DNA from: Longimicrobiales bacterium
GTDB taxonomy: Bacteria > Gemmatimonadota > Gemmatimonadetes > Longimicrobiales > Gaopeijiaceae
Length of the DNA: 64,000 nt
Assembly: GCA_951828585.1 (NCBI GenBank)
Contig: OX639991.1
Span: 2,264,576-2,328,575, forward strand
Direction of reading: 5' to 3'
Part shown: in pieces, positions 1-64,000 of the stretch
How the letters are laid out: each line of letters starts with the position of its first letter
Numbering within the stretch: the stretch's first letter is position 1
Translations under genes and position numbers: made by a program
The notes under the pieces: generated by a model
The model's database searches: none
The model's input: the letters and a program-made list of their open reading frames with translations, nothing else
Told to the model about the DNA's origin: nothing

Positions 1-1244
1 CCACCCGCGTCCGTCTCACTCGCCGAAGGGATGGCGACGCTGCCCCCGCCACCGCGGAACGACACGTTGAGCCCTTCGATTCCGTTCCCGTAGGAGTCCC
101 GCGCCTGGATCATCGGACTCACGGGCACCGGCAGCTTCGCCTCGGATACCTGGTTGTCGCCCTCGACGATCACGATGTCGGATGCGGGCCCGGGAAGCGC
201 GCGCGCCTCGATGAAGGACGGGTTGCCCCGGACCCCGTCGGCGTCGACGTCGGCCCTGAGCCGGTAAACGTCGGCGGTGGTCCCCAACGTCCAGCTGCCG
301 ACCGCGGCCCGGCCGAGCGTGTCGGTGGTTGCCTCGGCGCCGGTGATGGTGGCGCCTCCCCCGGCCAGGAAGGTGACGGGGATATCGGGCAGGGGCGTCC
401 CGGAGGAATCGGTGATGAGCACCGTGGGTGGGATGGGGACGGCTGTGCCTACGGTGACCTCCTGGCCGGTTCCCGCCACCACGGTCATTTCCGCGGGGAC
501 ACCCAGGGCGGTTGCGCGGATGATGGCCGGATCGAGCCCGGCGACGCTCGAGCGCAACGTCTGCGGTCCCGGGACGCCCAGGGTCCACGCACCCGGCGAG
601 GCAAGGCCGTCATTGTCAGTGGTTGCCGTGGCCAACTCGATCGACCCCCCCCCACCCGTCACCATAAAGCTGACCGTCACCCCCTCAAGGCCGGGGCCCG
701 TCATCCCGTCCACCCGCACCTGGATCGGATCCGGGACCGCCGTCCCCGCGGTGGCGCGCTGTCCGTCGCCTGCGTGGATGACGAGGGCGGCCGGGACATC
801 GCGTGCCGTCGCGCTGAAGACGACCGGATCCAATCCGGACACACTGGCGCGCAGCTGCTGGGGGCCGGGATCGCCCAGCGTCCAGGTGCCCGGAGACGCG
901 ACGCCGTTGCTACCCGTGACGACTGTGGCGGACGCGACGGAGCCGCCGCCGCCGGTCACGGAAAAGCTGACTGTGACGCCGCCGACTCCGGCCCCCGACG
1001 CTCCGGTGACCTGCACGGTCGGGGGGTCGGGGACGGCGGTGCCGGCATTGGCGGTCTGTCCGTCGCCGGAGCGGATGTTCAGCGCGGCGGGGGTTTCGGG
1101 TCCGCTTCCGGGTCCGCCATCGCAGGATCCGAGGGCGAGCAGGGAGAACAGGGCGAGCAAACCGGGCACAGGTCGCCGAGGGTTCTTCCCGCGGGCCGTA
1201 TACCCTCCGCCGATCGGGTGCCTTCCGCTGACCGTCCGGGGCAT
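1..1244 (-). CDS. Lipoprotein with tandem bacterial Ig-like domains (partial, C-terminus beyond left edge)
   Basis: Read on the minus strand, this frame stays open to the left edge, so the C-terminus is missing. From the ATG at 1244 the protein has a short basic stretch, a hydrophobic segment and a lipobox (LGSC), so it is probably a lipidated, surface-exposed protein. At least four repeats of about 95-100 residues follow. Each begins with a motif like GDGQTANAGTAVPDPPTVQV and contains GVTVSF, GGGGS and GxWTLG, the pattern of bacterial Ig-like (Big-type) domains. The long open frame on the plus strand here is a shadow. An in-frame ATG at 1277 would add 11 residues. The gene is divergent from the M1 peptidase. 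Likely an adhesion or structural surface protein; no enzymatic motif is visible. Confidence 0.75.
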   Translation of the reverse strand, partial: MPRTVSGRHPIGGGYTARGKNPRRPVPGLLALFSLLALGSCDGGPGSGPETPAALNIRSGDGQTANAGTAVPDPPTVQVTGASGAGVGGVTVSFSVTGGGGSVASATVVTGSNGVASPGTWTLGDPGPQQLRASVSGLDPVVFSATARDVPAALVIHAGDGQRATAGTAVPDPIQVRVDGMTGPGLEGVTVSFMVTGGGGSIELATATTDNDGLASPGAWTLGVPGPQTLRSSVAGLDPAIIRATALGVPAEMTVVAGTGQEVTVGTAVPIPPTVLITDSSGTPLPDIPVTFLAGGGATITGAEATTDTLGRAAVGSWTLGTTADVYRLRADVDADGVRGNPSFIEARALPGPASDIVIVEGDNQVSEAKLPVPVSPMIQARDSYGNGIEGLNVSFRGGGGSVAIPSASETDAG

Positions 1245-1392
1245 CGGGCTTCGTAGCAACTGGGTCCTGGTGCACATTGATGCATAGTAGGTCAGGACGG
1301 TACCAGGGCGACACCCCGCCCCCCCCGTTGCCCCGCCACCCCCCACCCCGACACCTTGCCCTTCTCCCATCCCCGAACCCGGAGGCCTCTCC
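1245..1392. promoter_or_regulatory. Divergent intergenic region
   Basis: This 148-bp spacer separates the Ig-repeat lipoprotein (minus) from the M1 peptidase (plus) and must hold both promoters. A C-rich tract lies at about 1315-1380. A purine-rich CGGAGG at about 1379 is a good ribosome-binding site for the ATG at 1393. I see no convincing -35/-10 pair. Confidence 0.35.
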
Positions 1393-3138
1393 ATGCGAGC
1401 TGAACCCGCCGCGCGGCCACGCCCGCCCCTCTTCCCCACCGCCCTCCCCGCCCTCCTCATCATCCTCCTCCTCGCCGCAGCCACCCTCGCCGCGTCCACC
1501 CTCACCATCCCCACCCCCGGCGCCCTGCCCACCGCCGCCCCGCCCGTCCCCACCGCCCCCGGCCCCTCCCGCCCCGGCATCGACATCGAGGGCTACCGCT
1601 TCGAACTAACCCTCCGCGACGACACCGACGAAATCACCGGCCGCACCACCGTCACCCTGCGCTTCACGGCCGACGGCGTCGCGGAAGTCCCCCTCGACCT
1701 GATCGGTCGCGCCCCCGACGGCCGCGGCATGGAAGTCCTCTCGGTCACCACCCCGGACGGCCAGACCCCGCTCACCCACCGCCACGAGAACAACCTCCTC
1801 ACCATCCAACTCCCCGAGCCCGGCACAACCGGCACCCTCGCCACCTTCACCGTCGACTACCGCGGCATCCCCGCCTCCGGCCTCCGCATCGGCCCGAACA
1901 AGTACGGCGAGCGCACCTTCTTCAGCGACAACTGGCCCGACCGCGCCCGCAACTGGCTCCCCACCGTGGACCACATCGGCGACAAGGCCACGTGCGAATT
2001 TGTCGTGACCGCGCCCGCCCACTACCAGGTCGTGTCCAACGGCCGCCTCGTCGAGGAGACCGACATCGGCGACGGGATGCGCCTCACCCACTGGAAGCAG
2101 TCCGTCCCGATCTCCCCGTGGCTGTACGTGGTGGGCGTGGCCCGCTTCGCCGTGCAGCACCTGGGCGAGTTCAACGGCGTCCCCGTGCAGACCTGGGTCT
2201 ATGCGCGCGACCGCGACGCGGGATTCTACGACTTCGCCGTGCCCACCATGGAAGTCCTGCACTTCTACGAAGAGTACGTGGGCCCCTTCGCCTACGAGAA
2301 ACTCGCCAACATCACCTCGCCCGCGACGGGTGGGGGCATGGAGGCCGCGACCGCGCTCATGTACGGCGAGAACTCGGTCACCGGCGAGCGCTCGGTGCGG
2401 TGGCGCAACGTCGTCATCCACGAGATCGCGCACCAGTGGTTCGGCAACGCGGTCACCGAGTCGGAGTGGGACGACGTGTGGCTCAGCGAGGGCTTCGCAA
2501 CTTACTTCACCCTGCTCTTCCGCGAGCACGCCTACGGGCGGGACGACTTCGTCACCGGGCTCCGGGAAGCGGCCGAACGCGTGTGGCGCTGGTACGACGA
2601 CAACCCCGACTACCGCATCGTCCACGACGACCTGGACGACATGTCGCGGGTCACCAGCATTGCCACGTACCAGAAGGGCGCCTGGGTGCTGCACATGCTG
2701 CGCGGCCGCCTCGGCGACGAGGCCTTCTGGCGCGGCATCCGGCTCTACTACGCGCGGCATTTCAACGGGACGGCCACCACCGACGACTTCATGCACGCGA
2801 TGGAGGAGGCGTCGGGGGATGACTTGCAGGGGTTTTTCGACCAATGGCTGCGGCGTGGGGGGAATCCGGCGTTCGAAGGGTCGTGGCGGTATGACGGGGG
2901 GGCGGGGGTGGTCGTCGTGGAGTTGCGCCAGGTGCAGGAGGGTGGGCTGTTCGCGGTGCCGCTGGAGATCGGGGTGTATGGGGAAGGGGACCTGGTGCCC
3001 GCGCGGGTGACGAAGGTGGAGGTCGGCGAGGCGTCGCACCGGTTCGAGATCGCGGTGGAGGGGGAACCGGTGGATGTGCGGCTGGACCCGGGGACGTGGC
3101 TGCTGTTTCGGGGGGAGTGGGGGAGGGCGGGGGGGTAG
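1393..3138 (+). CDS. M1 family metallopeptidase (exported aminopeptidase)
   Basis: This 581-residue gluzincin probably removes N-terminal amino acids from peptides outside the cytoplasm. The N-terminus is basic, followed by a long hydrophobic segment (about residues 15-35) and a Pro/Ala-rich linker, suggesting a signal peptide or membrane anchor. The beta-saddle domain follows. The exopeptidase motif is a GGGMEAATA variant of GAMEN near residue 316. The zinc site HEIAHQWFG places His343, Glu344 and His347, with the third ligand Glu366 in WLSEGFATYF. The length fits short M1 enzymes that lack the large C-terminal helical domain; a short beta-sheet tail ends the protein. The start is supported by CGGAGG a few bases upstream. 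Substrate specificity cannot be read from sequence. Confidence 0.92.
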   Translation: MRAEPAARPRPPLFPTALPALLIILLLAAATLAASTLTIPTPGALPTAAPPVPTAPGPSRPGIDIEGYRFELTLRDDTDEITGRTTVTLRFTADGVAEVPLDLIGRAPDGRGMEVLSVTTPDGQTPLTHRHENNLLTIQLPEPGTTGTLATFTVDYRGIPASGLRIGPNKYGERTFFSDNWPDRARNWLPTVDHIGDKATCEFVVTAPAHYQVVSNGRLVEETDIGDGMRLTHWKQSVPISPWLYVVGVARFAVQHLGEFNGVPVQTWVYARDRDAGFYDFAVPTMEVLHFYEEYVGPFAYEKLANITSPATGGGMEAATALMYGENSVTGERSVRWRNVVIHEIAHQWFGNAVTESEWDDVWLSEGFATYFTLLFREHAYGRDDFVTGLREAAERVWRWYDDNPDYRIVHDDLDDMSRVTSIATYQKGAWVLHMLRGRLGDEAFWRGIRLYYARHFNGTATTDDFMHAMEEASGDDLQGFFDQWLRRGGNPAFEGSWRYDGGAGVVVVELRQVQEGGLFAVPLEIGVYGEGDLVPARVTKVEVGEASHRFEIAVEGEPVDVRLDPGTWLLFRGEWGRAGG

Positions 3139-3174
3139 TGGGGGTGGCTGGGGCGGACCCCTCATTGGGCGGAG

Positions 3175-3226
3175 GTGTATTGTATAACATGACAATGACA
3201 TCACGTCGTCTCGCATTGCGTCCACG
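3175..3226 (+). promoter_or_regulatory. Candidate promoter for the LRR lipoprotein gene
   Basis: A short AT-rich island in GC-rich DNA contains TTGTATAACATGACAATGACA at about 3179-3199, with TATAAC as a possible -10 element. It sits 25-45 bp before the ATG at 3227. The assignment rests on composition and one hexamer only. Confidence 0.35.
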
Positions 3227-6200
3227 ATGAACCGCAAACCGCATCGTAACGTCCTGGTGGTGGTCGCCGGCTCGGTGTTGGCTTTGGCCGCGGGTTGCGA
3301 CAGCACCACCGACACCGCAACCGATCCCCCCCGTCCCACCACCGTCTCCGTCACCCCGGCGAACGTCGAACTGACCGAACTCGGAGACACCGCGCGCCTG
3401 GGGGTGGAGGTTCTGGACCAGTACGGCAACTCGATGACGGGCGTCTCCGTCACCTGGAACAGCAGCGATGTTTCGGTCGCAAGGGTGCGGTCGGGCGTGG
3501 TGACTGCGCTCGGCGAAGGCGAGACGACGATTGTCGCAAGCGCGGGGGATGCTCAGGGGACATCCAGGATCACGGTACGGAACCCGGAAAGGGCGGCACT
3601 GATTGCCTTTTATGAGGCGACCGACGGGCCGAACTGGCAGAACAACGAAGGCTGGTTGACCGACTTGCCGTTGGGGGCCTGGCACGGAGTGCGGACCGAT
3701 GATGACCGGCGTGTTGTCCGTATTGAACTCAGGGGCGTCGTGCACCCTTCGGGAGTGACCCGCCATGGCCTGGCAGGACCAATCCCGGCCGAACTGGGTA
3801 ATCTCTCCCGATTGCAAATCCTGGACCTCGGGTTAAACGAACTCACCGGCCAGCTCCCGCCGGAACTCGGCGGCCTCTCCGAGTTGTGGCGTCTGTTGCT
3901 TGACGACAACGACCTGACCGGTCCGATACCCTTGGAATTCGGAAACCTGACCGGCCTCTGGATGCTGAACCGCCGGGACAACCGACTGACCGGACCGATC
4001 CCCGCGTCACTCGGTGGCCATCTCTACCTGACGAATCTGGACCTCGGCAAAAAACAACCTGACGGGTTCCATCCCGGCGGAATTCGGCGTCTTTCGCCGC
4101 CTCAGAACCCTGGACCTCTCGCAAAACCGGTTGACCGGCTCAATCCCGGCAGGCCTGGGTAACCTGCGCCTGCTCAGTTTGCGTCTCAATGAAAACCAAC
4201 TCACGGGCTCGATCCCGGACCAACTGGGCCTCTCGGAAAGACTCGACACGCTGGTACTCTCCGACAACGAACTGACCGGCCCGATCCCGGCTCAGTTTGA
4301 GAGTCTCGACTCATTGAGTTGGTTGGACCTGGGCAACAACGAACTCACCGGCCCGATCCCGAGCGAGCTCGGGGACCTCGACTCGCTACGGTTTCTCGAT
4401 CTCGCGGGCAACGAACTGACGGGCTCGGTCCCGACCGAGCTTGGCAACCTCGCCAACCTGACAGTCCTGTACCTCGACGACAACGTCCTGACGGGGCCGC
4501 TTCCGGCCGAGCTTGGCGGCCTCTCCAGACTGACCCGCCTCTTTCTCGACAACAACGACCTGGAGGGCCAGGTGCCTCCCGGCCTGGGCCTGATTTGGCG
4601 CCTGGAGGAGCTGGGGCTCACAAACAACTCGCGAATGAACGGAGCCCTGTCCGGCGACCTGACAGGTCTTGGCCGGCTTCGAACCCTGGTCGCCGGAGGC
4701 ACAGACCTGTGCGCCCCGTCCGATGCAGCATTCCAGGCATGGCTGGAGGGTGTGCCCAAACGCCGCATCAGGACCTGCGCCAGGTACCTGCCGATGGCGT
4801 ACGTAACCCAGGCGGTGCAGTCGCGGGAGTTTCCGGTGCCGCTGATCGCGGGCGAAGGCGCACTGCTCAGGATCTTTCCCACGGCACGCCGCGCAAACAG
4901 CGTGGACATTCCGGCCAGCCGTGTCCGCTTCTACCTCGGCGATCGGGAGACGCACGTGGAAATCGTTCCGGGCGTATCGTCCCCCATCCCCACCGAGGTG
5001 ATCGAAGGGGACCTTTCCAAATCACTGAACCTCGAGATCCCCGGTGCTCTCGTGCAGCCCGGGCTCGAAGTGGTGATTGAGGTGGACCCCGACCGGACAC
5101 TCGCGCCGGAGCTCGGCGTGCAAACACGGATTCCGGCCGCGGGCCGGCTGGCGGTGGATGTGCGAGACATGCCCGTCTTCGACCTCACGCTGATCCCCTT
5201 CCTCTGGAACGAAGACCCCGATTCGGCGATCGTGGCGCTGATCGACGGCATCGCCGGGGACCCCGGGAACCACGAAATGCTCTGGGGCACCCGTACCCTG
5301 TTGCCGGTGGGTGACCTGGAGGTGACCGCGCACCAGCCCGTGCTGACCTCGACCAACAATGGTTACGAACTGCTCTACGAGACCCGGGCGATTCGCGCCA
5401 TGGAAGGTGAAGCGGGCCACTACCGAGGGATGATGACGGGGGCGGTGACCGGAACCGGCGGGGTAGCCTACCTCCCCGGTTGGGCAAGCTTCGGGCACCC
5501 CGACTTGAGCACGATGGAAGTCGAATTCGGCTTCAACATGAGCTTGCAGAGCGCACCGTGCGGCGATCCGGAGAATCCCGACCCGACGTTTCCATATCGG
5601 GATGGGTCGATCGGCGCCTGGGGTTACGACACCCGTGATGGCGGGGGACTCATGAGCCCGTCCACTCCGGACCTGATGTCGGGTTGCGAGCCAGGGTGGA
5701 TCAGCGACTACCACTTCACCAACGCGCTCCGCTACCGGTTGAGCGACGCAAACAGAGCAGGAGGGTCGCGGGCCGCCTCGCCGACCCGATCGCTCCTGCT
5801 CTGGGGCGGGGTCGATTCCGAAGGTCTACCCTTTCTGGAGTCCGTCCTGGCGGTCGACGCCCCGCCCGCGCTGCCCGAATCCACTGGCGACCACAAGATC
5901 ACCGGACGAGCCGCCACCGGCCGCGTGCTGTTCTCTCTCCGGTTCTCCATGCCCGAGGTAGCCGATGGCGACGGCAGTTCCAGCTTCGCGTTCGTGCTTC
6001 CGGTGGGCCCCGGGTGGGAGAAGGATCTCAGCAGGGTCACGCTGTCCGGACCCGGCGGGTCGGTCGAGTTGGACGGGGAGAGCGACCGCGCCGTCGCCAT
6101 CCTGCGCAACCCGCGAACCGGGCAGATCCGGGGTGTGTTGCGTGATCTCCCCGATGCGGTCCTGACCACGGACGACGCGATCGCCACGGTGTCGGCCGGG

Positions 6201-6260
6201 CGTGGACTGGAAGTGTTGTTCAGTCGCGGGCTTCCGGGCCCGGAAGTCTGGCGGCGGTAG
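3227..6260 (+). CDS. LRR lipoprotein with degenerate metalloprotease-like domain, frameshifted
   Basis: The protein starts with a lipoprotein signal (lipobox LAAGC) and a Big_2-like Ig domain (about residues 35-120). About eleven plant-type leucine-rich repeats follow, with the consensus LTGPIPxELGxLxxLxxLDLxxN. The C-terminal half resembles exported zinc metalloproteases that carry HELGHNxSLRHAPCG. Here the aligned segment (about 5514-5568) reads VEFGFNMSLQSAPCG, so all three histidine ligands are gone while DGSIGAWGYD and WISDYHF are kept. The frame breaks at the A6 run 4049-4054: upstream codons run in one frame to about 4054, and the repeat pattern resumes one base later and continues to 6260. 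One extra A explains this. The gene is either a recent pseudogene or carries a sequencing indel. The likely role is binding rather than catalysis. Confidence 0.8.
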
Positions 6261-6292
6261 TCGGGAGTCACGCGGACTGCCCATTCGCCGAC

Positions 6293-6298
6293 TCCGCC
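6293..6298. repeat. Target-site duplication (left), mobile unit copy 1
   Basis: TCCGCC directly before the unit pairs with TCCGAC at 9056-9061 after it, a 6-bp duplication with one mismatch. The second copy has a perfect 6-bp duplication, which supports this boundary. Confidence 0.6.
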
Positions 6299-6471
6299 AG
6301 TGTTTTCCAACCCGGACATGATCATGAACGAGCCGGGGGGGAGGGGCCGAGGTTGGGGGGTGTGATGGTGAGGGGTGGATGGAGGTTGGGATGGTGGGGT
6401 GGGGGAGGGGGCGGCGCAAGGGCCGCCAGCCCCGAGGCGAGCGGAGCGAGCCGAGGGGCGGGCGGGGCCGG

Positions 6472-7758
6472 TCATGCTGCGGGGTTCAGCGCCTTGGCGA
6501 TGAGGTGGAAGAGCGCCTTGCGGGCCCGCTGGACCTCCTGGCCCGCCTTGAGGCTGTCCACGGCGTGCGCCGCGGCGTCAATCTGCTCGAAGGTGATGCC
6601 GGGCTTCAGAAAGCCGTCGGCCCCGGGCAGCGATCCGAGCTTTTCGTACGGGGTCATGACCAGCTCCTGGGGGTACTTCCTGCGGCGGTGCCCGTTCGCA
6701 TCCTCGACCTCGACCGCGAAGAGGCAGGTGCGGTGATGGTTGAGAAAGGGCGAGAGATGGTCGCGCAGGAACGCGTCGGCATCCGGTGCCAGAGACTCCG
6801 GGATGTGGCTGCGCCCCAGCCACCGGCGTACGACGTTGCCGTTCTTGGACTCGACCAGCGCGTTGTCGTTCGAGCGCCGGGGCCGCGACTTCGTGAACTC
6901 TTCGACGTGCAGCTTGTTCAGCATCTCCGCGACCCGGTGGTTGATGTACTCCGACCCGTTGTCGGAATGGAAGGCCAGGACGCGGAAGGGGAACGCGCCG
7001 ACGAGCACCTCGAGCACGGGGACCATGAACTGCTCGGTGATCCGCCGAACCGACGCAAGTTGTTGGTACTGCGTCACTTCGTCGACCATGTTGATCACGT
7101 AGGCCCCCTTCTCGCCGTCGCGGTCGCCGCTGTGCACGGTGTCGACCCGCACGAAGCCCGGGCGGCCCTCCGGCCGGGGCCTGCGCCGCTGCCCGATCGG
7201 CGACGACGAGCCCCGCGTCGCGCGGTACGTGGTCCGGGCACGCCGGTACGCCCGGCGGGCACGCAGGTTGTAGATGTGGCCGTTCGAAATCCCCGCCAGG
7301 CGCTCGAAGCGCTTGTCGCCGAAGACATGGTACATGCGCCACAGGATCCTCTTCGTCGCCGGTCCCGAGAGCTGGCCGAAGGCCTCGTCCACCTCCGCCA
7401 GCAGTATCGCGTCAGCGGTCGTGTAGACCGTGGCGAAGGGACGCGAAGGAGGGCGCAGCCGGTGGTCGCGGATGCGGCCCGTGCGGCGCTGCTGCCTGAT
7501 CAGCCGCGTCAGCTGGGCGTCCGAGTAGCCGGTGACCTTGGCGGCGTACTTCCTGACCAGGCCCTTCCCGGCCCTCGACAGGCCGAAGTGGTAGCGGAAC
7601 CGGACCAGCGTCCGCTCAATGAACGCGTATGCCGCCTCACGGTCGTGGGGGGCGATGTCCGCCCCCTCGCTCCCGCCGAGGAAGGCGCGGATGTCGTCGA
7701 CGGTGCGAATCCGTTCGGTGCTGAGTGTCACGATCATGCTCCCATGATCTGCTCGCAC
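6472..7758 (-). CDS. DDE/rve integrase-type transposase (copy 1)
   Basis: This 428-residue protein has an N-terminal helix-turn-helix region and an integrase catalytic core. The three acidic residues are visible: Asp in VDTVHSGD, Asp in AFHSDNGSEYIN and Glu in NALVESKNG, the spacing expected for an rve-type RNase H fold. It probably cuts and joins the ends of the enclosing unit. Its translation is identical to that of the copy at 20028-21314. Translation may begin at the GTG at 7758 or at the ATG at 7737; neither has a strong ribosome-binding site. The family is not certain; the length is larger than typical IS481 transposases. Confidence 0.85.
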   Translation of the reverse strand: MRADHGSMIVTLSTERIRTVDDIRAFLGGSEGADIAPHDREAAYAFIERTLVRFRYHFGLSRAGKGLVRKYAAKVTGYSDAQLTRLIRQQRRTGRIRDHRLRPPSRPFATVYTTADAILLAEVDEAFGQLSGPATKRILWRMYHVFGDKRFERLAGISNGHIYNLRARRAYRRARTTYRATRGSSSPIGQRRRPRPEGRPGFVRVDTVHSGDRDGEKGAYVINMVDEVTQYQQLASVRRITEQFMVPVLEVLVGAFPFRVLAFHSDNGSEYINHRVAEMLNKLHVEEFTKSRPRRSNDNALVESKNGNVVRRWLGRSHIPESLAPDADAFLRDHLSPFLNHHRTCLFAVEVEDANGHRRRKYPQELVMTPYEKLGSLPGADGFLKPGITFEQIDAAAHAVDSLKAGQEVQRARKALFHLIAKALNPAA

Positions 7759-8921
<1,163 letters not shown>

Positions 8922-9055
8922 TGGCTACGCGGCATCTCTTGCTCCAGACCCGCTCGCACTGGAGCTGCGACTCGCCCCGCCGGCTTGCGACATGGATACT
9001 CACTTCCCGTTGGAAACCGGCTCCCCGCTCATGATCATTTCTCATTGGACAACGC
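8922..9055 (+). other. Structured 3' region after IS110 gene, variable between copies (copy 1)
   Basis: The region holds a hairpin with arms GCTCCAG (8941-8947) and CTGGAGC (8959-8965), and a smaller one at 8974-8984. Compared with copy 2 it has one indel and six substitutions, all within 8939-8981, including a four-base block change (CGCC to ACTG). The flanking sequence on both sides is identical. The stem arms are conserved. It may be the 3' end of the IS110 element and a candidate bridge-RNA locus. Confidence 0.45.
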
Positions 9056-9061
9056 TCCGAC
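9056..9061. repeat. Target-site duplication (right), mobile unit copy 1
   Basis: TCCGAC matches TCCGCC at 6293-6298 in five of six bases. A single mismatch suggests an older insertion than copy 2. Confidence 0.55.
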
Positions 9062-9131
9062 TGGCCCCACGCCCCGCGCGCGCATACCTTCCCCCTCCCC
9101 TGATTGACCCAATTCCCCGGGAAGGAGACCC

Positions 9132-11645
9132 ATGCGCAACCCCATCACCCCCATCCTCCTTTTCCTGCTCGCCCTCGCCGTCTGCCTGGCGGCGCCCGAC
9201 CGCCTCGCGGCCGCCCCGTTCTCTCCCCTCCCCCTTCTCCAGGAAGAGGAAGAGGAGCAGGAGGCGGACACGACCGAACAGGAAGCGGAAGAAGCCGACA
9301 CCATCACCAAGTATACCGACGTCATCACCGAGGACGCGGTCACCAGCGAGGGCCTCTTCGACACCCACATGATCGAAGAGAAGCTCTACTACGAGATTCC
9401 GCTCGACCTGCTCGATCGCGAGATGCTGCTGCTGACCCGGATCGCGCGCACCCCGGACGGGGTCGGCTACGGCGGTTCGAAGGCCAACACCTCGACCGTG
9501 CGGTGGGAACGCAACAAGGAACGCATCTTCCTGCGCCTCATGAGCTATTCGAACATCGCCGACGACACCACGGCCATCGCGCAGGCGGTCAGGAACTCGA
9601 ACTTCGAACCGATCCTGGCGGCCTTCGACATCGAGGTCATGTCGGAGGACTCGACGGCAGCCGTGGTCGAAGTCACGAGCATGTTCACCAGCGACATGTC
9701 GCTCATCGGCCTGCCCAGCTTCCGGCGGACGCAATTCGGCGTGCGAAGACTGGACGGCGACCGCACCTACATCGTGCGGGCCACGGCGTACCCCAGGAAC
9801 GTGGAGGTGCGCCGGGTCGTCACCTACGACGCCACCCAGTCCCCCTCCTCGGGTAGCAACACGCTCTCCATGGAGATGCACCACTCCATGCTGCTCCTCC
9901 CCGACGACCCAATGGAGCCCCGTCTCTGCGACGAGCGGGTCGGCTTCTTCAGCAACAGCCGGACCGACTACGGGCTGGACGAGCAACGCGCGGTGACCCG
10001 CTGCTTCATCACCCGCTGGCGGCTGGAGCCGTCGGACCCGGCGGCGCACGCGCGCGGCGAGGTCGTCGACCCGGTCGAGCCGATCGTCTACTACATCGAT
10101 CCGGCCACGCCGCCCAAGTGGGTGCCCTACCTGAAGCAGGGCGTCGAGGACTGGCAGCCCGCCTTCGAGCAGGCCGGGTTCAGCAACGCCATCGTGGCCC
10201 GCGACGCGCCCACCGACGATCCCAACTGGAGCCCCGAGGATGCGCGCTATTCGGTCATCCGCTACCTGGCGTCGCCGATCGCGAACGCGTCGGGTCCGCA
10301 TGTGCACGACCCCCGCACCGGGCAGATCCTGGAGAGCGACATCCAGTGGTATCACAACGTGATGAACCTGGTGCGCAACTGGTTCTTCGTGCAGACGGGC
10401 GCCGCCAACGAGGACGCCCGGGGCATCAAGTTCGACGACGCGATCATGGGTGAACTCATCCGCTTCGTCTCGGCCCACGAAGTCGGCCACACCATCGGCC
10501 TGCAGCACAACATGCAGTCGTCGGCGGCGTACCCCGTCGAGCAGCTTCGCACGCGCTTTGTCTGCGAGATGGGCGTGGCCCCGTCGATCATGGACTACGC
10601 GCGCTTCAACTACGTGGCCCAGCCCGGCGACGACACCTGCTACTACCCGGTGGTGGGACCCTATGACAAGTTCGCCATCGAGTGGGGCTACAAGCTCTAT
10701 CCGGGTGAGGACCGGTACAGCGAGAGGGAAGAGCTGCGCGACATGGTCGCCGATATGCAGGAAGATCCCGTCTACCGCTTCTCGAGCCCGACCGGCATGG
10801 ATCCCACGGCGCTCACCGAGGCCATTGGCGACGACGCCATGCGTGCGTCCAACTACGGCGTGGAGAACCTCAAGCGCACCGTGGACCAGCTGACCGACTG
10901 GACCTACGAGGAGGGCGAGGACTATTCGCAGCTGCAGGAGCTCTATCAGAACGTGGTCTCGCAGTGGCAGCGCTACACTGGCCACGTGGCCGCCAACATC
11001 GGGGGCGTCGTCACGACGCGGAAGCGCCAGGGACAGGACGGCGTACCGTACGAGATGGTCGACAAGGAGACTCAGGCTCGGGCCATGGACTACCTGAACC
11101 AGCAGGTCTTCGCAACGCCGGAATGGATGATCGACTCCGACATCTTCCGCCGCTTCCAGCCGACGGGTGCGCTCACCCAGATCCGCGGCGGCCAGTCTTC
11201 GGGGCTGAACCAGGTGCTGAATGTGGCGCGCATGAACCGGCTTGTGGAACAGGAGGCGTTCCACGGCGACGACGCGTACACGCTCGGCGAAATGCTCGAC
11301 GACCTGCGCGCGGGCGTCTGGTCCGAGGTGTCTTCGGGCGCGGCGACGGACGCGTACCGGCGCAATCTGCAGCGCGCCTACCTGGACCGCATGAAGACGC
11401 TCATGTGGGACGACAACGCCATGCAGAGCGATGTCGCGACCTTCGCGCGCGGCCAGCTGATGACGCTGAGGAGCGAGCTGGAGGCCGCGGTAGGCGGCGC
11501 GTCGCACCAGCCGACCCAGTGGCACTTCCAGGACGCGATCGTGCGCATTGACCTGATCCTCGATCCGGCGAACAAACCGCCGCCCGGGGAGGGCGCGAAC
11601 CCGCCGTTCTTCTTCCCGTTTTTGAAGGGGGAGGGGGGGAGATGA
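9132..11645 (+). CDS. Exported zinc-dependent metalloprotease (DUF5117/DUF5118/DUF4953 type)
   Basis: This 837-residue protein has a signal peptide (hydrophobic residues about 6-28), an acidic Glu-rich linker and the domain order known from DUF5118-DUF5117-DUF4953 proteins. The zinc motif HEVGHTIGLQHN places His449, Glu450, His453 and the third ligand His459, a metzincin-like HExxHxxGLxH pattern. An SIMDYARFNYVAQPGD segment follows, matching the Met-turn region. Such proteins are common in Bacteroidota and Gemmatimonadota and are thought to degrade extracellular protein. The ATG is preceded by GGAAGGAGA. The long open frame on the opposite strand is a shadow. Confidence 0.9.
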   Translation: MRNPITPILLFLLALAVCLAAPDRLAAAPFSPLPLLQEEEEEQEADTTEQEAEEADTITKYTDVITEDAVTSEGLFDTHMIEEKLYYEIPLDLLDREMLLLTRIARTPDGVGYGGSKANTSTVRWERNKERIFLRLMSYSNIADDTTAIAQAVRNSNFEPILAAFDIEVMSEDSTAAVVEVTSMFTSDMSLIGLPSFRRTQFGVRRLDGDRTYIVRATAYPRNVEVRRVVTYDATQSPSSGSNTLSMEMHHSMLLLPDDPMEPRLCDERVGFFSNSRTDYGLDEQRAVTRCFITRWRLEPSDPAAHARGEVVDPVEPIVYYIDPATPPKWVPYLKQGVEDWQPAFEQAGFSNAIVARDAPTDDPNWSPEDARYSVIRYLASPIANASGPHVHDPRTGQILESDIQWYHNVMNLVRNWFFVQTGAANEDARGIKFDDAIMGELIRFVSAHEVGHTIGLQHNMQSSAAYPVEQLRTRFVCEMGVAPSIMDYARFNYVAQPGDDTCYYPVVGPYDKFAIEWGYKLYPGEDRYSEREELRDMVADMQEDPVYRFSSPTGMDPTALTEAIGDDAMRASNYGVENLKRTVDQLTDWTYEEGEDYSQLQELYQNVVSQWQRYTGHVAANIGGVVTTRKRQGQDGVPYEMVDKETQARAMDYLNQQVFATPEWMIDSDIFRRFQPTGALTQIRGGQSSGLNQVLNVARMNRLVEQEAFHGDDAYTLGEMLDDLRAGVWSEVSSGAATDAYRRNLQRAYLDRMKTLMWDDNAMQSDVATFARGQLMTLRSELEAAVGGASHQPTQWHFQDAIVRIDLILDPANKPPPGEGANPPFFFPFLKGEGGR

Positions 11646-11677
11646 GCCGGTAGAAGTTGCCGAGCAGGGACATGCCG

Positions 11678-11723
11678 CGCCCCGCGCGTTCGGTTTCGGC
11701 CGGGCGCGCGGGGCGTGTTTTTT
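11678..11723 (+). terminator. Rho-independent terminator after metalloprotease gene
   Basis: Arms CGCCCCGCGCG (11678-11688) and CGCGCGGGGCG (11705-11715) form an 11-bp GC stem with a 16-nt loop. Six T residues follow at 11718-11723. It lies 33 bp after the metalloprotease stop codon on the same strand. Confidence 0.85.
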
Positions 11724-11771
11724 GGGATGAAATCGGGTGATTGACGGTAGCCGTCCAGACTGCACCGATCT

Positions 11772-11797
11772 CTCATATGTGCATATACTCATATGAG
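11772..11797. promoter_or_regulatory. Inverted repeat upstream of vapBC, candidate operator
   Basis: CTCATATG (11772-11779) and CATATGAG (11790-11797) are perfect inverted repeats around an AT-rich centre. The block is the most AT-rich in this stretch and lies about 85 bp before vapB. Ribbon-helix-helix antitoxins commonly bind such palindromes to repress their own operon; binding here is inference. Confidence 0.45.
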
Positions 11798-11880
11798 TAG
11801 GTTTTCGGGTCCGGGTGGCGGTTGGGACCGTCAACGGTTGAGGATGGCGACTTTGGCGCGGGGCGACGGGCCCCGGGAGG

Positions 11881-12123
11881 ATGAGGATGAGATCGAAGCG
11901 GTTGCAGGTGCTGGTTACCGATGACATGGACCACCGGGTGCGGAGGGCGGCGGACCGGGTGCGAGTATCGCGCGGAGCCTGGGTCCGCCAGGCGATCCGG
12001 CAACGGCTGGAACGCGAGTCCGGCCCGGTCCCCGCCGACCCGCTGGCCGAGCTCCGCACGCTGAACGGTCCCACCGCCGACATCTGCGGCATGATCGGCG
12101 AAATCGAGGCGGGCCGCTCATGA
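11881..12123 (+). CDS. Ribbon-helix-helix antitoxin (VapB/CopG-like)
   Basis: This 80-residue protein starts KRLQVLVTDDMDHRVRRAAD, with the beta-strand and two helices of the CopG/Arc fold (RVSRGAWVRQAIRQRLE). The C-terminal tail would wrap and neutralise the toxin encoded next. The stop codon overlaps the PIN toxin start (ATGA at 12120-12123), typical of translational coupling in vapBC pairs. The start may be the ATG at 11881 or at 11887. The inverted repeat at 11772-11797 is a plausible autoregulation site. Confidence 0.8.
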   Translation: MRMRSKRLQVLVTDDMDHRVRRAADRVRVSRGAWVRQAIRQRLERESGPVPADPLAELRTLNGPTADICGMIGEIEAGRS

Positions 12124-12524
12124 AGGTCTTCGTCGACTCGAACATTCCGATGTACGTGGCCGGGGCGGAGCACCCGAACCGCGACCCCGCGACCAGGTTT
12201 CTCAAGAGTGCGGGCGAGGCCGGCCTGGATCTGTGCACGAGCACCGAGGTGCTGCAGGAGATCCTCTTTCGCTACACGGTGCTCGGTCGGGCCGACCTGG
12301 CGGAGAGGGTGTACGACCTGTTCATCGCGCTGATACCCGAAGTCTTCAGCGTGACACTGGCGGACACCGATCTGGCGAAGCGGATCCTGCTGTCCACGCC
12401 GGGTCTGTCGGCGCGGGATGCGATTCACGCGGGGGTGATGTTGAACCGGGATGTGAACCACGTCGCGACCTTCGATCGCGGGTTCGACAGGGTGGAGGGG
12501 GTTGGGCGGGTGGAGATGGGGTAG
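12120..12524 (+). CDS. PIN-domain toxin (VapC-like ribonuclease)
   Basis: This 134-residue PIN protein carries the expected acidic residues: Asp6 in VFVDSNIPMY, Glu in STEVLQEI, Asp in LSARDAIHAG and Asp in TFDRGFD. VapC toxins cleave tRNA or rRNA and stop growth when the antitoxin is lost. The gene overlaps the RHH antitoxin by four bases. All catalytic positions appear intact, so this pair is probably functional. The specific RNA target cannot be predicted. Confidence 0.85.
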   Translation: MKVFVDSNIPMYVAGAEHPNRDPATRFLKSAGEAGLDLCTSTEVLQEILFRYTVLGRADLAERVYDLFIALIPEVFSVTLADTDLAKRILLSTPGLSARDAIHAGVMLNRDVNHVATFDRGFDRVEGVGRVEMG

Positions 12525-12596
12525 GGTTGGCGACGACCGAACTCGTGCCGCGCAGGGTCGGGGAGGGAGGAAGGGAGTAACCTGCCCCGGGGGCGG

Positions 12597-13139
12597 CTAC
12601 ATCTCAGCCTCTCTTCGCCAGCGCTCGAGCTGCTGCTGTAGTCGGCGAAGCTGAGTTTGATGTGCGCTATAACCGACCTTGAGCGCGACCCAGGCCTCGG
12701 CTGGCCCCTCCTCGTCTTCCGCCGGCGAAAAACTGGACTGGGACGCGATGGCCAGTACGGCTTCGTCCAGGACCTCGTACCCGGAACTCTCGGCGATCCT
12801 TTGCTGTCGCACGACACCCGTCTCGTCCACCAGGAAGTGGGCGATGGCCACCGCATCGGCGACGGTATCGGCGCTCTGACCCCTAATGCTCTTTCCCAAA
12901 GCACGGAACACCTCGTCCTCATTCAAGAGGTCGGGAGTCACCACAAGGGGGGCGTGCTCCTCCGAATCGACAGGGACGGGATCCACCATCACGACGCACT
13001 GCCGCTCGCTGAAGCTGATTTGCAACGAGGTGCCCCCGCGCGTGTCCTGCACGATTTCACGACAGTAACCGGTATAGTCGCGAGGCTGGGTCAGGATCCA
13101 GACCCCCCCCACGGCAACGACCGCGGTGGCGGCCACCAC
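12597..13139 (-). CDS. TonB C-terminal-domain-like membrane-anchored protein
   Basis: This protein of about 180 residues has one N-terminal hydrophobic segment (VVAATAVVAVGGVWIL), so it is probably anchored facing the periplasm. Its C-terminal part, HFLVDETGVVRQQRIAESSG followed by LDEAVLAIA and F-x-P, matches the TonB_C pattern of beta strand, helix and strand (GxVxxxxIxxSSGxxxLDxA). TonB proteins transmit proton-motive force to outer-membrane receptors, but the Pro-rich linker is absent, so this may be a stand-alone TonB_C protein of another role. No upstream ATG is in frame; translation probably begins at GTG 13139. It stands alone. Confidence 0.6.
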   Translation of the reverse strand: MVAATAVVAVGGVWILTQPRDYTGYCREIVQDTRGGTSLQISFSERQCVVMVDPVPVDSEEHAPLVVTPDLLNEDEVFRALGKSIRGQSADTVADAVAIAHFLVDETGVVRQQRIAESSGYEVLDEAVLAIASQSSFSPAEDEEGPAEAWVALKVGYSAHQTQLRRLQQQLERWRREAEM

Positions 13140-13333
13140 TCCAGCGGCGACAGACAGGACAATGGTGCGCCGGGATCGCTCGCAGTTTAGGTGGCCTGCT
13201 CATGCCTGACTCCTCTCGTGTGTTCGTCCCGTAAGCCGAGGCCCTTTCACGCAGCCCCCGCTCCCCCCGCTTGCGCCCCGCTCCGGCGCCGGATCAATTG
13301 CGCAGTCCCCACGCGCCTGAACCCGAACCAACA

Positions 13334-14695
13334 ATGGCCATGACGAACCCGACCGGCAAGCTGTCCACCCTCCTCCTCGCGTCCACCCTCGCCCTTCCCG
13401 CCCTCGCCACCCTCTCCCCCCCGCCCCTCACCGCCCAGGAGGCCGAACACATGCACACCGGCATGTACGACGGCCCCACCGTGCTGCGCGCCGCCCGCCT
13501 CCTCGACGTCGCGACCGGCCAGATGTACACGAACGCGGTCATCGTGGTCGAGGACGGGGTCATCACGGCGGTGAACCCCGATCCCGTCCCCGATGTCATG
13601 CACGACATGGACCTGGGTGACGTGACGCTCCTGCCCGGTTTCATCGACGCGCACACCCATCTGGCGGGCGAGATCAGCGCGACCTCCTTCACCGACGCGG
13701 TCACGCGCACCGAGGCGTTCGGCGCCATCAACGCGGTGCGGTTCGGCGCCATCACCGTACGGGCCGGCTTCACCACCGTGCGCGATTTCGGCGGAGACGT
13801 GACGGTCGAGCTCGGCAAGGCGGTCGAGCGGGGCGACATCGACGCGCCCCGGGTGATTCCGTCGCGTAACCCGCTCGGCGTCACCGGTGGCCACTGCGAC
13901 GTGACGGGGTTCGCGCCGGGCATCCGCGAGGGGGGCCCGGAAGAGGGCGTGGCGGACGGGCCGTGGGAGGTGGTGCAGGCGGTCCGTTACCAGATCAAGC
14001 ACGGGGCGAAGGTGATCAAGACGTGCGCGACGGCGGGGGTGCTGTCCATGGAGGGGCCGGTGGGGGCGCAGCAGTACTCGCTGGAAGAGCTCACGGCCAT
14101 GGTCCAGGAGGCCGCGCGGCACGGGATCAAGGTCGCCGCCCACGCGCACGGCTCCGAGGGGATCCTGGCGGCGGTGCAGGCGGGGGTCGCCTCGATCGAG
14201 CACGGGTCGATCCTGACCGACGAGATCATGGACCTGATGATCGAGAAGGGGACGTACCTGGTCCCGACCACCTATCTCGCCGACCGGATCCCCCTCGACG
14301 AGCTGCCGGCCCCGGTGCGCGCCAAGGCCGAGGAGATCCTGCCCATCATGCGCGTCAGTCTGCAGCGCGCCATCGACCGGGGCGTCCCGATCGCCTTCGG
14401 CACGGACGCGGGGGTCTTCCCGCACGGCGAAAACGCGGGCGAATTCGACATCTACGTCGGGATGGGGATGAGCGAGCTGGACGCGCTCCGCACCGCGACG
14501 ATCCACGCCGCCGACCTGCTCGATATACCCGACCGGGGCCGCCTGGCCGAGGGGATGCTCGCGGATATCATCGCCGTGCCGGGGAACCCGCTCGACGACA
14601 TCGCCGTGACGAAGGACGTGCAGTTCGTGATGCTGGGCGGCCGCGTGATCAAGCACGTGATGGGCGGGCGCGACATGCACTCGATGGGACACTGA
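13334..14695 (+). CDS. Exported amidohydrolase (imidazolonepropionase-like metal-dependent hydrolase)
   Basis: This 453-residue protein has a signal peptide (basic start, LSTLLLASTLALPALA) and an amidohydrolase TIM barrel. Metal-binding motifs in order are HTHLAG, a candidate carbamylated lysine in KHGAKVIKTCATAG, HAHGSEG, IEHGS and GTDAG. The C-terminal LAEGMLADIIAVPGNPLDD is the closing beta-sandwich. The family hydrolyses cyclic amides or dipeptides, and several members are Xaa-Pro or Xaa-Arg dipeptidases; the substrate here is unknown. The ATG at 13334 is chosen because it starts the signal peptide. Confidence 0.87.
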   Translation: MAMTNPTGKLSTLLLASTLALPALATLSPPPLTAQEAEHMHTGMYDGPTVLRAARLLDVATGQMYTNAVIVVEDGVITAVNPDPVPDVMHDMDLGDVTLLPGFIDAHTHLAGEISATSFTDAVTRTEAFGAINAVRFGAITVRAGFTTVRDFGGDVTVELGKAVERGDIDAPRVIPSRNPLGVTGGHCDVTGFAPGIREGGPEEGVADGPWEVVQAVRYQIKHGAKVIKTCATAGVLSMEGPVGAQQYSLEELTAMVQEAARHGIKVAAHAHGSEGILAAVQAGVASIEHGSILTDEIMDLMIEKGTYLVPTTYLADRIPLDELPAPVRAKAEEILPIMRVSLQRAIDRGVPIAFGTDAGVFPHGENAGEFDIYVGMGMSELDALRTATIHAADLLDIPDRGRLAEGMLADIIAVPGNPLDDIAVTKDVQFVMLGGRVIKHVMGGRDMHSMGH

Positions 14696-14783
14696 GCCAG
14701 CCCATGGACAGCTTCCCCCGGCCGGCCCGCCGGCTCGCTCCCGGGTGCCCGGGCGAATTGAGCCGCTGACCGCCGAGGACGGC

Positions 14784-15932
14784 ATGAACCTCTCCCGCGA
14801 GCAGCTGGCGACCGCGGTCCGCGCCCTCTGCGCCGACTTCGGCCACGACTACTGGCAGCGAGCCGACGAGGCCCGGGCTTACCCGCACGAGTTCGTCGAC
14901 GCGCTGACCGACGCGGGCTACCTGGCGTGTCTGATCCCCGGGGAGTACGGGGGGATGGGGCTGGGGATGCGCGAAGCCTGCGTGATCCTCGAGGAGATCA
15001 ACCGCTCGGGCGGCAACGCGGCCGCCTGCCACGCGCAGATGTACACGATGGGGACGCTGCTCCGGCACGGCTCCGAGGAGCAGAAGCGGCGCTATCTGCC
15101 CGGGATCGCGTTGGGCGAACTGTGTCTGCAGGCCTTCGCCGTGACCGAACCCGACGCCTGGTCCGACACCACGCGCATCCGCACCTTCGCCGAGCGGCGC
15201 GGGGATCGCTACGTGGTCAACGGGCAGAAGGTCTTCATCTCGCGGGTGCGCCAGTCGGACCTGATGATCCTGCTCGCGCGCACGACCCCGATCGACGAGG
15301 TGGAGAAGCGGACCGCCGGCCTGTCGGTGTTCATCGTGGAGATGCGGGACGCCGGGGACGCGATGCGCGTGAACCCGATCGAAACCATGATCAACCATGA
15401 GAGCTGCGAGGTCTTCTTCGACGGGCTGGAGGTCCCCGCCGAAAACCGGATCGGGGACGAGGGCCGCGGTTTCCGCTACATCATGTCGGGAATGAACGCG
15501 GAGCGGATCCTGCTGGCGTCGGAGTCCATCGGCGACGGCATGTACTTCGTCGACCGGGCATCGGACTATGCCAGCGCCCGCGAGGTCTTCGGCCGCCGGA
15601 TCGGCGAGAACCAGGGTGTCCAGTTCCCGATCGCGGACGCGTACATGGACGTTTGCGCGGCAGCGGCGGTGCGCGACGAGGCCGCACGCGAGTACGACGA
15701 CGGCGAAACGCGAGGCGAGGGGCCCAACATGGCCAAGTACCTGGCGTCGCGGGCCGCGTGGAAGGCGGCCAACGTGGCGATGGACACCTTCGGGGGATGG
15801 GGAATGGCGTCGGAGTACGGGATCGAGCGCAAGTTTCGCGAGGCGCGGCTGTACATGGTGGCGCCGGTGGCGAACAACCTGGTGCTCAGCCATGTGGCGA
15901 CGCATGTGCTGGGCATGCCGCGGTCGTTTTGA
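14784..15932 (+). CDS. Acyl-CoA dehydrogenase family protein
   Basis: This 382-residue flavoprotein would oxidise an acyl-CoA at the alpha-beta bond. The three-domain layout is visible: an N-terminal helical domain ending LIPGEYGGMGLG, the flavin-binding AVTEPDAWSDT (usually AVTEPxAGSDT) and a C-terminal domain with GGWGMASEYGIERKFREAR. The catalytic Glu of medium-chain enzymes, normally just after RDAR-x-Y, is not evident; the sequence is YMVAPVANN. The base may lie elsewhere, as in isovaleryl-CoA enzymes. It heads a cluster with a CitE-type lyase and a MaoC-type hydratase. The ATG at 14784 is preferred over the upstream GTG at 14745. Confidence 0.85.
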   Translation: MNLSREQLATAVRALCADFGHDYWQRADEARAYPHEFVDALTDAGYLACLIPGEYGGMGLGMREACVILEEINRSGGNAAACHAQMYTMGTLLRHGSEEQKRRYLPGIALGELCLQAFAVTEPDAWSDTTRIRTFAERRGDRYVVNGQKVFISRVRQSDLMILLARTTPIDEVEKRTAGLSVFIVEMRDAGDAMRVNPIETMINHESCEVFFDGLEVPAENRIGDEGRGFRYIMSGMNAERILLASESIGDGMYFVDRASDYASAREVFGRRIGENQGVQFPIADAYMDVCAAAAVRDEAAREYDDGETRGEGPNMAKYLASRAAWKAANVAMDTFGGWGMASEYGIERKFREARLYMVAPVANNLVLSHVATHVLGMPRSF

Positions 15933-16007
15933 GGTGGTGGCGATCGTGACGTGCGGTGGATGCCGGGGCAGTGGGCGGATTCGGGTGGGGCTGGTGGGGT
16001 GCGGCCG

Positions 16008-16841
16008 ATGAGCCTGCCTGCGTTCCGCTCGATCCTCTTTGTGCCGGGGGACCGGCCGGATCGTTTCGAGAAGGCGCTGGGCGCGGGGGCGGATGCGGTC
16101 TGCATGGATCTGGAGGACGCGGTGGCCGATGGGCGGAAAGCGGCGGCGCGTGAAGCGGTGATGGGGTTTCTGGGGGGGCGGGGTGCGGGGGACTCGCGGC
16201 GGCGCACCCGTCTGATCGTGCGCATGAACGACCTGGGGACCGAGGTGGGGTGGGGGGACCTGCATGCGATCGCGGACGGCCCCCGTCCCGATGGCGTGAT
16301 GGTTCCGATGGTTCGGGCGACGGTTGAGGTTGGGGTGGTGGCGGAGCGCACGGAAGAAGAGGTGGCTGTCTTGCCGCTGATCGAGACGGCCAAGGGCCTG
16401 GAACACGCAGTGGAGATCGCGGCCGTGGTGGGCGTCGCGGGGCTGGTCTTCGGGGGATTCGATCTCGCCCTGGAGCTGGGGGCGGAACCCGGATGGGAGC
16501 CGTTGCTGTATGCGCGCTCCCGGGTGGTGCACGCGGCGGCGGCAAATGGGATTCCGGCCTATGACATGCCGTCGCGCGACTATCGTGATGTGACGGGGTT
16601 GCGGAATGAGGCGGCGCGGGCGCGGGCGCTGGGTTTCTCCGGCAAGATCGCGATCCATCCGGCGCAGGTGCCGGTGATTCACGAGGTGTTCACGCCGTCG
16701 CGCGAGGAGGTGGAGCGGGCCCGGGCGATTGTGGAGGCCGATCGGGAGGCGGGGGGGAGTGCGGTGGGGGTGGGGGGACGAATGGTGGACCGTCCCGTGG
16801 TCGAGGCTGCGCGGCGAGTTCTCGAACGGGCGGGGGGATGA
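16008..16841 (+). CDS. HpcH/HpaI/CitE-type CoA-ester lyase (citramalyl/malyl-CoA lyase-like)
   Basis: This 277-residue TIM-barrel protein has the CitE signature SILFVPGDRPDRFEKALGAG followed by DAVCMDLEDAV, the acidic metal ligands in RMNDLG and GGFDLALELG, and a C-terminal KIAIHPAQVPVIHEVFTPS segment. Such enzymes cleave beta-hydroxyacyl-CoA (malyl-, methylmalyl- or citramalyl-CoA) into acetyl-CoA plus an alpha-keto or aldehyde acid. The next gene is a MaoC-type hydratase overlapping by four bases, which points to citramalyl-CoA as substrate. The ATG at 16008 fits the family N-terminus; longer in-frame starts exist. Confidence 0.83.
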   Translation: MSLPAFRSILFVPGDRPDRFEKALGAGADAVCMDLEDAVADGRKAAAREAVMGFLGGRGAGDSRRRTRLIVRMNDLGTEVGWGDLHAIADGPRPDGVMVPMVRATVEVGVVAERTEEEVAVLPLIETAKGLEHAVEIAAVVGVAGLVFGGFDLALELGAEPGWEPLLYARSRVVHAAAANGIPAYDMPSRDYRDVTGLRNEAARARALGFSGKIAIHPAQVPVIHEVFTPSREEVERARAIVEADREAGGSAVGVGGRMVDRPVVEAARRVLERAGG

Positions 16842-17713
16842 GGGGGGGAGCGCCGAAGGGCGGCGAGCGGGTACGCGCGGAGGTTCTGTCGCGGGAACCG
16901 GCCGGTATCATGCAGGCGCTTCTGGATGGGGACCCCGACGGTCTTCGTGAGGGCGACCCGCTGCCGCTGGGGTGGCACTGGTTCTACTTCAAAAAACCCC
17001 TTCGGGCCTCGAGTCTCGGCGTCGATGGCCATGAGCATCGCGGGGCGTTCATGCCGGAGGTGGACCTGCCCCGGCGGATGTGGGCGGGCGGTACGCTGCG
17101 GTCGCTCGGACCGCTGGTGATCGGCGAGCGGGCGGAGTTGCGGTCGCGAGTGACCGGGGTCGACGAGAAGCGGGGGAAGAGTGGGCGTATGGTGTTCGTG
17201 ACCGTGGGACAGACGGTGCTGCAGGGTGGGCGCGCGCGCGTTGAAGAGGAGCAGGTGATTGTGTACCGGGGGGCAAAGGTGCAGTCGGCGGTCCGCAGCG
17301 ACGAAGGCGGGCCGGATGCGGCCCCGGAGGCCGCGTGGCGCGAGACGTTCCTGCCGACCACCGTCACGCTCTTCCGGTTTTCCGCGCTGACCCACAACGC
17401 CCACCGCATCCACTACGACCACCCCTACGCCACGGAAGTGGAAGGCTATCCCGGCCTCCTGGTGCACGGTCCTCTCACGGCACTGCTCCTGCTCGACGCG
17501 GCCGGACGGCGCGGCCCGGGGCCGGTGACCCGGTTTCGCTACCGGGCGCTGGCGCCGCTGTTTGTGGACCAGCCGATAATGCTGGTGGGAAGGCCGGGAT
17601 CCGCGCGGCGGGACGATGACCGCTTTGCGGGTACCGGATCACAGCCCGGTGAGCGCGTGGTTGAGGCACTTGGACCGGACGGGGGCGTTGCGATGCGGGG
17701 GTGGGCTGTGTAG
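16838..17713 (+). CDS. MaoC-like / FAS1-type dehydratase, mesaconyl-C4-CoA hydratase-like
   Basis: This 291-residue protein is a double hot-dog hydratase. The N-terminal half (GDPLPLGWHWFYFKKP, then EVDLPRRMWAGG) is the FAS1-like dehydratase region, and the C-terminal half has the catalytic hot-dog segment NAHRIHYDHPYATEVEGYPG followed by LLVHGPLTALLL. This pattern is shared by mesaconyl-C4-CoA hydratase and fungal Htd2. It overlaps the CitE-type lyase (ATGA at 16838-16841), so the two are co-translated. Together they could interconvert mesaconyl-C4-CoA, citramalyl-CoA and acetyl-CoA plus pyruvate. No CoA-transferase is nearby, so pathway direction is open. Confidence 0.8.
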   Translation: MRGGAPKGGERVRAEVLSREPAGIMQALLDGDPDGLREGDPLPLGWHWFYFKKPLRASSLGVDGHEHRGAFMPEVDLPRRMWAGGTLRSLGPLVIGERAELRSRVTGVDEKRGKSGRMVFVTVGQTVLQGGRARVEEEQVIVYRGAKVQSAVRSDEGGPDAAPEAAWRETFLPTTVTLFRFSALTHNAHRIHYDHPYATEVEGYPGLLVHGPLTALLLLDAAGRRGPGPVTRFRYRALAPLFVDQPIMLVGRPGSARRDDDRFAGTGSQPGERVVEALGPDGGVAMRGWAV

Positions 17714-17840
17714 TGGAGTCCCCGGGTAACCGTCGTCGGGGGTGACCGAGGATCGCCTGCCTGCTTACGTTTCTGGCGTTGCTCTCCAACTGGAGGGGTG
17801 CTCAACCCGTCTTCCCATCCGATCCGCTGAAGGGACCACG

Positions 17841-18053
17841 ATGAAAAGCAGTGAGATCATCTTCGAAGTCACCGAAGCTGCCGAGGGCGGCTACGACGCC
17901 AGAGCGCTCGGGCATGGCATCGTTACGCAGGGAGATGACTGGACCGACCTCAAAGCGATGGTCCGGGACGCCGTGCTGTGCCATTTCGATCAGGAGGACG
18001 CGCCCCAGGTAATCCGGCTCCACCTGGTGAGGGACGAAGCGATTGCGGTATGA
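17841..18053 (+). CDS. hicB: HicB-like antitoxin
   Basis: This 70-residue protein has the partial RNase H fold of short HicB antitoxins: EIIFEVTEAAEGGYDARALG, then IVTQGDDWTDLKAMVRDAV and a charged C-terminus. It lacks a DNA-binding tail. The stop TGA (18051-18053) overlaps the ATG of hicA (18050), the standard coupling. Since hicA is now split by an insertion at 18147, this antitoxin is probably an orphan. The ATG at 17841 is chosen because the HicB fold begins there; ACCACG precedes it. Confidence 0.82.
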   Translation: MKSSEIIFEVTEAAEGGYDARALGHGIVTQGDDWTDLKAMVRDAVLCHFDQEDAPQVIRLHLVRDEAIAV

Positions 18054-18147
18054 AGTTGCCGCGCGATCTGAGCGGCGAAGCATTGGCCGGTTTGCTCCAG
18101 CGAAACTATGGCTATGTGACTAGTCGCCAGCGCGGGAGCCATATGAG
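18050..18147 (+). pseudogene. hicA: hicA toxin gene, 5' part (interrupted by IS1380 element)
   Basis: Thirty-two codons encode MKLPRDLSGEALAGLLQRN and continue YGYVTSRQRGSHM. This is the N-terminal HicA double-stranded-RNA-binding-like fold, including the catalytic His in GSH. The gene then runs into the left end of an IS1380-family element at 18148. The frame resumes exactly after the element at 22684 as RLTGTSGDSEHSVTIP. The ATGAG duplication (18143-18147 and 22679-22683) restores the codons GGG-AGC-CAT-ATG-AGG when one copy is removed. HicA cleaves mRNA; here it is disrupted. Confidence 0.9.
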
Positions 18148-18255
18148 CCCCCCTTATTCACGAATGGCCGGGAGGCGAGGCGACGTGAGGCGGCAAGTGC
18201 TTTAGATTCAGAGTGTTAGAAGGATCGCGAGCACCTGCCAGCCATCACGTCGGGG

Positions 18256-19686
18256 GTGAAGATAATGGATGCGCCGTTCAGCTTCAACAGGTCGATCAGG
18301 ATTGGGTCCGGCCGGGACCGGATCACGGGGGATTCGGGGGCTCTGACGGGGCGCGAGCTGCTGCGGCGCAGCAGGGTGGCGCGGTTTCTGGCGGAGGGGC
18401 TGCCGGACAAGCGGGACGGGCGCCGGATCCGGCATTCTCAGAGGCGGCTGGCGCGGACGCTTCTGCTGCTGGCGGGGCAGGGCCGCCGGGACCATGGCGA
18501 CGCGACGGAGCTGCGCGACGATCCGGCGCTGCGGCTGGCCACCGGCGACCGGGCGGGCACGGCTCCGCTGGGCGAGGGCGGGTGCCTGCCCTCGCAGCCG
18601 ACGCTGTCGCGGCGGGTGGCGGCGTGGTCGGCGAAGGAGGGCGTCGAGGTGCTGCGCGAGGGGTTGCAGCGGCTGGCGGGGTGGCGGCTGAAGGCGATGG
18701 GCGGCCGGCGGCGTCCGAAGACGCTGGTGATCGACATCGACAGCCTGCCGGTCGAGGTCCATGGGGAACAGCCGGGCAGCGCGTGGAACGGCTACTATCA
18801 CCGGCGCGTGTATCATCCGATCGTGGCGGCGGCGGGGGAGACGGGCGACATCCTGGATCTGCGGCTGCGCGAGGGGCAGGTGCACACGGCGGACGGCGGG
18901 CTGGAGTTCGTCCTCGAGGTGCTGGAGCGGGCGGAGCGGCATCTGTGCGGGAAGGCAGCGGTGCGCTTCGACGCGGGATATCCCGGCGAGCCGCTGATGG
19001 CGGCGCTGGAGGAGCGGGGCACGCACTACGTGGCCCGGGTGCGCAACAACGCCGTGCTGAAGCGCCTGGCGCTGCCGGCCATGGACGCCGTGGTCTGGGA
19101 TGCGCTGAACAACGGGGCGCCCGGCGGCGAGCCCCGCACCTGGGTTTGCGAGTCGTCCTACCGGGCCGGGTCGTGGTCCCGTTCCCGCCGGGTCGTGCAG
19201 GTCGTCGTCGAGCGGCCGGGCGAACTCATCCCGCGCTGCTTCTGGCTGCTGACCTCGATGCCGTCGGAGGAGATGTCCGGCGAGGACCTCCTGGCGCTGT
19301 ACCGCAAGCGCGGCAAGGCGGAGGGCCACCTGGGCGAGCTGATGAGCGTCGTCTCCCCGGCCCTGTCGTCCACGTCGCGCCGCAAGAGCCACTACCGGGG
19401 CAAGAAGATCGCGAAGCGCGAGAAGGGTGTGGACCCCTTCGCGTGCAACCAGGTGCGCCTGCTGCTCGCAGGCTTCGGCTACCAGATCATGCACGTCCAG
19501 CGCGCCGTGCTGGAGCGCATGACCGGAACCGGCTGGAGCCTGCGGCGTCTCGCGGACCGCGTGCTCCGCACCCCGGCGCGCTTCACCGTATCGGGCCGCC
19601 GGATTACGATGACCATCGGAGGCGCGTCGGCGCACTGGCGCATGCTCGCCCGCGGGCTCGCGACCCTGCACGGGCCCTCCGGATAG
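18256..19686 (+). CDS. IS1380 family transposase
   Basis: This 476-residue DDE transposase has the IS1380 layout: N-terminal helical region, catalytic Asp in LVIDIDSLPVEVHG, second Asp in VRFDAGYPGEPLM and the C-terminal Glu in LYRKRGKAEGHLGE, followed by an NQVRLLLAGFGY segment like IS4-superfamily enzymes. It moves its element by cut-and-paste. The reading frame is intact. The nested unit sits downstream of the stop codon, so the enzyme could still be made although its right end is now displaced by 2.76 kb. Confidence 0.88.
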   Translation: MKIMDAPFSFNRSIRIGSGRDRITGDSGALTGRELLRRSRVARFLAEGLPDKRDGRRIRHSQRRLARTLLLLAGQGRRDHGDATELRDDPALRLATGDRAGTAPLGEGGCLPSQPTLSRRVAAWSAKEGVEVLREGLQRLAGWRLKAMGGRRRPKTLVIDIDSLPVEVHGEQPGSAWNGYYHRRVYHPIVAAAGETGDILDLRLREGQVHTADGGLEFVLEVLERAERHLCGKAAVRFDAGYPGEPLMAALEERGTHYVARVRNNAVLKRLALPAMDAVVWDALNNGAPGGEPRTWVCESSYRAGSWSRSRRVVQVVVERPGELIPRCFWLLTSMPSEEMSGEDLLALYRKRGKAEGHLGELMSVVSPALSSTSRRKSHYRGKKIAKREKGVDPFACNQVRLLLAGFGYQIMHVQRAVLERMTGTGWSLRRLADRVLRTPARFTVSGRRITMTIGGASAHWRMLARGLATLHGPSG

Positions 19687-19848
19687 CGCGGGCGCCGCCA
19701 GGCGCCGAACCCTTTCCCGGCCCCGGCGGCCGCAAGGACGCCGAGGTGTCTCCAAGCGCCGGAAACCGGCTCGGTTCGGTCGAACAAACTAACCTTTTCG
19801 GACTCGAAACGCCCGTTTTTTGCCCCCGGAACCGCCCCCGACCCGCCA
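19687..19848 (+). other. Non-coding right part of IS1380 element, before nested insertion
   Basis: This 162-bp stretch follows the transposase stop and contains no gene. It continues after the nested unit at 22617-22678, which ends in the right terminal repeat of the IS1380 element. Confidence 0.6.
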
Positions 19849-19854
19849 TCGGGG
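19849..19854. repeat. Target-site duplication (left), mobile unit copy 2
   Basis: TCGGGG directly precedes the unit and is repeated exactly at 22611-22616. A perfect 6-bp duplication indicates DDE-type insertion of the whole unit. Confidence 0.82.
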
Positions 19855-20027
19855 AGTGTTTTCCAACCCGGACATGATCATGAACGAGCCGGGGGGGAGG
19901 GGCCGAGGTTGGGGGGTGTGATGGTGAGGGGTGGATGGAGGTTGGGATGGTGGGGTGGGGGAGGGGGCGGCGCAAGGGCCGCCAGCCCCGAGGCGAGCGG
20001 AGCGAGCCGAGGGGCGGGCGGGGCCGG

Positions 20028-21314
20028 TCATGCTGCGGGGTTCAGCGCCTTGGCGATGAGGTGGAAGAGCGCCTTGCGGGCCCGCTGGACCTCCTGGCCC
20101 GCCTTGAGGCTGTCCACGGCGTGCGCCGCGGCGTCAATCTGCTCGAAGGTGATGCCGGGCTTCAGAAAGCCGTCGGCCCCGGGCAGCGATCCGAGCTTTT
20201 CGTACGGGGTCATGACCAGCTCCTGGGGGTACTTCCTGCGGCGGTGCCCGTTCGCATCCTCGACCTCGACCGCGAAGAGGCAGGTGCGGTGATGGTTGAG
20301 AAAGGGCGAGAGATGGTCGCGCAGGAACGCGTCGGCATCCGGTGCCAGAGACTCCGGGATGTGGCTGCGCCCCAGCCACCGGCGTACGACGTTGCCGTTC
20401 TTGGACTCGACCAGCGCGTTGTCGTTCGAGCGCCGGGGCCGCGACTTCGTGAACTCTTCGACGTGCAGCTTGTTCAGCATCTCCGCGACCCGGTGGTTGA
20501 TGTACTCCGACCCGTTGTCGGAATGGAAGGCCAGGACGCGGAAGGGGAACGCGCCGACGAGCACCTCGAGCACGGGGACCATGAACTGCTCGGTGATCCG
20601 CCGAACCGACGCAAGTTGTTGGTACTGCGTCACTTCGTCGACCATGTTGATCACGTAGGCCCCCTTCTCGCCGTCGCGGTCGCCGCTGTGCACGGTGTCG
20701 ACCCGCACGAAGCCCGGGCGGCCCTCCGGCCGGGGCCTGCGCCGCTGCCCGATCGGCGACGACGAGCCCCGCGTCGCGCGGTACGTGGTCCGGGCACGCC
20801 GGTACGCCCGGCGGGCACGCAGGTTGTAGATGTGGCCGTTCGAAATCCCCGCCAGGCGCTCGAAGCGCTTGTCGCCGAAGACATGGTACATGCGCCACAG
20901 GATCCTCTTCGTCGCCGGTCCCGAGAGCTGGCCGAAGGCCTCGTCCACCTCCGCCAGCAGTATCGCGTCAGCGGTCGTGTAGACCGTGGCGAAGGGACGC
21001 GAAGGAGGGCGCAGCCGGTGGTCGCGGATGCGGCCCGTGCGGCGCTGCTGCCTGATCAGCCGCGTCAGCTGGGCGTCCGAGTAGCCGGTGACCTTGGCGG
21101 CGTACTTCCTGACCAGGCCCTTCCCGGCCCTCGACAGGCCGAAGTGGTAGCGGAACCGGACCAGCGTCCGCTCAATGAACGCGTACGCCGCCTCACGGTC
21201 GTGGGGGGCGATGTCCGCCCCCTCGCTCCCGCCGAGGAAGGCGCGGATGTCGTCGACGGTGCGAATCCGTTCGGTGCTGAGTGTCACGATCATGCTCCCA
21301 TGATCTGCTCGCAC
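20028..21314 (-). CDS. DDE/rve integrase-type transposase (copy 2)
   Basis: This protein has the same 428 residues as the gene at 6472-7758, with the same Asp-Asp-Glu residues in VDTVHSGD, FHSDNGSEY and LVESKNG. One silent base differs (21186, C instead of T). The reading frame is intact, so the unit may be active. It is transcribed against the IS1380 transposase and divergently from the IS110 gene. Confidence 0.86.
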   Translation of the reverse strand: MRADHGSMIVTLSTERIRTVDDIRAFLGGSEGADIAPHDREAAYAFIERTLVRFRYHFGLSRAGKGLVRKYAAKVTGYSDAQLTRLIRQQRRTGRIRDHRLRPPSRPFATVYTTADAILLAEVDEAFGQLSGPATKRILWRMYHVFGDKRFERLAGISNGHIYNLRARRAYRRARTTYRATRGSSSPIGQRRRPRPEGRPGFVRVDTVHSGDRDGEKGAYVINMVDEVTQYQQLASVRRITEQFMVPVLEVLVGAFPFRVLAFHSDNGSEYINHRVAEMLNKLHVEEFTKSRPRRSNDNALVESKNGNVVRRWLGRSHIPESLAPDADAFLRDHLSPFLNHHRTCLFAVEVEDANGHRRRKYPQELVMTPYEKLGSLPGADGFLKPGITFEQIDAAAHAVDSLKAGQEVQRARKALFHLIAKALNPAA

Positions 21315-22477
<1,163 letters not shown>

Positions 22478-22610
22478 TGGCTACGCGGCATCTCTGCTCC
22501 AGACCCGCTCGCTCTGGAGCCGCGACTCGCCCACTGGGCTTGCGACATGGATACTCACTTCCCGTTGGAAACCGGCTCCCCGCTCATGATCATTTCTCAT
22601 TGGACAACGC
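22478..22610 (+). other. Structured 3' region after IS110 gene, variable between copies (copy 2)
   Basis: Hairpin arms GCTCCAG (22496-22502) and CTGGAGC (22514-22520) are conserved with copy 1 while the loop base next to the arm differs. A second hairpin, GCCC-ACT-GGGC (22529-22539), replaces the weaker one of copy 1. All differences from copy 1 lie in 22495-22536. Confidence 0.45.
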
Positions 22611-22616
22611 TCGGGG
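22611..22616. repeat. Target-site duplication (right), mobile unit copy 2
   Basis: TCGGGG is a perfect repeat of 19849-19854. Confidence 0.82.
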
Positions 22617-22683
22617 TTGTGAGAGGCCTCTCAGCCCCCTACCTTGCCCTCGACTCGCGAATTCATGAATAAGGCAGGATGAG

Positions 22684-22837
22684 GTTGACCGGGACTTCTG
22701 GAGACTCCGAGCATAGCGTTACGATTCCGCGCCATCGACAGTTGCGTGTCGGGACGCTGAACGCTGTCCTCAGTGTGGTCGCCGAGCAACAGGACGTCAG
22801 TAAGAATGATGTAAGACGTACCTTGTTCGGTCGCTGA
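22684..22837 (+). pseudogene. hicA: hicA toxin gene, 3' part
   Basis: The frame continues from 18147 with RLTGTSGDSEHSVTIPRHRQ, then LRVGTLNAVLSVVAEQQDVS and a basic end, stopping at TGA 22835-22837. HTIP/VTIP-x-H-x-x-L-x-x-GTL is the typical HicA C-terminal half. The complete gene would encode 83 residues. The duplicated ATGAG at 22679-22683 lies just before this part. Precise excision of the IS1380 element would restore it. Confidence 0.9.
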
Positions 22838-23023
22838 CCCCGCCTGTTTGCGATTGCTGTGGACCTCGCTTTCGTCCGCTCCCGCCCGCATGGCGGCATC
22901 GCCGTAGTGGGCGGCGAGCCTCGTCGCGGCCACCATCGCTTTCTCCCGGTCGCCCAGGGGTCCATTCATTGGATCGGTCTTCTTTTCGGTGAGGGCATCA
23001 CTTCCAACACAGGGTCAAAGATC
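22838..23023. other. Intergenic region after hicA
   Basis: This 186-bp stretch has no gene that I recognise. A minus-strand open frame ending inside hicA gives a helix-like peptide (REKAMVAATRLAAHYGDAA), which could be a decayed fragment, but nothing supports expression. The promoter for the P1 peptidase should lie here. Confidence 0.3.
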
Positions 23024-24262
23024 ATGAAAATGCCACAATGCAGGATTTTCGGACGCGGGTCAGCGAAATGCAACCGCGCACTCGCCGCAATGGCGCTGAT
23101 CGCCTGCAACGCCCTCCCCGCCTCCGCCCAGAAGCTGCGCGCCCGCGACCTCGGCGTCCCCTTCGAGGGCACGCCGGGACGCCTCAACGCGATCACCGAC
23201 GTGGACGGTGTAGAAGTCGGTCACGTGACGATCGTGCGCGGCAGCGGCGAACTCGTGATCGGCGAAGGACCGGTGCGGACGGGGGTGACGGCCGTGTGGC
23301 CACGCGGCCGCGACGAGTCCGACCCGGTCTACGCGGCCTGGTTCACGCTCAACGGCAACGGCGAGATGACCGGCACGACCTGGGTGCGCGATTCGGGGAT
23401 CATGGAAGGTCCGGTCATGATTACCAACACGCTCAGTGTGGGGATCGTGCACCATGCGGTGATCAGGTGGGGGGTGGCGCGGGACTTGGAGCGGCGCCGG
23501 GGTGGGTGGCTCGCCGCGCTGCCCGTGGTCGCCGAGACGTGGGACGGGACGCTGAACGACATTCGCGGTCAGCACGTGACCGAGGAGGATGCGATCGTGG
23601 CCATGGAGGGGGCGCGTGGGGGAGCGGTGGCGGAAGGGAATGTGGGTGGGGGGACGGGGATGATCTGCCACCGATTCAAGGGGGGAATCGGGACGTCGTC
23701 GCGGGTGGTGGAGGTTGGGGGGGACGACTACGTGGTGGGGGTCCTCGTGCAGTGCAACTATGGGAGCCGGGAGCTGTTGCGGGTGGCCGGGGTGCCGGTG
23801 GGGCGTGAGATCGGGGATCTGATGCCGTCGCGAGAGGGGGGCGGGGGGGCGGAGGGTGTGGGCCAGGGGGCGGAGGGCCGCGAGGGGTCGATCATTGTGG
23901 TGGTGGCAACCGACGCGCCGGTGATGCCGCACCAGCTGGAACGGATGGCGCGCCGGGTCTCGATGGGGCTGGCGCGCAACGGCAGCGTCGCGGCGAACAG
24001 TTCGGGCGACATTTTCGTGGCGTTTTCGACTGCGAACCAGAGGGCGGCGTCCGAGCCGGGGACGTCCACCAACGCACGGGTGATGGCCAACGGGCTGATG
24101 ACCCCCTTGTTCGCGGCCACGGTCGAGGCCACCGAGGAAGCGGTCGTCAATGCGCTGGTTGCGGCCGAGACCATGACCGGCGCAAACGGTTGGACGGTGT
24201 ATGCGTTGCCGCATGATCGGCTGCGCGAGGTGTTGGGGAGGTACGGTCGGTTGGAAGGGTGA
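23024..24262 (+). CDS. P1 family peptidase (DmpA-like aminopeptidase), exported
   Basis: This 412-residue protein has a signal peptide ending near ALPASAQ. The body matches DmpA/BapA N-terminal nucleophile hydrolases: LGVPFEGTPGRLNAITDVDG, EVGHVTIV, a TGVTAVWPRG segment and NVGGGTGM. The expected self-cleavage and nucleophile region is RNGSVAANSSGDIFVAFSTA, where the Ser-Gly-Asp is typical. The enzyme releases N-terminal D- or L-amino acids or beta-peptides. A Gly/Glu-rich insertion near 23830-23880 is probably a loop. The ATG at 23024 begins the signal peptide, so longer upstream starts are unlikely. Confidence 0.88.
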   Translation: MKMPQCRIFGRGSAKCNRALAAMALIACNALPASAQKLRARDLGVPFEGTPGRLNAITDVDGVEVGHVTIVRGSGELVIGEGPVRTGVTAVWPRGRDESDPVYAAWFTLNGNGEMTGTTWVRDSGIMEGPVMITNTLSVGIVHHAVIRWGVARDLERRRGGWLAALPVVAETWDGTLNDIRGQHVTEEDAIVAMEGARGGAVAEGNVGGGTGMICHRFKGGIGTSSRVVEVGGDDYVVGVLVQCNYGSRELLRVAGVPVGREIGDLMPSREGGGGAEGVGQGAEGREGSIIVVVATDAPVMPHQLERMARRVSMGLARNGSVAANSSGDIFVAFSTANQRAASEPGTSTNARVMANGLMTPLFAATVEATEEAVVNALVAAETMTGANGWTVYALPHDRLREVLGRYGRLEG

Positions 24263-25326
24263 CAGTCCCATCTCACCATGTCGACGCCCCGAATCCGGCG
24301 CGAGTGTTTTGCAAGGGACGGCCGTCCCTCGGAGCCCGACGCGGAAATCCGGGAACCTTGGCCGTCCTCTGGCACCCCACCCACGCCGGAGACCACTGTT
24401 GTCCCGAAGACACGACCAGTCCTTCAAGCTCCTCTTTTCCCTGCCGCTCGCGGTTTAACAAACCATCCGCCGCTTCATCAACAGCGACCTCGCCGACGAC
24501 CTCGACTTCGAAAGGATGGAGAACCTGGCCACCGAGCGGACCACGCCCGGACTGATCCGATCCCACGCGGACCTTCTCTGGAAGATCCACTACCGAGGAA
24601 GCGCCCGGTATCTCATCCTGCTCCTTGAGTTCCAGTCGGAGACATACAGGTACATGCCCGTGCGGATCCTGTACTACGTGGCCATCGCGTACCACAGCCT
24701 GATCGCGGCGAGGGCCCGCCGGCGGAAAACGGTTCCCGGAGGGTTGCTGCCGCCCAGCCTGACGGTGACGATCTACAACGGTCGCGAACGCTGGACAGCC
24801 CCCGACGAGGTGCTCGATCTGATCGAGCCGACACTTGGCTGGCTGGCCAGTCGGCAGCCGAGCCTGCGCCACGAGATCCTTGACCTGCGGGCGCTGGATC
24901 CCCAAGGTCCTACAGAGGGAAGCGTCGTATCGTGGTTGGCGAGCATGGAGCGGGACTCGTCCGCGGCGAACATCACGCGGGTGGTCCGGGAGGTGCTCGC
25001 CGAGTACCCGGGGCCGGAGCACGCGAGGCTTCGCGAGGCGTTCAGGGAGTGGATTCTTGGCGCGGCGGAAACGTGGGGCATCGAGGAAGAGGTTTTGGAG
25101 CGAGTCAGGTCACTCAAGGAGGCGGGAATGATCTACGCGGGCGTGGAGGAACTGAAGGAGCGGGCTCACCGGGAGGGGCTGGGGCAGGGGCGTGCGGAGG
25201 GGCGTGCTTTGGTGTGCCGTCAAGCAAGACTGAAATTCGGGGTCGAGACGGCCGAGCGGCTCTCCGGGCTGCTCAAGGAGCTCTCCGACCCGAAGCAGAT
25301 TGCCCGAATCGGCGACCGTCCCCCCC

Positions 25327-28494
<3,168 letters not shown>

Positions 28495-28623
28495 GGTGAG
28501 TCTCCTGAGGGGAAGGGGCGGTTCGGGTTGTCGGGACCGGCGGCGACCGGCATCATGCGTGGGCATGGGCGATACAATAGGCGTTTCGGCGTCCACACAC
28601 ACCACCGAATCGGAGAACGAAGG
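28495..28623. promoter_or_regulatory. Divergent promoter region
   Basis: This 129-bp spacer lies between the BNR-protein gene (minus) and the Tat-exported epimerase-like gene (plus). GATACAATA at about 28571-28579 could contribute a -10 element for the plus-strand gene. No operator is evident. Confidence 0.3.
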
Positions 28624-29763
28624 ATGACGACACGGCGTGAGTTCATCGGCAGGGCGGGCACGGTCGCGGGCGCCGCGGCCCTCGGGGTGGCCGGATATCC
28701 GGGTGGGGCGGGGGCGGGCTGGCACGACCTCGCGGAACCGGGCGCGCGGGGACCAAGCCTGAACCAGCAAGGCCTCCGCATCCTCATCCTCGGCGGCACG
28801 GGCTTCATCGGCCCCCACGTCGTCCGACACGCCCTGGCGCGCGGCCACGAAATCACCCTCTTCAACCGAGGCCGCACCAACACCCACCTCTTCCCCGAGG
28901 TGGAGAAGCTCGTCGGCGACCGCAACGACGACGTGGCCGCGCTGGAGGGCCGCCGCTGGGACGCGGTCATCGACAACTCGGGCTACACCCCGGACCAGGT
29001 CCGCCTCTCGGTGGACGTGCTGAAGGACGCGACCGATCAGTACCTCTTCACCTCGAAGCGCGCGGTCTACACCGACTACACCGCGCCCGTCATGAATGAG
29101 GATGCGCCGGTCGGCCCGAAGGACATTCCCGAGAGCGAATGGGGGGGCTACGGCCCGAACAAGGTGCTGGCCGAGCGGGTGGTGGAAGGGGGGTTCGGGA
29201 CGCGCACCCTCATCGTGCGTCCCCCGGTGATCGTGGGACCGGGAGACCGAAGCGACCGCTTCACCTACTGGCCCGACCGGATCGATGCCGGTGGCGAGGT
29301 GCTGGTGCAGGGGGATCCGACGGATCCGGTCCAGTTCATCGACGTGCGCGATCTAGCGGAGTTCTATGTACACCTGCTGGAGGAGCAGACCGCGGGCGTG
29401 TTCAACAGCGTGGGACCGGGTGCGCCGCTGTCGTCGGCTGAGCTTGTGTATGGAATCCGCGCCATCACCGCGACGCCCGTATCGTTCACCTGGGTGGACT
29501 GGGACTTTCTGGCCGAGCGGGGACAGATGCCGCAGCAGCAGCTTGCGTTCTGGCAGCCGCCGCGAGGGCGGTATCTGAACTATGGGCGGATGGACAGCAG
29601 TCGTGGCATCGCGGCGGGGTTGGGGTTCCGGCCGCTGGCGGTGACGGCGAAGGACACGCTGGACTGGCATCGCAGCCGCGAAGTGGGCGGTGAGTACCGG
29701 CTGCGCACCGGGCTGGACCGGGCGACCGAGGCGGAGCTGCTGGCCGCGTGGAGGGCGAGATGA
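28624..29763 (+). CDS. Tat-exported NAD-dependent epimerase/dehydratase-like protein
   Basis: This 379-residue protein begins TTRREFIGRAGTVAGAAALG, a twin-arginine signal, so it is probably exported folded with its cofactor. The Rossmann motif ILGGTGFIGPHVVRHAL follows, and an NRGRTN loop after the second strand may contact NADP phosphate. The extended-SDR region around SKRAVYTDY lacks a clear YxxxK. GGYGPNKVLAE could supply the Tyr-x-x-x-Lys (YGPNK). Related proteins include isoflavone-reductase-like and chloroplast RNA-binding SDRs. Substrate unknown. GAAGG precedes the ATG. Confidence 0.83.
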   Translation: MTTRREFIGRAGTVAGAAALGVAGYPGGAGAGWHDLAEPGARGPSLNQQGLRILILGGTGFIGPHVVRHALARGHEITLFNRGRTNTHLFPEVEKLVGDRNDDVAALEGRRWDAVIDNSGYTPDQVRLSVDVLKDATDQYLFTSKRAVYTDYTAPVMNEDAPVGPKDIPESEWGGYGPNKVLAERVVEGGFGTRTLIVRPPVIVGPGDRSDRFTYWPDRIDAGGEVLVQGDPTDPVQFIDVRDLAEFYVHLLEEQTAGVFNSVGPGAPLSSAELVYGIRAITATPVSFTWVDWDFLAERGQMPQQQLAFWQPPRGRYLNYGRMDSSRGIAAGLGFRPLAVTAKDTLDWHRSREVGGEYRLRTGLDRATEAELLAAWRAR

Positions 29764-29830
29764 TATATGAAACTATATGAATGAAACAGTCAGATGGATA
29801 TATGATTGTATATCGCTAATCGTGCCTTTC
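29764..29830 (+). promoter_or_regulatory. AT-rich repeat region before propeller array
   Basis: This is a local AT-rich island with three near-repeats of TATATGA (29764, 29774 and 29794) between the epimerase-like gene and the first propeller gene. It may be a promoter or binding-site array. It overlaps the most upstream possible start of the next gene (ATG 29777), which makes that start doubtful. Confidence 0.35.
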
Positions 29831-31117
29831 CGGGCGCGGGGGCCAGGGAGGTGGGGTTGTGGGCCGCGCCGCCGCCGTGGGGGGAGATGCAGGACTCCGG
29901 TCACGAAATCGGCGCGGAAGGCCGGCTTCGTCCTCGTCATTCTCGCCTCCACCCTGCCAACCGCCTGCAGTCCGGACACCCACTCTGCCCCTGGCGATCC
30001 GTCCCCCGACGGTGTCACCACCACGATCGATACCGTCGACGGTGTCGTCCACGTCGCCAACACCGGCGACCCTCCCCAGTGGCAACTCACCCGGATCGCC
30101 TCGATCGGCCCGAAGTCCCTCACTGACGACGGCTCGCTCGACGAGTTCGGCCGCGTGTACGACCTCGCCCTCGGGCCCGACCAATCCGTGTACGTGGCGG
30201 ACGGGTTGAACAACGAAATCCGCGTCTTCGGCCTGGACGGGTCCCACCGGTTCACCTTCGGACGGAGCGGGGAAGGTCCGGGCGAATTCGCTCGCGCGTA
30301 TTCGGTGGTGTGGCTGGGTGATCGACTGCTGGCCCTGGACACCGAACAGGGTCGTATCAGCGAGTTCACGGCCGAGGGCGAGTACCTCGGCCAACGGCGG
30401 ATCCGGGGTGGGATGAGTGGCGGCGAGGGATGGGTTCGCTTCTGGCGAGTAGATACCGACGAGGCCTACTACCTCACGCGGGCCCTCGCGCCGGCGCCCG
30501 GCAGGTGGTCCGAGTTCGTCGGAGTGGACAGCCGGGGCGAAACGGGAGATACCCTTTTGCAGCTGGCGGGGCCGAGCGCGGCCACGATCACGTGCGAGCC
30601 CAGCAGCGACCGCAGCAGCTTCTTCGGGATCCCCTTCGGCGCGAAACTCGTGCAGCGTCCCGGCCCCGGCGGCGTGATGTACTCGGCCCTGACCGACGCC
30701 TACCGCATCGCGCTCACGTCGACGACCGACGATACCGTTCGCGTGATCGAACGCTCGCTCCCCGCCGAGCCCATCTCCGACGAGGAATGGGACGACGGCA
30801 ACGCCAGGTACCGGGCCCTCCGCGACACTTTTCCGCTCATGCGGTGTGATCCCGCACGTCCCCCACGTCCCGGCGCCAAGCCCTTCATCGAGGAGATCGA
30901 CATTGCCTCTGACGGCACGCTGTGGGTCGAAGTCATCCGCGAGGGCGGGAACCGATGGGAGGTGTTCGACTCCGACGGCCGGCTGCTGGCCAACCTCCCG
31001 GCTCCGCCACGAGGCCATCTGCCCCCCGCGATCGGCACGGATCATGTGCTGACCGTGCGCAGGGGGGACTTCGATCTGGAGCATGTGGACGTATGGCGGA
31101 TCGACCGGGGCTCGTGA
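29777..31117 (+). CDS. Six-bladed beta-propeller lipoprotein (subfamily A), paralogue 1
   Basis: The mature part starts after a lipobox (LPTAC) and has a Thr-rich linker, then TIDTVDGVVHVANTGDPPQW, a motif shared with the copies at 31237, 38114 and 39469. NHL-like blades follow (DLALGPDQSVYVADGLNNEI, RVFGLDG, FGRSGEGPGEFARAYSVVW). The family (PF17170-like, six-bladed beta-propeller) is expanded in Bacteroidota and Gemmatimonadota; its ligand is unknown. The true start is unclear: the frame is open from ATG 29777, but 40 residues of basic, low-complexity sequence precede the hydrophobic segment and no good ribosome-binding site is visible. Confidence 0.8.
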   Translation: MNETVRWIYDCISLIVPFRARGPGRWGCGPRRRRGGRCRTPVTKSARKAGFVLVILASTLPTACSPDTHSAPGDPSPDGVTTTIDTVDGVVHVANTGDPPQWQLTRIASIGPKSLTDDGSLDEFGRVYDLALGPDQSVYVADGLNNEIRVFGLDGSHRFTFGRSGEGPGEFARAYSVVWLGDRLLALDTEQGRISEFTAEGEYLGQRRIRGGMSGGEGWVRFWRVDTDEAYYLTRALAPAPGRWSEFVGVDSRGETGDTLLQLAGPSAATITCEPSSDRSSFFGIPFGAKLVQRPGPGGVMYSALTDAYRIALTSTTDDTVRVIERSLPAEPISDEEWDDGNARYRALRDTFPLMRCDPARPPRPGAKPFIEEIDIASDGTLWVEVIREGGNRWEVFDSDGRLLANLPAPPRGHLPPAIGTDHVLTVRRGDFDLEHVDVWRIDRGS

Positions 31118-31143
31118 GTGACAACCGGCGGGCCGTTTGAGTG

Positions 31144-31157
31144 TGTCCTTGAGTCAG
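31144..31157. promoter_or_regulatory. Palindromic motif upstream of propeller paralogue 2
   Basis: TCCTTGAGTCAGGA is a near-perfect palindrome 93 bp before the ATG at 31237. An almost identical palindrome (CCTTGAGTCAAGG, 39378-39390) lies 91 bp before paralogue 7. The rest of the two leaders is not obviously similar, so the motif may be a shared operator. Confidence 0.5.
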
Positions 31158-31236
31158 GACCCGAACGGACTCGGGGACCAACGCACACCGCCGACGCTCT
31201 CGGTCCAGCGCCGGCGCCTCCAGCGAAGGAGCAACC

Positions 31237-32453
31237 ATGAACGCTCGCCCGCGACCGCCGCGCACCCTCCTCCCAGCCCCGTCATCCTCGCGGCCATCCT
31301 AACCGTCGCCTGCGGCCTGGACTCCCCCGCCAACAGCGGCAACCTCACCACCACCACCACCACCACCACCATCGACGGCGTCATCCACGTCACCAACACC
31401 GGCGACGCCCCCGAGTGGCACCTCACGGAAGTCGTCTCCATCGGCCCGAAGTCCATCACCGAAACCGGCTCTCCCGACGAGTTCGGCGGTGTACGCAGCG
31501 TTGCCCTGGGTCCCGACGACGCCCTGTACATCGCGGATCTCGTCAACCACGAAGTCCGCGTCTTCGGCCTGGACGGCGCTCACCGCCGCACCTTCGGCCG
31601 CGAGGGAGAGGGGCCGGGCGAGTTCGCCTCACTGCACTCGATCACCTGGGCCGGCGACCGGCTGCTGGCGCTGGACTATGTCATGGGCCGAATCACGGAG
31701 TTCTCGGCCGAGGGCAATGCGCTCGGTCAACGGCGCATGCGGGGCCGGATCGGGGGGTCGCCGCTGCTGTTCCGGTTCTTCCCGGTGGGTCCCGACGAGG
31801 CCTATGCGATGACCTACATCGTCGCCGAGACGCGGCGGGGCCTCATGTTCGCCGGCCACGACAGCCGGGGAGAGACGGGGGACACCCTGCCCCTGCTGAG
31901 GTCGGAACAACCCTCGGGCGTCGAATGCGAGTACAACGAGGGATGGGTCAGCTTCTTCGATATTCCCTTCGCTCCGAGCCTGGTCCAGCACCCCGGTCCC
32001 GGCGGCGTGATGTACATGGCCATGAGCAACGACTACCGCGTCGCCGTCACCCGGGGCTCCGACACTCTCCGGGTCATCGAACGCACCCTGCCCGCCGAAC
32101 CCATCTCGGACGATGAGTGGGAGACGGGCAATCAGGAATTCCGCGACTTCATCGCCGAAACGCCGGGCGCCGAATGTGACCCGCGACGTCCCATCCGGGC
32201 GGACGCGAAACCCTTCATCGCGGACATCTACCTCGCTCCCGACGGCAAGCTGTGGGTCGAAGTCCTCCGTACCGCCGGCAACCGCTGGGAACTCTTCGAC
32301 ACCGAGGGCCGCTTGCTCGGAACCTTCCCGGTCCGCCACCGCAAGGAAGACGCCGCCCCCGCCTTCGGCCCCGACCACCTCGTCACGATCCGCCGGGACA
32401 GCCTCGACCTCGACCACGTCGACGTCTGGCGCATAGACCCCGGCAGGCAGTGA
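31237..32453 (+). CDS. Six-bladed beta-propeller lipoprotein (subfamily A), paralogue 2, probable frameshift in signal peptide
   Basis: The propeller body is intact: TIDGVIHVTNTGDAPEWHLT, VSIGPKSITETGSPDEFGGV, then blades with NHEVRVFGLDG and a C-terminal LDLDHVDVWRID. The body frame is open from about 31137. The only well-placed start, ATG 31237 with GAAGGAG upstream, is in another frame. It reads MNARPRPPRTLLPAP before hitting a stop, whereas the body frame gives VILAAILTVAC, the lipobox. One missing base between about 31237 and 31290 would join them. A run of eight Thr codons (ACC repeat, 31343-31370) lies after the lipobox. Confidence 0.75.
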
Positions 32454-32581
32454 GAGCCAACGCAACCCGGACCACTCGAGCGCAGCCCAGGATAACGCCC
32501 TCCACACCGGGTAAACGCTCCTCCCCCTCCCATCGTCTCACTTCTCGAAACCACACGAGGAGACAAGGGACCGAGAGCGCC

Positions 32582-33163
32582 ATGCTCTCCGATCAAGACA
32601 TCCTGGACCTGGCCGAACGGGCCACCAAGGGGGAACGAGAGGCGCTCGGAAGGCTGGCGGGCGCCCTCCGTCCTCTCATATGCCGGTGGGCGCTGGTCAT
32701 GACCGGGGACCCCAACGACGCGGAGGACGTCGCGCAGCAGGTGCTGATGAAAATGATGACATCCATGGAGGGATTCGATGGCCGTTCAAGGGTTACGAGC
32801 TGGGTCTACCGGATCACCAGGAACGCCAGCCTGGATCACCAGCGCCGGAGGGAGCGGGAGCGACGGCTGGCCGAGAAGGCGGAGTGGCTGGCCCGGGCGG
32901 AGGCGCCCCGGCTGGACGATCCGCTGGACGACATCGAAATGAACCGAACGCTGCGACTGATTCGGACCCTGATGAGGGAGCTGTCCATGCGGCAGCGGGA
33001 GGTCTTCGACCTGGTGGATCTGCAGGGACTGGAGCCGAGAGAGGCGGCGGAGCTGCTGGAGACGAATCCGAATACGGTGCGGGTCCACCTGCTGCGGGCG
33101 AGGCGGCGGATGCGCAGCGAGATGCTGGCGCAGGGATTCGCATTCGAGAACGCGGGGGAATAA
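32582..33163 (+). CDS. ECF-type RNA polymerase sigma factor
   Basis: This 193-residue protein has region 2 (GDPNDAEDVAQQVLMKMM, then FDGRSRVTSWVYRITRNASL) and region 4 (MRELSMRQREVFDLVDLQGL followed by EPREAAELLETNPNTVRVHL). It directs RNA polymerase to a specific promoter set. The stop codon overlaps the start of the next gene (TAATG), and that gene has an anti-sigma-like layout. Its place inside the propeller array suggests that it may control the neighbouring genes; this is inference. ATG 32582 is chosen by the family N-terminus. Confidence 0.92.
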   Translation: MLSDQDILDLAERATKGEREALGRLAGALRPLICRWALVMTGDPNDAEDVAQQVLMKMMTSMEGFDGRSRVTSWVYRITRNASLDHQRRRERERRLAEKAEWLARAEAPRLDDPLDDIEMNRTLRLIRTLMRELSMRQREVFDLVDLQGLEPREAAELLETNPNTVRVHLLRARRRMRSEMLAQGFAFENAGE

Positions 33164-33618
33164 TGGATCATCGTGACGATTGGCCGGACGGGATCCTGGA
33201 GGGGGATCTCGATGCGGTTGCCGGGCGGGGCCCTGCGGAGCGGCGGAAAGCAGAGCGGATCGCCCGGGACGCGCGGAACATGAACACGGTCCTGTCGGCC
33301 ATGGCGAACCAGGTGAGCGAACGCGTTCCCACCCCGATTCATGGGGAGGCCGCGCCTGCGCGCCGCAGGTCCACCTGGAGATGGCGGACCGTGGCACCCC
33401 TCGCGGCGGCCGCCGCCATCGCGGCCCTGATCCTGGTGCGCGGTGGCGAGACGGGTGAAGAGATGGCAATCCTCATCCCCCCGCCCGAATCCCGTATTCC
33501 AAGCATGGTAAGCGAGATGGACGTGGAGGCCGACCGGCCCTTCGCGGTTTTTCCCACGAGCGATCCCGATATCGCCGTGGTATGGCTACTCAACCCACAG
33601 GAGAAGACTGATGACTGA
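33163..33618 (+). CDS. Probable membrane-anchored anti-sigma factor
   Basis: This 151-residue protein starts one base inside the sigma factor stop. It has a soluble, charged N-terminus (about 75 residues), one membrane segment (VAPLAAAAAIAALILV, about residues 83-98) and a C-terminal domain ending in VVWLLNPQEKTDD. This layout and coupling fit an anti-sigma factor that holds the sigma factor at the membrane. No zinc-binding HxxxCxxC motif is present, so it is not a classical ZAS protein. It overlaps the next gene by eight bases. Confidence 0.65.
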   Translation: MDHRDDWPDGILEGDLDAVAGRGPAERRKAERIARDARNMNTVLSAMANQVSERVPTPIHGEAAPARRRSTWRWRTVAPLAAAAAIAALILVRGGETGEEMAILIPPPESRIPSMVSEMDVEADRPFAVFPTSDPDIAVVWLLNPQEKTDD

Positions 33619-34177
33619 GATGATGACGAGGAGTATTCGATGCGTGCTGATCGGGGCGTTGGCCCTCGGGGCGCTTGCCGGTGTCGCGAATGCGCAGGAG
33701 GGTGATGAGGCTGCGCAACACATCCAAAACGTGTTGCTCACATTTCATCTGGTCCAGGCCGATGGCTTCACCGATGAGGACCCCGAGATCAGCGATGTCG
33801 TGAGCGAACTCAGGGAGATCTTCAACTTCAAGGGGTACCGGCTGCTTTCGACTTCGGTATTCAATGTCGGCTTGATACCGAACAGCTCAGGGTCCAGAGC
33901 CACCGGCGAGGGTTTGCAGAGAATCTATCCGATCGGTTTCGAGAAAGGGATGACGATCAAGGCGGACGTCAGCTCGCCGCGTTCCACGGGAGCCCTCCGT
34001 GCCACGGTGACCCTCACCGACCAGGTCAGGGAGTCGTTTGCATTCGGCGACGAGCTCCCGCTTCTCGAAACCACGGTCACGTTCCGCGATGGCCAGAGGG
34101 CGGTGTTGGGATCGGGTCCCGGCAACGCCGAAGGGGCCGTCCTCATCCTCATCGTAACCCCCAGGATCGATCCGTAG
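33611..34177 (+). CDS. Exported protein of unknown function in sigma/anti-sigma operon
   Basis: This 188-residue protein has a cleavable signal peptide (LIGALALGALAGVANAQE). The mature part has FNFKGYRLLSTSVFNV and, near the end, LLETTVTFRDGQRAVLGSG followed by LILIVTPRIDP. The last segments resemble the strand pattern of secretin-type beta domains (xTVxVxDGxxVVLGG ... LLVLVTP), but no secretin pore domain is present. The gene overlaps the anti-sigma gene by eight bases, so the three genes form an operon. It could be a periplasmic partner of the anti-sigma factor. I do not assign a function. Confidence 0.6.
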   Translation: MTEMMTRSIRCVLIGALALGALAGVANAQEGDEAAQHIQNVLLTFHLVQADGFTDEDPEISDVVSELREIFNFKGYRLLSTSVFNVGLIPNSSGSRATGEGLQRIYPIGFEKGMTIKADVSSPRSTGALRATVTLTDQVRESFAFGDELPLLETTVTFRDGQRAVLGSGPGNAEGAVLILIVTPRIDP

Positions 34178-34186
34178 CGGCGTACT

Positions 34187-35485
34187 GTGACCAACACCCA
34201 CCCCCCCACCCCCACCCTCCTGGCATCCCTGTGCCTCCTGACCCTGTCGTGCACCGACCCCACCCGGGACGCCGCCACCACCACCACCGACATCCCCCTC
34301 ACCGCCACCACCCAGCCCCTCTACACCGTCGGCGCACTCGTGGGCGAGGACTGGGAGACCTTCGGCAACGTTCGCTCGGTACAATTCGACGGCGACGGCA
34401 ACCTGCACATCTTCGATGCGGGCGCCCACCGGATCGTCGTGGTCGACGCCGAGGGCAACCACCTCCGCACCGTCGGCACCCAGGGCGAGGGTCCGGGCGA
34501 GATCGGGAACGCCCACGCCGCCGTCGTCCTCAACGACGGACAGACCGTGATCTACGACTTCGGCAATCCGGCCGCCTTCGAGATCTTCGACACAGAGGGC
34601 GAGTTCGCGCGAAGCGTGACCGCCGACGTCAACCGCGGGGTACCCGGGGAGCGGATGCATACGCTGCCGGACGGACGCCTGGTGACCATGGGCGGTCCCC
34701 AAATCCGGATGTACGCCCCGGGGGAGGCGCCCGACGATTCGGGGGAGGAGGAAGAGGAGGACCATCGCCGCGACATCGACGTCTTCTCGCTGGACGGCAG
34801 CGACAGGGTGGTCCTCTACCGCGCCTGGAACCTCCCGCCCACCGAAGCCGACGAGTCGATCGAGGGAAGTTCGGACGAGGGCGGAAGCCTGTCGATGAGC
34901 TTCAGCCGCATGCGCGAATTCAACCCCAGGCTCCTGATCGGGGTCCTGTCCGATGGCCGCGTCGCGGTGGTCGATTCGATGGCCTACGAAGTGAAGCTCG
35001 TCGCGATGGACGGCACCGTGGATGGCACAATCGAGCGACAAATCGTACCCGAGCCGGTGACCGAAGCGGTCAAGGAAGCGACCAGGGCCGCTCGCCTGGA
35101 GGGATTGGGGGAAATGACGGACGGTGGGATCCGCGTTCAGACGATAGTGGGAGACGTCAACCTGGACATACAGGAGCAGATGCGCGCGATGATGGAACGC
35201 CAGATCGAGTCGATGGTTTTCACCGAGGAGATCCCGGTGATCGCGAATCTGGCGGTCGACCCCCGGGATCGGCTCTGGATTGCGCGGATGGGTCCAGCGG
35301 GAGACGAAACCGCCGGTCCCACTGATATCATCACGGCGAGCGGCCAGTACATCGGCACCCTGCCCACCGACGGGCCGCGGATCCCGGCGGCGTTCGGCCC
35401 CGGCGGACTCATGGCCTACATCGATTCGGACGAGATGGGTGTTCAGACCGTTCGCGTGATCCGACTGGTGTCGCTCGATGGCTGA
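34187..35485 (+). CDS. Six-bladed beta-propeller lipoprotein (divergent subfamily C), paralogue 3
   Basis: This 432-residue protein starts at GTG 34187, with a signal peptide and lipobox (LTLSC). Blades are recognisable (SVQFDGDGNLHIFDAGAHRI, VVVDAEGNHLRTVGTQGEGP), but the opening motif (TATTQPLYTVGALVGEDWET) differs from subfamilies A and B. An acidic insertion (EEEEEDHRRD, about 34745-34772) and a helical segment with VKEATRAARLEGLGEM interrupt the propeller. It overlaps the next gene by eight bases, so they are co-translated. Confidence 0.83.
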   Translation: MTNTHPPTPTLLASLCLLTLSCTDPTRDAATTTTDIPLTATTQPLYTVGALVGEDWETFGNVRSVQFDGDGNLHIFDAGAHRIVVVDAEGNHLRTVGTQGEGPGEIGNAHAAVVLNDGQTVIYDFGNPAAFEIFDTEGEFARSVTADVNRGVPGERMHTLPDGRLVTMGGPQIRMYAPGEAPDDSGEEEEEDHRRDIDVFSLDGSDRVVLYRAWNLPPTEADESIEGSSDEGGSLSMSFSRMREFNPRLLIGVLSDGRVAVVDSMAYEVKLVAMDGTVDGTIERQIVPEPVTEAVKEATRAARLEGLGEMTDGGIRVQTIVGDVNLDIQEQMRAMMERQIESMVFTEEIPVIANLAVDPRDRLWIARMGPAGDETAGPTDIITASGQYIGTLPTDGPRIPAAFGPGGLMAYIDSDEMGVQTVRVIRLVSLDG

Positions 35486-36809
35486 TTGCTCCCGCTGGCG
35501 AGCCTTCCTGTCGACGCTCGCCACCGCAGCCGCGCTCGGCCTCGCCGCCTGCGGCCCCGATGCCCCGCCCGCCGGCCCGAGCGTCCAGGTGGACACCATC
35601 GGCGACACGACGATCGTCCGCACTCTGTCGGGAAGTGTCTGGGGGACGGAGGCGACGCTCGTCCCGGAAGTCTCGATCGGCGAACTCGAGGGGCGCGACG
35701 AGTATCTCTTCGGCCAGATCGGGTCGCTGGCGGTGGACGGCGACCGCAACGTCTACGTCTTCGACACCCAGGCGCTCCACGTCCGCGTCTTCGATGCCGA
35801 CGGCACTTACATCACCACGCTTGGCCGGGAAGGGGAGGGACCGGGCGAGTTCGGCCGTGCCGAGGCCATCGCCGTGCTACCCGACGGCCGTTTGCTCGTC
35901 CGGGATCCCGGCAACATGCGGGTCCAGGTGTTCGACCCCGCTTCGGGCACGGAGGAATGGGAGTACAATTCCGGCAACACCTACCGGCCCGGGGCCCCGC
36001 TGTACACCGATGTGCGCGGCCGCACATTCCTGCACCAGTCCAAGTACGACATCGTCATCGTTCTTGGCCCGGACGGCACACACTTGGATACGCTCCCCGA
36101 ACCGACGATGGACTATGAGCGAGTCATCGTCAGGGCGGAAGCGGAAAGCGGTTCGGTAACCTCGCCCGTGCCGTTCACACCCCGGTTCTTCTGGGCCGTT
36201 CACTCAAGCGGCCACTTCCTCACCGGCCTCTCCTGGGACTACCGCATCGACCTTGCCCGGCACGACGGCGTGCTGAGGATCGAACGCGCCTACGACCCGG
36301 TGCCGGTCTCGGGCGAGGAGCGCGCCTACCAACGCGAATCCCTGGTGCGGATGGTCCGTTTCAGCGTTCCGGACTGGACCTGGGACGGCCCGCGGATCCC
36401 GGACCACAAGCCGGTCTTCAACCAGCTGCTAACCGGCCGGGACGGCCGAATCTGGGTGAGACTCACGACCTCGGGACGGCGTGTCGAGAACGAGAATCAC
36501 AACCCGGAAAATCCCTTTTCGGAGCCCGTCGCCTGGCGGGAGTCGACACGCTACGACGTCTTCGAGCCCGACGGGACCTATCTGGGTGTCGTCGTGCCGC
36601 CGGATGACTTCGCCCCATCTCCCGACCCGGTCTTTGTCCGCGACCATGTGTGGGCGGTGACGGTGGACGATCTGGGCGTCCAGCGGGTGGTCCGCTACAG
36701 GATCGAGGTGGGGGGGGAGGGCGGAGACGATCGCGGGGACCGTGGCGGCGGCCGGTCTTCCTCGGCAACGTCCTTCGCCTTTCGAATGGGGTCGGATCCT
36801 TGGAAATGA
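35478..36809 (+). CDS. Six-bladed beta-propeller lipoprotein (subfamily B), paralogue 4
   Basis: This 443-residue lipoprotein (lipobox GLAAC) opens with QVDTIGDTTIVRTLSGSVWG, the subfamily B motif shared with the gene at 36867. Blades include SLAVDGDRNVYVFDTQALHV followed by RVFDADGTY and GREGEGPGEFGRAEAIAVL. The C-terminus (YDVFEPDGTYLGVVVPPDDF) is a closing blade, followed by a low-complexity Gly/Arg tail. It overlaps paralogue 3 by eight bases. The ligand is unknown. Confidence 0.85.
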   Translation: MADCSRWRAFLSTLATAAALGLAACGPDAPPAGPSVQVDTIGDTTIVRTLSGSVWGTEATLVPEVSIGELEGRDEYLFGQIGSLAVDGDRNVYVFDTQALHVRVFDADGTYITTLGREGEGPGEFGRAEAIAVLPDGRLLVRDPGNMRVQVFDPASGTEEWEYNSGNTYRPGAPLYTDVRGRTFLHQSKYDIVIVLGPDGTHLDTLPEPTMDYERVIVRAEAESGSVTSPVPFTPRFFWAVHSSGHFLTGLSWDYRIDLARHDGVLRIERAYDPVPVSGEERAYQRESLVRMVRFSVPDWTWDGPRIPDHKPVFNQLLTGRDGRIWVRLTTSGRRVENENHNPENPFSEPVAWRESTRYDVFEPDGTYLGVVVPPDDFAPSPDPVFVRDHVWAVTVDDLGVQRVVRYRIEVGGEGGDDRGDRGGGRSSSATSFAFRMGSDPWK

Positions 36810-36854
36810 CAAGCACAGTTGTCACAATGTAAAGTGTAGTTCACATGATGTGAA
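36807..36854. promoter_or_regulatory. Two inverted repeats before propeller paralogue 5
   Basis: TGACAA (36807-36812) and TTGTCA (36819-36824) form a perfect inverted repeat with a 6-nt spacer. TTCACA-TGA-TGTGAA (36840-36854) is a perfect 15-nt palindrome of the CRP/FNR half-site type. The ATG of the next gene follows 12 bp later. Binding of a regulator is inference. Confidence 0.5.
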
Positions 36855-36866
36855 AGGTCTCAGGCG

Positions 36867-38117
36867 ATGAGAACCCCTCCACTACCGCTGACCGCGTTGA
36901 CCGCCTGTGCCCTGGCGGCGTGCGCAACCGACACGGGTTCATCCGTCGCCGGATCGGACACGGTTGTCGACACCATCGGCGACACGACCGTGGTCCGCAC
37001 TCTCTCGGGCAGCCTCTGGGGCGCCGAGGCCACCCTTGTCCCGGAAGTCTCGATCGGGGAACTCGAGGGGCGTGACGAGTATCTCTTCGGCAGCATCGGG
37101 TCGATTGCGGTGGACGACGACCTGAACGTCTATGTGCTCGACGAGCAGGCTCAGCACGTCCGTGTCTTCGACTCGGCCGGAGTGTACCTGAGGACGCTGG
37201 GCAGGCGGGGGGAGGGACCGGGCGAGTTCGGCAGTGCCGAGGCCATCGCTCTGCTTCCGGACGGCCGGTTGGTGGTGCGCGATCCCGGCAACCAGCGCAT
37301 CGAGGTCTTCGGTCCAGGCGCCGGCCGGACGGAGCAGTGGGGATACAATTCGGGCAACATGTACTTCGGGAGGTCGCCGCTGGTCACTGACGCGACCGGA
37401 CGGACGTTCCTGAGCACCCGCGACCTGTCCCGGGAAGGCTTCGTCATGCACATCGTCGTGTTCGGGCCTGACGGAACGCCCGTCGACACGCTCGCCGAAC
37501 CCTCGAGCGACTACGATGCCCCTACGATGAGCGCCATGGGAGAGAGCATGTTGCTGAGCAGGGTCGTGCCCTTCAGCCCCGAATTCCTGTGGACCATCCA
37601 CCTCAGCGGTCATTTCCTGACCGGTCTGTCCGCCGAGTACCGGATCGAACTCCGCCGGGACGATGGCGTGCTCAGAATCGAGCGCGCCGGCGATCCTGTA
37701 CCGGTTCATGAGGAGGAGCGCGCCTCGACGCGCGAATTCCTTGAGGGCAGCATGCGGAACACGCAGCCCGACTGGAACTGGAACGGCCCTCCGATCCCGC
37801 AACACAAGCCGTTCTTCTACGAACTGCTGGCCGGCCGCGACGGTCGCATATGGGTGAGGCTGGCAACCGAGGCATACCCCGTCGAGAACGAGAGCTACGA
37901 CCCGGAGGATCCGTCTTCGCGCCCGGTGGTGTGGAGAGAGCCCCTCCGCTACGACGTCTTCGAGCCCGACGGGACCTATCTGGGGGTGGTCGCACCGCCG
38001 GATGGTTTCGAGTACTACAAGGCCCCCGTCTTCGATGATGACCATGTCTGGGCGGTGACCCAGGACGAACTCGGGGTCGAGCGGGTGGTCCGCTACGGAA
38101 TCGAGGTCGCCCGATGA
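36867..38117 (+). CDS. Six-bladed beta-propeller lipoprotein (subfamily B), paralogue 5
   Basis: This 416-residue paralogue of the previous gene opens with VDTIGDTTVVRTLSGSLWG after a lipobox (LAAC). Blade sequences are nearly parallel to paralogue 4: AVDDDLNVYVLDEQAQHVRV, GRRGEGPGEFGSAEAIALL and WREPLRYDVFEPDGTYLGVV. The clear similarity across the full length points to a recent tandem duplication. It has its own upstream palindromes and overlaps the next gene by four bases (ATGA at 38114). Confidence 0.86.
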   Translation: MRTPPLPLTALTACALAACATDTGSSVAGSDTVVDTIGDTTVVRTLSGSLWGAEATLVPEVSIGELEGRDEYLFGSIGSIAVDDDLNVYVLDEQAQHVRVFDSAGVYLRTLGRRGEGPGEFGSAEAIALLPDGRLVVRDPGNQRIEVFGPGAGRTEQWGYNSGNMYFGRSPLVTDATGRTFLSTRDLSREGFVMHIVVFGPDGTPVDTLAEPSSDYDAPTMSAMGESMLLSRVVPFSPEFLWTIHLSGHFLTGLSAEYRIELRRDDGVLRIERAGDPVPVHEEERASTREFLEGSMRNTQPDWNWNGPPIPQHKPFFYELLAGRDGRIWVRLATEAYPVENESYDPEDPSSRPVVWREPLRYDVFEPDGTYLGVVAPPDGFEYYKAPVFDDDHVWAVTQDELGVERVVRYGIEVAR

Positions 38118-39309
38118 GAACCCATCCCCGTCTACTGCCGACCCTCCTCGCGGCCACCCTGCCCGCCGCTTGCGCCGAGGGAGACTCCACCGCCAACCCC
38201 CACACCCTCACCACCACCTTCGACACCATCAACACCGTCATCCACGCCACCAACACCGGCACCCCCCCCGAGTGGCAACTCACCCAGGTTGTCTCCATCG
38301 GCCCCGAGTCCGTCACCGAACAGGAGACCCCGGACGAATTCGGCCGGGTCAGCGCGGCCGCCCTCGGCCCCGACGGCACCGTCTTCGTCGCGGACGCCGC
38401 CAACGACGAGATCCGCGTCTTCGGTCTCGACGGCTCCCACATCCGCACCTTCGGGCGGGACGGCGAAGGGCCCGGCGAGTTCGGAAGCATCTACTCCATC
38501 GCCTGGGTCGGGGACCGGCTCCTGACTCTCGATCCGTGGGTGGGCCGCATCGGCGAGTTCTCGGCCGCGGGCGAGTGGCTCGGCCAGAGAAGAACCGCGG
38601 GAAGCATCACCGGACCACCCACCTTCATCCGCTTCTTCCCCGTCGGTCCCAACGAGGCCTTTCTCTTTGCCTTCGGTTCCGATCGTGGCTGGGTTGGCCT
38701 CGACAGCGGTGGAGACACGGGCGACACGGTGCCCTGGGCGACCGCCCCGAATGACCTTCCGGGCCTGACCGAGACAATCCTGTGCGAGTGGGATGGGGGA
38801 GTGGGCTACTACCCGCACACGGCCGGGGCGAAGTTCGTGCAGCACCCGGCTTCCGGCGGCATCATGTACTCCGCCTGGGGGTACTTCTACCGGATTGCCG
38901 TCACGGGGCGGACGGGGACACCCTGCGCGTGATCGAGCGCGACTTGCCGACCGAGCCCATTACGGACGAGGACTGGGCTGCCGGAAGCGCGGAATTCGAG
39001 GAAGCCCGGGAGCAATGGCCGGACGCCTCCTGCAGCCCGCGCGGTTACACCCGGCCGGAACGGAGGTCCTTCATCGAGGAAATCTTCGTGGCTCCCGACG
39101 GCAAGCTCTGGGTCGAGGTCATTCGCAACGCAGGCAACCGCTGGGAGTTCTTCGATACCGAGGGGAGGCTGCTCGGTAGCGTGCCCACCGTTCCGCACAA
39201 GGAGCGCACCGTCCCCGTCTTCTACGCGGACCACCTCGTGACGATCCGGCAGGACGACCTGGATCTGGACCATGTCGACGTGTGGCGGCTGGAGCGGGTG
39301 GGGCGGTAG
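38114..39309 (+). CDS. Six-bladed beta-propeller lipoprotein (subfamily A), paralogue 6, frameshifted
   Basis: The first frame encodes a lipoprotein signal (LPAAC), TTFDTINTVIHATNTGTPPE and blades up to YFYRIAVTG, then runs to a stop at 38932. The second frame continues with GDTLRVIERDLPTEPITDED to the family C-terminus LDLDHVDVWRLE at 39307. The paralogue at 39469 is continuous across this point (YFYRIAVTAAGGDTLRVIER), so one base is missing around 38901-38916, in a G-rich stretch. It is either a recent pseudogene or a sequencing error. It shares more than half of its residues with paralogue 7. Confidence 0.78.
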
Positions 39310-39377
39310 AGCCGATAGCGGCCGTGCCGTCGCATGCCAGCGCCAGCCCCATGCAACCCGACGCCAGTTCGCTACGT

Positions 39378-39390
39378 CCTTGAGTCAAGG
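39378..39390. promoter_or_regulatory. Palindromic motif upstream of propeller paralogue 7
   Basis: CCTTGAGTCAAGG is a palindrome with a single central base. It matches the motif at 31144-31157 and lies at almost the same distance (91 bp) from the start codon of a paralogous gene. Confidence 0.5.
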
Positions 39391-39468
39391 CCCGGCTACC
39401 CTTGGAGGACTGTCCGCGCACGCATGCCCGGCCGGTCCTCCGTCCCACCACCAAAGATGGAGTCAGGA

Positions 39469-40698
39469 ATGCCCACCCGCCCTCGTTCGCCTCACGTCCC
39501 CCTCTCCCCCCTCCCCGTCACCCTCGCGGCCACCATGGCCGTCGCCTGCGCCCAGGGAGATTCCACCGCCGAGACCGGCGACCTCACCACCGCCATCGAC
39601 ACCATCAACGATGTGGTCCACGTCACCAACTCCGGCACCCCTCCCGAATGGCAACTCACCCCCGTCGTCTCCATCGGGCCCAGCTCCGTCACGGAACAGG
39701 AGACTCCCGACGAGTTCGGCCGTGTCAGCTCCGTCGCCCTCGGCCCCGACGGCACCGTTTTCGTCGCGGACGCCGCGAACCACGAGATCCGCGTCTTCGG
39801 TCTGGACGGCGCGCACCTCCGCACCTTCGGGCGACAAGGCGAAGGGCCCGGCGAGTTCACGAGCATCTACTCCATCGCATGGGCTGGGGACCGGCTTCTT
39901 GTCTTCGACCCGCCGCTGGGCCGCATCGGCGAGTTCTCGGCCGAGGGCGAGTGGCTCGGCCAGAGGACAACCACGGGAGGTCTGACCGGCAGCGGAATCC
40001 GGTTCTACACGGTCGGGGCTGACGAGGTCTTTCGCTTTGCCCTCGGTTCGGATATGGAATCCCAGTGGGTAGGCCTCGACAGCCGCGGCGACACCGGCGA
40101 CACCTTGCCCTACCTGCGGACTCCCGAGGACCTGCCCGGCGCGACCCCTGCCCTTGTCTGCCGGTACGAGGGGGGAATCGGCTTCTACCCGCACACCGTC
40201 GGAGCGAAGTTCGTGCAGCAGCCGGCGTCCGGTGGAATCATGTACTCCGCCTGGGGGTACTTCTATCGGATCGCCGTGACAGCGGCCGGCGGCGACACCC
40301 TGCGCGTGATCGAGCGTGACTTGCCGACCGAGCCGGTCACGGACGAGGAGTGGGCAGCCGGAAGCGCGGATTTCGAGGAGTTTCGGGAGCGAAGGCCGGA
40401 CGCCTCCTGCAACCCCCGGAGCTACAGCCGGCCGGAACGGAAGCCGTTCATCGAAGAGATCTTCGTGGCCCCCGACGGCAAGCTCTGGGTCGAGGTCATC
40501 CGCACCGAGGGCAACCGCTGGGAGTTCTTCGATACCGAGGGGAGGCTGGTCGGCAGCGTTCCCGCCGTCCCGTACAAGGAGCGCACGGTTCCGGTATTCC
40601 GCGGGGACTATCTCGTGACGATCCGCCAGGACGACCTGGATCTGGACCACGTGGACGTGTGGCGGCTGGAGGGGGTGGGGGGTTCCCGGCGGGAGTGA
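39469..40698 (+). CDS. Six-bladed beta-propeller lipoprotein (subfamily A), paralogue 7
   Basis: This 409-residue protein starts at ATG 39469 (GGAG six bases upstream), with a signal peptide and lipobox (AVAC). TAIDTINDVVHVTNSGTPPE, VVSIGPSSVTEQETPDEFGR and ANHEIRVFGLDG mark subfamily A. The reading frame is intact across the region where paralogue 6 is broken, so it serves as the reference copy. The C-terminus ends LDLDHVDVWRLEGVGG. It is the last propeller of the array. Confidence 0.87.
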   Translation: MPTRPRSPHVPLSPLPVTLAATMAVACAQGDSTAETGDLTTAIDTINDVVHVTNSGTPPEWQLTPVVSIGPSSVTEQETPDEFGRVSSVALGPDGTVFVADAANHEIRVFGLDGAHLRTFGRQGEGPGEFTSIYSIAWAGDRLLVFDPPLGRIGEFSAEGEWLGQRTTTGGLTGSGIRFYTVGADEVFRFALGSDMESQWVGLDSRGDTGDTLPYLRTPEDLPGATPALVCRYEGGIGFYPHTVGAKFVQQPASGGIMYSAWGYFYRIAVTAAGGDTLRVIERDLPTEPVTDEEWAAGSADFEEFRERRPDASCNPRSYSRPERKPFIEEIFVAPDGKLWVEVIRTEGNRWEFFDTEGRLVGSVPAVPYKERTVPVFRGDYLVTIRQDDLDLDHVDVWRLEGVGGSRRE

Positions 40699-40701
40699 TG
40701 C

Positions 40702-40730
40702 GATATCAATACGATATCAAATAGATATCA
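40702..40730. repeat. Three GATATCA direct repeats with 11-bp spacing
   Basis: GATATCA occurs at 40702-40708, 40713-40719 and 40724-40730, so the repeat unit is exactly 11 bp, one helical turn. Each contains the palindrome GATATC. It lies between the convergent ends of the propeller array and the lipase-like gene. It could be a protein-binding array; no adjacent replication gene supports an origin. Confidence 0.6.
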
Positions 40731-40800
40731 CAGGGGATGGTGGGGGGATCGGCGGCGGGTACAGACGCGTTGGCGAGGACACGAATGGTCTTCGCTCGAG

Positions 40801-41517
40801 TCAGCCCTCACCCTCCCCGAACTCCCCCGTCCGCAGGAACCGGATCACCGCGTTGGCCGTGTGCCGGCTGTTGGCGATGAAGGCATGGGACCGCGGCAGC
40901 ACGAGCATCGGCACGCCGCGGATCCGGGCCTGCTCCAGGCTGACGATCCCGTCGTCGGGACCCGGAATCGCCGCGGGGCCGATCGGCTGCGTGCTGCGGT
41001 TCCCGGCGATGATCCCCACTTCGTAGTCGGGCAGGGGAAGGGTGGCGGGGATATCGGTGGTGTCGGTGCCGAGCGCGCTTCCCACCGGCCCGAGCACATC
41101 CGATGCGAGTTGCATGTCCTCCAGCCAATCCACGAACAGACTCCCCTGGTTGGGGGGCGCCAGCAGCACGACCCTGCCGAGCGACTCGGGCCGGTGCTCC
41201 GCCAGGTGGCCGCGTATGACCAGCGCGCCCAGGGAATGTCCCACCAAGTGGACGCTGGACGCGTCCGAGCAACACTCCTCGACGACATCGTGAAGGGTCT
41301 TCAGTTGTTCGTCAAAGGATGCGGTGAGCGAAGGATACTCCGCGATGTTGACCTGATAGCCGGCCCACTCGAGCCGCTGCCCGAGGATCAGCATCGAGGA
41401 CGGCGAACGCCCCAGGCCGTGGACGAGAACCACGGCCTCCTGGTGGGCATCCGGGCCTCCCCCGCACCCCGCCAGGGGGAGCACCATCGCCAGGATCAGA
41501 GTCCATTTCTTGTTCAT
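40801..41517 (-). CDS. Lipoprotein alpha/beta hydrolase (lipase-like)
   Basis: This 238-residue protein has a lipoprotein signal (LPLAGC) and an alpha/beta-hydrolase fold. The oxyanion segment is VVLVHGLGRS, the nucleophile elbow GHSLGA contains the catalytic Ser, the Asp is probably in GPDDGIVSLE and the His in LPRSHAF. This order fits a membrane-attached lipase or esterase of the PGAP1/triacylglycerol lipase type. It stands alone between the propeller array and a divergent membrane-protein gene. Confidence 0.82.
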   Translation of the reverse strand: MNKKWTLILAMVLPLAGCGGGPDAHQEAVVLVHGLGRSPSSMLILGQRLEWAGYQVNIAEYPSLTASFDEQLKTLHDVVEECCSDASSVHLVGHSLGALVIRGHLAEHRPESLGRVVLLAPPNQGSLFVDWLEDMQLASDVLGPVGSALGTDTTDIPATLPLPDYEVGIIAGNRSTQPIGPAAIPGPDDGIVSLEQARIRGVPMLVLPRSHAFIANSRHTANAVIRFLRTGEFGEGEG

Positions 41518-41709
41518 GATGCCCGCCTATCAGTCCGTGGATAAAGCCGCTCGAATGCCGGGAGGGTTTGTCCTCGGGCTGCTATACCCCGGCCGCGGCT
41601 CAAGGATCACGGTTCCAGGCCCCTGCGCCACCGGCCTTCCAACGCCTATCGCAGATTGTCTAAATCGGCGTGATCGGACAAGTCCTGACGAAAGGTGTAG
41701 GTTCCCCTG

Positions 41710-42213
41710 ATGAGATTAGAGTTCATCAAGGCCGTTGTCATCCTTCCCGGGACGGTTCTCGTGTTCGTCCCCGCCTGGATCCTCCGGCTCACGGCCGGAT
41801 CCTCAATGGCCATGGCGCCCGCGGAATTCGCGGGAGTCCGATTCTGGATTGGCTTCGTCGCGGGCGTTGTCGGCCTGGTTCTGGTCGTGTGGACCGCCCG
41901 GCTGTTTCTGACCGTCGGCGAGGGTACGCCCGCCCCCTGGGCTCCGCCTAGCCGACTGGTGGTCCTCGGGCCTTACCGCTACGTGCGCAACCCGATGATC
42001 AAGGGTGTGTTCCGCATCCTCCTGGCCGAGGCGCTCCTCCTTGGCTCATGGCCGATTGCCGGCTGGATGCTTGTCTTCTTCCTCGTCCACACGATCTACC
42101 TGACCCGTTTCGAGGAACCGGCTCTCGAGCGCCGGTTCGGCGAGGACTACCGGCGCTACAAGGCGAATGTCCCGCGCTGGGTCCCACGCGTGCCGCCGTG
42201 GAATCTCCCCTGA
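41710..42213 (+). CDS. Isoprenylcysteine carboxyl methyltransferase/PEMT-like membrane protein
   Basis: This 167-residue protein has three to four hydrophobic segments and the ICMT/PEMT signature: GPYRYVRNPM for cofactor binding, then FEEPALERRFGEDYRRYKAN and VPRWVPR at the C-terminus. Members transfer a methyl group from S-adenosylmethionine to lipid or prenyl-cysteine acceptors in the membrane; many bacterial homologues have unknown substrates. The start at ATG 41710 has only a weak upstream ribosome-binding site. Confidence 0.8.
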   Translation: MRLEFIKAVVILPGTVLVFVPAWILRLTAGSSMAMAPAEFAGVRFWIGFVAGVVGLVLVVWTARLFLTVGEGTPAPWAPPSRLVVLGPYRYVRNPMIKGVFRILLAEALLLGSWPIAGWMLVFFLVHTIYLTRFEEPALERRFGEDYRRYKANVPRWVPRVPPWNLP

Positions 42214-42313
42214 CCAATCGGGTTCGAGAACAAGTCCGCATCTGGCGACGCGACCGGTTGACCGGCTAGCCTTCATCGAAAGTTCCGCCCCACCCGCATC
42301 AAGGAAGACCACG

Positions 42314-45274
42314 ATGAAGTCGTTCCAACGCCTAACGGCCACCGTCATCGCCCTCGCGGCCGCCATTCTGGCCCACCCCGCCACCGCCCAGCAGCCCCTC
42401 GACGAGGAGTACACCGCGCTCATCCGCGAATTCACCACCGAGACCTTCTTCTCCACCCCCCTCGTCGACCACCTCCCCTTCAGCGAGACGGTGCCCACGC
42501 CGCTGGACCATCTCGGCCACATCTCCGGCGCGCCCGACATCCTGAGCTATCCCGACGAGGTGCACTCCTACATGCGTGCGCTCGCCACCGCCTCGCCCCG
42601 GGTCGAGGTTTTCACGATCGGCACCTCCGAGGAGGGCCGCGAGATGATTCTGGTTGTGATCAGCTCCGACGAGACCATCTCGGCGCTGGAGGAGAACAAG
42701 GCCGGGCTGCGCGCCTTGGCGGACCCCCGCGTTACAACCCCCGAGCAGGCCGCCGAACTCATCGGCACCACCAAGCCCGCGTACTGGTCCACGGGCGCGA
42801 TCCACTCCACCGAGACGGGGTCGCCCGAGATGTTCATGGAGCTGGCCTACCGGCTGGCCGTGGGCGAAAGCGACTTCATCCGCGAGATCCGCGACAACCT
42901 GGTCTACATGATCACGCCGGTCGTCGAGCCGGACGGGCGGGCCAAGGTGGTCGACCTGCACATGGGGAAGCGCAAGGATCCCGACGCCGACCTGCCCACC
43001 CGGCCGCTCTACTGGGGCAAGTACGTCGCCCACGACAACAACCGCGACAACATCGGGCAGGCGCTGGAGCTCTCCCGGGCCGTCACCCGCACCTACCTCG
43101 ACTTCCGCCCGACCGTCTTCCACGATCACCACGAGTCGGCGTCGCACCTCTACACCTCGACCGGGCGCGGCCCCTACAACGCGTGGCTCGATCCGATCGT
43201 CATCAACGAGTGGAACCGGCTCGCCTACAAGGAGGTGAAGGACATGACGGCGTACGGCGTGCCCGGCGTCTACACGCACGACTTCTACGACGGCTGGGGC
43301 GCCAACTACATGATGTGGGTCGCGCACATGCGAAACTCGGTCGGACGCTTCTACGAGACGCAGGGCGCGGGGGATGCCTCCACGCGCGTCATCCGCTCGA
43401 ATGTGCAGCGCCAGTGGCACCGTCCGAACACGCCGCTGCGCGAGGTGGTGTGGGGGATCAGGAACAACGTCAACCTGCAGCAGAGCGCGGTGCTGATCGC
43501 GATGCACGAGGTCGCGACCAACCGCGAGGAATTCCTCCACAATTTCTACGAGAAATCCGCGCGCTCGGTGGCGAAGGCGCGCAACGAGGGCCCCGCCGCC
43601 TACGTCCTTCCCGCCGACGACCCGCGTCCCGGCCAGCAGGCGCGCCTGCTCAAGGTCATGGAGGACCACGGCTTCGAGGTGCACCGCGCCGACGAGGAGA
43701 TCGAGATCGGCGAGACGGTCTACCCCGAGGGCAGCTACGTCGTCCGCATGGACCAGCCCTTTTCGCGCGGCGCCGACATGCTGCTCGACAAGCAGTACTA
43801 CAATCCCGACGACCCGCGCCCCTACGACGACACGGGATGGACGATCGGCCCCCTCTTCAACGCGAAAACGGTGCGGATCGAGGACACCGCGATCCTCGAC
43901 GCCGACATGACCCTCGTCCCGACCGTGACGGTCGCCGGCGGGGTCGAGGGGCGCGGCGGCACCTACCTGATCAACTACAACGCCGACAACACGCTGGCCC
44001 AGTTCCGCTTTGCGCACGACGACCTGGTCATCCACGCGGCCGAGTCCTCCTTCACCGACGACGACCGCGAGTTCAACGCGGGCACCTTCGTGATCCGCGA
44101 AGAGGACAACCCGATGGTGGACCTGTCCGCCGTCCTCGACCAGGCCGGCACCGAGTACGGCTTCACCGCATACCGCACCCGCGACGAACCCGAGGTGGCG
44201 ATGCACGAGACGCGCGTACCCCGGATCGCGGTCATGCACACCTGGACGAGCACGCAGGACGAAGGCTGGCTCCGGGTCGGGCTCGACGAGTACGGAATCT
44301 CCTTCGACTACATCTCGGTGCACGATGTGCGCGACAACGAGCGCCTCATCGACTCCTGGGACGTCATCGTCATGGGACAGAACCGGGGCAACGCGCTGAG
44401 CGTGGTGCGCGGACTGCAGGGTGATGACCCGCGCCCCTGGAAGGCGACCGATCTCACCCCGAACATCGGCCGGCAGGCGTCCACCGACGACATGCGCGGC
44501 GGACTCGATCTGGAAGGCGTTCTGAACCTGAAGCACTTCGTCGAGGCGGGCGGCGTCTTCGTGACGATGGCGAGTGCGTCGCAGCTGCCGATCCACTTCG
44601 GTCTGGCGGATGGTGTCTCGATCCGCACGACGCCGGACCTGTGGGCACGGGGCGGGGTTTTCGCCACCCGCGTGACGGACGACGAGAGCCCGATCGGGTA
44701 CGGGTATGATGAGCTGGGCGTGGCCTTCAATACGGCGCCGGTGTTCGCGACGGGCGGTGGGGGGTTCGGGGGGTTCGGGCGGTTCTTTGGCGGGGGTGGC
44801 GGTGTGCAGGAACGGGGTCCGGGCGACACGACGCGGCGGCGGACGGGGCGGGGCGGGGGGGACGAACAGGACTTTGTGCAGGGCAGGGCGCGGGATCTGG
44901 GGGAGGCGGGTGTCGAAGCCTTCCGCGAGGCGCAGGAGGAGGACGAGGATGAGTCGCCGGAGCGCGGTGGAGCTTCAGATGGTCCGGACCGCGTGCGGGT
45001 GGTGATGCGATTTGCGCAGAGCGCGGAGGACCTGCTGATCAGCGGGGGGCTGCGGAATGGGCGGGTGCTGGCGAATGCGCCGGCGGTGGTGGACGTGACG
45101 CTGGGGGACGGCCATGTCGTGCTGTTCTCGTTCAATCCGTTCTGGCGGTCGCATACGCATGGGTCGTATGCGCTGCTCTTCAACACGCTGATGCATCATG
45201 ATGCGCTGTCGGCGGTGGCGGAGGAGATGGTGGCGGAGGAAGAAGAATCCGAGCGGCCGCCGGCGGGGCGGTAG
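42314..45274 (+). CDS. Exported M14 family zinc carboxypeptidase-like protein
   Basis: This 986-residue protein has a signal peptide ending AHPATAQQ. The M14 zinc site is visible as AIHSTETGSPE (His and Glu ligands), with the downstream His in FHDHHESASHLY. The domain is followed by about 600 residues, including a GATase-like region near 44220-44520 (MHTWTSTQDEGWLRVGLDEY, IVMGQNRG). A Gly-rich low-complexity stretch (44755-44900) interrupts it, and the tail LFSFNPFWRSHTHGSYALLF is typical of these large Bacteroidota/Gemmatimonadota M14 proteins. AAGGAAG precedes the ATG. Confidence 0.87.
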   Translation: MKSFQRLTATVIALAAAILAHPATAQQPLDEEYTALIREFTTETFFSTPLVDHLPFSETVPTPLDHLGHISGAPDILSYPDEVHSYMRALATASPRVEVFTIGTSEEGREMILVVISSDETISALEENKAGLRALADPRVTTPEQAAELIGTTKPAYWSTGAIHSTETGSPEMFMELAYRLAVGESDFIREIRDNLVYMITPVVEPDGRAKVVDLHMGKRKDPDADLPTRPLYWGKYVAHDNNRDNIGQALELSRAVTRTYLDFRPTVFHDHHESASHLYTSTGRGPYNAWLDPIVINEWNRLAYKEVKDMTAYGVPGVYTHDFYDGWGANYMMWVAHMRNSVGRFYETQGAGDASTRVIRSNVQRQWHRPNTPLREVVWGIRNNVNLQQSAVLIAMHEVATNREEFLHNFYEKSARSVAKARNEGPAAYVLPADDPRPGQQARLLKVMEDHGFEVHRADEEIEIGETVYPEGSYVVRMDQPFSRGADMLLDKQYYNPDDPRPYDDTGWTIGPLFNAKTVRIEDTAILDADMTLVPTVTVAGGVEGRGGTYLINYNADNTLAQFRFAHDDLVIHAAESSFTDDDREFNAGTFVIREEDNPMVDLSAVLDQAGTEYGFTAYRTRDEPEVAMHETRVPRIAVMHTWTSTQDEGWLRVGLDEYGISFDYISVHDVRDNERLIDSWDVIVMGQNRGNALSVVRGLQGDDPRPWKATDLTPNIGRQASTDDMRGGLDLEGVLNLKHFVEAGGVFVTMASASQLPIHFGLADGVSIRTTPDLWARGGVFATRVTDDESPIGYGYDELGVAFNTAPVFATGGGGFGGFGRFFGGGGGVQERGPGDTTRRRTGRGGGDEQDFVQGRARDLGEAGVEAFREAQEEDEDESPERGGASDGPDRVRVVMRFAQSAEDLLISGGLRNGRVLANAPAVVDVTLGDGHVVLFSFNPFWRSHTHGSYALLFNTLMHHDALSAVAEEMVAEEEESERPPAGR

Positions 45275-45394
45275 GGGGTGAGGGGCGTACACCGGGAGGC
45301 AGGGCGGTTGGAACCCCGTCCGCCGCCCGCAGGTATCAACCGGTACTGCAAGCAGTTCGCGACGAATCCGCCCGATCCGGAAGGAACCCACCCA

Positions 45395-45997
45395 ATGCGC
45401 CGATCCCGAGTCCCCGTCCTCGTCCTCGTCGGTCTCGCGTTCGCCTGCGAAAGTCCCACTACGCTCGCAACCTGCCGCGAGCCCGGGGCCACGCAAATCT
45501 ACCCTCGGTATTCCAAGGAGCATGAGGTCTGCTTCGACGCGATCGGCGATGGCGCCACCTACACCGCGACGAGTTCCGACACGGACGTCGTCACCGCCGG
45601 CATCGCCGGCACCACGCTTACGGTGACCGGCCAGGAACTGGGTAGCGCCCGGGTCACGGTGACGGCCACGGATTCGGACGGGACCACCCAGACGGTCGTC
45701 TACCCGGTCGTGACCATGCATGCCGCACTGGGCAACTTCCACTGCAGCGTGGAGCTTGGCGACAACCCCGATACCTACGACATCACCTGGGAGGGGTGGG
45801 TGCTGCCCTATGTCGATCTTGCGGAGGTGTACGCCCGCCACACCTTCGACGACCAGTCAAATGTCACCCTCCTCGGTACGAACTTGAATCAAGGTCATAC
45901 CTACAACTACTCCGGTGTCAGACAGATCTGGACGGAATCGGTCGACAACGCCGATTGCAGCATCGAGATCGCCGACTACACGTACGCCAGCGAATAG
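45395..45997 (+). CDS. Small lipoprotein with Ig-like (Big_2-type) domain
   Basis: This 200-residue protein has a lipoprotein signal (LVGLAFAC) and a domain with YTATSSDTDVVTAGIAGTTL, TVTGQELGSARVTVTATD, the pattern of a bacterial Ig-like fold. A second beta-rich half (VELGDNPDTYDITWEGWVLP) follows. Four cysteines beyond the lipid one may form disulfides. Function unknown; likely a surface protein. AAGGAA lies upstream of ATG 45395. Confidence 0.7.
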   Translation: MRRSRVPVLVLVGLAFACESPTTLATCREPGATQIYPRYSKEHEVCFDAIGDGATYTATSSDTDVVTAGIAGTTLTVTGQELGSARVTVTATDSDGTTQTVVYPVVTMHAALGNFHCSVELGDNPDTYDITWEGWVLPYVDLAEVYARHTFDDQSNVTLLGTNLNQGHTYNYSGVRQIWTESVDNADCSIEIADYTYASE

Positions 45998-46016
45998 GTG
46001 ACCTGGGGGTTGGCCA

Positions 46017-46124
46017 CTACACGACAGTAGGAACCAGCCCGGACTCGATGATGCGCCGGTCCTGAGTAAGGAGCGTTGCGCCGAGAGTCTGCGCGGTCGT
46101 CACGATTGTCCTGTCCGCCGGCGC
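46017..46124 (-). pseudogene. PIN-domain toxin remnant (C-terminal fragment)
   Basis: Read on the minus strand, the fragment encodes APADRTIVTTAQTLGATLLT followed by QDRRIIESGLVPTVV and a stop. The intact PIN gene at 46481 has DPADRILVATARVLGATLLT and NDRHIVEAGLVSTLS at the same place. Only the C-terminal third remains, abutting an AbiEii fragment at about 46125. It cannot be functional. Confidence 0.75.
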
Positions 46125-46125
46125 C

Positions 46126-46296
46126 ATCGGGAACTCGCGCTCTCGGTTGCCCGTCACAAAGCCGTGTTTTTCCGGGAGAACGACTCCGGCGGCCAGCGGA
46201 TCGACTGCAAAGCGGCGGTTTCGGGTGGTCTCAGGCTCGTTTTTATCCGGCGCTGCGCAGGAGGTGCTCGCCGACGACTACGCCGGCATGCTTGAG
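46126..46296 (+). pseudogene. AbiEii-like toxin gene remnant (empty-site paralogue)
   Basis: The segment encodes ELALSVARHKAVFFRENDSG, GQRIDCKAAVSGGLRLV, and matches the 3' part of the AbiEii gene at 48730-48812 joined to 51784-51870. Here it is continuous across the point where IS21 inserted in the other copy. One extra base near 46233 (GTTTTTATCC against GTTCCATCC) shifts the frame. It is a dead fragment but records the uninterrupted sequence. Confidence 0.8.
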
Positions 46297-46310
46297 ACGA
46301 GTCCACGCGA

Positions 46311-46478
46311 GACGTGATCGACCGCAACGGGGCGCTCCGAGGAGTTTTTCGCCTGCCGGTGAACCGGACCATCGTGGGTATTGGGCCATCGTCGCTCTAC
46401 GTCGTGACAAAGGACGAGATGGATCTGCAGACTTTGAGCCTCCATGCGTGGCCGCTGAGGCTTCCTCCCGGGGGCTGA
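46311..46478 (+). pseudogene. Six-bladed beta-propeller C-terminal remnant
   Basis: The open segment DVIDRNGALRGVFRLPVNRT, IVGIGPSSLYVVTKDEMDLQ, TLSLHAWP looks like the last blade of a propeller lipoprotein (structure: strand-turn-strand, IVGxGPxxLYVV). No upstream part is present. It lies between the AbiEii fragment and the intact PIN gene. Confidence 0.5.
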
Positions 46479-46480
46479 CG

Positions 46481-46879
46481 TCAACTCAGCGTCGAGACCA
46501 GCCCCGCTTCCACGATGTGGCGGTCGTTCGTAAGCAGCGTCGCGCCGAGGACGCGGGCGGTTGCGACGAGAATCCGATCCGCGGGGTCACGGTGAAAGGA
46601 ATCCGGCAGAGCCGCCACCTCCGCCCCGACCGCCGGCGAGATGCCGTGTCGCCGAACCAGCGGGGGCGCGGCCGCCTTCTCGAGCCATTCCCGGAGTGGA
46701 AGCGTGAGCTGGATGCGGCCGAGGCTGTGGAGCGTTGCGACCTCCCAGAGTGAGATGTCGGACACGCGCAGCGGCGAGTCCCCGTCGGCCGCGTCCAACA
46801 CCCGTCGTTGCGCCGGCGACAGTGGCCCATCGCCCTGGAGCCACCAGATAAGGACGTGAGTGTCGAGCAGCGCGGTCAC
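46481..46879 (-). CDS. PIN-domain toxin (VapC-like)
   Basis: This 132-residue PIN protein starts at GTG 46879 with TALLDTHVLIWWLQGD (first Asp and the WW typical of the PhoH/VapC-type PIN with Phd antitoxins). ISLWEVATL supplies the Glu, DPADRILVATA the next Asp, and LLTNDRHI the last. All acidic positions are present. It overlaps the Phd antitoxin stop by four bases (GTGA), so it is translated after the antitoxin. The target RNA is unknown. Confidence 0.86.
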   Translation of the reverse strand: MTALLDTHVLIWWLQGDGPLSPAQRRVLDAADGDSPLRVSDISLWEVATLHSLGRIQLTLPLREWLEKAAAPPLVRRHGISPAVGAEVAALPDSFHRDPADRILVATARVLGATLLTNDRHIVEAGLVSTLS

Positions 46880-47187
46880 TCGCCGCCAGCCTTGCGGCCT
46901 TGCTTGCGGGACGCATCCACTGCTTTGCCGGGATCCGCAGTCTCGTCGGCACCCGCCAGGCTATCCCAGTAGTGCTCCGGCACCACCGGCCCGACGATGT
47001 CGCCGACGATTGTGGCCGTGCCCTTCAACTCCAATTGCGGATACTCCGATTCGGCCTGGCTGGGTGGCCAGAGTTCGGCCACCGGCCGACCCCGCTTGAG
47101 AATCACGATGCGTTCACCGGTGTCCCGGACCCGGTCGAGGATCGCCAGGCACTTGGCCTTGAATTCGGAAGCGTTGATGGTTTCCAT
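46876..47187 (-). CDS. Phd/YefM-type antitoxin
   Basis: This 103-residue protein starts METINASEFKAKCLAILDRV, the DNA-binding Phd/YefM fold with GERIVILKRGRPVAELWP. A disordered C-terminus (from about residue 55) would bind the PIN toxin encoded downstream. The promoter region contains a palindrome (47201-47212) that suggests autorepression. The toxin gene overlaps its stop. Confidence 0.86.
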   Translation of the reverse strand: METINASEFKAKCLAILDRVRDTGERIVILKRGRPVAELWPPSQAESEYPQLELKGTATIVGDIVGPVVPEHYWDSLAGADETADPGKAVDASRKQGRKAGGE

Positions 47188-47222
47188 ATGACTAGTATTG
47201 ATGACTGGTCATATTAAGTCAA
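47188..47222 (-). promoter_or_regulatory. Promoter and operator of the Phd/PIN pair
   Basis: On the minus strand, TTGACT (47217-47222) and AATACT 17 bp further on form a -35/-10 pair. ATGACTGGTCAT (47201-47212), a palindrome with a 2-nt centre, lies between them, so a bound antitoxin would block the promoter. ATGACTAG at about 47188-47195 repeats one half. Confidence 0.55.
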
Positions 47223-47380
47223 GTCAGTCACCGAAGCGGTCTTGTTGGGCCGCACCCCGCACGAGGGTCGAGGTCTTCAAGACTTGGCGGCTGGCACCCA
47301 GCACGCCGGGTCGATTGGCTCAGTAGGGAGTGGTGTTATATTTATAGATTGATTTCTGACACAGCGAGCCCAACCCAGCC
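47223..47380. promoter_or_regulatory. Divergent intergenic region before the AbiE pair
   Basis: An AT-rich block with TATATTTATAGATT lies at about 47337-47350, about 30-40 bp before the AbiEi start. It provides a likely -10 element. No clear ribosome-binding site precedes the ATG at 47381. Confidence 0.4.
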
Positions 47381-47977
47381 ATGAAGAGCCTCCCCGAACG
47401 CATCGTGGAACACGCCCAGGCCACTCCGGAGGCCACGCCGATCTGCCCGGGCGCTCTGCTTCACCTGGGCAAGCGGGGGGCCGTGAATCAGGCGCTCTCC
47501 CGCCTGGCCCGTTCGGGCCGGCTGATGCGGATCTGCCAGGGCGTGTACATGCGCCCGATCCAGACCCGCTTCGGGCGCTGTGCACCAAGCATCCACAAGT
47601 CACTCCAGGCGCTTTCGGAGCTCTGGGGGGAGACGATCGTCCCCCATGGGGGCGGTGCGGCCAACTGGCTTGGTTTGACCACGCAGAATCCGATCCGGTC
47701 GGTCTACCTTACCTCCGGCCGCAACCGGCGATTGTACTTCGGCAAGCATCCGGTCGATCTGCGCCATGCCCCACGATGGCAACTGGCCGTCCCCCATCGG
47801 AAGGCGGGGGTGGTCATCCGCGCCTTGGCATGGCTCGGCCCGGAAGAGGTCGAAGACAGCCTCGACGCGGTGCTGCCCCAACTCTCGGAGCGAGAACTCA
47901 ACGAGCTTGCGGCCGCGCGGGCCGTCATGCCCAGGTGGTTGGCCGAGCCGTTGAGCGCGCGCCTGGCGAGTGGCTGA
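47381..47977 (+). CDS. AbiEi-like antitoxin (DUF6088-type)
   Basis: This 198-residue protein has an N-terminal winged-helix region (GKRGAVNQALSRLARSGRLM, RICQGVYMRP) and a C-terminal part with LSERELNELAAARAVMPRWL, as in AbiEi antitoxins. In type IV AbiE systems this protein represses the operon and counters the nucleotidyltransferase toxin without direct contact. It overlaps the toxin gene by eight bases. Because the toxin gene is split by IS21, the antitoxin may now be an orphan. Confidence 0.82.
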   Translation: MKSLPERIVEHAQATPEATPICPGALLHLGKRGAVNQALSRLARSGRLMRICQGVYMRPIQTRFGRCAPSIHKSLQALSELWGETIVPHGGGAANWLGLTTQNPIRSVYLTSGRNRRLYFGKHPVDLRHAPRWQLAVPHRKAGVVIRALAWLGPEEVEDSLDAVLPQLSERELNELAAARAVMPRWLAEPLSARLASG

Positions 47978-48812
47978 GACGCAGTTTCAGCGCCTGTCGG
48001 CGGAAGAGCGCCGTCAAGCCTTGCGCACTGTTCAGGCGGAAGGACCGCACCCGGCGTTCCTGTTCGAGAAGGACATCTGGGTCGTGGCGACTCTCGGCGT
48101 CCTGTTCGATGCGCCTTTCGGCCAGCGGTTGGTATTCAAGGGCGGCACCTCCCTGTCCAAGGTGTGGCGCGCCATCCGCCGGTTCTCGGAGGACATCGAC
48201 ATCACCTACGACATCCGGAGCTTCGCGCCGGATCTGGTGGCCAGCGCCAGTGACGAGGCGCTGCCGCCCTCGCGCAGTCAAGAGAAGCGCTGGACGAAGA
48301 CGATCCGTTCGCGCTTGGCCGAATGGGTCCGGGGGACCGTTGGTCCGCTCGTCGAGGAGCAACTTGGGCGCGCCGGGTTCACGGCGCACATTCGTGCGGA
48401 AGCCGAGCGGCTCTACATCGGGTACGAACCGCTGTTCGAATCGTTCGGAGCTATTCGGCCGGAGGTTCAGGTCGATTTCGGGGCACGCTCCACGGGCGAG
48501 CCGCATGCTGTCCGCGCGGTGGTGTGCGATGCCGCCGCATACCTGCCTGATATCGCGTTTCCGGAGGCACGGTCGGCCGTCATGCTCGCAGAGCGTACGT
48601 TCTGGGAGAAGGCAACGGCAATACACGTCTACTGCCTTCAGGGGCGCCGCCGGGGCGAACGATGGTCGAGGCACTGGCACGATCTTGCCCGCCTTGACGA
48701 TGCCGGAATCGCGGAAAGCGCCGTTGCCGATCGGGTACTCGCGCTCTCGGTTGCCCGCCACAAAGCCGTGTTTTTCCGAGAGAACGATTCTGGCGGCCAG
48801 CGGATCGACTAC
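47970..48812 (+). pseudogene. AbiEii-like nucleotidyltransferase toxin gene, 5' part (interrupted by IS21)
   Basis: Starting at GTG 47970, the protein has the AbiEii signature FKGGTSLSKVWRAIRRFSED followed by IDITYD, the GS-x-DxD nucleotide-transfer site, and RTFWEKATAIHVYC. In the AbiE family the toxin modifies tRNA and blocks growth during phage infection. The native sequence ends at RIDY (48812), where an IS21 element begins, and the present open frame then runs into IS sequence and stops at 48941. The catalytic core is complete, but about 67 C-terminal residues are lost, so activity is doubtful. Confidence 0.88.
48808..48812. repeat. Target-site duplication (left) of IS21 element
   Basis: ACTAC is repeated at 51779-51783. 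The empty-site fragment at 46126-46296 has a single related copy (ACTGC), which confirms the duplication. Confidence 0.85.
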
Positions 48813-49260
48813 TCCGTATTCCGCCGATGCCGATCACCGATTCCGCCATGCCGATCACCGATTCCGGGGCATGCCGATCACCTTGGAGGAGAGCGGAGGT
48901 CCATAGGGGCGCTGGGGTCGGGTTACGGGTTTGAAGTTTAGGGGTTGGAGGGGGTAGTCGTCGAGTGTGAAGGGACCGTTGGCAGTGTGTTGCTGGGACG
49001 GCCGGCGGGCCGGTTTTTCCGGAGGGGTGTAGGTAGGGCGAAGGTCTTCGGACGGCCTCTACGGCGCTCTGGAGAGCGGTTTTGCGAGGGAACCGGGCCA
49101 TTTGTCCCGGATTGGGGGGTGCGGACGGATCCGGGCCGGCCGCAACGGAACGCCCGGACGGCCGCACGGCCCGCTCAGAGCTGTCTTTCCGTCTTTTCAC
49201 CCCCGATCGCAGGGAGAGACGCGCTTCCAGAGGCATGCTTGAGCCCGGTCTCTCGGCGGA
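48813..49260. other. Non-coding left arm of IS21 element
   Basis: About 75 bp at the outer edge hold three copies of the terminal repeat (GCCGATCACCGATTCC type). The remaining 370 bp hold no recognisable gene. A GC hairpin followed by TTTTT at about 48998-49017 could act as a terminator for reads coming from the truncated toxin gene. Confidence 0.5.
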
Positions 49261-50025
49261 TCAGGCGTCGCCGGGGACGGCGTCGGCTTCCTTCGTCGAG
49301 TCGTAGAGCCTTCTCATCGATCCGCCCTTGAGGGCGATGCGGTGCGCGTTGTTGAGCAGTCTGTCGAGGATGGCGTCGCCGAAGGTGGGATCGCCGACGA
49401 CCTCGTGCCAGTGCTCGACGGGGACCTGGCTGGCCAGCAGCGTGCCGCGGCGGGCGTAGCGGTCGTCGAGGACCTCGAGGAGGTCGTGCCGTCCCTGTCC
49501 CGAGAGCGAAGCGAGCCCCCAGTCGTCGAGGACGAGGAGCCACGTCCGGGCGAGCCTCTGGATGACCTTGGGATACGACCCGTCGCCGCGGGCGAGGGTG
49601 AGTTCGTCAAGCAGGCGGGAGACGCGGTAGTAGCGCGTCGAGATTCCGGCGCGGCAGGCCTGGTGGCCCAGCGCGCACGCCAAGTAGGATTTTCCCGAGC
49701 CCGTGGCACCGCTGACGAGCACGGTTTGGCCGTCCCGGATCCACTGCCCGGAGGCGAGGCGGAGCACGAGGGATTTGTCCAGTCCGCGAGGGGCCTTGAA
49801 GTTGATGTCTTCGATGGTCGCGTCGAGGTGGAGCTTGGCGTGGCCTTTCAGTCGCTGGTAGCGGCGCTGCTTCCGTTCGGTCTTCTCGCGTTCGAGGAGC
49901 AGGGAGAGGCGGTCCTCGAAGGACAGTTCGGCGATGTCGGGCATGGCGGCCTGTTCCTGGAAGGCCTCGGCCATGCCGGAGAGCCGGAGTTCGTGAAGCA
50001 GGTCGAGGGTGGGTTGGCGAAGCAT
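49261..50025 (-). CDS. istB: IS21 family helper ATPase
   Basis: This 254-residue AAA+ protein has Walker A (LVSGATGSGKSYLACALG) and Walker B (TWLLVLDDWG) and the IstB N-terminus LRQPTLDLLHELRLSGMAEA. IstB assembles on target DNA and delivers it to the IstA transposase. The ATG at 50025 lies six bases after the istA stop codon, so the two genes form an operon. The longer open frame upstream is a shadow of istA. Confidence 0.93.
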   Translation of the reverse strand: MLRQPTLDLLHELRLSGMAEAFQEQAAMPDIAELSFEDRLSLLLEREKTERKQRRYQRLKGHAKLHLDATIEDINFKAPRGLDKSLVLRLASGQWIRDGQTVLVSGATGSGKSYLACALGHQACRAGISTRYYRVSRLLDELTLARGDGSYPKVIQRLARTWLLVLDDWGLASLSGQGRHDLLEVLDDRYARRGTLLASQVPVEHWHEVVGDPTFGDAILDRLLNNAHRIALKGGSMRRLYDSTKEADAVPGDA

Positions 50026-50030
50026 GATGG

Positions 50031-51590
50031 TCAGGACTCCTTTCCATTCTGGGGAGTGTAGTACCCGGGCCCGCGGATGTTGGCGTGGTGGCCGGGGAGG
50101 GAGAGCGTGTACTGCTGGTCGTCGGCCTGGTCGAGGCCGGTCGCGAGGATGGACTTGACGGACTTGTAGCTCAGCGTGCCGATGTCCAGCGCGTGGCGGC
50201 AGGCGGCCTCCAGGCGCTCGGCGCCGTAGGCCCGCAGCAGTGCCTTGAGCCCGAGGCAGCTGCGGTAGCCCTGTTCGGGGTGGGGCCGGCTGTCGAGGAG
50301 TTGTTCGACGAACGCGGCCGTGTGCGATCCGGTCCTCTGTCCCCAGGCGATCAGTCGGGACGGCGTCCAACCCGCATGGGCGCGGTGCGAGGCGGGCATG
50401 TGCGACGGTTCGGTCGCGTATCCGCCCTTCCTGTGGACCCGTAGGTGCGCGGCCACCCGGCGGTACTTGTGGAAGATCTCGACGGTCTGGGCCGTGAGCC
50501 GAACGTCGACCTCGCAGCGGCCCAGCGGGTGGGGGACGCTGTAGAGCGCGTGCTCGACCTGGATGTGGTAGTCGATGTTGACCCGCGCCTTGCGCCACTC
50601 CGCGTATTCGTAGCGCTCGGCCGGAAGCGGCTTGAGCGCCGGCCGGTCGAGATCCTCGAACCAGCTGCGGCGGCTCCCATCGGTCTTGTCGAACGGCCGC
50701 TCGTTCAGCGCGGCCAGCAGCGGCGCGATGGCGTCGCGGAGTTCGCCGAGCGAGAAGAACGTATGGTTGCGCAGCGGCGCCATGACCCAGCGCTCGACGT
50801 GTTGGACTGCGGTTTCCGCCTTGGCTTTGTCCCGAGGTGCCCGGGGCCGCGCCGGCAGCACTGCGGTTCCGTAGTGGGTGGCCAGTTCCTGGTACGTCGG
50901 GTTCAAGTCCGGCTCGTAGCGGCTGGCCTTGTGGACCGCGGCCTTCTCGTTGTCCGGGATCACGAGTTCGGGCACCCCGCCCCAAAATTCGAACATCCGG
51001 ACATGCGACATCGTCCAGTCCGGCAGGGACCGGCTCCGGGTCACGTCCACGAAGGTGTAGTTCGACGCGCCGAGGACACCGACGAAGACCATGACGTCCC
51101 GCGCCTCGCCGGTCTTCCGGTCCACGACTTCGAACTTCGGGCCCGCGTAGTCCACGAACGCCTTTTCGCCCGCCCGGTACACCTGCCGCATGACCACGTC
51201 GATCCGTCCCCGCCACGCCCTGTAGCGCTCGCAGAACCAGCTGTACCCGTAGCCGTTCGGATGCGCCGCCCGGTACTCCAGCCACAACAGCTGCAGCGTC
51301 ACGCCCTTGTGGCGTTGAAGCTCCCGGTGAACCTGCTCCCAGTTCGGCTCCGGCCGGGGAACCCGCGACGGTGGCAGGGGCGGGAACAGCGCCGCCTCAA
51401 GCGCGGCGTCGTCCAGCCCCTCCGGCAACGGCCAGGAGAAGCCCCCGGCGCTTGCCCGCCGCACGTAATCGCTCACCGTGCTGTTGGCGATGCCGAGCGA
51501 TCTGGCGATCTCCCGGTGGCTGCGCCCGGCCTCGTACTTCAGACGCAGCACTTCTCGAATCTTCCGCATGGACAACCTCTTCTGTGACAC
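50031..51590 (-). CDS. istA: IS21 family transposase
   Basis: This 519-residue protein has an N-terminal helix-turn-helix (GRSHREIARSLGIANSTVSD), an rve DDE core (Asp in AFVDYAGPKFEV, Asp in VIPDNEKAAV, Glu in DKAKAETAVQHVERWV) and the C-terminal beta-barrel with EIFHKYRRVAAH. Translation may begin at GTG 51590 or at ATG 51569. The reading frame is intact, so the element may be active. Confidence 0.93.
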   Translation of the reverse strand: MSQKRLSMRKIREVLRLKYEAGRSHREIARSLGIANSTVSDYVRRASAGGFSWPLPEGLDDAALEAALFPPLPPSRVPRPEPNWEQVHRELQRHKGVTLQLLWLEYRAAHPNGYGYSWFCERYRAWRGRIDVVMRQVYRAGEKAFVDYAGPKFEVVDRKTGEARDVMVFVGVLGASNYTFVDVTRSRSLPDWTMSHVRMFEFWGGVPELVIPDNEKAAVHKASRYEPDLNPTYQELATHYGTAVLPARPRAPRDKAKAETAVQHVERWVMAPLRNHTFFSLGELRDAIAPLLAALNERPFDKTDGSRRSWFEDLDRPALKPLPAERYEYAEWRKARVNIDYHIQVEHALYSVPHPLGRCEVDVRLTAQTVEIFHKYRRVAAHLRVHRKGGYATEPSHMPASHRAHAGWTPSRLIAWGQRTGSHTAAFVEQLLDSRPHPEQGYRSCLGLKALLRAYGAERLEAACRHALDIGTLSYKSVKSILATGLDQADDQQYTLSLPGHHANIRGPGYYTPQNGKES

Positions 51591-51599
51591 CCTCTTTCT

Positions 51600-51778
51600 C
51601 CTCGTCTCAAGGAACCTCTGGCGAGGATGGAAGAGGGTGTCGCTACAGCAGGTTCTCCAGCGCTCCTACTCGCTCACTCCAAGGTGATCGGCATGCTCTG
51701 GAATCACTGATCGGCATACTCTGGAATCGGTGATCGGCATGAAATGGAATCACTGATCGGCATGGGCCGGAATCAGCA
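51600..51778. repeat. IS21 right arm with multiple terminal repeats
   Basis: Four copies of TGATCGGCAT with a following GGAATC lie between 51683 and 51775. They are the inverted counterparts of the copies at the left end and are typical multiple transposase-binding sites. Confidence 0.75.
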
Positions 51779-51783
51779 ACTAC
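51779..51783. repeat. Target-site duplication (right) of IS21 element
   Basis: ACTAC matches 48808-48812 exactly. The AbiEii frame resumes directly after it. Confidence 0.85.
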
Positions 51784-51987
51784 AAAGCGGCGGTCTCGGG
51801 CGGTCTCAGGCTCGTTCCATCCGGCGCTGCGCAGGAGGTGCTCGCCGACGACTACGCCAGCATGCTTGACAGCGGGATGTTGCCGGAAGAGGATGAGCCT
51901 TTTGACGCGCTCATGGATCGATGCGCGATGATTGAGGCGAGAGCCAACGCGTCCCCGGCAGCGGAGGACTCAGGACGGGAATCGTGA
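51784..51987 (+). pseudogene. AbiEii-like toxin gene, 3' part
   Basis: The frame resumes as KAAVSGGLRLVPSGAAQEVL, then ADDYASMLDSGMLPEEDEPF and ends at TGA 51985-51987. Joined to 47970-48812 it gives a toxin of about 348 residues, a normal AbiEii length. The junction is confirmed by the continuous fragment at 46126-46296 (RIDCKAAVSGGLRLV). This part is no longer translated with the rest. Confidence 0.88.
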
Positions 51988-52519
51988 CGGAACACCTGAG
52001 ACGAATCGAGCCAACTACGCCCGGCACCGGTTCTCCTGAGGCCGGATCTGGAACGATGTCGTCCGTCAGGGGATTGTGGACAGGAACGACGAGCTGACAG
52101 GCCGCCGCCCACCGAAGACCGCCGTAGTCGGCGAATCCCCTATCTTGGGCCCCTCCAGATGAAACGAGCGGGCCCCGAGGCGCCTTTCAGCCACGCCCCG
52201 GAGTCCGCTCCGCTGCAGCCACCGCCGACCCCACCATTGCCGCACATGCCATGGGACACCAGGTGGCGCAGCACGTCGCTACTCCGCCGAGACCCGGTCA
52301 AGGAGCTTCTGGCCGAAAGGGCGGGCGTCGTGGCCCCCTTGAGATCATCCGAGCGAGTGCCGGTGCCATCACCACCTACGGTCCTCCCTACAGGAATGCA
52401 CGGGTTGCAGGGAATCTGGGGGGCGGGTGGGCGTCCCCGTCAAGGCGCAGCGGAGGGACCCGCCAACGCATGGCCTCGCCAGCGCCGGTTCCCGGCCAAG
52501 GTCCCGGGCAACGTGTTCC
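51988..52519. other. 532-bp region without a recognisable gene
   Basis: Several open frames overlap here, up to 148 residues, but none has a family pattern, good start or ribosome-binding site. The stretch lies between the AbiE remnant and the convergent end of the large NTPase gene. It may be decayed sequence. Confidence 0.4.
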
Positions 52520-55500
52520 TCACCGCTTCGGGCGGGATCCCGTGGTGCTCACGTCGATCACGATCACCCTGATCTTGTGGCGGTGGGGGTCTGCGAGGTG
52601 CTCCTCGAGACGCACGCATAGCTCCTCGGGGGTTTTCGGACGCCGACCGGTGGGTGGCACCGGTGTCTTGCCCTGCCCGAACCACAACACGAGGTAGATC
52701 CCGAAGCCGGAGAACTCGGGAGCGGTCGTGTACTTCGCAATGAGTTGGTCTGCAACGGCGCTCCAAAGCCGCCGGTTGGAGTCCTTCTTGACTTCAACCG
52801 GGATCGCGTGGCCGTTGAAGAACACTCGGATGTCCGACCGCTTGTCTCGAGAGTGCACCGATTCACGGTGGGCATCCACACCGCCGGGCAGTTCCTTTTG
52901 CAGAGCCGCAAGGAGTGCCTTACAGCAGGATTCCTCCCGCTTGGGTCTTGTCGGGCGCCCGAAGTCATCCTCATTCCAGTACTGCCGCCAATCGTTCGTA
53001 CTCCCGTGACGGATCTCCCGGCCGAGCCGCTCCAGCCTGTCCGCGACCAACGCGGCCAGATCAGCGGGATTCCCGGGCTCTCCGTTCGCCAGGGTTTGTT
53101 GGACCGCACGCAGATCCGGCACCGCGAAGGTGGCGTCCCGCCGCGCCACTATCTGCTCGTCCCGCTTGCACTTGAGCATGTAGTGCCACGGCTCGACGGT
53201 GGGATCGTCAGCGAGCGAATGAAGCGCTTCGGATGCATGGCGGCTGGTACGGGAAGCCAAGGTGGTTGCCCAGGCAGCGATCAGTCCCTTCACTTTCCAA
53301 CGATCCTCGTCGACGACAGAAGCCATCCCCGATCCCTCCGGCCGCCAGGGCGAATAGCGACCCCCCATTAACTTGATCATCTCCGCGAGTACACGGGTGT
53401 CCCACTGCATCGGCAGTCGTACCATCTCATCGGGGGCGAGCAGCCGCACGACCTGCCGCGACCGCGCCTCTTCACCGTCCTCCAGGAAGGCTGCAATCCG
53501 GTCTGCGTAGCGTTCGGGCGAGAGCAGGAGCCCCGCAGTGAGCCAGAGCGCCCGCTGCGACACATCCAGATCGGGTTTTGCGGCCCTTCCCTCAACAAAC
53601 GCCCCCAGCCCGTCGACCTGCCATCTGAGGGCCGCCAGCAGCACCAGGTGCAGCGCGGAGATCTGAGGCTCGGTACAACGAGTGGGAAAAGCGCGTAATA
53701 GAGGCACCGCAGCCAGTTGAGCGACATAGCGGTAGGAACCGTTGCGTCCAAGGTCCCAGAGGTAGTTGCAATCGAGCCGTCTCCGCACTCGCGACCGCGT
53801 CACCTTCAGCAATGCTTCCGAGATCGGCTCCGGCCGATGTTCGAGTGCCCACCGATACCAGGCCGGGTGTCCGGGCACATTGACGGGCGTCAGGTAGTAG
53901 AGCGCCGCGGCCCTCCCGGTTTCCGCCGGACTCCGGGATTCCAGCAGACCCGGGTTGGCGTCAAGAGCAGCGAGGATCGGGAGAGCGTACTGCGACATCT
54001 GCTTCTGTTCATTCAGCCGGATGACTTCCCGCAGGGTGGGAAGGTCCTCGCGGTCGACTACGCGGCGGAAACCCCGCATGGCCGCGACTGCCAGATCCTG
54101 GTCGCCCTGGAGAAGCGTCAATACCCGTTGCTGTGGGGTCGCCGCTCTCTGATCGAGAGAGAAATCATGATAGGCGACCGCGATGCGATGAAGCAGTCCA
54201 GGGGGGCACCGACCCTCCTGTAACTCTACAGCGTGCTTGCGTACATAGGTTATGAATTCCTTTTTCTTGCGCTGGCGCGCTTTTCGGTATTCGTTGTTGA
54301 TCTGCGTTGCGCGGTAGACGGCGGACGCTCTGGCATGGCCATGGTCATCTTGATGATCGGCCCCTTGGTGATGGGAACCGGGCGCGGACTCTGCGTCCCC
54401 TACACGCCTGTTCAAACCTTTCAGAGCCAGTTCCTTCTGGAGTTCGGGGCGTTCCGCCAGCCACTTGGTCACCGCCAAGTATTCGTCTGTACGGGCGGAC
54501 TCGGGCGCCTCAAAGTCCCCAATTTGCCCCGGACCCAGGTGCACGGGGTAGAGGTGATTCAGCAGCGTACCCATCAGATCGCCATCCCGGTCTTCCACTC
54601 GGCCGTCCCGGAGATCGTCCACGAGCCGGATCAGTGTGGAAGATGCTTCATCCCCTGAATGGTACAGGAGCGCTTGCAACGCAGACTTTCGCACAACGGG
54701 GTTCCAGGTAGCGTCCTTGATTGCGCGCTCAAGGCTCTTGAGACACGGCCTTGCCCCCGCCGCACGCGACAGCGCGAACAGCAGCAGGTCGACAGTACCC
54801 TGCCTGCCCTCCGTTCGGTCATCCTCGTTCAAGTAGCGTGCAAGTACAGCAACAGCGTGCTCGTTGATCATTAAAGTCAACGCGACCGTCGGCCAGCCCC
54901 GGGGCCACACTCCGCCGGCTCTCTCCGCGAAGGCGTGCAGCAGGTGCTCCATCTCGTCGCTCCGGAAGCTGCTGACGTCACCGTAGAGGGCGACCCCCAC
55001 GGGATCCGACTCGACCAGAGCGAGGCGTGACGCCCGATCAAACGCCGCCAGCCACGCCGCAAGGCCGCGCAACTCCGTAACTACGATGCCGTCATCCCCT
55101 GTCATCAGCGCCATGACCCGGCGAAAGGGGACTCCGGCCTCGATCCGGTGTTGGAGGAAGCCCGCGGCAAGGAATTCGGCCAACTGCCGGTGAGGAGTTG
55201 CAAATCCACCGCCGAAGCGGCTTTCGAAGAGGTTCGATTTGACCGCGCGCATCAGGGCGGGTTGGTCGCCATCGAAAATGTCTTCGGAGTGCAGGTACTC
55301 GGAATCGTCGGAAGAGTCCAGAGAAACGAGATTCCGGCCGGACAAGAGGGAAAGCGCCGACAGGTGCCCTGCCGCCAGAACGATCCGGGCGCTCGACATG
55401 GGTGGCGCGTTGCGGTGTGCGGCCCTGTGCTCGTCGTTCCATTCCCGCGCCAGCTCTTGGCAGGCAAGGGCCAGTGTGCCCCTGCGGTCTTCGGGCCACT

Positions 55501-56095
55501 GGCCATCCCGCGTGGCCTTTACCAGCAAACCGAGCAATTGCGGGTTGTCGAGCAACCCTCGCAGACCGCGACCACGGGCCTCGGCCAGAAAACCGGCCAC
55601 ATCCGATACCCCCAGATCAGCGAGAATACGGGGAATGTCCGTGCCGGTCAGCGGTTCAAGGTGGAGGACACGCAGATCGTCGTAACCTGCTTCCGAGACG
55701 ATTTCACGCAGGTCGTTCGGCCCCAGCCAGTCTGCCGCCCGACACGAAAGCCGGAACGTGGGCCTCCCCAGCCGCCCAAGTCGCTCGAGGACCTGATCCA
55801 GTGGCCGGCGCGGGTCGGAACTCCCAGCCCGCACCTCGTCCAGCCCGTCAATGAATAGCGTCTTCCCCACCCAGTCGGACAGCCGGTCGGTACCCTTCCG
55901 AATGAACCGGCGCGCGGTGATGAACTCGCCGTCATCATGCCCCTCACACGCCACGCGGAATGCCTCCGTCTTCCCCGCACCCGGATCGCCAAGCAAGATA
56001 TACGCGCGAGCCGATCGGAACTCCTCCAGCGGGGCGGAGCGACTCCGCTCACCGTCAACCACGGTCACCGTCCGGGGGACGATCAATCTTGCCAT
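52520..56095 (-). CDS. NACHT-like STAND NTPase with C-terminal PD-(D/E)XK nuclease motif (candidate defence protein)
   Basis: This is a 1191-residue protein. A P-loop NTPase lies at the N-terminus: Walker A GDPGAGKT (about residues 36-43), Walker B LFIDGLDE (80-87) and FRLSCRAADW, an arrangement seen in NACHT/STAND proteins. A long helical middle follows (about 200-1000), with a basic, His-rich linker (near 600-640). The C-terminus has SDIRVFFNGHAIPVEVKK (Asp1088, Glu1101-x-Lys1103) and ADQLIAKY (Gln about 1117), a PD-(D/E)XK nuclease pattern. STAND proteins with nuclease effectors sense phage proteins and kill the infected cell. It overlaps the upstream DUF4143 gene by 13 bases, so the two are co-expressed. 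Function is inferred. Confidence 0.75.
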   Translation of the reverse strand: MARLIVPRTVTVVDGERSRSAPLEEFRSARAYILLGDPGAGKTEAFRVACEGHDDGEFITARRFIRKGTDRLSDWVGKTLFIDGLDEVRAGSSDPRRPLDQVLERLGRLGRPTFRLSCRAADWLGPNDLREIVSEAGYDDLRVLHLEPLTGTDIPRILADLGVSDVAGFLAEARGRGLRGLLDNPQLLGLLVKATRDGQWPEDRRGTLALACQELAREWNDEHRAAHRNAPPMSSARIVLAAGHLSALSLLSGRNLVSLDSSDDSEYLHSEDIFDGDQPALMRAVKSNLFESRFGGGFATPHRQLAEFLAAGFLQHRIEAGVPFRRVMALMTGDDGIVVTELRGLAAWLAAFDRASRLALVESDPVGVALYGDVSSFRSDEMEHLLHAFAERAGGVWPRGWPTVALTLMINEHAVAVLARYLNEDDRTEGRQGTVDLLLFALSRAAGARPCLKSLERAIKDATWNPVVRKSALQALLYHSGDEASSTLIRLVDDLRDGRVEDRDGDLMGTLLNHLYPVHLGPGQIGDFEAPESARTDEYLAVTKWLAERPELQKELALKGLNRRVGDAESAPGSHHQGADHQDDHGHARASAVYRATQINNEYRKARQRKKKEFITYVRKHAVELQEGRCPPGLLHRIAVAYHDFSLDQRAATPQQRVLTLLQGDQDLAVAAMRGFRRVVDREDLPTLREVIRLNEQKQMSQYALPILAALDANPGLLESRSPAETGRAAALYYLTPVNVPGHPAWYRWALEHRPEPISEALLKVTRSRVRRRLDCNYLWDLGRNGSYRYVAQLAAVPLLRAFPTRCTEPQISALHLVLLAALRWQVDGLGAFVEGRAAKPDLDVSQRALWLTAGLLLSPERYADRIAAFLEDGEEARSRQVVRLLAPDEMVRLPMQWDTRVLAEMIKLMGGRYSPWRPEGSGMASVVDEDRWKVKGLIAAWATTLASRTSRHASEALHSLADDPTVEPWHYMLKCKRDEQIVARRDATFAVPDLRAVQQTLANGEPGNPADLAALVADRLERLGREIRHGSTNDWRQYWNEDDFGRPTRPKREESCCKALLAALQKELPGGVDAHRESVHSRDKRSDIRVFFNGHAIPVEVKKDSNRRLWSAVADQLIAKYTTAPEFSGFGIYLVLWFGQGKTPVPPTGRRPKTPEELCVRLEEHLADPHRHKIRVIVIDVSTTGSRPKR

Positions 56096-57363
56096 GCTTC
56101 CTCCAGCCAGAAGGACGCAGGCTGCGCCAGAAACTCGTTCAAGGGAACCCCGCCTCTTCCGCCAACCAGCAACGTCCGTGCCCGCGGAAACCGCTTCTCG
56201 AACGCCGCCAGTCCCGGCAGTGCACGCACGCGTTGACTGCTCTTGACCTCGATCCCCAGCACTCGAGGCCCCTGCGCCAGCACGAAATCGACTTCGTGAG
56301 GATCATCCCTCCAGTAAGCGAGCCGCATGGATACCTCCAGCGTATTGTGGAGCTGCGCCCCGACCGCGCTCTCGACCAGCCGTCCCCAGAAGGTTCGGTC
56401 CGCCCGCGCCTGTTCGAGTGAATACCCCGAAAGCGCCGTCATTAGACCGGTGTTCAGCACGTTGAGCTTGGGGTGGGATTCGGTCCTCCGCACAGCGCTC
56501 CCGGAGTACTTCGGCAACTGGGCGACAATGCCGGCGTCGGAGAGCAACTCGAGATAGTGGGCGACCGTTGTCGTGTGCCCGGTGCCGCGCAGCCGTCCCA
56601 CAAGATGATCGTACCTGACGATCTGCCCCGAATACTCCGGGACCAGGTCTACGAGCTGCCGCATCAGAGACGGCTTGTCGACCCGGGTGAGGGCCAGAAT
56701 GTCCCGTCCGAAAACCGGCGCGATGATCGAGTACGCGACGTACTCGCGCCACGCTCTCAGGTCCCGAATCAGTGGAGCCGCCCCCGGATACCCACCGAAG
56801 TAGATGTACTCGTCGAGAGTCAAATCGAACGCGTCCACCATCTCCGACAACGACCAGTGACGGACATCGAACGGTGTGAACCGGCCGGCCAGACTCTCGC
56901 CGCGACCCGTTAGGAGGGCCCACGGCGCGGACCCGAGAATGATCACCCGCAGTGGACATCCGGTGTCGCGGTCGCTGTCCCAGAGCCCCTTGACCGCCCG
57001 GGACCACCCCGGGATGTCCTGAATTTCGTCGAGGGCCAGGACGAAGCCGCGGGGATGTTCCCAAGCCTGCTCGCGGCCCCATTTCCAGACACGGATGAGC
57101 CAATCGACGGTTCGGAGCCGCGGGTCCGGCGCGACCGCCGCTTCGGATGAACGGCCGGACAGGCCGCCCATCGCGTCAGGATCGTCGACCGCGATGCGTT
57201 CACTCTGGAGCCCGGACGCGCGCACGTGCCACAACGCCTGGCGCACGATCGTCGTCTTGCCGGACTGCCGAGGGCCGGTGATGGCCACGATTCGGGGCGG
57301 GCGGCGGTCGTCCAGCAAGAGGCGGATGAGGGCGTCTACATGAGGCCGCTGGTAGGTAATCAT
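56083..57363 (-). CDS. AAA ATPase with DUF4143 (PD-(D/E)XK-like) domain
   Basis: This 426-residue protein has an N-terminal AAA_14 ATPase (Walker A GPRQSGKTT at 30-38, Walker B FVLALDEIQDIPGW at about 107-120) and a C-terminal DUF4143 domain (FGGYPGA, then GRLVESAVGAQL, then EVDFVLAQ and GIEVKSS). The last motif is a PD-(D/E)XK-like core. Such proteins are common in accessory regions; their role is not established. The stop overlaps the start of the NACHT-like gene (ATGGCAAGATTGA), so it is translated first and is probably its partner. Promoter sequence lies just upstream. Confidence 0.85.
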   Translation of the reverse strand: MITYQRPHVDALIRLLLDDRRPPRIVAITGPRQSGKTTIVRQALWHVRASGLQSERIAVDDPDAMGGLSGRSSEAAVAPDPRLRTVDWLIRVWKWGREQAWEHPRGFVLALDEIQDIPGWSRAVKGLWDSDRDTGCPLRVIILGSAPWALLTGRGESLAGRFTPFDVRHWSLSEMVDAFDLTLDEYIYFGGYPGAAPLIRDLRAWREYVAYSIIAPVFGRDILALTRVDKPSLMRQLVDLVPEYSGQIVRYDHLVGRLRGTGHTTTVAHYLELLSDAGIVAQLPKYSGSAVRRTESHPKLNVLNTGLMTALSGYSLEQARADRTFWGRLVESAVGAQLHNTLEVSMRLAYWRDDPHEVDFVLAQGPRVLGIEVKSSQRVRALPGLAAFEKRFPRARTLLVGGRGGVPLNEFLAQPASFWLEEAWQD

Positions 57364-57591
57364 GGATTATGATAACTCGTATGCAGAAATCACACAATAA
57401 GTAATATAAACACAGAATCCACCACCACCATCTTGCGTCCCCGAAGCCCGCTGCCCCACTCTGAACCGGGCAATTCGGGGCTGGAAAAACCGGCTGGAAG
57501 CACCTCGATCACCAGCCCCGGAAACATCCGGGCACCGACCACCGCCTGGGGCGCACCGGAATCACCGGCCCCGGCCCGACAGGACGCCACC
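57364..57591. promoter_or_regulatory. Divergent region between defence pair and aminotransferase gene
   Basis: The first 60 bp are the most AT-rich of the area (TTATGATAACTCG, AAGTAATATAAACAC) and probably hold the promoter of the DUF4143/NACHT pair on the minus strand. The remaining 170 bp are GC-rich leader before the aminotransferase ATG at 57592; no gene is seen in it. Confidence 0.45.
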
Positions 57592-58980
57592 ATGCCACCC
57601 AACGCCATCACCCGCCGAAACTTCCTCAGGCGCACCGGCACCAGCGTCCTCCTCGGCGCCGCAGCCTCTCCCGCGCTCCTGAACGCCCGCCCCGCCTCCG
57701 CCCAACCCACCCCCGCCAGACGAGCCGGTCCTGCCGCCCAACGCACCAACCTCACCCCCACCCCCCACGATTTCGACCAGATCTACGACCGCCGCGGCAC
57801 CGACTCCGTCCGCTGGGACCGCGCGATCAACCAGTTCGGCCCCGGCATCGTGGCCGCCATGGGCGTCGCCGACATGGACTTTCGCGCCGCCCCCTGCATC
57901 ACCCGGGCCCTCTCCGACCGCTGCGCCCACGAGAACTGGGGCTACATGCACCGCCCCGACTCCTACGCGGAAGCGGTCGCCGCCTGGAACCATCGCCGCT
58001 ACGGCGTCGAAATCGACCCGTCCACTCTGACGTTCACCACCGGCGTCCACCCCGGGATCATCGCGGCGCTCCAGACCTTCTCGCCCCCCGGCAACCGCGT
58101 CCTCATGATGACCCCCACCTACGACGGCTTCTACGGCGACCTCAGATTCGCGCGCACCGTCCCCGACGACTGCGAGATGGTCGTCGACGCCGATGGCCGC
58201 TACTCGGTCGACTTCGACGACTTCGAGCGGCGCGCCCGGCGCTGCAACTCCTTCATCCTGTGCAACCCGCAGAACCCGACCGGCAACCACTGGTCCCCCG
58301 AGGTCCTGACCCGTCTCGGCGAGATCTGCCTCAAGCACCGGGTGGTCGTGCTCGCCGACGAAATCCACTGCGACTTCGTGACCGCGGGCAACCGCTACAC
58401 GCCCTTCGCCACCCTCGACCCCGAGATCGTCGCCAACAGCCTGACCTTCATGTCCGGCAGCAAGTCCTTCAGCCTCGCCGCGATGAAGGTCGCGTGGTAC
58501 TACAGCACCAATCCAGACCTGCTGGAGCGCGTCAAGGCGAACACCCGCGCCGACCTGAGCACGCTCGGCATGGTAGCCATGCGGGCCGCGCTCGAGGAGG
58601 GCGAAGCGTGGCTCGACGAGCTGATTCCGTACATCGACGCGAACCTCGATTTCGCCGAGTCGTACATCCGCGACAACCTGCCGGGCGTCCGCTACACGAA
58701 GGCGCAGGGCACCTACCTCGCGTGGCTCGACGTGGCGGAGTTCGCGGAACGGATCGGGGCGGCCGAAACCGCCGCCCGCGAGAGCGCCGAAGCGGTCAAT
58801 CCGGTGACCCCCGAGGCGATCGTGCAGCGGTGGTTTGCGGAGCACGCGGGCGTGTACCTGAACCCGGGGCCCCGGTACGGTACGGGCGGGGCCGGACGCA
58901 TGCGCATGAACCTGGCCTCGTCGCGCCAGATCGTGGAGTTGGCGCTGAAGAACATGGCCGAGGCGCTGGCTGGGGTCTGA
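57592..58980 (+). CDS. Tat-exported class I/II aminotransferase (MalY/PatB C-S lyase-like)
   Basis: This 462-residue protein starts with a twin-arginine signal (AITRRNFLRRTGTSVLLGAA). The PLP fold follows: FTTGVHPGIIAAL, NPQNPTGNHWSPEVLTRLGE, LADEIHCDFV and the PLP lysine in SGSKSFSLAAMK. The N-terminal RRGTDSVRWDR and ADMDF are hallmarks of MalY/PatB cystathionine beta-lyase-like enzymes, which cleave C-S bonds or transfer amino groups. A Tat signal on this family is unusual. ATG 57592 is chosen because it begins the Tat motif. Confidence 0.87.
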   Translation: MPPNAITRRNFLRRTGTSVLLGAAASPALLNARPASAQPTPARRAGPAAQRTNLTPTPHDFDQIYDRRGTDSVRWDRAINQFGPGIVAAMGVADMDFRAAPCITRALSDRCAHENWGYMHRPDSYAEAVAAWNHRRYGVEIDPSTLTFTTGVHPGIIAALQTFSPPGNRVLMMTPTYDGFYGDLRFARTVPDDCEMVVDADGRYSVDFDDFERRARRCNSFILCNPQNPTGNHWSPEVLTRLGEICLKHRVVVLADEIHCDFVTAGNRYTPFATLDPEIVANSLTFMSGSKSFSLAAMKVAWYYSTNPDLLERVKANTRADLSTLGMVAMRAALEEGEAWLDELIPYIDANLDFAESYIRDNLPGVRYTKAQGTYLAWLDVAEFAERIGAAETAARESAEAVNPVTPEAIVQRWFAEHAGVYLNPGPRYGTGGAGRMRMNLASSRQIVELALKNMAEALAGV

Positions 58981-59061
58981 CCGTCCGCTGCCAAGGACCT
59001 GCTGGTGCCTTTCGGCGGTCGGTGCTCGTGTAGGCTTGTCCTTCCTACCAGACCCACAGTC

Positions 59062-59457
59062 TTAGTGGGACTTCTTGTCTTTGTCCCAGTTCGTCCCTCG
59101 GGCTGCCGGAAGCACGACGTTGCACACGCCCTGGTCCAAGCTGTTCCATTTCCCCGTGGCCGCGTCAACGATGACGGGGATCAAGCCTCCGAGCACATCC
59201 AGGATCACCCACCCTGCACCCACCGAGGTACTCAGTTGGCACGTTACCTCCTCATGCCCCTCTTGGCGAAATACGACCGTGTGGCTCGTGTGGTTGTTCA
59301 GGTCCAAGGAGACCGGAGTTGTCCCTCGCCGCGTACCGTCGATCCACACCTCGGCTCCAGTGGGGTTGGACGACATGGCAACCGGCTTGGTTCCGTCATT
59401 GAACAGGGTTGCGCAGCCAGTGGCGAGAAGCAGGGCAGGAATGGCAAGGATACGCAT
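59062..59457 (-). CDS. PEGA-domain lipoprotein
   Basis: This 131-residue lipoprotein (lipobox LATGC) has the PEGA motif: VAMSSNPTGAEVWIDGTRRG, TTPVSLDL, followed by HTVVFRQEGHEEVTC. A hydrophobic segment (GAGWVILDVLGGLIPVIVDA) with G-x-x-x-G spacing follows, as in many PEGA/YdgA-type surface lipoproteins. PEGA domains bind cell-wall or surface components. ATG 59457 is chosen because the signal peptide starts there; GAAAGG lies upstream. Confidence 0.82.
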   Translation of the reverse strand: MRILAIPALLLATGCATLFNDGTKPVAMSSNPTGAEVWIDGTRRGTTPVSLDLNNHTSHTVVFRQEGHEEVTCQLSTSVGAGWVILDVLGGLIPVIVDAATGKWNSLDQGVCNVVLPAARGTNWDKDKKSH

Positions 59458-59896
59458 GCTTTCTAGCGCACCTTTCTCGTTAGAAGTTGTCGGGGACTGG
59501 ACTACAACCAACGTTAGCGGTCAGCGGGTGAGTTGTCAACAGCGTCCACCGCCAGCTGCTTCCGAGGCGCACCGGGTTCCCACCCATGTTCACAAGGCAG
59601 ACCAGGACTGCGTCGGTCCGCACACGAGCAGTGCCTCGGACACCGTAGGGAGGAAGGGAGGTACCATGGAGGGTTGCGGTCATCGGATGGCCGGAGGCGG
59701 TGTCGGATGCGGACCGAAGGCGGCAGGAGCGGTGGTCTCGGTCACGAAGTCTGGCGGTGCGGCCTCGGGTGACCAAGGGTTATGATTAGGAAACGACACC
59801 AACCTTACGGAACCCGAATCGTCAGGGCCCGAAAGGTTTTTGGGGGACTGGACTGCTGACACTGGAAGAATTCCCCGTCGGGGGAGGAGAGCTGAA
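59458..59896. other. 439-bp intergenic region with a short direct repeat
   Basis: No gene is recognised. GGGGACTGGACT occurs at about 59490-59501 and again at about 59847-59858, near the two ends of the spacer. It holds the divergent promoters of the PEGA and TPR genes. GGGGGAGGAGAG at 59880-59891 is the ribosome-binding site of the TPR gene. Confidence 0.4.
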
Positions 59897-61519
59897 ATGC
59901 AGAGACTGAGCGCGACCCTGTGGAGCGCGGCGACCGCCGCTGCTCTTATCCTCGCTGCCATGGCCACGCCGCCCGCGGCCCACGCCCAGTTCGACGATGT
60001 CGGCGTCATCACCTTCCCGACCTCGGCGACCGGGGCGGCCCAGGAGCACTTCCTGCGCGGCGTCGCGATCCTGCACAGCTTCGGCTGGAAGCAGGCGCGC
60101 GAGCAGTTCCACGCGGCGCAGGAGATCGACCCCGACTTCGCGATGGCCTACTGGGGCGAGTCGCTGGCATACAACCACCCGCTGGTCACCAACATGGACC
60201 CGGACGAGCCGCGTGATGCGCTCAAGCGTCTCGGCAAAACGCCCGAGGAACGCCTGGCCAAGGCCCCGACCGAGCGCGAGAAGGGCCTTCTCGGCGCGGT
60301 CGAAATCCTCTGGGGCGACGGCGAGCACCGGGACCGCGCGGTCGGCTACATGGAGGCCATGGCCGATCTTCACGCGACGTACCCCGACGACCATGAAATC
60401 GCGGCCTTCTACGCGCTCAGCCTCCTCACCGCCACCCGCGCCACCCGCGACCTGACCGATCGCTGGAACGTCCGCGCGGGGACCATCGCGCTCAAGATCC
60501 TGAACGCCAATCCCGTCCACCCCGGCGCGGCCCACTACACCATCCACTCCTTCGACCACCCCATCATGGCCCCGCTCGCCCTGGACGCGGCCTACGCCTT
60601 CGCCGACATCGCCCCGGCGGTGTCGCACGCCCGCCACATGCCCACGCACATCTTCATCCAGCACGGCATGTGGGACCTGGTTTCGGGGCACAACCAGTCC
60701 GCCTACGACGTGGCGCGCGAGCTGTGGGAGCCGGGCGACCCCCTCGGCGATGCCATCCACGCCCTGGACTGGGGCCAGTACGGCGACCTGCAGCGGGGCG
60801 ACTACGCCAAGGCGCGGCTGTGGATCGAGCGCCTGGCCGCGATGGTCGAGAACGACGGCTTCGAGGCGGGTGGTGCGCGTGGCGAGGCCGGAAGCAACCG
60901 GGCGCGGAACTCGCTGCCGCTCCTCAAGTCACGCTACACCGTCGAGACCGAGGAGTGGGAGGTGCGGCCCGTCGACGAGGACATGCGCACCAGCGAGCTG
61001 CTTGCGATCGGGTTGAGCGCGGCGCGCACGGGGGACATGGAGGCGCTGGCGGCCGCCGGGAAGGCGCTGGGCGAGGAGTCCGACGGCGAGGGCTACACCC
61101 ACGTCATGCACATGCAGGTAGGTGCGCTGCACCACGTCGCGATGGGTCACGCCGACAAGGCCGTCGAGATGATGGACGACGCGGTTGCGACGGTCGAGGC
61201 CATGGCGCCGCCGCGCGGTTCGGCGAATCCGGTGAAGCCGGTGCACGAGCTTTACGGCGAGATCCTGTTGGAGTTGGGCAAGTCGGAGGAGGCGGTCGAG
61301 ATGTTCGAGACTTCGCTGCTGCGCATGGCGGGGCGGCCGCGGTCGCTGTTGGGGCTGGCGCGGGCGCATGCGGCGAGCGGGAACGACATGCTGGCGGCGG
61401 AGGCGTATGGGAAGGTGGCCGTGCTGTGGGAGGGGCGGGAGGGGATTGCGGGGCTGGATGAGGCGCGTGGGTTTGTGGAGGAGCATGCGGGGGGTGGGGG
61501 AAGCTCTGACCGCCGGTAG
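59897..61519 (+). CDS. Exported tetratricopeptide-repeat protein
   Basis: This 540-residue protein has a signal peptide (WSAATAAALILAAMATPPAA, then HAQ) and several TPR-like helices: AQEHFLRGVAILHSFGWKQA, REQFHAAQEIDPDFAMAYWG and, at the C-terminus, ELGKSEEAVEMFETSLLRMA. A conserved His-rich centre (HTIHSFDHP, then HARHMPTHIF) is typical of this family of large periplasmic TPR proteins and might bind metal. Function is unknown. GGAGGAGAG precedes ATG 59897. Confidence 0.84.
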   Translation: MQRLSATLWSAATAAALILAAMATPPAAHAQFDDVGVITFPTSATGAAQEHFLRGVAILHSFGWKQAREQFHAAQEIDPDFAMAYWGESLAYNHPLVTNMDPDEPRDALKRLGKTPEERLAKAPTEREKGLLGAVEILWGDGEHRDRAVGYMEAMADLHATYPDDHEIAAFYALSLLTATRATRDLTDRWNVRAGTIALKILNANPVHPGAAHYTIHSFDHPIMAPLALDAAYAFADIAPAVSHARHMPTHIFIQHGMWDLVSGHNQSAYDVARELWEPGDPLGDAIHALDWGQYGDLQRGDYAKARLWIERLAAMVENDGFEAGGARGEAGSNRARNSLPLLKSRYTVETEEWEVRPVDEDMRTSELLAIGLSAARTGDMEALAAAGKALGEESDGEGYTHVMHMQVGALHHVAMGHADKAVEMMDDAVATVEAMAPPRGSANPVKPVHELYGEILLELGKSEEAVEMFETSLLRMAGRPRSLLGLARAHAASGNDMLAAEAYGKVAVLWEGREGIAGLDEARGFVEEHAGGGGSSDRR

Positions 61520-61525
61520 GAGGGC

Positions 61526-63250
61526 CTACCGCTCAGCCGCCTCCGCTACCCGAGCAATGGCATCCAGCTTTGCCGTTATCTCCGGGTCGATTTCGTCCCT
61601 CGGAACGTAGCGGGCCAGCACATGGAAGCTCTTCTTCGGCATCACGTTCGGAAGATTCAGTCGCTCGAAGTAGTCAGAGAAGAGTGGATTGAGGAAATCG
61701 TCGCTGACCTTGACGCTGGAATCCCAGGGCGAGCCCTTCCCGAGCGTCTTCATGGCCGCCTCGACTGATTCGATCGACTGTTGCATGGCGGCACCCCGTC
61801 TGGTCTGCTCGGATTCTGCGAACAATGGGCCAGGAGTGGCTTCCTTTCCCGACGTGGTAGCGTAGCGTTCCAGCGTGCGCCGTGTAACGAGGTAGTTCTC
61901 GAACTCACGCCGCTCCCACATGAGCCATTCCACGGATCCGCTGTCCGGCAACTCCTTCTCGAGGCGGTCGAACAACCCGACTCCACGAAGTTCGGGTAGC
62001 GCCTCGCGCAGGGCATGGAAATGATTCGCGGCCGCCATCGGCCGATTGCCTACATAGTGAACGAATGGCCGTTCGAGGGCGCGGAGGGCAGGCGTGTGAT
62101 CCAGGCGTCTGGCGAACGCTCGCAACATGGACAGATCCGTCGATCCCTCCAGGTACAGAACCCAGCCGGTCTGTTCCGCCTGGTAGTAGTGTTCGAATCC
62201 GAACTCGTTGAGTGACTTCAGCACCTGACTGCCGCGGTTGTCCAACCGGTGCGGCTTTCCAACGAAGGCGATGACCAGGTCCTTGCCGGCCGCCTCGTTG
62301 AGAAGGACTTCGGAATGGCTGGCTGCAATGATCTGGCTTCTCGTGGCCTCGGCCGTTTCGGAGAGCAACTGATAGGTCTGCCGCTGGCGGAGGATCTCGA
62401 GGTGCGCATCCGGCTCGTCGAGCAACAGCACGGCCCCGGGATTCGCGTACATGTATGCCAGGAGCAGCAAACTCTGTTGTAGACCCCGGCCCGCGCAGGA
62501 AAGGTCGAGCTCGACTCCTTCTTCCCGGTAGGTCATCGCGATCTCACCACGCTCTTCGATGTAGCGTGGCGCTCTCAGTTCCGCTCCGAACAACGCGCGA
62601 ATCCGGCCGACCAGATCGCTCCAGCGAATCCCGTCTTCGTACACGCTGTAACAGAGGTTGCGCAGGACCTCGGCGGTGCGCCCCTCCCCGACGCGGACGT
62701 TGACGGCACCCTGGTCGAGGCGTGTTTCCGTGGCCGCCAATCCGGACATCGGGGGTAGAAACGCAATTCGAACCTGTCCGGCCGCTGTGGGAACGGGCAT
62801 TCGCCTGGGATTCCGGTCTTCGGACAGACGAAGGGGCCGACAATAGAAGGATTCCTCGTTGGCGTAGTCGAATTCCAGTCCGCAATCCCACGCACCGTCC
62901 TCGGCAATGCCGCTGACCGTAACGTCGATCCGGATGTTGCTGGTCTTCTGTTTGCCGTCGGTCCAATCCACGTTGCGGACCCTGAGTCCCCGCCACAGGA
63001 GGTTCGCGTGTGGCACGGGAATCGCGACCAGGTCCCGGCGGTTGACCGCCACCCCCGGTCGTTTCCCCGGGGTCTTGTGCCCCGACCACTTCTCGTTCCA
63101 GCGTCGCCGGCCGATGTCCCACAACGCCAGCGCCTGCATGGCCGAGGTCTTCCCGGAGTTGTTGGGCCCGATGAAGACGACGGGGCTTCCGAGTTCGATT
63201 TCGACCGACTCGAAGCGCTTGAAGTTGCGGATGGTGAGGTGGGTCAACAC
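61526..63250 (-). CDS. OLD-like AAA ATPase with TOPRIM-like C-terminus
   Basis: This 574-residue protein starts MLTHLTIRNFKRFESVEIEL with Walker A GPNNSGKT (residues 28-35), an ABC-type signature LSCAGRGLQQSLLLLAYMYA, Walker B LLLDEPDAHLE and an ASHS switch. The C-terminal part begins VLYLEGSTDLSMLRAFARRL, then GLFDRLE and WERREFENYL, like the TOPRIM nuclease half of OLD and retron-associated proteins. OLD-family enzymes act in phage defence and DNA repair. The start is GTG 63250. The gene stands alone (the TPR gene ends 6 bp from its stop, convergent). Confidence 0.8.
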   Translation of the reverse strand: MLTHLTIRNFKRFESVEIELGSPVVFIGPNNSGKTSAMQALALWDIGRRRWNEKWSGHKTPGKRPGVAVNRRDLVAIPVPHANLLWRGLRVRNVDWTDGKQKTSNIRIDVTVSGIAEDGAWDCGLEFDYANEESFYCRPLRLSEDRNPRRMPVPTAAGQVRIAFLPPMSGLAATETRLDQGAVNVRVGEGRTAEVLRNLCYSVYEDGIRWSDLVGRIRALFGAELRAPRYIEERGEIAMTYREEGVELDLSCAGRGLQQSLLLLAYMYANPGAVLLLDEPDAHLEILRQRQTYQLLSETAEATRSQIIAASHSEVLLNEAAGKDLVIAFVGKPHRLDNRGSQVLKSLNEFGFEHYYQAEQTGWVLYLEGSTDLSMLRAFARRLDHTPALRALERPFVHYVGNRPMAAANHFHALREALPELRGVGLFDRLEKELPDSGSVEWLMWERREFENYLVTRRTLERYATTSGKEATPGPLFAESEQTRRGAAMQQSIESVEAAMKTLGKGSPWDSSVKVSDDFLNPLFSDYFERLNLPNVMPKKSFHVLARYVPRDEIDPEITAKLDAIARVAEAAER

Positions 63251-63335
63251 GAGGGGGTCACGGGGCTCGAGTGCTGGTCAGACCGCCATCACGGAATGTA
63301 AATGGACCCCGCCGCGAGCGCTCCAGATCAGCCCC

Positions 63336-64000
63336 TCACCCCAACCCCACCCAGACCCCCACCGCGATCGCCACCAGCCCCAGCGCCACAAGCCCCAGAT
63401 ACACCTTCCCCGCCCACCGCAGCCAGTCCTCATACCGCACACCCGCCGACGCCAGCACCGCCATCAGCGCGCCATTCGTCGGCGTCAGCAAGTCACACAA
63501 ACCCGCCCCATACTGATACGCCAGCACCGTCACCTGGCGCGAAAGGCCCAGCAGGTCCGAGAGCGGGACCAATAGCGGCATCGTCAGCACGGCCTGCCCG
63601 CTCACACTCGGCACAGGCACGTGGACCGCCGTGTGCGCGCCCACCATCCCGAACGCCGACGCCAGCACCGGCAGCCCCTCGAGCGGGGTGAACATCCCGT
63701 GCACGATCGTGTCCACGATCCGTCCGTCCTGCAAAACCACGTAGATTGCGCGCGCAAACCCGATCAACAGTCCCGCGTACGCCATCTCCCGAAACCCGCG
63801 CACGTACGCGTTGGCCGTCCCCCCCACCCCCATCCCCGCCAGCAGCCCCACGATCACCCCCATGATGAAAAACGCCGCCGACAGCTCGTTGAATCCCCAC
63901 CCCCACCCCATCATCCCCACCACGACCACCGCGAAAGTCGCGGCCACCAGCGCGAAGATCCCCCAGTCCGACGCCCTCATGCCCTCCGCCTCCTCCTCGC
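63336..64000 (-). CDS. YfcC-family membrane transporter (partial, N-terminus beyond right edge)
   Basis: This 3' part of a membrane protein has at least five hydrophobic segments and YfcC/DcuC-like motifs: FFIMGVIVGLLAGMG, SVSGQAVLTMPLLVPLSDLL and QYGAGLCDLLTPTNGALMAV. YfcC proteins are expected to be basic amino acid or dicarboxylate exchangers. The frame is open past the ATG at 63980 to the edge. Family members have about 480 residues, so roughly half is missing here. The gene is convergent with nothing and precedes the OLD-like gene on the same strand. Confidence 0.78.
   Translation of the reverse strand, partial: EEEAEGMRASDWGIFALVAATFAVVVVGMMGWGWGFNELSAAFFIMGVIVGLLAGMGVGGTANAYVRGFREMAYAGLLIGFARAIYVVLQDGRIVDTIVHGMFTPLEGLPVLASAFGMVGAHTAVHVPVPSVSGQAVLTMPLLVPLSDLLGLSRQVTVLAYQYGAGLCDLLTPTNGALMAVLASAGVRYEDWLRWAGKVYLGLVALGLVAIAVGVWVGLG

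Follow-up and report, generated by a model that had tools for sequence, protein, structure and literature searches.

The locus raises the question of whether an ECF sigma factor operon lying inside a tandem array of propeller genes controls that array, as the initial annotation proposed. In the window, which is the whole analysed stretch of 64,000 nucleotides, the genes on the + strand are ordered as propellers A1 and A2, the sigma factor, the anti-sigma protein, a small secreted protein (SEC) and propellers C, B1, B2, A3 and A4. This gene order, together with scores against PF17170 (6-bladed beta-propeller) and a propeller HMM built from the genus, confirmed that seven six-bladed (NHL-type) propeller genes surround the sigma, anti-sigma and SEC genes on one strand. 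The count of seven holds for genes; A3 consists of two frame pieces of one gene, so six of the propellers are intact.

All features are on the + strand, with start codons assigned heuristically. The genes A1 (29777..31117) and A2 (31137..32453) score 24.0 and 29.5 bits with PF17170, respectively, and lie upstream of the sigma gene promoter, A2 ending 56 bases before it. The start of A1 at 29777 is probably too early and is likelier at about 29890, closer to the signal peptide. The promoter, P_sig (32510..32541), has the ECF-type sequence GGTAAACG-N16-CGTC-TCAC and a footprint in relatives. It is followed by the genes encoding the sigma factor (32582..33163, 193 aa), a membrane anti-sigma protein with one hydrophobic segment (33163..33618, 151 aa) and SEC (33611..34177, 188 aa). 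The anti-sigma gene shares one base with the sigma stop, and SEC and the anti-sigma gene have 8 bases in common. Propeller C (34187..35485) starts 9 bases past the SEC stop and B1 (35478..36809, 40.1 bits) overlaps C by 8 bases, so that the genes from sigma to B1 overlap or nearly touch. The remaining genes are B2 (36867..38117, 38.6 bits), which starts 57 bases past B1, the frameshifted A3 (38114..39309), which overlaps B2 by 4 bases, and A4 (39334..40698, 32.3 bits; probable start 39469). The two frames of A3 span 38114-38932 and 38782-39309, the N-part scoring 25.3 bits; the break is either a real frameshift or an assembly error.

The PF17170 cut-off of 22.9 bits is exceeded by A1, A2, B1, B2, the N-part of A3 and A4. 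Propeller C reaches 18.3 bits, under the cut-off, and scores 349 bits with the genus-built HMM, which has C in its seed. The predicted structure of A4 (pLDDT 86) has an NHL-type propeller fold, aligning with the NHL domain of Brat at Z 19.7 and an rmsd of 4.1 over 263 residues. The division into subfamilies A, B and C was borne out by identities of 56-76% among the A members, 69% between B1 and B2, and 20-29% between C and the rest. A phylogeny placed A1-A4 in one clade with support 1.0; the tree excluded propellers with fewer than 230 aligned residues, and among relatives also those above 520, and relatives were represented by locus genes only. The tree had suggested that subfamily A is exclusive to the sigma locus, a tie that was withdrawn because A-type genes occur elsewhere in the same genome (2211375-2212574) and in relatives. 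The opening motifs are retained while the blades diverge, as described earlier: in clade A the stretch containing FGLDG..RTFGR.GEGPGE has a column identity of 0.88 and the remaining 20-residue blocks have 0.46-0.83, and across 139 propellers of the genome the opening stretch reaches 0.62, against 0.30-0.51 in other blocks. The lipoprotein assignment holds in part. The signal-peptide cysteine is present in all 27 propellers chosen for alignment (21 of the 29 clade-A relatives and the window propellers A1, A2, B1, B2, C and A4), but by a crude test only 58 of the 182 propeller frames of the genome carry a lipobox, and the propellers of several relatives are without one. The family is very large: PF17170 matches 125 places in the genome. 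The window cluster comprises six of these places and is the longest run in the genome (gaps <5 kb); a run of at least six arose in 6 of 2000 random placements, and there are 11 other runs of at least three matches.

The sigma factor contains only the region 2 and region 4 domains (Sigma70_r2, PF04542, 60.5 bits, 1.4e-16; Sigma70_r4_2, PF08281, 49.6 bits, 3e-13; TIGR02937, 100 bits), and its own promoter is of the AAC (-35)/CGT (-10) type, which identifies it as an ECF sigma factor. The -35 AAC/-10 CGT pattern, co-transcription with an anti-sigma gene and autoregulation are described as classical ECF features (PMC8103513). The anti-sigma protein conforms to the class I (ASDI) family in having a gene coupled to that of the sigma factor, a cytosolic N-part and one membrane segment, read from the sequence at about residues 75-95. 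A Pfam scan of this 151-aa protein returned no meaningful match and no propeller domain. It aligns with distant anti-sigma proteins, which have its C-terminal tail PDIAVVW in common with small changes. The Hx3Cx2C zinc motif, described as optional in the class I family (PMC7406223), is absent from all eight aligned anti-sigma proteins of the window genus and present in all seven aligned distant homologues (seven of nine were used). No TonB-dependent receptor, as in FecI/FecR-type signalling, was found among the window ORFs scanned; the sigma/anti-sigma pair is adjoined by propellers and SEC.

SEC appears to be derived from secretins. In VIA-align searches with the SEC model, ranks 1-25 were all secretins, with Z scores of 10.2 to 7.5, and the next match scored 6.8; these alignments have an rmsd of 4.1-6.3 over 109-128 residues and start from a model of only pLDDT 71. 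Foldseek against the PDB placed no secretin in the top 50, the best match being a designed protein, and a Pfam scan of 21 SEC members detected no secretin family. The SEC alignment comprised 21 of 22 members, L038 being omitted for its long tail. Among five distant SEC homologues scanned, PF03958 was above the cut-off in one, under it in three and absent in one. The triad of SEC, sigma and anti-sigma genes is distributed patchily across the phylum Gemmatimonadota, and the genome of the window contains one SEC match only.

The search for a shared ECF promoter, suggested earlier as a check, found a strong site before the sigma gene, the only one of its kind in the window; none of the window propellers has a strong copy of its own. 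Counting the window together with its relatives, 32 of 33 loci have GGTAAACG-N16-CGTC or a near form ahead of the sigma gene. Of these, 27 have the exact form, one (L092) has a single -10 change and four have TGTAAACG. The 33 loci are those with a sigma frame and preceding sequence, which excludes L067, lying at a contig edge, and L079, in which the HMM recognised no sigma frame. The exception, L038, has a sigma gene without P_sig, which speaks against the operon model; its source genome, G022, has a P_sig-like site on a different contig, close to where that contig ends. Among distant loci the promoter precedes the sigma gene in five of nine. The conserved promoter and the overlap or close spacing of the genes as far as the propellers support a link between the sigma factor and the genes downstream of it. 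A link to the whole array is unsupported because A1 and A2 lie upstream, the propellers have no strong copies of their own and 182 propeller frames of the genome give no sign of such a regulon. The genes A1 and A2 adjoin the operon as linked genes but fall outside P_sig.

Comparison of relatives showed that in two groups of loci the slot behind SEC is occupied by propellers. In these groups the first matched gene after SEC is a propeller in all 27 loci with enough sequence (20 of the window-genus type, window included, and seven of the g18 type), although these are not 27 independent events because orthologous loci share ancestry. L084, with 176 bases after SEC, had been set aside beforehand; the propeller of L078 is a fragment, and L038, outside the 27, also has a propeller after SEC. 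Where a start could be assigned (17 loci), the gap between SEC and the propeller is -4 to +9 bases in 15 and 38 and 131 bases in the others. The occupying propellers belong to clade C, B or A or to the wider C clade, and such exchange of subfamilies at a single position among species is compatible with a set of interchangeable parts. In Palauibacter-type loci no propeller lies directly behind SEC (6/6), which counts against the operon model, and an upstream propeller is kept in five of the six, L087 being without any; in L071, L074 and L088 a P_sig copy stands directly before the upstream propeller. Genus labels of loci were assigned by contig coordinates for L072, L074, L075, L078, L079, L087 and L088 and deduced from identity and gene spacing for the rest.

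We consider it probable that the locus is an autoregulated ECF operon that responds to an envelope signal and has exchangeable propeller lipoproteins as its outputs. The overlapping anti-sigma protein, by analogy with its family, would hold the sigma factor at the inner membrane until an envelope signal frees it to transcribe from P_sig. Transcription would yield more sigma factor, anti-sigma protein and SEC, amounting to positive autoregulation, and read-through would extend it to propellers C and B1 and perhaps to B2, A3 and A4. A terminator scan of the region gave one match, inside A4, against 4.2 expected, and sigma-70-like matches numbered three against 1.1 expected. One of these, a weak match just before B2 (36806-36835, 9/12), could make B2, A3 and A4 independent of P_sig. 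SEC, as the constant third partner of the sigma/anti-sigma pair, is probably a periplasmic regulator or sensor, whose target may be the conserved tail that the anti-sigma protein exposes to the periplasm. The propellers would be made upon the signal as envelope-bound proteins that presumably bind ligands, and the paralogue filling the slot behind SEC would change between species.

A different reading is that the sigma operon functionally ends at SEC and that the propellers, brought together by tandem duplication and transfer in a hotspot, are mere neighbours with promoters of their own. The genome-wide spread of the family over 125 places with 11 further runs, set beside a single SEC match, is consistent with this, as are the position of A1 and A2 outside the promoter and the sigma-70-like match before B2. 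Four distant triads (L219, L223, L225 and L226) have no propeller in the stretch read, and the genus member G009 has three A-type matches with no SEC match. Against this stand the 27 of 27 propeller-filled slots despite differing subfamily, the overlapping or touching genes and the three Palauibacter-type loci with P_sig before an upstream propeller, and we regard this reading as unlikely. An input role for the propellers seems improbable to a similar degree: they would bind a ligand and interact with SEC or with the tail of the anti-sigma protein, the operon thus encoding its own alternative sensors. The anti-sigma protein of T. tengcongensis is described as itself a TolB-domain protein (PMC3397946), and an unchanging SEC combined with exchangeable propellers would equally match a fixed relay served by variable receptors. 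However, no propeller is fused to the 151-aa anti-sigma protein, for some triads no propeller was found close by, and C, B1 and the rest follow the promoter, which is the position expected of outputs.

Control by the sigma factor of the whole propeller family, as a global surface-protein regulon, is highly improbable and was rejected. Two other species do have strong P_sig-like sites ahead of a propeller at another place (L099 and L107), and P_sig precedes one (L240) of 21 non-locus A-type loci, two of which (L242 and L244) are shortened upstream by contig ends. In the genome of the window, however, 449 kb around 182 sampled propeller frames contain only one strong site, P_sig itself. The best other propeller site scores 16.3 bits against 30.8 for P_sig, and with a near-identical matrix scores in the 15-bit bin arise even from shuffled sequence. 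The looser form GTAAAC-N16-18-CGTC has a shuffling expectation of 0.10 per window. It occurs at 14 sites in this genome against six in the control, and one loose site, at a propeller (L052/L183), scores only 9.4 bits. Genus-wide, the strict pattern has 38 sites against 20 in the reversed control, and once the 16-17 sigma promoters are subtracted the remaining sites, taken together, match the chance level. No word is common to most of 171 propeller upstream stretches, the best 8-mer, GGTTGTCA, occurring in nine against 1.7 expected, and no P_sig was found facing the divergent propellers of family f9. A general link between ECF sigma factors and propellers was also discarded, since propellers lie near a few of the true ECF places, at about the density expectation as judged by eye. 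The conserved promoter suggests that the switch of the preferred operon model acts on itself and its operon neighbours, not on the large genome-wide propeller family.

Open-licence literature searches found nothing on an operon of ECF sigma, anti-sigma, SEC and propeller genes, nor on DUF5128, and a term search of the Palauibacterales paper found no mention of propellers or sigma factors. As a tentative wider view, the locus may represent a Gemmatimonadota-wide signalling unit, unmet in the literature searched. Its components would be an ECF sigma factor, an anti-sigma protein whose tail conserves a PDI.VVW-like motif, and a periplasmic protein of secretin descent that has exchanged its place in a secretion pore for a role as sensor or co-regulator. 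Some lineages, many of them probably sponge-associated, would have plugged in interchangeable NHL propellers as variable receptors or binders, drawn from a very large paralogue family. For an uncultured lineage the locus offers a defined entry point into regulation, consisting of a promoter, a sigma factor and its probable targets, in a propeller family that is spread throughout the genome and has no known role. A secretin-derived protein may also have become a signalling part, which is testable with purified proteins even though the organism is uncultivated.

The locus resembles RpoE-like ECF/class I (ASDI) operons in its sigma factor of regions 2 and 4 only, its overlapping membrane anti-sigma gene and its AAC/CGT-type promoter, but its third gene encodes a secretin-derived periplasmic protein and is followed by propeller lipoprotein genes; the window anti-sigma protein also differs from its distant homologues in having no Hx3Cx2C stretch. 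In the SEC model, residues 37-188 align in VIA-align with domains of the secretins GspD, InvG, pIV and PilQ, and distant SEC homologues appear to share the short Secretin_N domain with them. Unlike these secretins, SEC has about 150 residues and no PF00263 match, members from the window genus are without the Secretin_N part, and pore formation would not be expected. The propellers share the six-bladed NHL fold and the opening NHL-like repeat with Brat, TRIM71 and PF17170 (DUF5128) proteins, whereas here they are secreted bacterial lipoproteins, greatly multiplied in the lineage and in some cases placed in an ECF operon. The closest parallel in regulation is the RpoE1/TolB system of T. tengcongensis as described in PMC3397946, in which an ECF sigma factor recognises tGTTAC-N16-CGTC at its own promoter, nearly the same as P_sig in its N16 spacing and CGTC element, and a TolB-domain protein is encoded directly downstream. 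According to that description the TolB-domain protein is itself the anti-sigma factor, whereas the present locus encodes a separate 151-aa anti-sigma protein and free propeller lipoproteins.

The array occupies positions 29777-40698 on the forward strand of the window, which is G000:C1:2264576-2328575 of a single-contig genome of 4.47 Mb, and contains the genes A1, A2, sigma, anti-sigma, SEC, C, B1, B2, A3 and A4 in this order, where A, B and C denote subfamilies of six-bladed (NHL-type) propellers. The initial annotation of seven propellers around an ECF sigma factor, an anti-sigma protein and a secreted protein on one strand was confirmed, with A3 disrupted by a frameshift. The genes at 32582-33163, 33163-33618 and 33611-34177 (all forward) encode the ECF sigma factor, the membrane anti-sigma protein and the secreted protein SEC (188 aa), respectively. 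Overlaps of 1, 8, 8 and 4 bases were found at sigma/anti-sigma, anti-sigma/SEC, C/B1 and B2/A3, respectively, and gaps of 9 and 57 bases separate SEC from C and B1 from B2. The region contains one terminator-like match, within A4, against 4.2 expected, and three sigma-70-like matches against 1.1 expected. One of the latter lies directly before B2, which suggests that B2 and the later genes could have a separate promoter.

Alignment of the relatives' DNA before the sigma gene revealed a single conserved block, the ECF-type promoter P_sig. The form GGTAAACG-N16-CGTC, or a near form, precedes the sigma gene in 32 of the 33 loci with both a sigma frame and upstream sequence; it is absent only from L038, near a contig edge. 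The pattern also occurs in five of nine distant loci of the phylum. A search for a shared promoter before each gene of the array had been proposed; a strong site does precede the sigma gene (32510-32541), but it is unique within the window. A looser pattern, GTAAAC-N16-18-CGTC, expected 0.10 times per window, has a further match at 264-291. A 27-site matrix was scanned across 449 kb in which 182 propeller frames lie; the site at the sigma gene scored 30.8 bits and the next best place 16.3 bits, and a near-identical matrix from 23 sites attains the 15-bit bin on shuffled sequence. These scores indicate that the regulon visible from sequence in the window species is the operon itself. The strict pattern yielded 38 sites over 23 genus genomes, against 20 for the reversed control; because 16 of the 38 are sigma promoters (17 counting a contig-edge site in G022), the remaining sites are as a set at chance level. 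Strong P_sig-like sites precede non-locus propellers in two genomes, G008 and G005 (L099, L107), and one was found before 1 of 21 non-locus A-type loci examined (L240, G008).

In all 27 testable named loci (20 of window-genus type, window included, and seven of g18 type), the first gene matched behind SEC is a propeller. This propeller is a fragment not placed in a subfamily in L078, and L038 likewise has one after SEC. A start could be assigned in 17 loci, and in 15 of these SEC and the propeller are separated by -4 to +9 bases. This slot holds a C-type propeller in the window, L062 and L085 and a B-type propeller in six loci; six g18-type loci and L090-L094 have an A-type propeller there, and six further loci carry other wider-C-clade members. 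No propeller directly follows SEC in the six Palauibacter-type loci, five of which have a propeller ending just before the sigma gene. P_sig directly precedes this upstream propeller in L071, L074 and L088, is decayed in L089 and is absent there in L072. In L039-L042 (same contigs as L080, L082, L084 and L086), a candidate tRNA-Ala, recognized by eye in the alignment of DNA before the sigma gene, directly precedes P_sig in place of the upstream propeller.

The PF17170 cut-off is exceeded by six of the seven window propellers; C falls below it but reaches 349 bits against a propeller HMM made from the window genus. Modelling of A4 from 27 sequences gave a confident structure (pLDDT 86) that, among solved structures, matches NHL six-bladed propellers best (Brat, Z 19.7, rmsd 4.1 over 263 residues). 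The lipoprotein cysteine is invariant in these 27 aligned sequences. The genome holds 125 PF17170 places, and the genus HMM detected the 182 frames, fragments included, in the window and 74 stretches around these places; 139 align over at least 230 residues, and one more A-type gene lies outside these stretches. By the loose measure of first-look PF17170 candidates, seven sampled genus members have 80-223, whereas 54 other class-sample genomes have at most 67. PF17170 hits form their longest run in the genome at the window cluster, and an equally long run arose in 6 of 2000 random placements.

A fifth A-type propeller (G000:C1:2211375-2212574, about 80 kb from the locus) shows 56% identity to A4 and lacks P_sig. 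In G001, an A-type propeller at a different locus (G001:C1:1406199-1407404) is 94% identical to A4, whereas the SEC of that species is only 66-68% identical to that of the window. A propeller gene has likely moved recently between the two species. Another ECF sigma place, at 899990 in G000:C1:893591-903299 (L166), is flanked on either side by same-strand propeller hits; the genome's single SEC match is at another place. A palindrome-like element, TGTAAACTGCnGTTGTCAC, is repeated at L215:2303 and L215:3576, in a stretch with two propellers, and a similar word occurs at G000:C1:2596318.

The relatives detected with the SEC alignment (33 loci) are mostly Gemmatimonadota bins, three being titled Gammaproteobacteria. 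Their titles include Candidatus Palauibacter rhopaloidicola, poriticola and a BD2-11 clade bin, together with the 'Longimicrobiales' chromosome OX638356 (G001) of the window's genus. Bin and species names suggest that most of these bins derive from sponges. Sponges, corals, sediments and soils are the reported sources of the order Palauibacterales (PMC10469786).

SEC was found in 37 of 200 phylum genomes drawn, with strong matches confined to three genera (g1, g18 and g57) of two families; the genus member G009 has no SEC match. An anti-sigma match adjoins SEC in all nine distant loci first examined and a sigma match in eight (the L141 stretch ends early). Among nine longer distant stretches, L227, from another genome, shows sigma and SEC and lacks a match to the anti-sigma. 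One to three propellers lie divergent to the sigma gene in L220-L222 (family f9), with no P_sig facing them; L224 carries a single propeller upstream in the same orientation, L227 has one several kb off, and L219, L223, L225 and L226 have none in the stretch read. Propellers are therefore repeated but not obligatory companions of distant triads of sigma, anti-sigma and SEC.

No meaningful Pfam match was obtained for SEC in 21 members scanned. VIA-align of the SEC model (pLDDT 71) placed secretins (GspD, InvG, pIV, PilQ, RcpA and similar) at all ranks 1-25, with Z 10.2-7.5 against 6.8 for the next row; Foldseek gave no secretin among the top 50. Among distant homologues, a Secretin_N domain (PF03958) ahead of the SEC-like part scores 34.6 bits in L025 (cut-off 28.2), is below cut-off in L142, L023 and L140, and is not detected in L143. 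An Hx3Cx2C stretch is kept by all seven distant anti-sigma homologues aligned and is missing from the window-genus protein. The tail PDI.VVW is common to both with slight variation: 13 of the 15 rows have PD[IL], the exceptions being L041 and L026.

Several other elements occur in the window. A 2.76-kb element with a weak rve integrase match is present twice (6299-9057 and 19855-22612, 99.7% identity) and is probably a recently moved insertion sequence. An IS21-type element (49261-51590) encodes an IstB ATPase and a Mu-type transposase whose HTH gives false sigma region-4 hits, with 11 equal-scoring places in the genome. The region 4131-6260 encodes a leucine-rich-repeat protein of 709 aa, and an AbiEii-type nucleotidyltransferase (PF08843, 47970-48941) is possibly part of a type IV toxin-antitoxin system.

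The sigma factor would most likely activate the operon to which it belongs, together with the propellers downstream. The proposed regulatory link between sigma factor and array gains support for these propellers, but A1 and A2 are neighbours outside this control, and no site comparable to P_sig lies near the other propellers among the 182 frames. The propellers would probably be outputs of the system and possibly receptors too. Because the triad is constant, SEC may act as a periplasmic regulator of the anti-sigma protein. Zinc and non-zinc anti-sigma proteins are known to mix within groups (PMC7406223). P_sig shows the AAC/CGT form given as typical of ECF promoters (PMC8103513), and is similar to the tGTTAC-N16-CGTC promoter of T. 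tengcongensis RpoE1 (PMC3397946).
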